A stretch of DNA of 64,000 nt, from NCBI RefSeq assembly GCF_002775205.1, contig NC_036464.1, forward strand, positions 372,001 to 436,000, read 5' to 3'. Each line of letters begins with the position of its first letter. The first letter of the stretch is position 1. The position numbers were made by a program, and so were the translations under genes. The notes below the pieces were generated by a model. The model made no database searches. It saw only the letters and a program-made list of their open reading frames with translations, and was not told the DNA's origin. Origin of the DNA: Xiphophorus maculatus (lineage: Eukaryota > Chordata > Actinopteri > Cyprinodontiformes > Poeciliidae). Below are positions 1 through 64,000 of this stretch, in pieces.

Positions 1-101
1 AGAAAGAGATTAATTGCATAGAAATATATGTAATTAAAGACTCTGTCCTATTAATTTGTTTAAATCCGTTTTCACTTTGACTGACTGTCTCTTTTTTTAA
101 G

Positions 102-3100
102 GTGGACGACCGTTTCTTCTGGAACAAACACATGATCCAGGATCTTATCAATCTTCAGGTAACTAATACTTGAAGATTAAATCATAATCATCTATTATGA
201 TTCTGATTCTACTAAATGAATGTTTTTGAGCATTAACCTAAAAAAACCCCTGTGCATTAATTTCTCTCCAGGTCCCAGAGGTTGACTTGTGGGTTATTCC
301 GATCATCCAAGGCTTCGTCCAGGTGGAGGAGCTGGTGGTGAACTACAACGAGACATCAGACGAAGAGCGCAGCAGCCCAGAGACTCCACCCAAGGAGATT
401 ATCTGCGTCGATGACATTCACCCTCGCTTCACCGTGGCGCTGATCTCCAGACGAAGTCGCCACCGCGCAGGTAGGCGTTCACACCAAGTCCTACCTGGAC
501 TCAGGAGAGCGTTGAGTTAACGCACTCTGTTGGCTGACTCTTTTTGTTGCAGCAGTTTAAGTTCATATATAAATAAAAAAAATTAAAAACCCAACCTTTC
601 TTCTGATTACATTCATTCAGTGTGGGGTAATAATCCTGCAATAAGAAAAAAACTAAACTAAATCATTTGTGCCACATTTATTGACATAGTAATTCTTAAA
701 AAACAGATGTAACTGAAGCAGACTTTTTAAATATTGGATCAAAGTGTTTGATTAAAAATCTGTAACTTTTGTTAATTTTCTTTTTTAAAGAGTCATGATT
801 CAAAATGGGAATGAAAAAAAACATATCGTCCCATTGCTAAGGTTGGTAAAGGATCAGTGATGCTGTGGGCTGATCCCTCTTTCTCTCTGGATCTCAAACA
901 TTTTAAATATAAAGAAAACTGGAAGGTTGGTCTTACAACCAGACAATGGTCAAAACATATTTCCAAATCAGCACAGAAAGGGTTTATTAGACACAAAATC
1001 AGGATTAATCCACGCCCAACTCAGTCCATAGATCTAAGTTTTGTTGTAAACCTCTTGAGCTGAAGAGAAGAGGTCATGAATCCGGCCTGGCGAGATTGTG
1101 CAAAGAGGAACGGTCAAAGATCTCTATCTTTTTTGTGAAGTGCTGCAGCAGAAAACTAAACTTTTAGTTAAAATGTCGCTTATCAACATTGTTGGAGTAC
1201 GCTTGCAGAATGCAAGATAAATTAATTTTAAAGTGATAAATTCACATTTTGCAATTTTTTTTGTACTTTCATTTTCGAGTGTTCTAAAAACACACCCATC
1301 TGATTTTTGACAATAAGTTTGGTTTTTTGGTAAAAACCTTCTGAATGTAATGTCACAAATCAGTGAAGCCCAGCCTGTTGCCTAGCAACCCCAGCAGAGT
1401 TCCGCCCGTTACCTAGCAACCTCAGCAGAGTTCTGGCACATTTGTTCAACTAGTTTTACAGCTGTATGGGATGTACAATGGCTGCGGGAAAAGGCAAGAG
1501 TTTTGCTGTTGCCTTGCCATCCAGAAACTTATAAGAGGCTCTAAAACAGCTCATTCTGAAAGTGAGCAGGCTAAAATTTGATTATCTAAGGATGATTTTG
1601 TACAAAAAAAGTAAAGAACATGTTTTGTGTAGCCCAGAGAGCTATCCTAACCTGCTCAAGGAAACATATTTAACAGTTTTAGACATTTCTACCAGGTGTG
1701 AAAGTGATTCTAGAGGGTGCTGTTCCTGAACTGTGATGAATGTGTGATGAAGATGAGAACTGGTCTTCTTTTAAAGGGATGCGGTACAAGCGCAGAGGTG
1801 TGGACACAGACGGCCATGTGGCGAACTACGTGGAGACGGAACAGCTGATCCACGTCCACAGCCACACGCTGTCCTTCGTCCAGACCCGGGGGTCGGTACC
1901 CGTCTTCTGGAGCCAGGCTGGGTATCGCTACAACCCCCGGCCACGCATCGAGAAAGGTCAGAGGAGCTGGGTTATCTGAGCCAGGGAGACGTTCACATTT
2001 AGGGGTTACGAAAATGTGTTCAGAAAATGTGACCTGCTCCTCTTTGTGTTTCAGGGGAGAATGAGACGATGCCTTACTTTGCTGCTCACTTTGAGAAGCA
2101 GCTTGAGCTTTACACAAAGCAGGTCAGTTTGACTCACAACAACGCAGAGATGTTTGAGGGTTTTCTGTGGTTACTAATATGAATTTAACTTTGTTGCCTC
2201 TATCTGTGGTTTTAAATTTTGAACCCTTTCCAGAAAATTGATTTTATTGCTTCCAATCTTGAATTTCTTGATATGTGGCATATTGAGATCATTTTGAGAC
2301 CTACTTCATGCAGCCAAACTGGTTCTATTTAAGTGTTTTCTAGTTTCTTACTGAAGGATGTTTAATATATTGGCATCTATATCAATGTTTGTCTTTTTTT
2401 AATATATTGGTACCACTCCTAAAAGTAAAACTGAAGTGACAAAAAGTGTACCGAGATATATGCAAAAATAAAATATTCAATATTAATACTGTCTTGGGTT
2501 TTCCTGGAGAAATTGAACTCTACTTTTTTACTGGTTTAGATGGTGTTTTCTCCCTTAATAAATGAAACCACAATTTTACTGCTTTTTGTATTTATTTAGG
2601 TAATGTTATGTTTTTTTTTACATTTACCATTATCAGAAACTTGACTAAAGAGTGAAAAAAAAGTGAAAAAGAGAAGAAATCCCTATGGGAGCAAACACAT
2701 TCACAGCCCTGCAGTTGTTTTCTTTAAATCACACGTTGCTTCGTTAATTTATTGCAGGTGATAATTAACTTGGTGGATCAGAATGGGCGGGAGAAGATAA
2801 TCGGGGATGCGTATCTGAAGCAGGTCCTGCTGTACAACAACCCAAACCTCACTTACGTTTCCTTTGACTTCCACGAGCACTGGTAGGAAAAAACGCTGCG
2901 CCATGGCTTCGTACATTTTACACTACATTGGCTTCACTTCCTCTTTGTGCTTCTTACTTCCTGTTTCTCAGTCGTGGAATGAAGTTCGAAAACGTGCAGA
3001 TACTGACAGATGCCATTTCTGACATCATCACTGACATGAAGTGGGCATGGTAAGTAGTGGCTCTGTCCAAAACAAATGCTGTTAACATGAACACTAAGGC

Positions 3101-6100
3101 ATAGATGGTTTATTCATATTAACTATTTTAATGTTTGGTTAATCTCCATTTGAATTGATAGAGAACAATTCAATGCATTGCTTTTTACCGTTTGCAGAGT
3201 AGACAGAAACTACTGATTTGACCTAAAATAACAAAAAAATTGTTTAACTCACCATCACAACCACATATTTAAACTAAAATGGTAAATTTTTGGTACTTTT
3301 GTGGTAAAATGTGTTATTGTTGTAGAAATGACCATTTTCTGTTAAATCCCTCCAAATGGTTGTGAGGAAACATAGTTCTGCTCATAGACTTTAATGTTAT
3401 TTGACTTTGAATCTCCTCATAAAGTCTGGATGTAAAAAGCAACTTTACATTGTCGTGTTAAACGCAAAAATTACTGTAAGAAGTTGAAAATTTCTTCAAA
3501 TGGGCAGCAGACTTTACTCACACTCTTGGTTGAAAAGGTTTTCCAATACCTTGTTCTGTTCTTGAACCACGGCGTATTTTCAGCCCCTATTACTGTAAAG
3601 TCTTGGCCTCTTGCACCTGCTGCATGGCATCGCCATGGCAACGAGAAAATGTTGCATTACAGACTTTTCTCTGTAAAGTTTACAAATATCCTTCAAAATA
3701 AGACTCTTTAACTTTCATAGGCAGATATAATAAAGGGGAAAAAATTCCTAATGGTTTATAACAGGGATGAAAGATTGATTTATTTGTTATTTTTAAATTA
3801 AAGTTAATAGAAAATCCTCCAATTAAGAGATACAGTCTTGTATATGAGATTACTGCTATGGGTGTACATTGGCAATAAACTGTGTCTTTCAAAATAAAAT
3901 CTTCAGTGTTTCAAAGTTATCTTATTGAAAAACTATGTTCCAAAAGAATAATGGAAGTAAAAGCAGTGAAGGAAAAAGGGATGATGATCACTTTTCAAAA
4001 TACAGCTGGAGGACCAGAAAATAAAAGGTCAGATTTTAATTAGGGAAACTGGATAATTCCTGAAAAATAGATTTTAATTGGCCTTCCAGATGATTTAAAA
4101 AATAAAAGTCTTGATCTTTTAATGGGTTAGATTTTTAGGAAAGTTGTACAGTAATTCTTTGGGGCTCAAATGAACAACATTAATCTTAATTTGTTCTTGC
4201 CTTGTCCATATTATTATATATTTTTTTCTTTTTTGACATGACTAAACAAGTAAAGTTCATTTATGTTGGACCTTCAAGTGGCACCATCAGTATTTCTTGA
4301 TACATTTTTTCTAATTTTCATTAATATCAGATAGAATTTGTGTTTCTATGAATGCGGTTAATTTCTAATGACTCTCCATCTGTCAGGGTGGACCAAGCTG
4401 GCGTCATCTGCAAGCAGGACGGGATCTTCCGGGTCAACTGTATGGACTGTCTCGACCGGACCAACGTGGTTCAAGCTGCCATTGCTCGAGTTGTGATGGA
4501 GCACCAGGTACGAGTTTATTACATATTTCATCCTTTTCTAGCGCCAAAACACCTACTGAGTTTTTAGCTGCATATAAACATTTCCATTATAGCACTAATT
4601 TGAACTAAAGCTATTTTAGTAGCAGAGGAAGTGAGTTGAGTTTTTTTCAAGTTGTATGGTTTATAACATACCACAAATATTACCTGAAACTGTTCAGTAT
4701 CAGTCAGCTGGCTGAAAATAGGCTGAATATATTTCCCTTGTTTAGACGAACAACATTTTTCTGAATTATGAATTATGTTCTGTTGGAAAAACAAAAATAT
4801 GGAGTGAAAACTAAGCAAACATATTACAAAATTCCTTGCAAATGTTTCTAAAGAGCACCACAAAATCATTGATTTTGACTGCAAAAAAAGACAAAACCTT
4901 GGGTTGACCAACTAACCTGGGGGAAGGGAAGAGAGAAACTATTGGGCTGTGGTTTGAAGCCGATGAGAAGAGTTTCTGTTCTGTTGCTGTTACATTTTAA
5001 GAAATGAGGTGAAGCACTCTCTTCAATGAGTTGCAATGAATAGTAGAGAAGTTTGGTCTAAATATACAGCTGGGTGTCATCTGCATAGCACTGAGCGCAA
5101 CACTGTATATGCAGAAAATGAGACCAAGGAGGCGGATGTGGGTTAGATAAAAAATAGACCCGAGGACAGAGCCCTGTGGCACACCTGGCGTGGTTAGAAA
5201 GATTTCAGTCAAGATTTTAGTCAAGTAGTAGCAGAGAATCCAAATTATATTCTGCTTAACAACAACATAAGAACTGCCATAAAAGTTAGTTAATCTGCGT
5301 TTGTTTTATATTTGTGCGTGCCGTTGTAGGAAAATAGTTATAAATTACCTAAGTGTAATTGTGCTCATATATTTGTTCTTACAGCAGTAGCAATCATTGT
5401 TTCTTTTCTCTGTCAAATAAAAGCAATAAAATCAAGTTATATTGTTGTTTTAAACTTATTTTCTTCAAAGACTGTGAATCTGTGGTATTTTTATAAAAAT
5501 ATCTGAGAGTTTTAACAAATATATAAAGAATATTTTTCACAAATGTTACACACTGCAGCTCTAAACATTATTTCATTAAATAAATTTGATATTTTAAATC
5601 ATTTGTTGGAAAACAAAGAGACAAATTAAGAGTTTCGTTCATAAATAAAACAAAATCAATCTTCCTCCATTACCACTACAAAGTATGATCACTATACTGA
5701 AACTTTTTTAGTTAAAAAGGGCAAAGCAACAAGCTTCTTGTTCTGATTAGCTACAGTGACAAGATGTTTACTACATTACATCATTGGTTCCCGTCGCCTA
5801 GCAACCAAATTCTAGTTCCACTGACAGATTATTTCACTTTTTCCCCAGTGGAACCAGTACTTTCTAATTTATATTGAGGAATTATTTACTTAGAAGTTGC
5901 TATATCTTGCTGATAAATTACTTGTAAGTTAGTTTTATCTTATTTCAAATGAACAAAGATATTTGCACTAAAAACTAAACAAAAAAAACTTGATAAAAGT
6001 TTTTGTTTTTCCAGTGCAGCATGTCATGACAGTTTGCTATTAACAGATAACCTGTAAAAAGATTGATCTGCTATTGGTGTCTGGCTGTTTTTGGTGCATT

Positions 6101-9100
6101 TCTTCATTTAGAGGCGGAAGGCGGGGCTTAACGCTGTCAATCAACCTTGTGCACCCGTTTTAAGATGTTTTAATGGTGAAGAAACAACTCACTATTACTG
6201 AAAAACTATATTATCGTCATCGGTAGCCTTACTAACGAGCTAAACTCAGGAAGAAGATGTTAGCACTCGGAAAAGGCAGAGGAACTTGATTTTCTTTTTT
6301 CACAGTTTGTCTCATAAAAACAGTTTCAACAAATATGTAAAAAAAAAAAATTAAAATTTTCATAAAGTTGCATTCTGCAGCTTTAAAGTTGTTTTCCACG
6401 TGTTTTCCTCCGTGCAGCTGAAGAAGCTGGGTGTGATGCCTCCGGAGCAGCCGCTGCCTCTGAAATGCTACCGGATTTATCAGGTCATGTGGGCCAACAA
6501 CGGCGACACCATCAGCAAGCAGTACGCAGGAACAGCCGCCCTCAAGGTAGCACCGCTTCCACCTTAGCTAGCTTTGTTTAGCATCCAGTCTGTTTTCACA
6601 CCAGCGACTCTGGAGCTTTTGACACGGCTGAGAAAAGGTTATGTCACTGTTGTTGTCACAGGCTGCGCTGTCCTAAGAGTGCAAATGAAGTGCGGTTGAA
6701 GCTTTAATTAACACCCTGTTTGTTCTGCTTTAGGGAGACTTCACGAGGACGGGGGAGAGGAAGCTGGCCGGCGTGATGAAGGACGGCGTGAACTCTGCCA
6801 ACCGCTACTATCTCAACCGCTTCAGAGACGCTTACAGACAAGCAGTCATCGGTACGGGAGCTCTCAGAATGTTTTATGTGTTTGACCAGTATTTTTTTAA
6901 TTTGACAGAAAAATCTGAAACCTGTCCGTCAGTTTGACAGATTACATGGTGCAGACAGCAATTTTAACTTTATGCACAGAGTAGATCGCGGCGGTAACTA
7001 AGTTACCTCTGATATCGACAGCGCAATCTAAACTTTGGCTGAAGTTTAACAATCCCACAGTTCATCCAGAACAAAGAAAACGCTTTGTTGTGTTTATTTA
7101 TTGTTAAAATGGAGGAGTCGACATTCTACCTCGTTAAAAATAGAACGTAATGACTTAATTAGACTGTTAGAAGCGGCTCCGCCTTGTGCTGCTGGAGCTG
7201 CAGAGATTCAAGCCTTTCAATCAATCATCCCAGAAGATCTGCACTTGATTCATCCTGCGTTACAACAAGTGACAAAACGGAGCTGGAAGATGTCAAAGGA
7301 AGCTGGGAGAAGTTACGCTGCTTATTCAAACGGTTCTCTAAAAACAAAGCAGTAAAATCTTCAGTAAAATACGTCAGTTAAGGCTCGAGCCTCTAATTAA
7401 AGTTAATCAGTCGGGTTGGATCGGGCTCAGACTTAATGGACTCGGTCTGAATCGGGGTTAAGTTTTCTAGGTCCGATCTAAACTTTAGTGCAGATTTCTT
7501 GTCTAGATGTGAAACAGGAGGAAGTTGTGAGGCCGATTAATTTCATCGTTCTGTCTGTGGTTTTTGTCACGCAGAGAAAAAGTTTGATAAATTCATCTGC
7601 TTCATTAATCTGTGATGAAATTGTTTTTGAACTTGATGAATATAAATTAAACCGCATAAAAATTTAATCCAACAGAAAAGCCATGTCAATATCATTTAAA
7701 GATTTGCAGATTCAAGAATATTTTTGACGCCTCCTCTGATCGGATGTAATGGAAACCGTCTTTTTGGTGAATCTGCGGCTCCTTGCAGATCTGATGATGG
7801 GTTTGCCCGTGACGGAGGACCTTTACTCCATCTTCAGTAAGGAGAAGGAGCACGAGGAGAAGGAGAAGGAGAGCCAAAGAGGAGCGCAGGAGCAGGTGGG
7901 CCTGCTGCTGCAGACCTACATGCAGCTGCTGCTGCCGGACGACGAGACGTTTCACGGAGGCTGGGCGCTCATGAACTGCGACATGAGGTGAGGAGTCTGT
8001 TCTCCTGCAGAACTGCAGGAAACCAGATTTATCCGTTCATAAACAAAACAGCAAGAAGCTAATTTACATTATTATTAATACATCAATAATCAGTCAAAAT
8101 CTATCAAAGTTGCAACTGAAGGAGGAAATTTCTTCTTATCAGGGAGTTTTGTATCAGATTTGTGTCAGAGTAAGAAAAGAAATATTAAGAGAATAAAGTT
8201 GAAATATTTAGAGGGTAAAATCATAATATTGCGAGAAAAAAGTTGCATGGAATAAAGTCGTAATAATATGAGAATAAATTTTTAATAATACGAAAACAAA
8301 GTTGCAAAAATACGAGAATAAAGATGTAATAATAACATGAGGATAAAGTCGTAACAAAAATCCCAAACTAAAGTTGTAGTAATATCACAATGAAGTTACT
8401 ATAAGAAAATAAAGTGGTGATAATAATACGAGTCTAAATTCTTAATAAAACAAGAATAAAGTCAGATACTACGGGAATAAAGTCATAAAAATATAAAAAC
8501 AAAGCTACAATAAATACAGGAAAGTCATAAAAATATGAGAATAAAGTTGCATTATTGCGAAAACAAAGTTGTAATGATACACAAATAAAGTCGTAATAAC
8601 AATACAAGAATAAATTCTTAATTAAAATAGTATGACTGATACATAATACATATAAATAGTATGAAAACAAAGTTTTCATAATAAACTTTTATTATGTGAG
8701 CAGCTTAATAAGCTGAATCTGGTGAAAAGCATCTTTTATTAATGATGTTTACCTTTTTATAAAATAAACTAAACTAATGTTACCAGAATAAAGTCGTAAT
8801 AACAAGAATAAAATGGTACAATAAAACTCACTCATATTAACAGAACCAGTTAGGAACCAGGTATAAAGATGCAGATCTGATGTGTTCACAGGAGCTCAGT
8901 CAGTGTTTTTATTTTTTTTTTTTTCCTGCAGCCTCATTGATGCAACCAACAAAGACGTGGATGTTCTGCTGCTCCTGTCAGATAAAGCCTACTACATCGC
9001 TTAGTGAGTCGGATCCTAACCTCACCTTCCGCTGTGTGCGCTGCGTCGGCTGACTAACACTTCCCTTTATTTTCTGTTTCAGCTACGACGACGAGGCGGA

Positions 9101-12100
9101 TAAAGTCAACCAGTACCAGCGTCTCGACTTGGAGGGTTTGGAAAAAATTGAAATCGGTGAGGAGTTCAACTCAAAGGAGAAGTCCGTTCGCATTCACTGA
9201 GTCACCCAACACTTCCTGAAAGTGTTCTCAGTAACCTTTTAGCAACATCCTCACTGAATATGATTCATGCAGTGACAGCAGATTATTAAAAAAAAAAAAC
9301 AGAAAAAAATGGATGTGATTGGGTTTGTGCAGGTCCGGAGCCCACTCTGTTCGGGAAGCCGAAGTTCTGCTGCATGCGTTTGCACTATAGGAGTCAAGAA
9401 ACCAGTGGCTACTTCCACACTCTGAGGGCGGCGACGCGCAATCCGGAGGACGACGGGAAAGGTAAGGAAGCAGAGGAGAAGAAAAATGATCTTCTTTGGT
9501 TTCATTTTGGACTGTTTCAAGATCATAAATGTCCTCAAAAGGCCGGTGGTGGAAGGATTTAATGATAAAACTCATTGAAGAAACGGCTAAATGTATGAAT
9601 AAATGGCTGTTTTTACATTTGGTGATTAGGCCTGTCACAATAATCAATAAATCAATTAACTGCATGATAAAACAAACTCACTACTGGCATAATTTATTGT
9701 TTTTGTCTTTCTACCAAAAATTGGATGATAAAAGTTCTCAGTTTGGTGTTTTGGTTTCAACTTGCCATTTTTAAGAATATTTCTGTTTGAGAGATTTCAT
9801 AATTCATCTTATTTGTTGCCTTATTTATTTATTTTAGATTTTTTTTAAATGTCTTCCAGTTCCAGTGTTAAATATTCATCAAACTTTAAAGTTTACTGAT
9901 TTTTGAGAATGTGTTCTTGCATTATTATCATAATATTACTTAAAAATTGTCTCAAATCAACGATATTATCTTTTATCGCAATAACTTCTGGAACAATTTA
10001 TCATCCAGCATAATTGTCATGACGGACCTGTTGGTGATCACTACTTAACGTTAAATAAAATTGAACGTATTTTCAAATTGTTTTAATTTGGCAAAAGTGA
10101 TTTGATTTAATTAGTAATATAATGTCATGTTAGAGGGCCACAGAAGAAGTTATGGCGGGCCAGATTTGGCCCCCGGGCCCTGACTTTGACACCTATGTTC
10201 TGAGGTGTCAAACATGAAGTGACGACTTGCGCTGCAACGTTTTTCAGATACGCTGCAGTGCATCGCTGAGATGCTCCGCATAACGAAGCAAGCCTCCGGG
10301 CTGGACCTGCTCGTCGTCGAGAAGAAGCTGGAGAGGCGAGTATGAAGCAGTGCTAAAGTATTCATACCAGTTCTGTTGCATGTTGTTATTTACAAACACA
10401 AACTTCACTATATTCTCCCACCTGATAATCAAGTAGATTCAGTTCTATTAAGGGCCAAAGTTGCAACATTTGTTGCATTGGTAAATGACTCAGTGCTTTC
10501 TCACTGCACTGAGTCAAATGAACCAAACTAATTGAAAAACCTGTTCCCCTCCTCGCCTGTGGGGGCGCTACACCAAGAACCACTGATGGAAACAATACAA
10601 AAGCCTCAGAAGAAGACAATGAACACAACTTCCTTCTTCACAAATGTAAACAAAAATAGAGTAGTGTCAGATTTTAGTGGTTGTAGGGTTTTTCTTTTGT
10701 TGAGCCATTTCTTCTGCTACTGCTGGACTAGTGTGTTTGTTTTAGTAGTTTTTACCCAGAATGCCGTGTGCTGTAATCCACGTCCTGGTATAGACTCAGT
10801 TAGATTGGGGACAAAAATTGGAACAAGCGTTAAATTTTCAGCTGCTGTGGTTCACGTTCACGTTGCTTTGTGTCAATGCAAACTAATAAAAAACCTGTTC
10901 CCCTCCTCGCCTGTGGGGGCGCTGCACCAAGAACCACTGAAGGAAACAATACAAAAGCCTCAGAAGAAGACAATGAACACTACTTCCTTCTTGAAATGTA
11001 AACAAAACTGGAGTAGCATGTACAGCCTTTGTTTATTTACTGCTGTGAATAAGTTTTCTAATAAGCAAGTTGTGGTTTTTAGAGTCTGTGTACTTCAGTT
11101 ATCAATAATCACAATGAATCATTTCAGTCCAGTAATTTTGGCGTTTCGTCCGTGTTGCAGGCGCCAGAGTAAACCTCATGAGGACATCATGGGGATCCAG
11201 AACAAGCCTGCAGGTCAGGCAGCGGGCAGCTCTGGACTCGCTCAGGGGAAAAGCTTCCTCCTCAACAAGTTCTCCTCCCTCAACCAGAAGGTGAAGCAGA
11301 CCAAGACCAACGTCAACATCGGCCCCTTCAAGCCGCTCGGCAAGCTGGGGAACTTCTCCAAACCCGACGTGACGGTTAACTTCCTCAAGCCCACCATGCA
11401 CGTCAACCTGTGGAAGTCGGACAGCAGCCTGGAGACGTCGAACGGAAACCCCGTTGCCGCCACTCTCGGCGTCCGGGGTGACGAGCGCTACGAAAACGAC
11501 TCGGACTCCGACTCGTACAATTCCGAACCCGAGCACCCGTGCTCCGGCTCCTTCGACAAGGTAGACTACGTCCTGCCTAGCTGTGGCATCGTGGCATCGA
11601 ACCCGCGACTAGGCAGCCGCTCGCAGTCCATCGGCAGCGGCGAACTCAACATTCCGTCTGTGATCCACGTCACCGGCTGCCAAGATGACGTCTCTGACAT
11701 CAACGACAAGTCGCCCGGCGCCGCGTCGCTGGCGGAAGAAGCGCTGCTGATCGACTTCGGGACACCCATCGACGCCTACTGCCAGCAGTTCGTTCAGGAC
11801 GCCCAGACCAAACCAGTGGAGGTGTTTGGTGAGCTGCCGGCGTCCAGGGTCGCGCCGCTGCCGCAGAAGAAGAAAACCCCCGCAGACTCTGAGCAATCCA
11901 ACCTGCAGACCCAGAACCAGGACGCCCAGCTGCCCCGACCGTCCCAGCTGGACGTCCAGACCTCTACCTCCGGTTCCAACCTGCTGTCCGTCCAGCGGCC
12001 CAGCTCGGCGGCGTCTGGCGGCTCCCAGAAGAGCCTCGGCTCCCTGATGGAGGGCAGCCTCGGACCGTCGCCCGCCGACAGCAACGGCAGCCGCGTCGTG

Positions 12101-12292
12101 TCGCCGTTCGCTAAGATCCGCAGCTCCATGGTGCAGGTGGCCAGCCTGACGCAGGCGGGGCTCACGCAGGGCCTCAACTACGCCGTGGCGAAGGTCCAGA
12201 AAAGCCCCGACCCGGACGCTGTGAGCGACGCTCAGGAGAGCGATCTGAAGGCAATGTTCACACAGTGCCAGACGAGGATCATCCAGATCTAA
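102..12292 (+). CDS. inpp5f: inpp5f (SAC2) phosphoinositide phosphatase, 3' part, 15 exons
   Basis: Recognised as INPP5F/SAC2, a SAC-domain phosphatase that removes the 4-phosphate of PI4P (5-phosphatase activity also reported) on early endocytic membranes. Coding exons with consistent phase: 102-158, 272-470, 1777-1956, 2055-2122, 2758-2882, 2972-3049, 4387-4507, 6418-6546, 6734-6851, 7789-7987, 8932-9003, 9083-9156, 9333-9461, 10248-10335, 11161-12292. They give 922 residues; by comparison with the human protein of about 1130, roughly the first 200 are missing to the left. The SAC catalytic motif C-x5-R-T ([11 protein letters not shown]) is in exon 4387-4507. The hSac2 homology region lies in exons 7789-10335, followed by a long Ser-rich tail. 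All introns are GT-AG except 10336-11160, which probably has a GC donor. Splices are inferred without transcripts. Confidence in identity is very high. Confidence 0.96.
790..1150 (+). pseudogene. Tc1/mariner transposase remnant
   Basis: Decayed in an inpp5f intron. [10 protein letters not shown] resembles the Tc1 GSVMLWG block; the stretch after it, in a shifted frame, recalls the DND-x-KH region (ACAATGGTCAAAACATATTT), and ELKRRGHES with KEERSKI resembles the C-terminal WxELKRRV...KEEW block. Stops and frameshifts break it. Terminal repeats not located. Confidence 0.6.
1360..1440. repeat. repeat fragment with paired X-box palindromes
   Basis: GTTGCCTAGCAAC at 1377-1389 and GTTACCTAGCAAC at 1408-1420, 31 bp apart, the same spacing as the pair at 26920 and 26951. 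Likely a fragment of the same MITE family. Confidence 0.55.
4387..4507 (+). CDS. inpp5f: inpp5f catalytic SAC exon
   Basis: Internal exon of the gene above, listed because it carries the active site. It reads ...[18 protein letters not shown].. followed by [18 protein letters not shown]. The Cys of NCMD and the Arg of DRT form the CX5R(T) cysteine-phosphatase signature, so the copy appears catalytically intact. The exon is flanked by tgtcag on the left and gtacga on the right and enters with phase 2 completed by its first base. Confidence 0.95.
4990..5230 (-). pseudogene. decayed LINE reverse-transcriptase fragment
   Basis: In an inpp5f intron the minus strand reads [16 protein letters not shown], then after a frameshift YADDTQLYI ending in a stop: RT motifs of a Rex1/L2/CR1-type non-LTR element. 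Only about 240 bp remain. Distinct from the L1 clade of the intact copy, whose motif is FADD. Confidence 0.75.
5700..6390. repeat. nested MITE fragments in inpp5f intron
   Basis: 5750-5965 matches the palindromic MITE family (TTCTAGTTCCACTG, TTACTTGTAAGTTAGTTTT); it is followed by a piece of the TTAA-flanked MITE (GGCGGGGCTTAACGCTGTCAA, ending GCATTCTGCAGCTTTAAAG at about 6387). The same order is found at 12424-13356. Confidence 0.55.
8160..8830 (+). repeat. degenerate AATAAAGTCGTAATA repeat block
   Basis: Imperfect tandem units of the form GAGAATAAAGTCGTAATAATAC fill an inpp5f intron, giving about a dozen AATAAA hexamers in the sense strand. Confidence 0.7.
9595..10035. repeat. interspersed repeat (family also at 60075 and 63797)
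   Basis: GCCTGTCACAATAATCAAT ... GAATGTGTTCTTGCATTATTA ... matches 60075-60480 in the same orientation and 63797-64000 inverted. Probably a non-autonomous DNA transposon. Confidence 0.6.
10336..11160 (+). other. inpp5f: inpp5f intron with probable GC-AG splice sites
   Basis: The phase needed by the last exon requires the previous exon to end at 10335, giving donor AG|GCGAGT, the form typical of GC-AG introns; the acceptor is TTGCAG. This yields [11 protein letters not shown], the same length as the human junction as I recall it. An alternative using GT at 10340 and AG ending at 11167 is also in frame but drops one residue. The intron carries the direct repeat at 10526 and 10886. Confidence 0.6.
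10526..11005 (+). repeat. direct duplication of about 120 bp in inpp5f intron
   Basis: Copies at 10526-10648 and 10886-11005 share CCTGTTCCCCTCCTCGCCTG, GAAACAATACAAAAGCCTC and AATGAACAC with few differences, about 360 bp apart. Both fall in an open frame that runs into the last exon, which makes a misleading long ORF. Confidence 0.85.
11161..12292 (+). CDS. inpp5f: inpp5f terminal coding exon (C-terminal tail)
   Basis: Large last coding exon of about 376 codons. It begins [13 protein letters not shown] and contains the conserved block [19 protein letters not shown], the Ser-rich central part, and the conserved end [20 protein letters not shown] ... CQTRIIQI followed by a TAA stop. The open frame runs upstream of the exon through intron sequence, including a duplicated repeat, so the true exon must be cut at the acceptor TTGCAG ending at 11160. 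The tail is mostly low-complexity and less conserved than the phosphatase domain. Confidence 0.93.
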
Positions 12293-12423
12293 AGCGCCGT
12301 TTCTCTCCTTCCTGTAGCAGGATTTTCTGGTCATCTTGGAACCTCCAGTGTGGTAGCATCAGCAGAAGCTTGCACACAGTCATTATTAGGCCAATAAATG
12401 TGCTCTTAGATTCGCTCATAAAG

Positions 12424-13356
12424 CTACAGTATGCAACTTTTACAAAAATATTTTTTTAAAACAAAATCTTACCCAGTATTTTGGTCTAGATTCTAGTACA
12501 AGTATCTTAGTACACTAGAAATAAGAAAACTAACTTACAAGTAACTTTTCAACAAGAAATATGAGCTTGATCCTTTATGTTGATGAAAGTTTTAGTTCCA
12601 CTGGCAGATTATTTCACAATCGTTTCCTAGCAACGCCTGCCAATCACTGAGCCGTCGCCTGGCAACCGAGTTCTAGTTCCACATAACAAGACGTTTTTTC
12701 GATGCTAAAACTGAAATAATTTGCTGGAGGAGCTGGTACCTTTTCATCAATATTAAGGAATTATTGTCTTAAAACAAGTTCTTATATCTTGCTGAAAAGT
12801 TACTTGTAAGTTAGTTTTGTTTAATTTCAAGTGAACTTTGATATTTACATTAGAAATTAGACCAAAAACACTTTATAAAAAACATGTTGTGACAGATAAT
12901 CTGTGAAAACATTGATTTCCTCCACCTCCTCCCTGAGCTAGTCCTGCTGTCTGAAGAAATTCACCGCTCCAGACCAAAAACAACCAATCAGAGCCAGGAG
13001 GAGGGGCTTAGCGCTGTCACTCAAGCTTGTGAGCGCATTGCTAAATGTGCTAATGTTGAAGGAACAACTTACCGCTACAGGAAAACCGTCTGCCCACCAT
13101 CATCGATGGCCATGCTAACTAGCTTTAGCATCCATGGCAGGCTATGTTGTGGTGAACTACCTGTGGAGTGATTAACAGCGCTAAGACCCGCCTCCTGGCT
13201 CTGATTGGTTGTTTCTAGTTAGCATTGGGAGAAGGCAGAGGAGCTTGATTTTTTTATTTACAGATTATCTGTCTCATAGTGTCACAACATGGTGACAATT
13301 TACATTAAAAAGTAGGGGTTTTTTTATGAAAGTTTCAAACTGCAGCTTTAAATGAG
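12424..13356. mobile_element. TTAA-type MITE interrupted by a palindromic MITE
   Basis: Left end AAAGCTACAGTATGCAACTTT and right end AAACTGCAGCTTTAAA are imperfect inverted copies of each other and match the ends of 44523-44992. Inside, 12480-12866 is a copy of the palindromic MITE found at 26745-27175. Confidence 0.6.
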
Positions 13357-14214
13357 CCTTACCACTCCCTCCCATCATGACAGCGACCATGTTTACATGC
13401 ACACAAGTACGGATTTCCTACTTTTTGTTGTTGTTTGAGCACTGATTTTGTTTTTCCATGCCACCTTGCACACTGAAAAATATTAATATATGTCCTCCTG
13501 TATGGCTTATTGGTGCCTCACAGTGGAGATTGCTATGTTGTTAGCGTACCAGCTGGATTTAGAAATAGAATAATTACAAGGTTACGTTTTTTTTTTTGTA
13601 TGTTTGGAAATGAGCAGAAACTGGGATTAGCAAACATTCCATCCAAATCCTTAAACATCCCATAATAGGCATGGGTCTGTATGAGGTGTGATAACCTTGA
13701 AGGAAAAAAACAACAAATATTCAAAATGGATTTGAAACAAAATCAGTTATTTACAGAAAATTAGCGTCATAGAAAAATGTTTTAATTCTGACTGTAATCT
13801 TAGAAAATTAAAGTCAAAATTCTGAGAAAAAATATCTGAATTCTGAGGTTCAGAGTTTTAAAGCAACTTAAATTTGTTAGCATTTCGGTTTAAGGATAGC
13901 TTAAAGCTAATTACATCCCTTCTGTCCCTGTTAATGTTAGCTGGTTAGCATTAGCATTACCTTATGTTCTGTACTTCATCTGCTTCCTGTTAGTAAACCT
14001 CAGGCTGTTTTCAAAAACTGAGTTAACACTTTCAGAGAAAAAAGCTGGGGCCTGAAAATATTTTTTTAAATGTTTGCAGACAAAGATGTCCGTCAGTGTG
14101 CACCTGACTTTAAACTGTAATAGGAAGAAATTTTACCGTTTTGTAAACTTAAACCTTTTTAAACCTCCATACACTACGACGGAGTGTTATGGCCAGACTC
14201 GGAGAATTATTTCT

Positions 14215-14850
14215 TTATTACTAAAATGAAATCATAATATTATGAGAATAAAGTCACATTATTTACTAAATAAAAATGTTAAATTATCCAAAAAAAGTGA
14301 ACATTCATCTTTTTAATGCATTATTATTGCTAATATTGCCACTTTATTCAAATATTACAACTGTATTCTCGTAATATTATGACTTCCTCTAATATTATGA
14401 CTTTTTCTTGTGTGATTGTTACTTTGTCCTTGTATTATTTCAACTTTATTCCTATTCCAATATTACTTTATTCTGGTATTATTAGGACTTTATTTTAGTG
14501 TTGTGTCTTTTTTGTTGTATGACTGTGGCAGTTGTTCCATTATTATAATTTTATTCTCTTTATGACTATTCTCATATTATTACAACTATTCTTGAATTAC
14601 ATTATTTTTGTTTTATTCTGTACTCTCCCAATGTTACTTTATTCTGGTATGATTGCGGCTTTATTTTCATAGTATTACAACCTTTTTGTTGTATGATTGC
14701 GACTCTGTGGATGTCTTAGTACGCCTTTATTCTGGTAAAATTGCAACTTTTTTTGTATATTTTCATAATATAGCAATTTAGTTGCATGATTACGACTTTT
14801 ATTACAACATTTTTGTTTGACTTTATTCTCGTAATTTTAAAAAAGTAACA
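14215..14850 (-). repeat. inverted degenerate AATAAAGTC repeat block
   Basis: Same unit as at 8160-8830 but in reverse (GACTTTATTCTCGTAATATTA). Confidence 0.65.
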
Positions 14851-17379
14851 CAAATTCTTAGTCTGGCCTTAAAGCTCCGTTGTAGTAAACAAACCCACTT
14901 TCTGCTCCGTAAAATACTTCAGCTTTCGAAGTAATCCACTCTGCTGATCAAGTTCTGCTACATGTTTGTTTTTTTTCTTGTACGACTTTTACTTTCTGAA
15001 ACTTGAAGATCATGACGTCCCAACTCTGCTTGTGTGTAACTTTAGCTGTAACATCTGGCGAGCATTAGCTGACCTGCTCTTATTTAATCATGTGCTTCAT
15101 TTCATCCCATATATGCAGATCACTGCTAAGCTGGACCTGAGCTTCTTGTAGAAATTAACCAAATCTGTTGATCCCAAAGGATAGTAAAGTTTGGCGTGCT
15201 ACCCTCCTGTGTATAAATGTACCGAGCTAGCCAGACGACACGCTGTATGTAGTTATTAGCTAACATAAGTGTTGTCGAGTCACTTAGACAGTAAGAACTA
15301 GTGAGAGTATCCTGGTTGTTCATATGTACAGTGAGTCGTGTTTGACCCAACCGCTTTTCTTTTTGCATTCGCCATCAGAGGTTCGGCTCGTTTATGAGGG
15401 TTGGGTTCGGATTCAGTCCGACCGGCGCCGGAGTGTAGCATATAATACACAGATATGCAGATTCACATTAAGCACTGACGCTTTATGCACTCCCCCAAGC
15501 TGAAATTTGCCTTAACTGGGAACTCGAGAGGCAGAATTACATGTTTCAGGTATTCGATGCAGAATCTACCTTTTTTATTTCCTTCTTGTGTTACATTTAG
15601 AGCACTGCTGGGAATATGTTCAGGGTTACCGTCTCTATTTAATCTATTTTTCTGTTTATGGAAACATAGACACTAACTGTAGGTTGTCTCCATGTGCTGC
15701 TGCCGTAGATCCCTGGATGTATTTGGATTAAACTTCCTGTTTTGCATGTATTTTTCTTATCACCTGAAGAAGTGACATTTTGCTTTTTTAAATTCATTCG
15801 TTTTTATTGTTGCTGTTAAATATAAGGATCTTAAGAGGCTTTACTCTATCATGTTGTGTGTGATAAAAGGTCAAAGGTCGTATTCACTCCATTTTCCTCA
15901 CCAGCAGCTGAAATTGGGTAGACTTGTATATTTATCTTGTTTAAACCGTTAAAAAAAGACTGGCTGCTATGAATTGCCATAATTCAATACAAAGTCATTA
16001 AATATTTATACATGTGATAATTTAAATGAAATTATGACAATCTAAAGGAAACATTAAACACATAAAACTTGCAAAAAAAAGTTTGACATTTCCAAGAAGC
16101 TGGCTGTTCCAACGTCCGTAAAGTTCAGCGGAAGGAGAAAAATATACATTAAACATTTATACTTGAGATAATTTAAATAAAATTAGGATAAATTTTTACA
16201 AAATTTACTTGTATTTTTATAAATATCTAATTTTCAAGAAGATAGTCAACTACAAACGGACAGAAAGTTCAATGGAAGGAAAACAATAAATTAATGGAAT
16301 TTCAATTAATTGTTAAAATGTATGCAGTGTTTATGGTATCTAATTATTTTAAAGTCCTGAGTTGCTTTGTGAAATTATTTTTGAGTCATTATGGACTGTT
16401 GTTCCAAGAAAAATTTTATAATTACTGAAATAATTTAGTTTATTCAAATGTGTATTTGATATTACAAGTATGCATATGATATACTTATAAGATTAAATAC
16501 TAAAATTATGTTAAAGTTTTGTTTACGCTATCATGTGTGAATATTTGAGAACTTATTTGTTGAATTGTGGCAGTGTTGGGCCTCCGTAGATTTGCTGACA
16601 GTAGGTGATGCTGCCAATGCTTCAGGGAGATTTCCTGCAGTGCAACGTTTTCACGCTGAGGTTTAAACATCTTCGTTGTAAACACTGGAGCAGTTCTCAA
16701 GCTTTCGATGCGGTGAACAGGAAAAACTCAACATTCCTCATGAACAAGAGTGTCGCTGTTTTGTTTTTTAATATGCAAAAGTTTTTGTTTTTCTTCGGAT
16801 ATCTGCTGAGTGAGATTTATCTTTTCTTTTTTTCACACCAAGTGCTTTTTTTCTTCCAATTAGGACCCAACATTATGACTTCAATGTGCAATTAAACATG
16901 TTCTAGTATTTTTATTTGCACCGATTAAGGACATCCTCTTAGTCTGTAGTCATAATATTCCTCTACCAACTGACTGTTGTCATTGTTTTCCAGTGTACTG
17001 AAATTGTATTGTATATTAAAGTATCCTATTTATTCTTATCTATGGGCGTGCTACTAATTTTCAATAAGTTGAATCTTAAAGCATCGATGAAATAATTTCA
17101 GAAATTTAATTCAAAAAGTTCTACACATTTATAATTTCCGAGTTAATTTAAATTTAATGTTTGAGTCGGACCTAATAAAAAACCCCATCAATGTATCAAG
17201 CTGTGGTAACATTATGCAAGAGACAGTGATGTTTTTTTAGACAGTCATACATGTTGGCAATTTGAAGATTGAAAACAACCATTTTAATAAAGTTTAGATT
17301 GTAAAGTTTAATTTTGCTCTGCAGTAATTCTGTCATATCAGTGCCAATGGAGATGGAAACATTTTTATAAAACATTTTC

Positions 17380-17700
17380 ACAAAAAAAACTCTGGAATTT
17401 TCTGGAAAATAACTTGGAAGTTTTTGATTTGAAGTCAAATATTTGCTAGAAAAATAACAGAAATTTTTAGATTAGTGTCTGTTTAAGAAAACGTAAAATT
17501 TTGAGTTTCAAAAGTAAAATTTTTACTTGAAAATGCAGAAATTTTCAAGGTTTCTCACATTTCTAGGATGGAGCTCAAATGTTCTTGTTTTAATCTTTTC
17601 CTGGAAAATTTCTAAAATTAATCTGAAAATTTATTTTGAATTTCTTCCAGCAAATTGTTTTTTTTTTTTCATAAAAAAACAATTCGGAGTTATTTTAGGG
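17380..17700. repeat. degenerate TTTTCTGGAAAAT/TTTCTAGAAAATT repeats
   Basis: Imperfect, partly palindromic units similar to those at 19020-19210, 22600-23270, 23990-24220 and 37370-37930. Confidence 0.5.
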
Positions 17701-17912
17701 GGGATATTTACTTTGTTTTTCCATGTATAATGACCCTAATATGTCGTAAAAACCAGAAGAAATGACTTCAAAAATAGCCTCAATTTATAGCAAAATTAGT
17801 TATAGCATAAATTCTTTGACATTTTTATTGCAAAACAAGAACACATCTCTAAATTTTATTTGCAGCTTAGTATACAAAAACATCTTAACTTGAAGGGCAC
17901 CCGAAAAACGTC

Positions 17913-17918
17913 TTTATT
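17913..17918 (-). terminator. candidate mcmbp poly(A) signal AATAAA
   Basis: TTTATT on the plus strand reads AATAAA for mcmbp, about 40 nt after its stop codon. A second AATAAA lies at 17855-17860. A very short 3' UTR would be implied if the first is used. No transcript evidence. Confidence 0.45.
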
Positions 17919-17954
17919 ACAAACATATCAAAACAAAAAGGGAAGCAGCTGTGA

Positions 17955-20900
17955 TCAGGGCTCGTTGCCGTTGACGCTCTTATGTTGCTCCATACGGCTC
18001 CGTCGCAGCGTCTCGATGTGTTTGGCCCGGAGCCAGCTGTCTCTGGACAGCGACGTCTGACCCAAACTCAGCGACAGCAGCCTGCAAAACACAGAACCGG
18101 TTTCCATTAGCCGTAAAACTGAATTTACTAAAATAAAACCGCTTTTAAGAAAAACAAAACACGTTTTTAAGCTAGGATGAGGCGATTTTTCAACCGTGTC
18201 GAAACACTTTTTTTCCCGCCTCATACGAGTCACGTGATCAAGAGCTGGCCGTTACAATAAAAACAGCGAAGAAGACTGAGACAGGAAGTAGTAGTAGGAT
18301 GGCGGGGTGTTTTTGTTTTAGGACAACGAGCAACTGGCTCCACCAGAGCTCATAAACGTCGTCTGTGTTTCCAACCCGTTGTATGCATAGCGCTTACGTA
18401 AAATGGCCGACAACAATTAATCTAAAACGCCGCTTACGTGACGTCACGCGCTGAAGAACGCAGCCAACTCTGTCATGGCGGACGTTAAAACAATGTTTGC
18501 TCTCCTAGCTTGTCAAAGTTGGCAGCTTGTATCTTGAGTTTGTCGCTCCAACGCCTGAATAATATGCAGCTAAAGTCTCCTCTGATGGCGGAGTTATGGA
18601 TACATCTCATGTAAGTGTTTACATTCATCACCGCCATGATGTTAATGAGTTATCGCGTGAACTAGCTTATTCGTGTGAGATTTTATTTTCATTTATTTAA
18701 TGGAAACGCTGCAATTGTGAAATTGTGTTTCCCTGCTATACATTAGCAGAACATGGAAAAATGTGGGCGCATCTGTAATAGAAACGCGGCTAATGAGGGG
18801 TTAGAAACCCGTCCGGGTTCGGACCGCTCACCTAGCAACAACCAGCATCCTGTGCAGGTCGTCGGCAGATATGCTCTGTGGGTCGTCTTTCCTCATGTCC
18901 ACGAAGTCATCTTCAACCGCCTGGGGAGACAAAACAAAAACAACATGGCTGACCTGACCGGTTCACATCCGAGCCAAACTGAAAGACTTTAGGTCAGTGG
19001 TCTCCAAACGTTTAAGACATATAAAAGTCGAAAATTTTCTAAAAACAAACAAAGTAAAAATTTTTATTCCATTTAGGAAATTCTCTAGAAGAAACTTGAA
19101 AATTTATGAATTTCAAAAGTGGAAAATTAAAATTTCTTTAGTGGAAGAAAATTAAAAATTTTCAACTTGAAAAATCTCAGTTTGAAAATACTTGATATTT
19201 TGTTAAGTACTTTCAAAATGGCAAGTCAAAGTATTTTGACTTAACTTAAAATGGTCAAGTTAACATTTTGTTTTAAAAGTGTGGAGTTGAAAGACCTTTG
19301 TCACTTCGTCTGAGATGCTGTAGTCGAGCAGCCGAGCGAGGCTCAGGAAGACTCTGAACTTGTTGAGCTGCGATGAGGCCTGCGGATGGACATGGATGCT
19401 GCTGAGGTATTCCTCCATGTGGGGCAGCGCCACCTGAGGCTGCAGGTGTATGTGGCAGTCGGACTGCCGAGGCAAAGAGGAGGAAATAATTACACCCAGT
19501 CAGTAAAAAAGATGGAAAACATTTTAAAAAAAAGACTGTAGTAATCAGAGGAGGTGGATTCAGGTTTCATCTTTCTAACACCTGCAGCCATGAGGACGTT
19601 TTACGTCGTTTCTATTATGTAATTTTATTACTTTAGTCTCGTACTCTTTCTAAAATATGATTTTATTCTCATTCTATTACGACTTTATTCTTGTAACATG
19701 AATTTATTCTCAAAATATAATTTTATTTTAATAATATTACGACTTTTTTCTTAAAATATTACAACTATATTCTCCTGATATGACCATCTTAAAAATTACA
19801 TTTCTATTCTCATATGTCTATTTTTATTTTATTTTTGTCGTCCCCAACACTCCTGGGATCTCTGCTGTGTTTTATTTTCTCATAAACTCCCCAGTTCTGC
19901 CATGGGCAGCCCATGCTGACCTCTGACCCCTGCTAGCCAGGAGTTGTGTACACGGCGCCGCCCGGCCTCCTCCAGGACCGTTTCCTGCGGCTAACAGCTG
20001 CCGCCATGGCAACGCACTGGAGCTGTGTTCAGGAATAGCACGCGCCACATTCCTCGGCCCGAAGCATCGTCGCCATGACGACAGCAGGAAACCCAACCCG
20101 TGCTGAGGGGACTGAGGGGGGGTTCCTAAAGGCGCGGGGGCGGGTTTGGGCCTGTTGTCCTCACCGGCAGCAGCGAACGTCCCTCCGACGCGACCAGCAC
20201 GTTAATATTGCAGGGGAATTCCATCTGGTGGAAGTTAAAGTCATAATCCACCTTCTGCCAGGTGATCAGGTTCCCCAGGGCCGTCACGTTACGCACACCT
20301 GCGGCACAAACACACGGTCAGGGGCGTCCAGGAGGCGGCTCGCCGTCGCCCTCTAGTGGCGCCTCACCGGTGGCGTCCAGCTGCCCCGGCTCCAGCTGGG
20401 TTTCGTCCAGGAACAGGGAGGTGCTGCAGGCCAGCTGCAGCGCGCCGCTCACCAGCCGGTTCGCCACATAGTCCTTCCTGGGAACGAGCCGCATCTGGTT
20501 CATGTTCTGGAGGCTCATAGCCAGGTAGAACGACTGGAAAATAACAACAAAATACAGAAAAACCAATGAAATACAGGAAAAACTACGAAAAACAGGAAAA
20601 CATAAAAAGAAAATACATATTGATTCAGATCAATATGTTTTCATTTATATTCAGTTTGATTTAAAAGGCTTAAAAATACAAATTTGGCTTTGAGGATCCC
20701 TGGTTTACAGGCACAAAACATTTGCAAGGTTTAGTGGAAGGAAAAAATAAAAACATTTGAAAGACTTACAGGAAGAATAAATGGAATATTCAGAAGACTG
20801 AATAAAATTTTAAAGGTTTAATGGAATAAAAATGTCTGGAAAATTTAGTGGAAGAAAAAAGTTAGAAGACTTTGGAAGATTAAAGAAATAAAAACTTTGA

Positions 20901-23900
20901 AGGTTCAGAGTATTGAAAAAAGATTTGAATAAAAAGCATTTTGATATGGAAGGTATAGAGGACTGAAAGAAGAGTTGAAGGCTTAGTAGAAGAAAAACAG
21001 TCTGGAAAGTTTAGTGGAGGAAAAAATTATAACGTTCCAAAGATTGAATGGAAAGTTTTGAGGATGAAGTGTTTTGAGAGTTTAGTGGAAGGAAGAAAAC
21101 AACATTTTTATAATACAGAAACTCTCCATGTTTTCCATCACCTTTCAGATGGTCACTGACCTTACAGCTGTCCATCCTTAAAAATGAGGGTTAGTCATTG
21201 CTGAAGAAGCTGAATCCAGGCATTTTAATGGAAAATTAAGTGGAAGAAAAAACTGACAAAAAAAGTTGCTCAAGTAGAAGTGAGAGGTTTGTGAAGCAGC
21301 GAGGCGTTCCTGAATGATACCTCTGAGGGTTAGCATTGTATTACAGTGAGTTTTTAGAAAACAACGCTCTGATTTCCTGCGTTCCTGAACTCACCGACGG
21401 GACGAGCTGCTGGATGATCTGGTAGAGGCGCTGGGTGTAGGCGGTGGTGGGGCAGCCGCTCAGGTTCAGGGTGAACTTTCCCAGCGGCAGAACGTCTCGC
21501 CTGGAGTACCTGCGACAGCACGGAGACGCTAGCTTAGCTTCGGACGCGGCCAGTTTCGGTTCTGACCCGAACCGGACCTACACGCTGGAGAGGAGGTGCA
21601 GCAGCAGGAACTCGGCAGCCAGAGAGTCGCCCAGCAGGACGTGGGTGAAGTACGACAGCAACTCGGCCCGGACGGCGGCCATCTCCCCGAGAGCCGACGA
21701 CAAAACTGCAGAGAGAGAGCGAAGGGAGTTTCCATGGTGACGAAAAGAAGGCCTGCCTTCAAGGCTACAGCAGAAAAACGACTTGATCTCCATGGAAACG
21801 AGGAAAAAACTAACTTTAAACTAACAGGAGAAAAAATCAAAAAGATCAAGATAAATCAGGGATATCTGAACACAAAGAAACACCAATAACTGGATAAATA
21901 CAGGACAGGAAGACGACTGGAAAGTTTAGTGGAAGGAAAAAAACAATAAAAAATTGTATTTTGAAGGTACAGTGGCAGAAACTATTTTGATTGTTTTAGA
22001 TGACGTAAGAAAGTTTGGAAGGACTAGAAAAGGAAAAGAACAACTGGAAGGTTTAGCGGAAGGAAAAACTTAAGTTGAAGGTTCAGTGGAAGAATTTTTT
22101 TTTATTATTTAGAGAATCGAAGGAGGTTTGGAAAGTCCAGAAATTCACTGATCCTCAAAGGACAATAATTTTTTGGCCTAGTCCAAACAACGCTCTGAGC
22201 CGTCACTGATTCCTTACAGGCGCCGTTCTCCTGCAGGGCGGCGCCGGGGAGCAGCGGGTTATTGTGTTCCAGCCGCTCGGCGTGGAGCAGGTGGAGGCGC
22301 GGGACGAGGGAGGCCGGCGGGCTGTGGACCCGCTGCTCCGCCGTCGACTCCATGCCGACCGCCGGGTCCAGAAACGAATCCCTGCAGAACAGAACCAAAG
22401 CAGGTCAGAACCAAAACAGGTCAGAACCAAAACAGGTCAGAACCAAAGCAGGTCAGAACCAAAGCAGGTCAGAACCAAAACAGGTCAGAACCAAAACAGG
22501 TCAGAACCAAAGCAGGTCAGAACCAAAGCAGGTCAGAACCAAAGCAGGTCAGAACCAAAGCCAGTAGAGACCCAAACAAGAAGGAAATCACTGCCAAAAA
22601 ACTCATGAATTTTCTAGAGAAAAAAATTTGGAATTTGTGGCCAAAAAAACTGAAATGTTGGATTACATGGAAATGTTCTGCGTTTCAAAAGTCAAACATT
22701 TTTGAATTTGCAAAATTTCAAAGTTTCAAATGTTGCAAATGTTTGACATTTAAATTTTCTGAGTTTCTAAAGCTGAAATTTTTTCCAGAAAGTTTTTCTC
22801 AGAGAATGTTTGGCAGTTTTTTGTGCCAAATTTTTGACATTTCAAGCTCAGAAATTTCTTGTTTTTTTCACAAAATTTCTCAGTTTTTTTAATAACAAAT
22901 TTTCAACTTTTAAACCTCAGGGATTTCTGGTGTTTTCTAAAAAATATTAGATCAATCTAAAGTTTTCTGATTATTTTCTAGAGAATGTTGAACTTCTGAA
23001 GCTCAGAAATTTAAAATTATTTTCTAGAAAATTTCTGAGGTTTATAATTTTGTTTTTTAAAACTCAGAAATGTTCTTGTTTTTTCTAAGAAATTAATCTC
23101 AACATTTCTGATTTTCAACTTTTTAAACTGAAATCTTTAAATTTTTTAGATTCCTCTGAAAAAAAATTTTGTAGCAAATTTTAAACTTCTGAAGCTCAGA
23201 AATTTCTTGTATTTTCTAGAAATTTTCTGAGATTAATTTCAATATTTGAGTTTTTTGTCATAAATGTACTCCTCTTGTTGCCTCGTCTCTACTGCGGCTC
23301 TCACACACCGTCGCAGAACCAGACCGGACGCAGGAAGCAGGTAAACGTGACTCACTTCTCATCGGCCAGAGCGCTGAGCGCGGGGCTGACCGACAGGATG
23401 CCGTACACCTGCAGCGTGTCGTTCAGCTTGAAGCGGTCCCAGTCCTCGTACACCTGGGCAGGACACACCTGTCAGAACCTGCTCCTGGAAAAGCCACGGC
23501 CTGCGATCGGAACCCACCTTCACCAAGCACGACGGGCCTTTCTCGCCCAGCAGCGGGAAGTTCAGGTCCAGGTGGGAGGCGGACGCCGCCTGGCCGGAGG
23601 GAGCCTCCGTCTCCTGACGCTTACAGTCGCCGTTACCGTGCGGGTCGGCCGCGCTCGGGGAAGCTGCGTCAGAAACAGAGGAAATACGATACAGCTGCTG
23701 CCCCCTCTGGTGGAGATGTGTAAAAACACTTTAAAACAAAACTATTTCAGTATTTTAGAGCAGATTTATTCTCGAGGTTAAAAAAAAAAACAAACAAAAA
23801 ATACTGAAAAATATAAGGGCCACTGAAAAAAAGAATTCAGACTTTAATTTTCTGAGAAAAAAAGTCAGATTTCTGAGTTTTATGAAGTCATTTTTACGAC

Positions 23901-26900
23901 GTCGTTTTAAGGATGTAGACAAAAAAAAGAAAAAAAAACAAAACATGGGATTTTTTTCTTTTAAAAAATTCTTTAATAAAGAGGTTTTATATTAAAAAAA
24001 AACTCTTACAATCTGAAATTATAAAAATTTCAGATTTTTTTCTAGAAAATTTCTAAAATGTTTCTCAAAATTCCTGAGATTAATTTCAAACATTTTCTAG
24101 CAAACCCTAAACTTATCAAAATCAAAAATGTCCTTTTTTTGTAAAAAAATTCTGAGATTTATGTCAAACTTCCTGAGATTAATTTGTAAGTTTTTCTCCA
24201 GAAAAATTCAGTTTTCAGAATGTATTTTAGCTACAATGACTTTAAAACGCCGTCAGACATCCCTGCTGCTATTTAATATATACATTTATTACATATGTAT
24301 GTTTAGTAAATACAAATAATTTATATTTTTATTCAATATATATGTTTATAGTTTTGTTAGAAATATATATAAAGAAACTTAAAGCAAAAAAAGGAGCCAA
24401 TAGTTTAAAAATAATGAATAATATTGTTAGGAGTGTCGACAATTATTTCTTAATGTGGAATTTTGTCGTTAAAGGATAAATTAAAGGCTGGATTTGTCAA
24501 AATTTTGTATTTTCCGTTTATATTCTTGCAGTAAAGTTTGAATTTATTTTAAGGATTTTCTAAACACATTTTTCCTGCGTTGTAAATCATTAACTGTGGC
24601 GTTTTGAGGGCACCTGCATGCGTTTCCTTCTGTTTCTGTGGCTGAACCTCCATTTCCTCGTCCTCCTCGTAGCTGCGCTTCTGTCTGCTGGGAACGTACG
24701 ACGTGGAGGGAACCACCCTGCCCTGGTTACTCGTCGTCTCCACGTAGCCGTGCGCCAGCATTAAGGAATAATTTCAGACACACGGGATTTAAAACGCTGA
24801 AACGAAGAGAAAGGTTTGTACGCTTTTTCCACAGTAAAATTCAAAACACTTTGGAGATAAAAACAACGATACGAATGAACTAAAAAAAACTGTTTCAATT
24901 AATTATTATATCATAGCATTTATTACTGTTATCAATAATACTTGGTGATTTTATTTACTTTTTTTAAATGGCCGCTTAAAAATTGTTAGTCAATCAATAA
25001 GATCAATCTATGTTAGATTAATTAACTTTAGATTAATAACTTAAATCTTTACTTTAGGTTGCAGTTTATTATAAAACTATGCAGCTTAAATATCAAGAAC
25101 TTTCCAAACCTTGAAAAGACCTAATTGATGTTAAACTGTAACAGAAAAAGGTTAATTTATCGCGTTTGTGCGTCAGGATATGTCCTTGGCCCACTGGTTC
25201 TCTCCAGGGATGGGAACACAGTAGAACGTCTGTCTCTCTGCAGTCACTGCGTTTCTGGAGTTTACATCCACCTGCAGATAAAAGCAGCTGCAACGAGGCG
25301 TTCAGGAACCGACTTGGAGCCCAAAGAGACGAGGCCTTACCCCAGACTCTGTCACATCTTTGTATTTGCCGCACCGCAGCGTCTGGGGAGCGTCAGGCAG
25401 TGAAATGAGAGGAGAGCAGCCAAAACGTGATAAAATGCAAACGAAGCTGCAGGCTATGTAAATGTCTGCAGGGGAGGAAACAAGGAAGCGCTCACTCTGG
25501 CCTGGGTGGCCGGGTCGACGGTCTCGTAGACTCCCATGAAGAACTCCGGGTCGAACATGTCCTGGACCAAACAGCGGAACTTCACCAGGCTGTCGGGCTT
25601 CAGGTAGTGCAGAGGAACGTCGTTCAGAGACGGGACCTGAATCCAGGGAAAGGTGAGAAAACGGCTGGAGACTCGTACGCTTTCCAGGGGTCAGCGATCC
25701 AAACTCAGAAATTCATCATGATAGTTTGTGGTACTAAAGACATACTGCAAGTTATTGACTGAGGGCAGAAAGACGATTCCTTTACTTGCTGCGGTAGAAA
25801 AATCCTGTTAATAAAATGAAACTTGTAGTTGTTAATTTAGTGCAGCGCGCCGCAGCCAAGGAAAATAACTCAGAAACCATTGGAGAACAACTCCAAACCG
25901 CTCGTATTCTTACTTTTTTCTAGCTCTGTGTCGGCTGGCTACACACAGACAGGTTGCCATAGCAACTGACTGACAACAGCTCCACTACATGTATCAGGAT
26001 TCAACACCAAACATTTGTAAAAAAAAAAATCAAGCAAACATTTCCTACAGAACATTCAGTTGGTTACAGTTTTATGTTTTCATGCTTGATGTTTATTTTG
26101 CGATTATTAATAAGTGATGCCTGAACACAGCGGTGGTTAATTAGCCAATTAAACACGAGCGCTACTGATGATCTGTCAGAGAGTTGCCGTTATTTATTTA
26201 CTTTTGCTTAACTTCATTTAATTTCCCTTTGCATTAAATAAAGTAGTGTTGAATATTTGAAATAAACCAAAACACAATGAATTCCACCGCGCACCTACAT
26301 GTTAAGGTTGTCAAAGTCAAGCTAGCATAACTGACTTACTTACCCCTGCCCGTCGCTATCTTTCTTTTTATTCAAACTTTTCACTTACTTGTAAAATGAC
26401 TTTGTCATTGGACTTTGTTTTGTAGTTGTCGTAGTGTTGACAATTAGCAGTAAAGCTTTTTATTTAATACATCAGGCGTACATCAACATTTAGAGCGACA
26501 ACTTGACAGCTCAAACAAAAGGTAGTGATCGACATGCGAGTGGCTTTGTTAGTGCGTGACGTCACGTTGCAACGTGTCTGATAAACTATTTACTTATTTT
26601 TTTTAGGTAACTTTATGGCTCTAGCTGCATGGCACAGCATTCATAGCGACACAAATGTTGCTCTTGAAAAACATTTGAAACAGTCTTCACTTTCTTAAAG
26701 TGTGTTTTATATCAGTAAACTAGACAAACACTGCAAAAAAGTATTTTTGTCACGTTTCTCATATTAATATCTCAGTTCACTAGAAATAAGACAAAACTAA
26801 CTTACCAGTAACTTTTCAGCAAGATATAGGAGCTTGTTTTAAGTCAGTTATTCCTTAATAATGAAGAAGCAGGACTAGTTTCCCTGGCAGATTATTTCCC

Positions 26901-29044
26901 AATCAACTGGCCCTGAGCCGTTACCTAGCAACGCCAGCCAAGCCCAACCCGTTACCTAGCAACCAGTTCTAGTTCCACTGGCAGATTATTTCACTTATAA
27001 CAAAACATTTTTCCCATTTTATGACTGAAATAATCTACCAGTTTAACTAGCACTTTTTCATAAATATTAATGAATTATTTACTAAAAACAGGCTTCTATT
27101 TCCTGCTGAAAAATTACTTGTAAGTTAATTTTGTTTTATTTCAAATGCACTAAAATATTCGCACAAGAATCTCGACCAAAAATATTTGGGAAAATTTGTG
27201 CATAGTTGAACGCAGTAACTGCATTTAATTATGTTTCCAAATTTAGTGATATTTATTGATGCTCTTGTGGAACGAATAGTGGAGAAAATAGTAAAAAATG
27301 TAATTTCCAATAACACTGTCACTTTTGTTTTTTTATTTGACATCATTAATTGAAATTGATCAAGACAACAATAAATCAACATTTCTAGTCATGGTAATTT
27401 TTTTGTCCAGCCTTAATGAGCTTAATGAAGCAGGATTACCAGAGTCTGGGCTTCTTTCTCCTTCAGCTGCTCTTTGAAAAACTCCACCGCCTTCGCCTCC
27501 CATCCTGAACTCTGACTGCTCTGGGAAGCAGCTGTGAAACCAAAACACACAAATTTACTCTCAGAATCATCCAGTAACATCCAGCTGGTATTTCTGCAAC
27601 AAATTATCATCTCAGTAAATTAGAATATCTTTAAAACGTTAATATATAAAACGCAGGATATTGGATTATTACATTAGATTAAGCCTGCAGCTAATGGTAA
27701 TTTTAGAAAACAGTCTATATTGTTATTCTGATAATCGATTAATCTGAAAAAAAAAAATATTGGCACATTCTGCAAATATTATTTAAACACTTAAATGAAA
27801 AATGTCTTAAAGTTGCATATAAATAATTCAGTTCCGTTTTTACATACAAAACCAAACATTTTATTGCCTAAAGTACAATACCACAGCATTCATTTAGTAA
27901 ATCTGAACCACGTGAAGCTAAAAGTGTCACTTGAGAAATTTGGGTCAAAAATATTTTCATAGGCAAAACATTTTATCTTAAATGCAAAATGTATATGTTT
28001 TTTGTGCAGCTTAAGAACTCGTCTGAATATGTTTTTATAGTCCATTTACTCAGCTAACAATTAATCAATTACTAAATTAGTTGCAGATTATTTCAATAAT
28101 CTATTAATCACGATTAGCCGTTTCAGTCCTGCATAAGTTCAAGAAAAACTGATTTAAAACAAAAATCTTGTGAAGATTGCTAACAGTAAGAGACAGAAGG
28201 TCAGTGCTAAAGAAGCTACATAGTGACGGATCCAACGATTTTAATGGAAAGTTTAGTGAAAGGAAAAAGTAGAGCAACAGGGATGACTGCAGCTAAAAAT
28301 ATATTGTATATATATTAATGCATCTGATCGTCCCAGCAGAATTTGTAATATTACACATTTACATAAAAGATGGATGTTGTATATATTTTTGTACAAGTTT
28401 GGCTTACTTACTGCTCTGACTGTTGTTCTTTCAGCAAAGTTCCTATATTTGAAACTCAAGTTAATGATTGATTCATAAATTAGCTGATTTCAATGATCGA
28501 TTATAGTCGTTTCAGATCTAGACATGTTCAGTAAATTGACAACAATTAATGCCTACCTTCTAGTAGACACTAATTTATCTATTAAATGTCTTTTTAAAAT
28601 TGTTGTATGAGATATTCTAATTCACAAAAAAGTGTGCTGTGAGTTTTTATTTTAAAAAATACAAGTAAATGCTTGAAATAGTTCATATTTATGACCTAAC
28701 TCGACTTTGGGTGGCATTCCACCTTAATTTGAAGGATTTGTATCAACAACAAAGCGAGCATTTAAACGGTTCGGCGGCATTTCCTGCGGTCCAGAATGAG
28801 GAGTGGTTCTGGAGTGGTTCTGGCAGAAGCTCGCAGTGAGTCGGTGTTTAAATTAGAGACTTAATGGAGATAAAAGCGCAGCAACGTGTGATGTGCTCTG
28901 TTTGCGTGGTGTGGACCAGGCTAGCCGCGGCTAGCTAGCAGCTTCCACGCGCCTCACAGAGAGAGAAGTTCCGCCCGGAGTCTTACCGAACATCCCCTCC
29001 ACCACACCCAGAGGGTCGTTAATCCAGTCATGAGTGGAAGGCAT
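17955..29044 (-). CDS. mcmbp: mcmbp, mini-chromosome maintenance complex-binding protein, 16 coding exons
   Basis: Complete gene for MCMBP, a nuclear protein that binds MCM3-7, supports MCM stability and helps remove MCM from chromatin late in S phase. Exons in transcript order: 28987-29044, 27440-27531, 25496-25636, 25341-25382, 25182-25271, 24614-24749, 23518-23663, 23356-23453, 22218-22381, 21582-21705, 21395-21509, 20368-20533, 20165-20298, 19296-19463, 18832-18920, 17955-18081. Lengths sum to 1890 nt, 629 residues plus TGA (human is 642), with phase kept at every junction. It starts [19 protein letters not shown] and ends HKSVNGNEP. Conserved blocks include [70 protein letters not shown], and [20 protein letters not shown]. 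One intron is AT-AC (24750-25181). The first ATG fits the family N-terminus. Confidence 0.97.
18180..18770. repeat. composite interspersed repeat in mcmbp intron
   Basis: Ends (GAGTCACGTGATCAAGAGC... at 18225; ATTTAATGGAAACGCTGCAAT at 18695) match the family at 34540, 40040 and 45780; the middle (about 18300-18650, with GTGACGTCACGC) looks like a later insertion. Confidence 0.5.
19020..19210. repeat. degenerate TTTTCAAC/TTGAAAA repeats
   Basis: Low-complexity intronic block of imperfect units; 19610-19790 next to it holds GACTTTATTCTTGTAA units. Confidence 0.45.
20690..21260. repeat. degenerate GGTTTAGTGGAAGGAAAAA minisatellite
   Basis: Imperfect units of about 25-40 bp in an mcmbp intron; more units at 21910-22110 and near 28245. 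Confidence 0.6.
22391..22563. repeat. 16-bp minisatellite (GGTCAGAACCAAARCA)x10.75
   Basis: Ten full units (22403-22562) plus a partial first one, varying only at one A/G site apart from the last base, in the order A A G G A A G G G G. It begins within 10 bp of the 3' splice site of mcmbp exon 22218-22381. Confidence 0.97.
22600..23270. repeat. degenerate TTTCTAGAAAATTTCTGAG repeats
   Basis: Imperfect units in an mcmbp intron; the same family continues at 23990-24220. Confidence 0.55.
24750..25181 (-). other. mcmbp: U12-type AT-AC intron of mcmbp
   Basis: Read on the minus strand, exon 25182-25271 ends ..WAKD and is followed by ATATCCTGAC, matching the U12 AT-AC donor (ATATCCTT) at seven leading bases. 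The next exon starts at 24749 ([10 protein letters not shown]) after TTCCTTAATGCTGGCGCAC. TTCCTTAAT is an exact match to the U12 branch-site consensus TTCCTTRAY, about 11 nt from the terminal AC. The join is phase 0 and reproduces the family sequence. No GT lies near the donor that would keep frame, and an in-frame TGA upstream of the exon excludes a canonical AG further upstream. Confidence 0.88.
25650..26740. other. mcmbp intron, no gene; one X-box palindrome
   Basis: AT-rich intron between exons 27440-27531 and 25496-25636. Contains GTTGCCATAGCAAC (25953-25966) and GTGACGTCAC (26567). No coding potential seen. Confidence 0.5.
26745..27175. mobile_element. palindromic MITE with paired X-boxes
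   Basis: The left arm (TCACTAGAAATAAGACAAAA, CTTACCAGTAACTTTTCAGC) returns inverted in the right arm (GCTGAAAAATTACTTGTAAG). Between the arms are GTTACCTAGCAAC at 26920-26932 and 26951-26963. Relatives at 5750 and 12480. Confidence 0.75.
27655..28520. repeat. ATTAATCGATTA-type interspersed repeats
   Basis: AACAATTAATCAATTACTAA and AATAATCTATTAATCACGAT belong to a family also at 31270-31720, 32560-32950, inverted at 35830-36190, and in pieces at 45390, 52500 and 63560. Confidence 0.6.
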
Positions 29045-30526
29045 GGCTCAACTGTCACGGGAGGCAGGAGTGATAAAAATACACGCGAGGAAAACCTGTG
29101 ACAATCCTCTACTTTGTTGACTTTCCCCGTCACACAGGATTCTGGCAGAAACTAGGGCGGGAAATTTGCGTCACTTTCTAGTTGGTTTGATTTGAGTACC
29201 CGGACGGGCCGCAGGTGGGGCTCGTCACAGCCGCCACGTACCGTGTTCATGACCGTGCGTAACATGCGTAGAAATAATCCGTCAACGCTTACGCCATATT
29301 GAGAGTGGCAAACATTTTGGAACAAAGAAAATTACAAAGAAATATCTTCAATACAAAACAATAATAAATATCAGCAAATTGCATTAAACAAATATAATAA
29401 AAAATAGGAATAACATATATATAAAGAATATAAAATAATAACCATAAACATTGTCATTATTTATATTTCTCAACAGTCTACAATCAATCTGCTACATACC
29501 TTTTCAGAACAACTGTTAATGTATGTTTTATAACTTTTTTAATTTTTTAAAAATTATAACATGCTATGCATTTGAATGTTCTCCTTTTACAATTTTGTTT
29601 GATGTTATTAGTGTTTTTAATTTTACGTGATTTCTGTAAAGTCACAGTGTTTATAAAGGCGCTACACAAATAAAATTATCATTATTATTTTTATTGAATG
29701 TAAAACAAAGTTTAAAAAAGTTCAATACAGTTACACATAAATAGGTATATTAAAATAATGTGCATCCTTTATGTATTCTCTTATGCAAACAATATGAATT
29801 TTTAGCAAACAGAAGTATATTATTAAAATATAAGAAAGTGTCTGTTACAATAACTAAAAGACAAATAAAAGTAAGCCATATAGCAAAATATGTCACCTTC
29901 ACATGAAAAAAGGTTGAATTGTCAAAGATGGGCAATATTGGCAATTTAAATAATAAAATATTTTCTCCAACGTTTTCTGTAAGGAGAGACTCTACAATAT
30001 CTTTATAGGTTTTTAGTAAAAAAAATTGTAATTGCAAATGTATATTTAAGATACAAAATTACATTAAAGTGTAGATATTTTTTAATTATCTTAAGAATGT
30101 TTGTGCTTTTGTAAATGTTTGTTTTTTACAGAAAAACTTTTAACTTTTAATTAACATGGTGATTTATTTCGTTGTTGTTTTGTTTTATTTGTGTATTCTT
30201 GTTTTATCCCTTTGTGAATTTTATCTGTGAAAGGTGAAAAATAAAAATAAAATATTTACTTACTTAAAATTGTAGGTGCCTTCCTGACCTCTAGGTGTCA
30301 GTAGTGAGAGGAAGTGTTTGTTGTTGATCTTCAACTAACGAGCGATACCGGCAACATTACAGCAGATCTCTAAATCATGTGCTTGGGTAGATGCTGTATT
30401 GATCTGTTCAGATGGCACCTTAAGAATCGGTGAAAAGTTAAAAAAAAAAAAGCTCCGTTTGGACAGCTGACCCCGTTCCGCCGGCGGCCTCCTCCTGTTC
30501 TTGCTACGTGTAATTCTGGGGGAAAA
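29045..30526. other. divergent intergenic region mcmbp / sec23ip
   Basis: About 1.5 kb between the two start codons. The left 200 bp (mcmbp side) and the right 100 bp (sec23ip leader, around 30470-30520) are GC-richer; the middle, 29330-30270, is AT-rich with no recognisable gene. No TATA box was assigned. The region probably holds separate promoters rather than one compact bidirectional promoter, given its length. Confidence 0.6.
29155..29164 (-). promoter_or_regulatory. E2F-like site upstream of mcmbp
   Basis: GGGCGGGAAA on the plus strand reads TTTCCCGCCC toward mcmbp, a consensus E2F element, about 110 bp upstream of the mcmbp ATG. This fits a replication factor expressed at G1/S. Presence of the motif is seen; function is inferred. 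Confidence 0.45.
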
Positions 30527-33500
30527 ATGGCAGATAGAAAAAATAACAATGTTCCCAACAGCAGTGCGAATTTATTGTTCAGCGCCGCCCCGGAGTTTAA
30601 CTTCAACCTGCCGTTTATGCCGGTGAGCCAGGCCACCGGGCCGGCGGTGCTGTCAGGAGGTGAGAGTTAGCGAGACTGTTTGAGGAAATGTTTAAACTGT
30701 GGACAGGTCGTTAGCATGCTAAGCTAGCCAGGCTAACCTCCTGCTATCAGCTGTTATTGAATGAAAGACACAGAAGCACCACGATAAATAGTCGACAGGT
30801 TTGCTAGATTATCCAACTTCTGAATGCTTCTGCTGTAGCATTCCTGCTATTGGTGTTTATCACAATAAGTGGCAAATAAATTACTAGGTTAAAGTGCATA
30901 AACATCACATTAATGTTTCTACAAACTCTACTAGAGACAAAATGTAGCAAATTTTCATAACCGAATAAAGGTTTTGCCTTTGTTAATACCAAAGGCAATT
31001 TTTCCCCTCCTTTTAAATCAGTGAATAACTGTGATTGATCACATTTATTTTTGGTTTGAATTGATTTGGTTCACCAGGTGGGATTAGTGTCCAATCTGTA
31101 GAATAAGTCAATTTAATTCAGTCAAATAATAGATTATTCATCCCAAAGAGAAATTATGATGTCTCCTATCATTTAAGTGTCTTCAAAGAATTGTTTTGGT
31201 GATGCTGTAGGCAGGAAGAATCTCCAGTAGCAGTCAGTACTGCAACAAATCTGAACAGGCCTCTGACTGAAGACTGTTGCTGTATGACAGTTACATGACG
31301 TACTAATGATTATTTTAGTAATTTATTATTTTATCAATTATTCTGACAATAATTCTGATAAATTGTCACATCCTACAGATTTTCATTTAACTGAATAAGC
31401 CTTTTTTATACATTAGAAATACATTAAAAGACGCAAATAAACAAATCAGTTCACTTTTATAAAATAAGTAACTAGACTTAAATGCAATAACAGCATTAGT
31501 TCAGTAAATCTGAACTTAGTGGAGCTAAAACTCACTCCAGGAGCTTTGACTAAAATATGTTTACAAAGTTAATTTTTTTATCTTAAATGCAAAATGTACA
31601 TATTTTTGTACAGTTTTGGCTTATTTACTGCTCTGAATATGTCGCTTTTTTTGAGTCCATACACTCCAGCTAACAATTAATCAGTTACTAAATTAGTTGA
31701 CTGATTAATCGTATCAGCCCTGATGCTAACAGCTCAGTGTCCGCCGGGCAGCAAAGATGATATTCCACAGTAAAATGTCCTGGATGACACCATCAGTTGT
31801 TAGCAAGTACTGCTAATCCACTTCATTTTCTTTTGCTGAGAGATGTTGGCGTAGCGGATATGTTGATACAATGCAAAGGGGAAGCAGGAGGCCCATTAAA
31901 AAATTAAAGAAGACAGAGAGGACTTGTAGCTGCCGTTAAATTTATTATTTTTCATCCTTCAGAAGAAGATTCCACTGATGTTGGAGAAGAAGACAGCTTC
32001 CTTGGTCAGACCTCTGGCGTTGTACCAGCATCCTCCTCCACCTTCAGCTACTTCTCCAGTCCGGCCACGACCTCTGACCCGTTCGCATCCATCGGCCAGT
32101 CGCCATGCCCCCCATCCACCATGTCCTCAGTAGCCGGACCCGTTTCTGTTCCCCGCAGCATCAGCATGGCTCCAACTCCGCCGCCACCGTCTACAAGCTC
32201 ACAGATCAACCCGCCACCTCAAGTGTTCGGCGGCGCCGTTTACCAAAGCCCAGTGGGGCGCCACACTCCTCCCCCGACCACCATGACGCCGCCGCCCCCC
32301 CTGATGCAGCCGCAGGCTCACAACCCGTACCGCCACACCCCCAGCAGCAGCCGAGCCAGCCCCTACATTCCAGCGCCGGAGGTCCTGCCGCCAACACACA
32401 CGCCGCCGCAGATCCCCTACTCTATCAGCGCGCCGCAGATGATGTTTCCCCCCCCAGGCCCGACGTTTACAACAGTAGGTGCCACAAAATTTCTATTAGA
32501 TGTTTCCAAGGTTTAGAAAATCCTCAAAAAAATTACAAATAAGGACGTGGGTTTTTTTTTTTTAAATCAGATACAAAAAATAAGCACATTGTGGTGATTT
32601 GTCATTTAAACCGTTTTTTATACAATATTAGAATTACAAAGTTGCCTAAAAAGAGATTTTTTAATTATTTTCCTTACAGCATTTGAACCAGATGAAGCTA
32701 AAGCTGCCACTCGAGGAGTTTAGGCTAAAACATTTTTACAAACTTTTGTTTTTTTCATTTTAAATGGAAAATGTTCAGATTTTTGTGCAGCTTTGGCTTC
32801 ATTACTTGTGTGGCTGTGTTTTTCTTTGAGCAAGTGACATTTTTTGAGTCTGTAAACTCCAGTTAACGATAAATGGATTACTAAATTAGTTGACGATTAT
32901 TGCAATAATCAATCACAATTAATCCGAGTAATCGTTTCAGACCTACACCTCATAAAAAGACTCTGAAGTTAAATCAGACTAAACTTTTCTTGTTTTAGGT
33001 TAGTTAGAATCACCAAAATTATTTATATTTGTTAAATGGCAAAAAATTTAGCAAGAACATTATTTAGAGATTATGTTTTAAACTTTCACTGCATATTTTG
33101 TTTAAATATTTTACCTTAACACAATTTGTTTGGGTTGTTTCAATGTAATGAATATTTATAGTTCCTAATTGATGTATAAAGATTATCTTATATTAGGTTT
33201 TTTTGTTAAATTATTGTTTTGTTCTCAGACCAGTCAAGATGTGTGAGACATTTCAAAACATAAAATTTTGTTATATTTTTAGCTTAACTTATTCCTGCTG
33301 TAAAATGTAGAAACTGTCACAAAGCATTAATAGCAGTAATAATTGATATAATTGAAACTGTCTTTGTTTTTACTGGAAAAGTTTGAAAACTTGCCTTGAA
33401 AATCCTTGAAAAGTGCTTGAATTTTTGTACAAACCCTGATCTGAATAAATCTTTTTTCGTTCTTCAGCCTCCTCCCTCACATGTTCAGGCGGCTCCTCCT

Positions 33501-36500
33501 CCGCCCGCTGCCGCCGCCGGCGCCGTCGTTCCTGCAGGTCCGATGACGCTGTACAACTACAATGTCTACGAACCGGTCCAGCCGCACTGGTTCTACTGCA
33601 AGGAAGTCGAGTCGAAGAGCGTCTGGTTTCCTTTGAGCATCATCGACTCGCTGCAGCTTGAGGAGACGTTCAACTCAGGTACCGAAACACAAAGAGAATT
33701 GGTGAATATTTCACACACAAAGTCTGAAGACCTTTGGTTCCGCCAGTCCAACCGGACCCAGAGAACGTGGTCGTCCGGACGGACGGCGGGCGCTACGACG
33801 TGCAGCTTTACGACCGCATGCGCAGCGCCGTGTACTGGGAGGAGGAGCCCACAGAGGTCCGGCGCTGCACCTGGTTCTACAAAGGCGACAAGGACAGCCG
33901 CTTCGTCCCGTACTCTGAGGAGTTCAGCGAGAAACTGGAGGTTCGTAAAGAGGCGCCACCACCTGGCGGTTCACCAGAATGCACCCGAAAATGATTCAGA
34001 AAGCAACAACTGGTCAGCAACAATTTGTTGATGGCTTTCAATTCAACTCAAAAATACTTTATTGATCCCAAAGGGAAGTTAAATAATAATTTCATCAATT
34101 CACATAGTTTTAAATATTTAATATCTATTAGTGAAGTCTCAATAATTCATGTTGGTTCTTTGGTTTTTAAAATGACCAAAAACAAATTATCAGGGTTTTT
34201 TCCTCTAGTTTTTTTTTTGGTAGAAGAACAATAATTTCTAAAAACACAATTAATTTTTTTTCTTTTGAAGTTGCAGAAGCTAACTTTTAGGATTTTATTT
34301 TTACATATTAGTTGGTATAAAACAGACAATATGTGAAAAAATTAAGCTCCGCTGATGTAATGAATTACTAATTTATTTAATTAACTCTCCACCAGTGCAG
34401 CACATTTAAAAACATAAATACCTTCACAAGTTTGGTCAAATATGTAAAAACAGCTTGAATTTGGTCAATCAGTGTAATTAGGAGTAAAACAACCAATGTA
34501 AAATAAATCATAAATTCTGGATCTGCCCCTACGGATCAGGAACATTGGCTGCATTTCCAATTGTGCAATTTGACATTTCGAGAAATTTCCAAACAATTTG
34601 TTTTTCAATCAAAAGTTTTGTTGCTTGGGTGAGGTGGGTTTTTTTCGGCTGTATTGAAGCTTCAATGGAAATACTTTTTTTTGCATCACGACTCGCATGA
34701 TCAAGAACAGGATGTTACTTCTGCCGGAAACCATGAAGAAGAAATCGGAGGAAGTAGTTGAAGGATCATGGATCTGCATGTTTTTCAATGAAGAAAGTAA
34801 AAAATGAATCTATCCATGTATGATTTTAATTGCATTTTTTATTTAATGGTAACTCTGCAATTGCAAAAGTGTGTTGTTTTTTTTTTACATGAATGAAATA
34901 CTGACAAAGTTTTGTTTACATCTGTAGCTTGTATCACTGATAACCAATGTAGAATTCTTTTCCATATCAGGATCCATTCAGATATTAATGTCCAATCGGT
35001 GCATTTCTAACTACAAAAGTAAGTAATCAGCCCTCAGACTGTGACTTCATGAGTACATTTTTCACCTTCAGGCAGAATATAAAAAGGCCGTATCAACAAA
35101 CCAGTGGCATCGCAGGCTGGAGTTTCCATCCGGAGAAACGATCGTCATGCACAACCCAAAGGTGAGCCCAAACCGTCCTCAGTAGCAAATTACCAGACAA
35201 ACCCGGTTTGGACGTTCTGTTTGTTCCCGCAGGTCATAGTCCAGTTCCAGCCTTCGTCCAACCCAGACGAGTGGGGTACCACTCAGGACGGGCAGACGAG
35301 GCCGAGGGTGGTGAAGAGAGGGGTTGATGATGACCACGACGAAGTGCCTGATGGTATTCTGCCTCGCTGCGAATCAGAACGGTGGAACCAACATCAGTTC
35401 AGCTGAAAATGATTTGTTTTGCTTCAGGCGAGCTTCCCACGGTGGATCATCTGGTGTTCATGGTCCATGGCATCGGCCCGGTTTGCGACCTCAGGTTCAG
35501 GAGCATGATTGAGTGCGGTGAGCGGCGTCTCCACCAGTGATCCTATCTGTGGAAACTTTAATTTAAACGCAGCGTCGTTTGCTTCCAGTGGACGACTTCC
35601 GGAGCGTTTCGCTGAAGCTGCTGCACAGCCACTTCAAGAATTCGCTGGACGAACACGCCATCAGCCGGGTGGAGTTCCTTCCTGTCCAGTGGCACACGGC
35701 TCTCCACGGAGACGCCACCGGGGTGGACAGGTGGGCTGCGAAACGCATCCGACCCAAACGATTCATCAAATAACTGTTGACTGAAGCGGTCACTGATTAA
35801 TCATTAACTTTAGAATTCACTCAAAAAAGATCATTTAAAGAAAAAGCAACATATTCAGAGCAGAAATTAAACCACAACTGTACAAAAAATAAATACATTT
35901 CGTATTTAGGATAAAAACTTATTTGTCTGTAAATATATTTTAGCCAAAACTCTTCAAGTGGCAGATTTAGTTTCATTGGGTCCAGATTTACTAAATGAAT
36001 GCTACGGTATTGCATTTTAGGCAATAAAATGTTTATTTTATTATAAAAAATAAAAAAATTGATTAGTTATTTGCGTCTTTTAATGTATTTCTAATGAATA
36101 AAAAAGTGTAGGACTGAATTATTTGATTAGTCACAATTAATCAGTTATTGAAATAATCGTCAACTAATTTAGTAATCGATTAATTGCTGACAAAAAGCTG
36201 CAATCAATACGTTTCTACTTTGATTTTCTCGGTTATTTTTTAATATTCACTTACATTTTTCTTGGTTCATGTATATAATCTAAACGATTGAAGCTCAGTG
36301 TGTAAATTATTTAGATGTTTTATCCTGCTTCATGTTGTTGGATTTAAAATGTCCAGGTTGTAGGTGTTTTGTCTCAGTAAATGAATTATTTTGATTTTTT
36401 TTCAGGAGGATTAAAAAGATCACCCTGCCCAGCACCGGACGGTTGCGCCACTTCACCAACGAGACGCTGCTGGATGTGCTTTTCTACAACAGTCCGACTT

Positions 36501-39500
36501 ACTGCCAGACCATCATGGACACTGTGGCTCAGGAGATCAACCGTCTCTACGCCTTGTTCATGAACAGGAACCCCGACTACAGAGGGGGAATATCGGTGGC
36601 CGGACACAGCCTGGGTAAAACGAAACCCTGTTTTTTATTTTTAAACGGCAGATTCACGTTTCCGGTTTTAATGGTTACTGTCGTCTCTGCAGGATCCCTG
36701 ATTCTCTTCGATCTGCTTTCCAACCAGAAAACCGTCTCTGCTGCGCCGCTGCTGCCGGCCGCGCCCGCCGCTAACGGAGAGGTAGAGCGCAAACCCACCA
36801 GGAAACGCTGAAATGTGTGGAACTGCGTGTGGAAACGCTGCGTCTCGTTTCAGGTGTCGGCTCCTGCCGCGAAGGAGCCGAACAGAGAGGAAGAGGAGGA
36901 CGAGGAAGAGTTTGAGGATCTCGCTGCTGTGCTGCAACATCTGGGCCTCTCTGAGTACAAGAGCACCTTGGACCAGGAGAAGATCGACATCGAGTCTTTA
37001 GTAAAAATATAAAAATCTCCTTCACTTTATATGGATTTGCTGAAAGTTGAAGAAGAAAAAAAAGCTTGAATGTGTTTTTCCAGCTCATGTGTACGACGGA
37101 GGACCTGAAGGACATGGGGATCCCTCTGGGCCCGCGGAAAAAACTCACCAAGTTCGTGAAAGAACGAGTCAGCAGACAGGTGGGCTTGTTTACGTGTTCA
37201 GCAAAATACAGCAAAACTAAATGTTTCTAACACTCTGAGGAAGTTACAAAAAAAATCTCTAAAATGCTTTTCCAGCCTTTAGCAAATAGAAATAATTTAT
37301 ATGATTCTAACTAACCTAAAACACATCAAGGAAATTGTAGATATAATAAAAGGAGAACATTTCTGCCAAGAAAAAATACATTTTGAGATTAATTTCAGAA
37401 AAGATTTCTGAGTTTTAAAAGTTGAAAATTTACTAGAAAGAAAATGTGGAAATTCCTGAATTTCAAATAGAAATTTTTCGACTTGAAACTCAGAAATCTA
37501 CTGGTTTTTTTTCCAGAAAATTTCTGAGATTAATCTCAAAATTTCAGATTTTTTTTCAAGCAAATTTTCAGCTTTTCAAAATTCTAATTTCTTGTCTAGA
37601 AAATATGTAACATTTAGAGATTAATCTCGAAACTTCAGCTGTTTCTAGAATTTTTTTAACTGTGAAACTCGGAAATGTCCAAAAAATATTTCTAGAGAAT
37701 TTCAAAGATTCTCAAAATTTCAGATTAAATTTTTTTTTTCTTGCAAATTTTTGACTTTTCAAACTAGAAATTTCCCAAGTTTTTTTATTTTTTATTTCTG
37801 TGATTAATCTCAAAATTTCTGATTGTTTTCTTTTGAGGTTTTTTTTACAAGCAAATTTAAAAAATTTCAGACTTAGAATTTCCTAACTTTTTCTGTGAAA
37901 TTTTTGTGAATAATCTCAACATGTTTTGCTGGAAATTTGCTCCTTTCTTTTCTACTACACTGGACCTAATAGGTCGACCCTCTTTATGCAAGAGAAAACT
38001 CAAGTTTTTAAGAAAATATCCTTTTATCAGTTAATCGTTCGCCGATCAATGAGCTCAAAGTCATTAACTGATAGCTTGTGACCTTTAACCCTGCTGGGGG
38101 CGTGGTGGCTGTGTGTGGTCTCCAGGCCGGACGCCAACAGAGGAAAGCAGAAGCGAAGGAGGAGAGTCCGGCCATGGTAGCCACGGTAACCCAGCCTGCC
38201 GGTAGCGCCACCACCAAGCCACCAGTGGGCAGCACCGTGTCTTCAGTCCACGTCAACTACAACTACTTTGAAGTTGGAACTGGGCAGGTGGGTAAACCAC
38301 TGAAGAAGGAAGCTGATTGTTATGAACTGCAGCGGAGCGGCGCTGACGTTCTGCCTGGTTCTGCCTGGTTCTGCAGGTGTCGGTGATCTACCACAGCCTG
38401 GACTTTGAGCCGGTGAACTTCTTCGCCCTGGGTTCTCCGATCGGGATGTTCCTGACGGTGCGCGGGCTGGAGAAGATCGACGAGGCGTACCAGCTGCCCA
38501 CCTGCAAGGGATTCTTCAACATCTACCACCCGGTGCGAAGAGCCTGAACGTCTGAACGTTGGGAGTCAAACATCTACAAACTGTTTTATCTAAAGCTGAA
38601 AAACTAATCACCATGTAACCGTTTCATCTCAGTCTGTCAACTCTTGTTTTAAATACTGGTTTCCTGTTTTATCCAGTTTTCTCGCCGTTGTTTTTTATTT
38701 TTAAGCCGTTTTCAGGCAAAGTGGGGAAACTTGAAACTGTTACTGCCGGTTACTCAGCAGGCCGTTGCCAGGCAACCGAAGCTGGGGGCGGGAGACTTGA
38801 AACTGCTTCTTACCCAACAGGTTGTTGCTAGGCAACCATAGAGCGAGAGAGAGTTGATTCCACCACAGCTGAGTTAACAAGGAAAAGGTTGAGCGGAGTT
38901 CAGTGAATATTCTATATATTGATTATTGAATATTCTATCAGATATATTACCTATTGATATTGTCGTGATATTTATTGTTATTGATTTATTGCCCAGCCCT
39001 ACAGCGTCTGATTGGAAATAAGCTAACAGCGCCATCTTGTTTCAGCTGGACCCGGTGGCGTACCGAATCGAGCCGATGATCGTTCCAGATTTGGACCTGA
39101 AGCCCGTTTTAATCCCACATTACAAAGGAAGGAAGCGGCTTCATCTCGGTAAGAAACTTCTGCTGACTGATCAGCTTTCAGAGGCTGCTGGGATGTTTCA
39201 GTTTTTCATTTCAGAAAAACACTTTCTGTTGCTTAATCTCAGTTTACTGTTTGTTGAAACTGAGATTATGGCGTGAATACAGTGGAAATAAAAAAGGCAC
39301 AGACTCTTAGTTATTTTTCTGCAGTTTAACCATCTGAGTTTCAAATCTCCACCTGGATATTTTTGCTTATTTTAATTGTCTGAAGTTCTTTAAATGTCCT
39401 GTGAGTAAATATATTTTCCCTTTTCTCCATAACAACTGGAACTTTTGATAACTAGCAGTTATTTTCACAATGTACCAGAAGAGTTTCTCATCAGATTAAA

Positions 39501-42138
39501 CTGAAGTAAAACTTGGTCCCTGCTACAGCGGGGTGAAATTACCGTAATAACCCGGTACTGGTTAGAAAGCGCAACGTCTTGCGCAAATCGTCGAGGAATT
39601 AAGGTCCTACAAATTCGGCTGTGTCGTCGGCGACACGTTCGGTCTGGAAGGAGTAATATAGATTCTGATCTAATCTCGGATTAGCCAATCTTATTTGATG
39701 TATTCTGGTATGAGTTAATCTAATCTAATCTAATTTGATGTGGTCTAAACTCATCTAATTAGAAAAATGTAATCTTGAGGGAATCTAATTTAACCTAATC
39801 TCATCTAATTTGATATAATCTACACTAATTTAAGGTTAAATAGAATAATTTATTCAGTCGATTTAATCTTACCTAATCTAATTAGATCTAGTTTAAACTC
39901 ATCTAATATTAAGTAATCTAAAATCATTTTGTGTAATCTATGATAATTTTCCCAATTGTTTTAAAAACTGCAGAAAAAGAATCGGGGAATTGGTGAAATT
40001 AATTTACTAAATGGAGACTCACCCATTTAAAAATCCTCATTTTTCAATAAGACGTTTCTGTGCAGGATGAGATTTTTTAGTTCATTCCACAAGATACACA
40101 CATTTTGACATTGTAGTGGTTTGTGATGTGAAAAAAGTCTTTCTGTTGCAGTTTTGTGAAATTCACAAATTTCAATAAAACCTAAAAAACTTGATTTTAC
40201 GATAAAACGTTTTGGTTGAGGTGTTTCTGGATCAAAATTTATATATTTCTCAAAACTGCAATGGAAACACTTTTTTTTAATTGCAGTTTTGATCACATGA
40301 TTCAGTTTTCACATGAGTCATGTGATCAACAACAGGATTTACTACTGGCAGAAACCACAAAGAAGACAACAGGAAGTGGTTGGATGATGTTTTTTAATAA
40401 CTTATTGCGTAAACAAACTTATTCAGATTAGATTTTTATTGTGTTTCTGATTTAATGGAAAAAAAACGATTGTGAAATTTGGACATTAGCGTAATATTGA
40501 TAAAGTTTGTAACGGAGGCGCAGGTCATTTCAGGGCATTTTGTGTGAATCGGTTGCAGAGCTGAAGGAGAGTCTGTCTCGGATGGGCTCGGACCTGAAGC
40601 ACGGCTTCATCAGCTCGCTGCGCAGCGCCTGGCAGACGCTCAACGAGTTCGCCCGCGCCCACACCTCCTCCGCCCTGCAGGCCGAGCTCGCCATCGTGGC
40701 CAATCAGATAGAGGAGGAGGAGCAGCACGTACACGACGGTACGTCTGTCTTCTTCTTCTTCTCTTTAACTCCGGGTCCGTTCGATCGCCTCAACGCTGTC
40801 GTCGTTCGCCACAGACCATAAAGTCGCTGAGAGCGCGGAGCTGCAGAGGGAAGACGAGCCGCAGGTGAAGATCGGGATGCTGAACGGAGGGAATCGGATC
40901 GACTTCGTTCTGCAGGAGAAACCCATCGAGAGCTTCAACGAGTATCTGTTCGCCCTGCAGAGCCACCTCTGCTACTGGTACGTCAGTTTACCGAGCCGAG
41001 CCGTTCGGGTTTTCACACTACGGTTCATGTAAAAGAAAACAATGAAGGGTTAGAGTTTTAGCTTTTAATCGGTAACGATGTAACTGGATATTTAAGACAA
41101 AAAAGGGAAAATTATTGAGCAAGAATAAAGTTATAATATTACCAGAAAAATTAATTAAAATTATGAGGAAAAGTTGATTTAACAAGTTAAAAGTAAAACT
41201 TAATAACAGGCTAAATTTTTAAAATTGTCATAAATTTACAATTTTATTCTGGTGATATTGTGACTTAATTTTCATATTATTACGACTTTTTTCTGGTAGT
41301 TTTATGAGTTTATTCTCTGGCCTAAATATCCTAAAATAGCCATCTGTCATGCTTCTAGGAGAAAAAACACAAAAACTGTGTAATTTACTATTTATCACAT
41401 TTTTGTGTCTATATAATAATTGATTTGTCCTGAAATGTTAATTATAAAAAAGAACTGCAGGAAAAATAAAAACTAAAGTGTGGAAATTAAAATATGAAAT
41501 TAAAAAATAGTTAAGAACAGAAGATTAAACTCATTATTACCAAATGTTTTACAAATACATGGTAAAAAGATGCTTCCACTTGCTAACTTTATTTTTTTTC
41601 TGCATATTATAAACTGTTTGCCTTTAAATTGGTGATTCTGATGCAAAAACTAGTAATTCTTACTTATTTAGTATAAATACTTTTTTGTGAAATCTTGTTA
41701 TTCTCAGATAATCTCACCAAAGTGAGAAAACAGAGTTTTTTATTCAAGATTATTCATCTAAATTTTATTTATGTAAAATCAGGGGAGCATCGATCTTATA
41801 AAAAAAAACCTTCCAATACTTTTTTTTTAGTTGCTTAATATAGTGATAAAGTTGCTCAGTTGTCATCAGTTTCTCATGAATCAGCTGATCCCCTAAAATG
41901 TAACATTTTATCTCCATACCGCTGATAGAAAATAAACATTTACCAATAATTCTTTTGTGGTGGTTTTATTGGAAAGTTTTGATCTTTTGTTTCTTGGAGG
42001 AAACTAAAAACCGTAAAATGTTTTTTCACCTGCCGTGTTTCCGTTTCGTCCTGCAGGCAGTCTGAAGACACGGCGCTGCTTCTCCTGAAGGAAATCTACA
42101 AAACCGTTGGGATCCATCCGGAGCCGCTCGCTCATTAA
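30527..42138 (+). CDS. sec23ip: sec23ip (p125), COPII-associated DDHD protein, 18 coding exons
   Basis: Complete gene for SEC23-interacting protein, which binds SEC23/SEC31 and phosphoinositides at ER exit sites and organises COPII budding. Coding exons: 30527-30659, 31963-32474, 33468-33678, 33747-33940, 35072-35161, 35233-35353, 35428-35517, 35589-35730, 36406-36614, 36693-36781, 36854-37000, 37084-37179, 38126-38287, 38377-38532, 39046-39148, 40559-40738, 40815-40977, 42057-42138. They total 2880 nt, 959 residues plus TAA (human 1000), with all phases consistent. Order: start MADRKNNN; conserved [18 protein letters not shown]; Pro/Ser/Thr-rich SEC23-binding region (about 60-215); WWE-like region (about 217-350, with [11 protein letters not shown] and [15 protein letters not shown]); lipase-type GHSLGS near 565; acidic linker and SAM domain (about 610-670); DDHD region from about 733 to the end. 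The ATG is the first in frame and matches the family N-terminus. Confidence 0.97.
31270..31720. repeat. ATTAATCGATTA-type repeat in sec23ip intron 1
   Basis: Copy with GAGTCCATACACTCCAGCTA and ACTAAATTAGTTGACTGATT; same family as 27655. Confidence 0.6.
32560..32950. repeat. ATTAATCGATTA-type repeat in sec23ip intron 2
   Basis: Copy with GAGTCTGTAAACTCCAGTTA and GATTATTGCAATAATCAATC. Confidence 0.6.
34540..34960. repeat. interspersed repeat, family of the L1 target
   Basis: CATGATCAAGAACAGGATGT ... GAGGAAGTAGTTG ... TTTATTTAATGGTAACTCTGC; matches 40040-40500 and 45780-45986 plus 51466-51570. Confidence 0.6.
35830..36190. repeat. ATTAATCGATTA-type repeat, inverted copy
   Basis: Reverse-oriented copy: TAATCGTCAACTAATTTAGT. 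Lies in a sec23ip intron. Confidence 0.6.
36406..36614 (+). CDS. sec23ip: sec23ip exon with lipase-like GxSxG motif
   Basis: Encodes [20 protein letters not shown] and ends ISVAGHSLG, completed to GHSLGS by the next exon. This is the nucleophile-elbow motif of the PA-PLA1 family to which SEC23IP belongs. The family literature reports that SEC23IP itself has little or no phospholipase activity, so a retained motif does not prove catalysis. Confidence 0.93.
36854..37179 (+). CDS. sec23ip: sec23ip SAM-domain exons (two exons, short intron)
   Basis: Exons 36854-37000 and 37084-37179, separated by an 83-bp intron, encode an acidic run ([12 protein letters not shown]) and then a SAM domain: [20 protein letters not shown] and [20 protein letters not shown]. 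In p125 the SAM domain drives self-assembly and, with DDHD, lipid binding. The first exon could read through its donor for three codons (VKI) to a stop, which I regard as chance. Confidence 0.92.
37370..37930. repeat. degenerate AATTTCTGAGATTAATCTCA repeats in sec23ip intron
   Basis: Imperfect units with TTTTCTAGAAAAT, GAGATTAATCTC and CAAATTTTCAGC; same family as in mcmbp introns. Confidence 0.55.
38740..38850. repeat. repeat with two X-box palindromes
   Basis: GTTGCCAGGCAAC at 38764-38776 and GTTGCTAGGCAAC at 38824-38836 in related half-units (GGAGACTTGAAACTG) of a sec23ip intron. Confidence 0.6.
39690..39920. repeat. degenerate TCTAATCTAATTTGAT repeat
   Basis: Imperfect TAATC-based tandem repeats in a sec23ip intron. 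Confidence 0.75.
40040..40500. repeat. interspersed repeat, family of the L1 target
   Basis: CATGTGATCAACAACAGG-like and GTGTTTCTGATTTAATGG at about 40440; third relative of the sequence into which the L1 inserted. Confidence 0.6.
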
Positions 42139-42385
42139 TACTCTGATTACTCGGTTCTGTTTTTCTATTTTTATTGAAGTAGCTTATTGTATACAGATGA
42201 ATAATATGTTGGTATTATGCCATTTGTCTTAAATTAAGAAACAAACGAATGAGTTGGTAGAAGCAGAGACACTTGACAGGGTTGATATTACATTTTTATA
42301 GCAAATATACAACAAGTGGCCAAGGCGGAACAGGAACAGCCAATATATGCAGTCGGATGTAAGTTATTCATGGACAAATCGTCAC

Positions 42386-42391
42386 AATAAA
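42386..42391 (+). terminator. candidate sec23ip poly(A) signal AATAAA
   Basis: AATAAA about 250 nt after the sec23ip stop, in otherwise unremarkable AT-rich sequence. It is the first clear hexamer downstream of the gene. Not verified by transcripts. Confidence 0.4.
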
Positions 42392-44522
42392 TCCATTTCT
42401 TGCTCATTTGTTTTTATTATTCAGCTTTTAACCATGGTGTGCCGCCAAGAGGAAGACGTAAAGAGGAAGTTTAGTTTCTCCTGTCAAGCCAGGAAACTTT
42501 GAGACGGCCTAAAAAAGCTGCAGAATAAGCAAATATTTAAATAATGACAGAAAGCAACGCAGGAGCAACCTGGTATATTTAAGACAATCAAAGCACCTGT
42601 TTATGTAACGTCCTCTCAGCTTAAAACAAGCAAAACAGTTAATATATTCCTCTAGAACCTGCAGGTTCAATGTAAAGTCTGAAATGTTTGGAACGTATTT
42701 ACATGTAAGAACGACTGGAACAGATTCAGAGGAAAAACAGCAGCGTGAGCCGCCTGCCGTAGTTTATCCTCTGATTGGTCCAACGCATTTAAACACAATC
42801 CTACAATAAAAAACACAAAATGTTCCCTTTTTATCCACACAGCCAGTCTGAACAAAAACTGACATTTTCCTAGTAATACTCTGTAAATAAATCAAGAGGT
42901 TCTCTATCAGAGGCCGAAGCTATGAAGAAATATTTCTATCCACATTTTAGTGCAAATCTGACGTTGTGGATTAAAAATAATCTGCCATAAGTACAAATTT
43001 AGGCACCGAATTATTTTTATTTGATCAGTTTAGTCCCTCAATTAACTGGTAAAATATTCCTTAAAGATCCCAAAACAGATGGTGAACAAATCGATGACGA
43101 GTTCAGGTAACCAACACCGAGTCTTTTGAAATCTTAAGGCCAGACTAAGAAAAAAATGTAATTAGAAAATAGTCATAATATTGTGAGAAAAAAAGTCGGA
43201 ATAATTCGAGAGCCATATTACCAGAAAAAAAGTTAGTGTTAAAAGAACAAAGTCGGAATAACGCGAGAAAAAAAAAAGTTGTACGAGAATGAAGTCAAAA
43301 TAATAAGAAAAAAGTCGCATTTTAAGAGTCATTAACTGAAAAATGTCATACGAGAATTAAAAAATAGTTCATGAGTTCAGTGTCATGAGAAAAGTCGTAA
43401 TTATACGAAAAAAGTTACGTTATGAGACAGAAAGTTGTATGCAAATTAAATAAGTGTTACAAGAATAAAGTTGCAATTGTACAAAAATAGTCACAAGAAG
43501 AATAGTCGGAATAATACGAGAAAGTCATACTGTGAGAAAAAGTTGTACAAGAATAAAATCATCAGAGAATAAAGCATATAATATCAGAAAGGTCACATGA
43601 GGAAAAGTTGTACGTTAAGTCAATGTTGTGAGAATAGTCATAAGAATAAACTTGCAATATTAGTAGGATAAAGAAGTAAATTTGATGAGAATTCCTCCCT
43701 GAAAAATCAATTAAATTGAGAAATGTTGAGCATCTTGTGAAGTTATACTTTGGGTTTAAAGATAAATAATCTTTTAACACTTTAGCATCAAAGAATGATC
43801 ACCAGGACGTGTCAGATCCTGACATCAAGGCTTTGATCTCATTGAAAACATTTTTCTAGTCATTTCCCACCTTTATTCTGCCAACATTATAACTTTAGTC
43901 TCATAAGTAAAAATAATAATCTTAGTCTGGAACTAAAATGCCTTCATACTCAGAAGTTCAGCTTTCTACGGGAAACCAGTAGTGCCAAGAATCGAGCCGT
44001 AAATCTTCCTTCGTAGTTTGGGCCTCTGAAAATCAAACGGTCAGAATATACTTTAATCTCCGCTGAGAGAAAGTGCAACTTCCTGTTGTTCTCATACTCA
44101 ATAAATTAGAAATGTGATTTCTTTCCCCCCAACTGGTTTTCCGTTTATTTTCTCCAAACGTCGCTGGGTGCCGCCTGCCTACGCTGCTTCTCCGTGTCTG
44201 AGAAGCAGCTGAAATGTTTCACATTCAGAAGCAGCAAGAAGACGACGAAAAAACCCCGACCTTCAAGGTCACGCTTACCGATTTTCAAAAATTTTGCAGA
44301 AACAAAACAAGGTCCTTTGTACAATGCCAAGTCTTCCTGTCAGAGTTAAATACTGCTGATTTGATCGTAAGGCTTTGTTTCACATTTTTCTACATTCATC
44401 TGTCTACAGCTGTGCAGAGAAAAGCAGAAGGATCGATTAATCACTATTAATTAACTGGTACACTGTACACCGCCACATCTTCCATTAATCAGGTTTAAAT
44501 ATTTTTTCGTTGCGGCGCCCCT
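42392..44522. other. convergent intergenic region sec23ip / csgalnact2
   Basis: No coding exon seen. Includes AT-rich unique sequence, the degenerate AATAAAGTC-type repeat block at 43140-43660, and sequence that may belong to the csgalnact2 3' UTR (possible minus-strand AATAAA at 44144-44149 and 43871-43876). Confidence 0.5.
43140..43660 (+). repeat. degenerate AATAAAGTC repeat block
   Basis: Units such as GAGAAAAAAGTCGGAATAAT between sec23ip and csgalnact2; a shorter block is at 41085-41310. Confidence 0.6.
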
Positions 44523-44992
44523 TTAAAGCTACAGTATGTAACTTTAAGATATATTTTTTCACATTTTTGTTGAAATTGTCTTCATGTTGTGACAGTTTGA
44601 TAAGAGACAAGTGATCTGAAGAAAAAATGCTTCTCCGCCTTCTCCCTGACACAGTCAGAGCCAGGAGGCGGGTCTTAGCGCTGTCAATCACCTACCCCTC
44701 TTTCTTCTGTCATGAATGCTAGGCTGGTTAGCATGGCCAACAGTGACGGAGGATTAGCCGTTTTACTGCAATAGCAAGTTTTTTCTTCATCATTCGCACA
44801 TTTATCAGTGCGTACACTGCGATGATTGACAGTGCTAAGCCCCTCCTACTGGCTCTGATTGGTTGTTTTTGATGCATTTCTTCAGAAAGTAATAGTAGCT
44901 CAGGTGGAGGAGATTGATCTTTTCACAGATTATCTTTCTCATATCAAACATGTAAAACCTATTTTTAATAAAATTGCGTACTGCAGCTTTAA
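44523..44992. mobile_element. MITE with TTAA at both ends
   Basis: Ends TTAAAGCTACAGTATGTAACT and (reverse complement) TTAAAGCTGCAGTACGCAAT; TTAA borders both sides, as for TTAA-targeting transposons. Subterminal inverted copies of GAGCCAGGAGGCGGGTCTTAG. It begins about 40 bp after the csgalnact2 stop, so it probably forms part of the 3' UTR. Confidence 0.75.
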
Positions 44993-45031
44993 GTCTCGTT
45001 TGGGAATGTCGGCGGCGGCTCTTCCTCTTCC

Positions 45032-48000
45032 TCAGGCCTCCGTCTTGCTCTGCGTTTTGAAGGCCTGCTTCCGGAGGTGGGCCTCGATCTCGTCCCGGAA
45101 GACCAGCATGCCCAGGTGGGGGTGCGACGCCTCGTTCATGGCTTTGGACTGGATGCACATGCGGTACTGCTCCGGCGTCAGCTCGTCCGCGCACTGCTTC
45201 TCGTGCCACAGGTGGAAGAGGTTGGACACCGGCGACCGGATCACGATCAGTTCGCTCCGCAGGTACTTCCTGTACAGGTGGACGTCCTCCACGCCCCAGC
45301 CCTTCACTTCCAGATCAAATCCGCCTGCAGGAATAAAACATCAATCGATAAATTTCTTTCAATCTCGGATGGTTTTTGACATTGAACACAGGAAACGATT
45401 AATCACAATTAATCAATCATTCAAGTAATAGAAAACTATACTAAATTTACAACTAAATAACTCATAAAACTGAACCTATATACACACATTTATATACGTC
45501 TACGTTATAATAATACAAAATTATTTCAGTACTTATTTGATAATTATTTGCTCTGCTACTATATCTATGCGTGATCCTGATATTTGATTGGTTAACCTGC
45601 ACAGCATCTTAACTGCAGACCAATACACGACTATAAGATTATTTTATGGTGCAACATAAAGGAATACAATTTTTTAAATGATTTAAGAGCAAAATGATTA
45701 ATCTGATTAATCGATTATTCGTCAACTGGATTGATTAATCGTTAACTGGAGACTCTCGAAAAGGCCAATTGCTGAAAGAACAACACACTCAAAGCTGTAA
45801 TTAAGCCAAAAATTTATGAAAAATCAGTTTTTGGCATCAAACGAGTCACATGATCAACAACCTGATGTTTCTACTGGCGCAAACCACAAAGAAGACGAAA
45901 GGAAGTAGTTGTAGAATTTGTATTTTTTATGATTTATTGTGTAAATAAACTCATTCATGTGCAGTTTTAATTGTGTTTCTTATTTATTTTTTTTTTTTTT
46001 TTTTTTTTTAACTTTATTTTTATTGGAATTTTTAGAATATTTTCAAAAAAAATAAAAAAATCAAACACTACAAAAAGACAAACAAAAATAAAGCAGAACA
46101 AACAAAACAAATATAACATAGTGGGGGGGAGACTCTTATTACAGTATCACAAGATTCAAGGGTACCGTTCGTATCCAAAATTAGTCCTGTAACGTTGATG
46201 TGATGTTTATCCATTTTTCCCATTTGTCCTGGCATTGCTCTTCTTGTGTCCTCAGTCTATGTGTTAGAATCTCCATCTCATATAATGAGTTCACAGTCTG
46301 TATCCATTCCTTTCTGGTGGGAGGGTCAGATTGGCACCACTTCCTAGTTATTACCTTTTTGGCAGCCACCAACAGAATTTTAAATAAGTAACAGTCATTA
46401 TTAAGAACAACATTCTCCAAAAGGCCAAGATATAAAACCAGCCCAGTCTTAGGTATTGTGTAGCCTAATATTTTTACAATCTCTTTGTGTATTTCGTTCC
46501 AGAACTGTGTAATTCTAGGACAAAGCCAAAAAACATGCGCATGGTTAACATCAAATTCTCCACAATTTCTCCAACACGGTTGGACAATAGATTTGAATTT
46601 GCTGGTAATTTTGGGTGTTATAAAAAATCTGATTATATTCTTCCAACAATGTTCTCTCCAAATTCTGGAAGAGGATGTCGTAGTTTGGGTCTTCCAGATA
46701 CTAAGCCAGTCGTTTTCCGTTAGCAGGATATCTAATTCCCTTTCCCATTTTGTTTTAATATCCAGAGTATTTGTGCCTCTATTTTCCAATAGATGTTTAT
46801 AAATTAAAGACACAGTTCTGAGTTTTTTACCCTTATAGGTCTCGACCAGCATTTTGACAATCCCATTTTCATTTTGGTCTACTCTGTGTTTTATCTCTTT
46901 GTTATAAAAATCCCTTAATTGTAAATATCTAAAATGATCTTGAGTACTCAGAGCAAATTCTTGTTGTAGTTCCTGGAAACTTTTGAAATGCCCATCTTTA
47001 AGGACTACACATAGAGCTGTTAAACCTCTTTCTAGCCATTGTTTAAATCTTAGGTCTTGAGTAAAATATTTATTATAGGCTGGCCATTGGATCAAACATA
47101 ATTGTTCCTCTAGTTTGTATTTTCGAATTATATATAACCATTTACCCAGTGAGAAACTAGTAATAGCATTAACTTTCTCAAGTGTATTCTTGGTGGTCTC
47201 TATATCTCCAATGATACTCCGCAATTCTCTTCCATGGACTTTTTGTTCAATATTTTTCCATTTCGCTTCATAATTTATGTCACTTATATTTATTATGGGA
47301 GTTATTTGAGCAGCATGGTAATATTCTCTAAAGTCTGGTAATGCCATACCTCCCTTCTCTTTTGGTAATTGTAAAGTTTCAAATCTTATTCTGGGTTTTT
47401 TGGCGTTCCATATGAATCCAGATATAATCCGGTTCCATGTTTTAAACTGTCTGTCTGGGATTTCTATAGGTAGTGCCAGGAAAAGATATAGCAACCTTGG
47501 TAATACGTTCGTTTTTATGGTTTCAATTCTAGAGCTGAAATCTAGTGTTAAGACGTCCCACCTTCTGATGTCCCTCTTAATTTCTTGGTCCACTTTAATA
47601 AAATTTGCTTTATATAGGTCATCCATATTTTTTGTTAGCTGTATTCCTAGATATGTCATTATAGTAGCATTCCAATTTAATTTATATTGTCTACGAATCG
47701 TTTCTGATGGTGTGTAGCCGAATGTTAAAACCTGTGTCTTTTTCAAATTTAATTTATATCCTGAGTAGAAGCCAAATATCTCCAACTGTTTGATTAGACA
47801 GGGCAGGGAATTTTCAGGGTTTGATAGATAACAAATTACGTCATCCGCGAACAAACCTATTGTGTGAAATTCATTATGTATATCAATGCCTTTGAGATCA
47901 TTATGTTGTCTTAGGTGTTGTGCCAGTGGTTCAATATAAATTGCAAACAGTGTTGGTGATAAACAGCACCCCTGACGTGTAGAACGTTCCAGTTTTATAT

Positions 48001-51000
48001 TATCAGTTAGGTTTCCGTTAATCTTGATTCTGGCCACTGGTGATTTATATAAGGTCCTCACACACTGTACGGCCTTTTCATTAAAACCAAATTTTCCAAG
48101 TGCTTTATATAAGAAGTTCCAGCTTACGCTGTCGAAAGCTTTCTCTGCATCGAGACTGATTAAAATAGCTCTTATTTTTTTACTTTGAATATGGTCTATA
48201 ATGTGAAGTGCCCTCCTGATATTATCCCGTGTTTGGCGACCTTTAATGAATCCTGTTTGGTCCTCATCAATGATATCTCCAATGAATTGTTCAAATCGTT
48301 TTGCTAATATTGAGGTATAAATTTTATAATCCATGTTTAGAATAGATATTGGTCTATAATCAGAGCATGTCTCACTCACCTTTTTTTTTGGAATAACTGT
48401 TATAATTGCTTCTCTCCAAGATGGAGGAAGCACTGCATGTTCCAGAGTATAGTTAAATGATTTTTCTAGTAATGGTAGGAGATCTTCACTAAAGGATTTG
48501 TACCACTCGGATGGCAATCCATCACTACCTGGTGTTTTACCGTTTTTTAACCTATTAATTGCTTTTTGTATTTCTATTCTTGTTATGGGAGAAGTGAGAA
48601 GTTTATTCTGGGTTTCTCCAATTGAGGGCAAGTCCAGTAAATCCAGGAAGGTTTCTATCTGTCCATCGTCAGCGGACAGAGGTTGACTGTATAATCTTTG
48701 ATAGTACGTCCTAAACATGTCCTCAATAATTACAGGGTCGTGTGTCATTTGATTTGTTTCACCATCTTTTAATTTATAGATATTCCTATCCGACTGCTGC
48801 TTTTTCAGTTTCTTTGCCAGCAGTTTTTTTCCTTTAGGCCCGACTTCATGGTATGATTGTCTAATAAATTTTGATTTCTTTTCAATTTCATATGTAAGCA
48901 TTTTATCAATGTTGTTTCTTACATCTTTTATTTTAATAAGCAGATTGGGATTTTGGGTTGATTTATGTTGTTTTTCTAGATCTATTAATTTAACTCTTTC
49001 TTTTTCATAGGCTTCCATTCTGGATTTTTTAAGAGCCACAGTTTTTGAAATCAGTTTTCCTCTTAATACTGCCTTAAGTGCGTCCCACAGTATTACCGGG
49101 TTAACCTGACCATCGTCATTCTCCTCTATGTAGGTTTTGATATCATTAGAAATTTCAGTTTTGAATGTTTTGTGGTTCAGCAAGCCTACATTTAATCGCC
49201 AAGTTGTTTTGCGTTTACTGGAAAGTAAGTTAAGTTTTAATGTTAGGGAAGAATGATCAGATATACTTGTTTCTTCTATTTTACATTCCTTTACTTTATA
49301 TATGTCAGATTTATTCATGAAAAGGTAGTCAATTCTGGAATAACTTTTATTGGGCGCAGAATAGTGGGTATAATCCTTTGTTTTAGGGTTTAATTCCCTC
49401 CAGACATCAACAAACCCAAATTCTTCAAGTGCCAGTTTAAATTTTTTTGTAGTTAAATTTTGTTGTTTTTTATCATTTGTTGTATCAAGCTTCGTGTTCA
49501 ATATCATATTGAAATCTCCTCCCAAGATCAGCATTCCCTCTGTTTCCATAATTATTTTATTGAGGAGATTATTAAGAAATTGAATATTGGTGTTTGGGGG
49601 GTTGTAGACATTGACCAGTGTTACCTTTACGTTTTCAAGAGTCCCCTTCACTATCACATATCTCCCTTCTTTATCTGATAGATCATGGCTGCAGTCAAAT
49701 TTTACTGAGTCATGAATTAAAATTGAAACTCCTCTTTTGTTTCCAAGTCTGAATGAGCTATAAAATGTATTTGAGTAGCCAAAGCCCCTCAGTTTTTCAT
49801 GTTCTGATTTAGACAGGTGTGTTTCCTGTAAATAAATTACCTGCGCATTCTCTTTTCGCATTTTAGTTAAAATTTTTTTGCGTTTTATAGGATTGTTCAT
49901 ACCGTTCACATTCAACGAAACAATCTTGATACTATCAACCATTATTTAGTTTAGAAAGGTCACCCTTTGATATCAGAAAAAGAACCCCCAACAAATAACT
50001 AAACGAGCTATTAAAACATAGATGAACAAATAGAACAGAAACTTCCAAAGGTAGAGATGTGTAAGGACATCCCTCCAGGTCCCTGCTGGTGGGAGGAAGG
50101 CAAAACACCACCCTAAGGTGGGGGCCCTCTCTAGTAGTAGCCTGAGGTCTACTTATACTAGATAAGTCCAACATTTGGTAAACTCTGCAACATTTACTCC
50201 ATTCGGTATTTGGTTAAATATCTAACAAAGACCTATAACAGATAACTTTGGTAACAGAAGCTCTTATAATAATGCGAACCTATGGTTCAATGTTCAGTCA
50301 CTGGTCTTCACGTCTGAACTCGGTAAGCTTCTCCCTCGCGCGTTGACCTGCATCGGTGTTGATAATCCGTTTCCATGGCAACAGTGAGTCGAGCCTCTCC
50401 TTGGCCAATCTTATCTTGTTTTCTTTTGGAACCCAGGTCAAGCCGAAGCCTCTCTTGATCATATCCGATGCCGTTTCGTCCGCGTTCTCATAGGTCCGCA
50501 CTCCAGAGTCCCAGAAGATTCTCATCTTTGTGTACGGCGTCTGGAATCTGATACCTTTCTGTTTCAAAGCTGCCTTTAATGGGCCGTACGCTTTGCGTCT
50601 TTCTATGACATCCGAAGCATAATCGTTATCAAAATAAAGACGTTTGCCTTCCATCTCCATTTTCTGCTCCCACGCTTTCTTTAGAATAATTTCTTTAGTA
50701 TTGAATTGCAAGAAATTCACAATTATAGATCTCGGGGCTTTGTTAGGAGGCGGTCTGGGTACCAAAGCTCGGTGTGCCCGCTGTATCTGGAGTTCACTTC
50801 CATCTGGTAACTTCAGCTGTTTATTTAGCAAATCGGTGACAAACTCTGAGACCGATCTACCTTCTTTGCCTTCCGGAACTCCATAGATACGAAGATTATT
50901 TCTCCGGCTTCGACTCTCCAGATCCACAAGTTTGTCGTTCATAGCTTTGTTCCTTTCTAATGTCTCAAGCAGCTCATTTTTCATTTCGAAGCACGCAGCT

Positions 51001-54000
51001 TCCAGGTCAGCCACTCGGGTCTGTATCTCGGTGATACTGCCCTTCTGGTTCTGCAGCTCGCACATCATTTCCTCCCTGAATCTGCTGAGATCTTCCTTCA
51101 TTGTGGCTTTTACATCTTCTTTGAGTTTTTCTATGTCGTGCTTCATTTCGTTTTTAAACTCTTTTAGTTCTTTTGAAAGCGTCTTGATACCCTCCAGCAA
51201 CGCGTATTGCTGTGAGTCAAGGCTAGCCTTCCTCGTGGTAGCATTAGCTTCATCTCCACTAGCATCTCCCGACTGTTCGTCATTTTCTTGTGTTTTAGTC
51301 GTTTTCTTTTCGGTCTTGTTAGTTTTCGGCATTTTCCCCCTTTAAGTGATTTAGCCTGTCGTTTTGATAATTATCTGAATTAAGCGAGGGGGAAAAGTTT
51401 AATTACCGTCACGGAGGAGCCTGTTTTTATGCGGCCATCTTGTTGCAGCGTTGACCCGGAAGTCCTGTGTTTCTTATTTAATGGAAACAATTGCAAAATT
51501 GTTGAGTTTTTTTTAACATTGGCAGAATATTGATCAAATTTAGCTCACATTTGCAAAGGAAGCGCAGCTAGTGACACAGGAGATTCACCGATGCTTTTTT
51601 AAGAAGTTGTTTTGCTAAAAGTAATCAAAGAAAACTGTTAAACAGTTTTTAAGTCACTATAGCATGATAAATAAATATAATTATGAAAACCGATGTAACT
51701 TGTTTGTTGCTTACCGATGTTTAGGAAATCTGAGCGATACTGGCAGGTCATTCCAAATCCGAAATCTCTCCAAAATCCAGCGTCTTTTTTGTGAATCTGA
51801 AGATAAAAGTTCATTTTACATCATTTAAGGTTATTCAACATTAATATGAGTGTTGACTTTAGGGGTCTTACCAGCTGTTGTTCAATAGGTGGAGCCAGCT
51901 CCAAGCTTCCGTAAACGATGGCCGGATTGTACAGACTGAACACAACTGGGTAGAAAACCTTCTTGTCTGCAAAAGCATGAGAAAAATTCATTAAACACTG
52001 GAGCGTTAAACTGGGAATATAAAGATCCGAACATGTGGAGGAACTTACTGGGAGCGGCGTGGAGCCGGCACGTGTTCAAGAAGTCAAGGGAGAAACGAAT
52101 GTCCACGTCGCAGAAAAACATCAGGATGTCGCCGTTCTTCCACGCATTGGCGCCGATGTCCAAACCGCGGCCGCGAGAAAACTCCTCGTCCACCGGGATC
52201 AGAGTGTAATTAGAGAAAGTCTCCTCTCTGCAGGGAAAACCAACATTTCATACAGTTTATATGGATAAAAACTGGCAAAGTGGGGCGTGCCGTGGTGGCG
52301 TAGCGGTTAGCGCGACCCATGTTTGGAGGCCTTGAGTCCTCGACACGGCCGTCGCCGGTTCAACTCCTGGACCCGCCGACATTTGCCGCATGTCTTCCCC
52401 TCTTTTCTGTCAGCCTACTTTCAAAAAATAAGTGACACTAGAGCCCACAAAAAACCCCGGGGCGGGTTAAAAAAACAAACAAAAACTGGCAAAGTGACGA
52501 GGGCTGAAATGAATAATCGATTATTTAAAGAATCGGTTCATCGCTAATGAAAGTATACAGATACAAAAAAGGCCATTTGCTGAAAAGACACTCATATATA
52601 GATAATGAATGCAAATTCATATTATTGCACTTTAGGCAATTAAATGTTTCTTATTTAAAAAAGGAATTAAAATATTATTTGCATCTTTTCATGTATCTCT
52701 GATATAAAAAGTCTTAAGTGGATAAATGGAAAATCAGTGGAAAATGCACATTTTTTTATGTAATTAATCAGATTCTAACAAAATTTCAACTTCATTTTGC
52801 TAATAATATATTATCACCACTTTATTCTCCTGTGTTTTTACTTTAAATGGTTCTTCTCTGATTTTTTGATTGAAATAAATATTAATAACTAAGTTTCCTT
52901 TTCTGTCCAGTTCACCAGTGAGTGGAAGGTTTGAGTTTTTTATCGTTGTGACTTAATCTGGAAAAGTCCAAGTAGAATGAAAAGATGTGTGTTTACTTTG
53001 TGTAACTTGAAATAAAAAATAAATACATAATAAAAAAAAATAGTGTGGAAAATAATATAAAGTGATAAAAGCACAAGAAGACAAACCTGGACATTTTCTC
53101 GAGTGATGACTTCACTTCCTGCAGACCTTCCTGTCCAAAATAAACCACGGTGAGATGGACCTGCCTGTCCCGCTGAACACACACCTCCCTGAAAACAGAT
53201 TATTTTTATTTTCATTAGTATTCAGTTCCCACAGAGCTGTTTAAATCAACAACAAGCAGCTTCATTTCTCACAGACATCAGAGGCTCGTCGTCTCACCGG
53301 AAGTTTTGTAAGAACTGTGAGAAAGTGTCGACTCGGCCCGCCAGCGGCACGATGATGTTGATGATCATCCCCAGCGTCTCCACCGATGTGCTCCGGACTT
53401 TCATTATCGGCCCGAACGGCCGGAAGAGCGAGACGTGTCGAAAGCTGCTGGAGTCCTCCTTGGCGAAGAAAAGCTCGTAGAGCGTCCCTTTGTCTCGCTC
53501 CGTCCTGTACAGGCCTGCAGCGCCGAGACGCAGCGACAAAACCGAGACAGCAGAGCAAAAACAGTCGTAATATCATCAGAATGAGGTAAAATGAGGAGTT
53601 TAGCATCTTGGCTTCATTTAAAGGTAAATAAATATTAAATCACATCAAATTATCAGCAGCAGAACTTTGAAATGAGCAAACGACTGAGTGTTTCAAGCTC
53701 ATCATGTCAGATTTATAATGAGATTTTTTCTCATAAAAACGACTTTTTTCCTCTTAATTTTTAAAGAGGAAAATTTTTAAGATTACATTTTTAAGGTAGA
53801 ATTGCCTCAATACTCAATTTCATGACCTTATTATCATAATTGAACAAAATTAATTGCAACCTGAGTCCAATGCTCTGTCATAAAACTCACAGAAGGAATG
53901 AATGAAATTAAAATATTTTCTGTAATTTCTAATTACTTTTTTAGAAAAAATATTAAGAATTAAAAAAGATTAAGATCAGATATTGGATCTTACGGAAGAG

Positions 54001-55013
54001 GATTAGGGCCAAAATAAGTCAGTGATGTGACTTTGCAATTCTGAGAATTCTGAGATTAAAGACAAAATTCTGACACTGAAGTCAGAATTCATACTTTTCA
54101 TATCAAAATATTAATTTCAGAATTCCTAAAGTAAAATTTCTGAGGTTTAAACCAAAACTCAAGATTGTGATAAAAAAGTCAAAGTTCAGAGATTTAAATT
54201 GAATTCTGACTTCAATCAGAATTTATACTTTTAATTCTGAGATCAAAGTCATAATTTGTACTTTTCATATCAAAATATTGAAGTTAGAACTCTCAGACTA
54301 AAGTTTGTATTTTTGGCCCTGTTGCTGTTCCGTAGGGCTCTGTTTGTTTGTACTGTCTTGCCTTCCATAAAGTGGCTGTCAGCGTAGGTCTGCCTCTGCA
54401 TGGGGACGTCCTCCTCCACGCCGTCCTCCTCGTCCGGGTTGTTGATGATGTCCAGCGCCGCCTCCACCGCCTCCACCAGCTCGTCCCGCCGGTCCTTGCG
54501 GACCGGCTTCTCCTCCGGGTGCCGGGTCAGCCCCATCTCCAGCTGGTACACCTTGGAGGAGGTGAAGCTCTCGAAGGGCACCAGGGCGTACTCGCTGGGC
54601 AGCCGCGCCCCGGCGTTGACCTCGGCCTTGTCGATCTGGGAGTGCAGGAACTCCAGCAGGTCGCCGGGCTCCTGGTCTCGGGTCTCGCCCAGGCCCTGCA
54701 CGCCCAGCGGCTCCTTCTTCTCCTGCATCAGCTTCAGCTTGTCGCTCATCTCCTGCAGCTCCTGCTTGAGCTGCGCGATCTGCCGCTTGAGGCTGGAGGC
54801 GCGGCTCAGGTGGCGCTCCTCGTGCTCCTGCAGCAGCGCCTGGTAGTACTCCCTGCCGAAGGGCTCGCCCGCCGCGCCGGGCAGCGTCTGGCTGGCGTCG
54901 GCCGGCGGCGTGCACTCCAGCAGGTAGGCGAATAGCAGCAGCACCAGGAGCAGGAAGAGGGCCAGCAGGAGCCAGCGGACCCGGCCCTGCAAGGGGAACC
55001 CCCGCCTGGGCAT
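45032..55013 (-). CDS. csgalnact2: csgalnact2, chondroitin sulfate N-acetylgalactosaminyltransferase 2, 7 coding exons
   Basis: Complete coding region of a Golgi type II membrane glycosyltransferase that adds beta-1,4-GalNAc to start and extend chondroitin/dermatan sulfate. Exons in transcript order: 54362-55013, 53298-53514, 53087-53188, 52049-52227, 51872-51966, 51715-51796, 45032-45324; total 1620 nt, 539 residues plus TGA (human CSGALNACT2 is 542). Residues 1-13 are basic and cytosolic, 14-32 the signal anchor ([14 protein letters not shown]), about 50-100 a coiled-coil stem ([16 protein letters not shown]), then the catalytic domain with [24 protein letters not shown], metal-binding DVD at 364-366, [17 protein letters not shown], and GWGVED at 451-456. 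It ends KTQSKTEA. Family sequence ([22 protein letters not shown]) favours CSGALNACT2 over CSGALNACT1. A GTG one codon upstream of the ATG is not used as start. The sixth intron carries a full-length L1. Confidence 0.96.
45780..45971. repeat. left half of older repeat split by the L1
   Basis: AACAACCTGATGTTTCTACT ... GGAAGTAGTTGTAG ... ; resumes at 51466 with ATTTAATGGAAACAATTG up to about 51570. Confidence 0.65.
45972..45986. repeat. L1 target-site duplication, left copy
   Basis: TGTGTTTCTTATTTA, 15 bp, directly adjoining the poly(A/T) tail. Identical to 51466-51480. Confidence 0.95.
46181..49942 (-). CDS. L1 ORF2 protein: APE endonuclease + reverse transcriptase (1253 aa)
   Basis: Single open frame. 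Endonuclease domain (1-240): SLNVNG with N11, catalytic E40 in QETHL, D143/N145 in GGDFN, and S228-D229-H230 in SDHS. Reverse transcriptase (about 455-760): [35 protein letters not shown] with D598, [12 protein letters not shown], and FADD at 698-701. A C-terminal Cys-rich knuckle (CWRNC ... HAHVFWLC) lies at about 1123-1142. All catalytic residues I could check are present and the length fits the L1 clade. ORF2 nicks target DNA and copies the RNA by target-primed reverse transcription. Confidence 0.95.
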   Translation of the reverse strand: MVDSIKIVSLNVNGMNNPIKRKKILTKMRKENAQVIYLQETHLSKSEHEKLRGFGYSNTFYSSFRLGNKRGVSILIHDSVKFDCSHDLSDKEGRYVIVKGTLENVKVTLVNVYNPPNTNIQFLNNLLNKIIMETEGMLILGGDFNMILNTKLDTTNDKKQQNLTTKKFKLALEEFGFVDVWRELNPKTKDYTHYSAPNKSYSRIDYLFMNKSDIYKVKECKIEETSISDHSSLTLKLNLLSSKRKTTWRLNVGLLNHKTFKTEISNDIKTYIEENDDGQVNPVILWDALKAVLRGKLISKTVALKKSRMEAYEKERVKLIDLEKQHKSTQNPNLLIKIKDVRNNIDKMLTYEIEKKSKFIRQSYHEVGPKGKKLLAKKLKKQQSDRNIYKLKDGETNQMTHDPVIIEDMFRTYYQRLYSQPLSADDGQIETFLDLLDLPSIGETQNKLLTSPITRIEIQKAINRLKNGKTPGSDGLPSEWYKSFSEDLLPLLEKSFNYTLEHAVLPPSWREAIITVIPKKKVSETCSDYRPISILNMDYKIYTSILAKRFEQFIGDIIDEDQTGFIKGRQTRDNIRRALHIIDHIQSKKIRAILISLDAEKAFDSVSWNFLYKALGKFGFNEKAVQCVRTLYKSPVARIKINGNLTDNIKLERSTRQGCCLSPTLFAIYIEPLAQHLRQHNDLKGIDIHNEFHTIGLFADDVICYLSNPENSLPCLIKQLEIFGFYSGYKLNLKKTQVLTFGYTPSETIRRQYKLNWNATIMTYLGIQLTKNMDDLYKANFIKVDQEIKRDIRRWDVLTLDFSSRIETIKTNVLPRLLYLFLALPIEIPDRQFKTWNRIISGFIWNAKKPRIRFETLQLPKEKGGMALPDFREYYHAAQITPIINISDINYEAKWKNIEQKVHGRELRSIIGDIETTKNTLEKVNAITSFSLGKWLYIIRKYKLEEQLCLIQWPAYNKYFTQDLRFKQWLERGLTALCVVLKDGHFKSFQELQQEFALSTQDHFRYLQLRDFYNKEIKHRVDQNENGIVKMLVETYKGKKLRTVSLIYKHLLENRGTNTLDIKTKWERELDILLTENDWLSIWKTQTTTSSSRIWREHCWKNIIRFFITPKITSKFKSIVQPCWRNCGEFDVNHAHVFWLCPRITQFWNEIHKEIVKILGYTIPKTGLVLYLGLLENVVLNNDCYLFKILLVAAKKVITRKWCQSDPPTRKEWIQTVNSLYEMEILTHRLRTQEEQCQDKWEKWINITSTLQD
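50298..51332 (-). CDS. L1 ORF1 protein (344 aa)
   Basis: RNA-binding chaperone of the L1 ribonucleoprotein. Residues 1-40 are polar and charged; about 40-140 is a heptad-rich coiled coil ([19 protein letters not shown]); the RRM-like domain starts at [13 protein letters not shown] (143-155), the hallmark of L1 ORF1p, with QRAHRA at about 184-189 and [10 protein letters not shown] at 201; a basic C-terminal domain follows. Length matches vertebrate L1 ORF1 (about 340). The ATG is a true ATG 133 nt from the element's 5' end. No stop or frameshift is present. Confidence 0.93.
   Translation of the reverse strand: MPKTNKTEKKTTKTQENDEQSGDASGDEANATTRKASLDSQQYALLEGIKTLSKELKEFKNEMKHDIEKLKEDVKATMKEDLSRFREEMMCELQNQKGSITEIQTRVADLEAACFEMKNELLETLERNKAMNDKLVDLESRSRRNNLRIYGVPEGKEGRSVSEFVTDLLNKQLKLPDGSELQIQRAHRALVPRPPPNKAPRSIIVNFLQFNTKEIILKKAWEQKMEMEGKRLYFDNDYASDVIERRKAYGPLKAALKQKGIRFQTPYTKMRIFWDSGVRTYENADETASDMIKRGFGLTWVPKENKIRLAKERLDSLLPWKRIINTDAGQRAREKLTEFRREDQ
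51431..51442 (-). promoter_or_regulatory. YY1-like motif in L1 5' UTR
   Basis: Minus-strand CAAGATGGCCGC begins at nucleotide 24 of the element. CAAGATGGCCG is the YY1-site form known from the start of the mammalian L1 promoter, where it sets the transcription start. Function here is inferred by analogy. Confidence 0.6.
51466..51480. repeat. L1 target-site duplication, right copy
   Basis: TGTGTTTCTTATTTA, identical 15-bp copy at the 5' end of the element; continues into ATGGAAACAATTG of the older host repeat. Confidence 0.95.
52283..52480 (+). mobile_element. tRNA-derived SINE with perfect 16-bp TSD
   Basis: A 198-bp element in a csgalnact2 intron. It begins with a tRNA-like head holding a pol III A box (GTGGCGTAGCGGTTAGCGC, about 52294-52312) and B box (GGTTCAACTCC, 52357-52367), followed by a non-tRNA body and an A-rich tail (AAAAAAACAAAC). 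It is flanked by identical AAAAACTGGCAAAGTG at 52267-52282 and 52481-52496. It lies antisense to csgalnact2. It is not a functional tRNA: anticodon arm and 3' acceptor pairing are not maintained. Confidence 0.9.
53515..54361 (-). other. csgalnact2: GC-AG intron of csgalnact2
   Basis: The first coding exon ends HFMEG with donor GGAAG|GCAAGAC and the next begins after CTGCAG with [10 protein letters not shown]. The nearest GT downstream (.. ACA|GTACAA) gives a phase that cannot join the next exon at any nearby AG, so the GC donor is required by reading frame. The intron also contains degenerate AATTCTGAC-type repeats (about 53990-54290). Confidence 0.82.
53990..54290. repeat. degenerate AATTCTGAGATTAAAGTCA repeats
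   Basis: Imperfect units around AGAATTC/TTCTGAGAT in the GC-AG intron of csgalnact2. Confidence 0.5.
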
Positions 55014-55141
55014 CACGTCCGCATGCGACCTACAACTGGGAAGTCTGCATCGCGATCCTCCTGCTCACATCGCACAAAGTACTCGTCTAAAACGTGACGC
55101 TTTGCTGGCGTTTCATGGCTCCGTTTTGTTCCAACAATCAG
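55014..55141 (-). promoter_or_regulatory. csgalnact2: csgalnact2 5' leader with four short upstream ORFs
   Basis: Upstream of the start codon the exon extends to a strong acceptor (T-run then CCTTCACAG, exon start at 55141). Read on the minus strand the leader holds four AUGs before the main one: a 9-codon uORF (MKRQQSVTF), an ATG-TGA start-stop, a 6-codon uORF (MQTSQL), and a 3-codon uORF (MRT) whose TGA overlaps the main ATG as TGATG. Such leaders usually lower translation; the TGATG overlap would allow termination-reinitiation. The sequence is seen, the effect inferred. Confidence 0.7.
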
Positions 55142-56199
55142 CTGTGAAGGAAAAAAAAAACACAGGATAACGACACCTGCCAACTTAACAAATATTACTG
55201 AGTGATAAATCCTCCCATAAATTAATTAGATAAATGATAATGTTGTCTTGAGACCATTTTCAAGTAATATAATATAATGCAATAATAATAATAATGCAAA
55301 AACACAATCTCAAATATCAATAAACTCTAAATTATAATGAAAATTAAATTAATTAAATATCTAAAAAATAAACAAAATAATAAATAAAACTCCTTATATC
55401 AATATCATGCTATGTAGCAGTCGCTGCGTTTTCATTACAAAGGTGCCCAAAACTTTGTCGGTATTCCCGTTATGGTGAAACCCCCTTCACAATTTTCCAA
55501 TTGCAGTTTTTCCATTACATAAGAAATGTGTTTAAAAAACATGCTTGACACTATTTATGTCTCAAAGTGTAAATCGAGCTCAAAGCAGATTAACACAGGC
55601 AGAATTCAGTTTCTGCTGTCACCACTGAGTCAGTCTAGTCTTTCTTCTCCTTAACCACATTGAGACACGTCTAACATTTTTCTTCCACTCAACTTTCCAA
55701 GAATTATCTTGGAAACAGCACCTAGCCTCTTTAGCGATGACAGCTTGAGGAAGTAAGTGACCGTCAAGTCAGCACTTTTTTCTATGATAGTAAAACACAG
55801 CATGGTTATAACGTAGCATTTCTGTAATGAAAGACCATCTTTTATTAGTCTCATGTCGTATTTTAACGGTCAGGCGAACTGACTTTGGTTTTCATAAACG
55901 AAAACATAGGAAATAAACGCCTAAAATATAACAAAATGAATCCAAAAAGAATTTAATCGACACACGTTGATAACCGTTTCAATAATATTCATTTTTATTG
56001 ATTAAACATCGTATTTACGAACTAGCCGAGCCGTTACTGTACTTACAACTGTAGTCTTATTTTGAAAAATCAAAAGCGGAAACACGGAAGGTTCTGAGAC
56101 CTTAGAGACGTTGAGCTCTCCGCGACGCCTCCAGCTTATCTAGCTCCCTAAAATAACGCTCATTAATCGGTGATGGTAGCTAAAAAAAATGTTCCTCAC

Positions 56200-56335
56200 C
56201 TGGTTTTGCGTTCGTCCATGTCTGCTTGTGCTCGAAGCGGAAATGTTTCCCACGAAACCAGCAGCCGAGAGCAGCTTCTGCTTACAGAGCGCCACGGAGC
56301 ACAGAGCAAAGAGTGGGTAGCAGTCTACTTCCGGT
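56200..56335 (-). promoter_or_regulatory. csgalnact2: probable csgalnact2 first (untranslated) exon and promoter
   Basis: A good donor (AAAACCAG|GTGAGG, exon end at 56200) follows a GC-richer stretch on the minus strand, 1 kb upstream of the leader exon. An ATG 20 nt before the donor would, after splicing to 55141, give a seven-codon uORF MDERKTS spanning the junction. An ETS-type CTTCCGG lies at about 56328-56334. The right limit is a guess because no transcription start can be read from sequence. Confidence 0.5.
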
Positions 56336-56645
56336 CACAGGAGAGCCAATAGGAACTTTGTTGGCAAGTGACGTCATAAATCACGCTGCTTCTCTTGTAT
56401 CTCACAGTAATTATTTTACAACTCAGAACGCCATCAATTTCCTCGTGGGAAATAAAATGTTTTTGTAACTTAAATATATAATGAAGGAAAGATCTCCTGT
56501 AGCAGTCTGTGTTACAGTGTTCATATGTTGACAAACTATCATGAAGAGGACGCGTAGGGGTTATTTAAAAAAAGCAAATTAGTCCTTTTTTATTTTCTTA
56601 TCATTAGTAGCATTAAAATAAACTCCTACGGCATTTTGAGATTGT

Positions 56646-56705
56646 ATAATATAATATAATATAATATAATATAATATAATATAATATAATATAATATAAT
56701 ATAAT
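56646..56705. repeat. (ATAAT)12 microsatellite
   Basis: Twelve uninterrupted ATAAT pentamers, adjoining the left end of the RTE-like fragment and continuous with its apparent target duplication. Confidence 0.95.
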
Positions 56706-56707
56706 AA

Positions 56708-56821
56708 CGACAGACTGGAGAATTGTCCAGGGTGTACCTCGCCTCTCGCCCGGAACGTTAGCTGGAGATGGGCACCAGCAACCCTCTAAGGGACAAGGGT
56801 GTACAGAAAATGGATGGATGG
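56708..56821 (+). mobile_element. 5'-truncated RTE (Rex3-like) LINE 3' fragment
   Basis: 114 bp ending in TGGATGGATGG, the GATG-type tail of fish RTE/Rex3 elements, with the common upstream text CAGGGTGTACCTCGCCTCTC. Flanked by ATAATATAATAA on both sides (56696-56707, 56822-56833). Family assigned from memory of the tail. Confidence 0.55.
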
Positions 56822-57955
56822 ATAATATAATAAGATGTCAAATAAGTTTTACTGCAGTTTCTTCATTTTACGCTGTAAATTCTCACTCTTAACATAAAGT
56901 TGACCTCTTTGTGAATAAAAGCTTTTGCAAATTCTAATTATTCTTTAAATAATACAAATGTAAACATATAGTGACATGTTTGCTGCAGAAAAATCTACAG
57001 TGAACTAAATTTTTCTCAGAAGTTGCATGTTTTGTCTGCTGCCGTTCATGACCCAGAGCTGATATATGTGATGACGCGCTAAATGAATTAACCCTGAAGT
57101 TGGTTCAGATGATGAATCTGTCTGATCTTTATCGTTTTTTATCACAATATTTCCCAAAGTAAACCAGGAAATGTCATGAGGGCTTATTTTTAGTTTCACT
57201 AATTTCCTTCATTAAACCCATTATAATTGACCCATTATGGACGGATTAATGTTATTTAGAAGGATTTGCCCTGATATTATACCAGCCATATTCTTCTGGG
57301 TTTTTAAAGACTCATTTGAGACATTATTGGATAATACGTCAAGTTAAATGGTTTTTAAAATCATGAACTGAGGAAAATGAACTATATTAACTGCATAAAA
57401 CATTAACATAACGTAATATGGTAAGATTATCTTTCAGAAACGTATACATAATATCAAAAATATATAAAAACATAATGTATACATATGTATGTATAGGAAG
57501 CATGTGTAAATTTGATTTTTAATTTTATGAATTCATTTATGTGTTGACTGAAGATAACCCCTACATATGGCCACCTGTATAAAAACCTAGGTGTGCCACT
57601 GGTCTACTCTAATGTATTCCGAAATCAAATCCGCTGTATTGGACAAACTGCTCAAGCAAAGTGCTGATTTGAAGTTATTATTTTTTATTAACCAGAACAA
57701 AATCAAATACCATAACAGCAATAACACACATTGCTTTACATAATTATGACGGAGAATGTTAATGAGACACAGGATGTGCGCTGAGCCGCCATTAAGCCTC
57801 GTCTCCTCTGATTGGACCAGCCCTCCCTCTAGTGTCAGTTTTAGTAAAAACCGAGGAGAAAAGTTAGAAAAAACAAAGAGTTCAGGCATTCATTTTTCTT
57901 TGGAAGCTTTGAAACACAAAGCAGGTGTTGTGAGTTTCAGGACAAAACAATCCAG

Positions 57956-58118
57956 TTATGAAAACGTTTTTTTGTTGTTGGGTTTCTTCTGAATCTCCTG
58001 GGCTGAAACAGGAACCTCATAATCAGCTGGAGGCCGTCGTAGAAAGCAGCACAGGCACTTAAAAGACATCGACACTGACATACAGTCTGGTACAACAGTC
58101 ATGCAGTGATACAGTTTG
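57956..58118 (-). CDS. candidate unassigned terminal exon (weak)
   Basis: After TTATTACCTCACAG the minus strand is open: it includes MSFKCLCCFLRRPPADYE and VPVSAQEIQKKPNN before a TAA, with AATAAA 270 nt downstream. The Cys-rich run followed by RRPP resembles a juxtamembrane tail, but I do not recognise the protein and see no partner exon upstream. It may equally be unspliced ret 3' UTR. A second frame is also open for about 23 codons, so openness is weak evidence. Confidence 0.2.
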
Positions 58119-58215
58119 GTCAGCATGACCTGTGAGGTAATAACGAGGAGCGTGGGGCTGGTCTGAACGAAAAAAACAGTAACAAAACAGTTAAAAACAA
58201 ACAAAATGGCGGGTA

Positions 58216-59588
58216 TTGACCTTTTGCTTGTGACGTCACGCTGTTCGGAGCTCAGTCCGCTCTGCCATGACGGACGTCGAAACAGCTTCAAAAAACAGAA
58301 AGCTCGTAGCCTAATATCGCTCTTATTTAATTGTTTTCACTTTAAGAACAGACAGGGATACAATCTAAACTTGTAAATTTTTGTTGTATAATTTTTAATG
58401 AGGAAAGATGCGGCGGCTGTCAAACGTGTCTGGCAGCCCTCGGTGTAATGGCGGATTTGCAGCGAACACTTTTTTACAAGGTAAGAAGATTAACGATCAT
58501 AAACTTTATAATGAAGTATGATTAGGAAGATGCAATCAAATATTGGATTATAGAGGAGGTACAGGTTTAACCATCAGTAACCATGGAGAAAATGCCCCAC
58601 CGTCATGTAGCCTAGCATGTCTGGGGAAAAAAACTGGTTAGCATCTCGTTTTTAAGGCTGCTCCGGTTAAAGGGAGGAAACGTTGTTTATGATATAAATT
58701 ATGTGGTGTGAATTCAGGGTAAATTGGTAATTTTATCAACACATGAAGAGGAAGGAAACATCAGTCTCTAAACTAGCTGTGTCCAACTTCTGTAAATACC
58801 ACTGTCCAACCAGGTGTGTTACGTTCACAGGCAAATTAGCTTGACTTGAACAAGAAGCAGACATGAATAAACCAGCAACAAAACAAGTTGGGAAAACAAC
58901 TTAAGTCGCTCTGTTCAATACATATTTCTCATGTGAAGACACACTTCCGCAAAGTTTGTGACTGACAGCCATCTTGATAGGCAATCGCTATGACAACAAT
59001 AAACAAGCCATAAGCTTAGAACTAGCTCTCAGTTTAGCTTATAAACAATATAAGTACATTACAACTATTACTCGATTACTATTTTTTGAATACACTACCC
59101 ACCTCTGTGTAATACTAAGATAAATATCAGTGACATTTACTGTAGTACTTATTGCTGAATTGGCAAAATTAGCTAATGTAGCATTTATCTAAAGCTAAAA
59201 CAGAAATGTAGCCTATGTGTGGTTACTGCATGTTACTTACTCTTACAGTCACCAGAACCTTAAGAGTTCGTACGTTTTTACAAATCTTTTGGAACATTTA
59301 TTCTGTGTTAATAAGTATGAGCTTGTCCACATCGTCTGAGATATTTTTATACTCTGTCTCATATGGGTCATTCCCGACAGCAGCCATTTTGTTCATGTAT
59401 CTTTCTCTTGCACACTATCAAGAGTTTCCACATATTTTCTTTGTGTTGGTCTCAAACTGCATGTGATTGCCTACCAAGATGATGCTGATCACTTCCAGTT
59501 CAGACATGTGGGAACTACTGCCATCCTGCACTTCCGATGTCCACCATAGCACCTCCAGTGATTAAGTGACGTAGTTGCAAAGGGTCAA
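58216..59588. mobile_element. non-autonomous DNA transposon with inverted ends
   Basis: Left end TTGACCTTTTGC, right end (reverse complement) TTGACCCTTTGC, with similarity extending inward through ACGTCAC to a (C)ATGG/ACGGAC-like stretch; each end is bordered by TA (58214-58215 and 59589-59590). Length 1373 bp and no transposase was recognised. A related inner sequence (GACGTCACGC...CATGGCGGACGT) occurs at about 18436-18490. Family not assigned. Confidence 0.5.
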
Positions 59589-59654
59589 TACAAACTCAGA
59601 AAAATAAATATACATCTAGCAGTTACCCATGTTTTCTACAGTGCAGCGTTGCCT

Positions 59655-63485
<3,831 letters not shown>

Positions 63486-63796
63486 TCATTATTAAATTAA
63501 AACTGCTTTCATGTACAGCAGAGAGGATTTTAAACACACTTAAAACTTATTTTTCTCACTGTTTGAGTCAAATTAATATCAATTAATCGTGATTAATCAA
63601 ATTAAACTCGATTAATCTGATTAATCATTTCGGGAATAAAAGAAAGTAAAATAAAAATGTTCTTTGCTTTTGCAGCTAATTGAAATCATTTTGTAATCCT
63701 AACTAATCTGATTTAATTTGTTATTATTGGTAATAAATATTAGATTTTAGTAATTATTTCAGCTTAAATGTTCAGTATATGAAATGTTTAATTGCT

Positions 63797-64000
63797 AACA
63801 GTTAGGCGTGTCATGACAACAAATTTTGATAAATCATCCCAGAACTTATTACGTTAAATTATAATATTGCCGTTTTAAGACCATTTTGAAGTAAAAGAAC
63901 AGTAATAAAGTAAGAACACATTCTCAAAGCGCAATAAACTTTAAATTCAAGTTAACGTTTAACGCTGGAGCTCAAAGACATTTTAAATATCCAAAATAAA
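63797..64000. repeat. interspersed repeat, inverted, cut by window end
   Basis: Reverse-oriented copy of the 9595/60075 family (AAGAACACATTCTCAAAGCG). Confidence 0.55.

Follow-up and report, generated by a model that had tools for sequence, protein, structure and literature searches.

A very probable U12-type AT-AC intron in a fish mcmbp gene, with two in-frame candidate AC acceptors

The window, that is, the whole 64-kb stretch of DNA analysed here, carries the mcmbp gene on its minus strand. Our coding model (17955..27531, modelled to 27531 at its 5′ side) comprises 15 exons and 14 introns; 13 exons were picked by eye and checked by script to give one open frame, and two further exons carry the frame to the stop codon TGA 17957-17955. 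The translation of the first 13 exons matches the Pfam family MCM_bind (PF09739) at 660.5 bits over profile positions 1-518 of 577, with a cut-off of 25.6. The plus-strand open frames at 31908-36811 and 10532-12292 are tentative candidates for sec23ip and inpp5f, genes located next to MCMBP in human; the four single-frame stretches tried had no Pfam match. Searches for an mcmbp retrocopy, i.e. a copy of the spliced message, with a 237-residue query returned six matches, all six inside the mcmbp locus itself, while pattern scans for relatives yielded 13 matches in genome contigs and two in viral contigs, none of which was confirmed. A search of solved structures produced no match at E 0.001, and an Rfam search of the whole window found nothing above gathering scores. 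The mcmbp intron ending at 22382 holds, near its acceptor, a tandem array (22390-22561) with a 16-base unit, 10.8 copies and 97% matches.

Thirteen of the 14 modelled introns have GT-AG ends, and the remaining one has AT-AC ends (Table 1). Joining 25182 to 24749 across it, in phase 0, gives the sequence ...WAKD-GYVETT... in a single open frame that matches MCM_bind. Reading through the unspliced intron would give ATA TCC TGA, i.e. Ile-Ser-stop (TGA 25175-25173), and skipping the downstream exon shifts the frame. Slow removal of this intron would thus be expected to lower MCMBP output, since retention ends the protein two codons in.

Table 1. Features at the mcmbp AT-AC junction
Feature	Coordinates	Strand	Remarks
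Upstream exon	25182..25271	minus	90 nt; ends ...WAKD (AAG GAC), followed by a phase 0 intron
AT-AC intron	24750..25181	minus	432 nt; starts ATATCCTGAC, ends TTCCTTAATGCTGGCGCAC; read directly
U12-type 5′ splice site ATATCCTGAC	25172..25181	minus	read directly
Dispersed repeat	24805..25128		makes up most of the intron interior
U2-like acceptor TTTCTCTTCGTTTCAG	24797..24812	minus	inside the intron; found by eye
Branch site TTCCTTAAT	24760..24768	minus	putative branch A at 24761
Preferred acceptor AC	24750..24751	minus	11 nt past the putative branch A
Downstream exon	24614..24749	minus	begins GYVETT (GGC TAC GTG); 136 nt long, not divisible by 3
Alternative acceptor AC	24744..24745	minus	in frame; 17 nt past the branch A; drops GGC TAC (Gly-Tyr)

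Most of the intron interior consists of an old copy, with internal deletions, of a dispersed repeat. When the genome was searched with it at the DNA level and 40 of 231 candidates were scored, at least 44 matches were obtained, including the locus itself. Seven copies were fetched, and all seven align, each as one to three segments, with 77-88% identity. The splice signals of the intron fall outside this repeat, and a check of 24700-25250 for repeats within that segment found none.

An earlier note on this DNA had described a U12-type donor, a consensus branch site and an AC 11 nt further on, and each of these is read directly from the sequence. The donor ATATCCTG shares seven of eight bases with the consensus ATATCCTT (RTATCCTT), the bases at +8 and +9 being G and A rather than T, and the branch site fits both TCCTTAAC and TTCCTTAAY, a form of the U12 branch-site consensus. 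The consensus sequences ATATCCTT and TCCTTAAC for U12-type introns are those given in a passage of PMC2831892. The distance from the putative branch A to the preferred AC is short and falls within the 11-13 nt described as best for U12-type introns in part of PMC3584512. The acceptor has no distinct pyrimidine tract (U2 acceptor score −2.1), and together with the donor (−4.8) it ranks lowest among the 12 introns scored, both values coming from hand-entered U2 matrices. Phase 0 is disfavoured among U12-type introns, according to a passage of PMC7367187, so that this intron lies in an under-represented phase.

Some sodium-channel genes have AT-AC introns that the major (U2) spliceosome removes, and it might be thought to take out the mcmbp intron as well; AT-AC ends by themselves, as a passage of PMC2831892 points out, are not enough to place an intron in the U12 class. 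We consider removal of the mcmbp intron by the U2 spliceosome very improbable, because the U2-type AT-AC introns described in that passage have G at +5, whereas the mcmbp intron has C there, and because a U12 branch site lies 11 nt from the acceptor.

The genome that carries this gene (704 Mb in 101 contigs) was searched for the U12, U6atac and U4atac snRNAs of the minor spliceosome and gave a single match to each family that exceeds its cut-off: 129.8 bits for U12, 130.6 bits for U6atac and 84.4 bits for U4atac. The U12 gene has GUAAGGAA starting at position 18, and the four nine-base stretches of the intron predicted to pair best with it all overlap the branch site: shifted by one base (−6.9 kcal/mol), unshifted (−6.7 kcal/mol) and in two further shifted registers (−6.5 and −6.3 kcal/mol); the next best lie in the donor (−6.0 kcal/mol). 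Pairing with U12 alone is, however, not proof, because 89 of the 63,992 minus-strand stretches equal or exceed UUCCUUAAU in predicted pairing strength. The pairing predicted between the donor and U6atac is weaker (−4.8 kcal/mol) than that of a consensus donor (−7.1 kcal/mol).

Over both strands of the window, RTATCCT occurs nine times and TTCCTTAAY four times. When RTATCCT was combined with TTCCTTRAY and a following AC or AG in introns of up to 1 kb, the mcmbp donor and branch site formed the sole pair, in two rows with AC at +11 and +17; with the limit at 5 kb, a second ATATCCT at 27661 also pairs with the mcmbp branch site, but it lies upstream of four modelled exons. Resampling the window 200 times with a first-order Markov model (both strands, 1-kb limit) put the number of rows expected per 64 kb at 0.04 for the strict and 0.39 for the looser pattern. 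Chance is an implausible source of the signals, because the close donor-branch pair lies precisely between two exons of a single gene that are in frame.

A conventional intron with GT-AG or GC-AG ends at shifted sites would be another explanation. In the ranges scanned around the junction, 37 of 209 GT-AG, 27 of 95 GC-AG and 15 of 126 AT-AC combinations keep the frame without a stop (79 in total). Relative to the reference length, only the join 25182/24749 keeps every codon; the AC at 24744 costs two, the nearest GC-AG join seven and the nearest GT-AG join 11. Scoring of ten of these 79 joins against MCM_bind, from exon 2 to part of exon 7, gave 225.7 bits for AC 24750, 229.0 bits for AC 24744 and 164.6-220.2 bits for the other eight, namely five GT-AG joins (164.6-203.9 bits), one GC-AG join (220.2 bits) and two AT-AC joins. 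On the hand-entered matrices, the best of the GT-AG and GC-AG candidates, 25194-24685 (donor −1.6, acceptor 1.7), is comparable to the weakest GT-AG intron of our model, 24613-23664 (−0.7, 0.7), but its use would remove 26 residues, and it reaches 189.4 bits on the profile. We rejected the GT-AG and GC-AG joins on the basis of codon loss (at least 11 and at least seven codons, respectively) and, for the six that were scored, also of their lower profile score. Moreover, any such join would leave the U12 donor and branch site unexplained, so that we give a conventional intron next to no credence.

These counts bear on two statements of the earlier note. Its claim that only the AT-AC join restores the frame is too strong and needs correcting: no other join keeps every codon, but another AC that is in frame follows after 6 nt, and joins of all three types, GT-AG among them, are represented among the 79. 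Likewise, the assertion that GT-AG alternatives fail is right in effect, given the codons each of them loses, but not literally, as 37 are in frame and free of stops. The in-frame TGA that it placed just before the 3′ exon is present (TGA 24776-24774) and is accompanied by TAA 24791-24789, both in the frame of GGC TAC GTG. The U2-like acceptor within the intron was rejected, because its use would bring this TAA and TGA into the frame of the downstream exon; it takes part in none of the 79 joins.

Taken together, the donor, the branch site, its spacing from the acceptor, the absence of a pyrimidine tract, the reading frame, the protein family and the three snRNAs agree with the proposal of a U12-type AT-AC intron in mcmbp, and we hold with high confidence, from these sequence features, that 24750..25181 on the minus strand is such a minor-class intron. 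Several observations speak against this reading, namely G and A at +8/+9, the weaker U6atac pairing, phase 0, the slight Pfam preference for AC 24744 and the unspecific U12 pairing. By the established steps of U12-type splicing, U11 and U12 would recognise ATATCCT and TTCCTTAAT jointly, U12 would pair around the branch site and leave its A bulged, U6atac would take over the 5′ splice site from U11, and an AC a short way past the branch A, most likely the one at 11 nt, would serve as the acceptor. We infer both the splicing of this intron as such and the choice of AC from the DNA.

The donor and branch site are firm, and AC 24750 is most likely the acceptor used. The acceptor is less certain, however, because two in-frame ACs lie six nt apart after one U12 branch site (AC GGCTAC GTG, 24744-24751 on the minus strand) and the second has a slightly better Pfam score (229.0 against 225.7 bits). 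With the same donor and branch site, AC 24744 could thus be the main acceptor (WAKD-VETT), or both ACs could be used to give proteins differing by Gly-Tyr. Human MCMBP has RefSeq isoforms of 642 and 640 residues, and a form two residues shorter would fit a tandem acceptor. The profile itself is undecided between the two, because the gap of about 3 bits is small, an artificial join of intermediate length, with one residue, scores 228 bits, and the profile has about one column at this point. When the two sides are scored separately, the upstream exons match MCM_bind as far as K at profile position 107, and the match of the downstream exons begins with the second T of GYVETT at position 113; by our count, about one column is left between D and V, where the longer join places two residues (GY) and the shorter join places none. 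The distance from the branch site favours AC 24750, since 17 nt exceeds the optimum of 11-13 nt given in the passage of PMC3584512. We therefore regard a main or shared role of AC 24744 as a real but clearly less likely possibility than the use of AC 24750. More tentatively still, both ACs may be used after the one branch site, yielding MCMBP with and without the two residues; such a tandem arrangement may be old in vertebrates, and it may be a rare instance in which the minor spliceosome steadily chooses between alternative acceptors. Alternative 3′ splice sites have been seen in U12-type introns, with doubt as to whether they are regulated or errors (PMC3584512, in the same passage).

With its preferred acceptor, the mcmbp intron resembles the U12-type AT-AC introns of vertebrates in its ATATCC donor, its TCCTTAA branch site, the AC at 11 nt and its position as the one minor intron among GT-AG introns; it departs from them in having G and A at +8/+9, an additional in-frame AC 6 nt past the preferred one, and a dispersed repeat in most of its interior. 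In vertebrates, intron type is described as remarkably conserved in a passage of PMC2831892, which puts the share of U12-type introns kept at 90% or more in comparisons of human with other vertebrates. For human MCMBP itself, a passage of PMC7612377 reports U12-type intron(s) that show more retention in two patients with RNPC3 defects; as this passage names neither which intron is concerned nor its terminal dinucleotides, the likeness holds at the level of the gene. Our literature searches, which covered texts other than supplementary tables, the usual home of such lists, found only this source for MCMBP with U12-type or minor introns, and nothing for C10orf119 with U12 or for zebrafish mcmbp with the spliceosome. 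PMC5538549, retrieved for MCMBP with intron retention, has no bearing on this intron, and PMC10853781, on U12-type introns, left the conclusions as they are.

The mcmbp AT-AC intron is thus very probably real, and it is not new biology: it is an ordinary member of an already known kind, because the intron class is known and the human gene has already been reported with such an intron. Its significance lies mainly in annotation, as gene finders restricted to GT-AG introns would be expected to misplace this junction. In addition, since U12-type introns of human MCMBP are retained more in the RNPC3 patients described in that passage of PMC7612377, the mcmbp site could serve as an extra readout of minor-spliceosome function in fish.

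Elsewhere in the window, the minus strand carries two long L1-type retrotransposon open frames (46181-51341), of which the longer (1254 residues) contains an endonuclease and a reverse transcriptase domain, and the shorter (347 residues) has an L1 ORF1-like match slightly under the Pfam cut-off.
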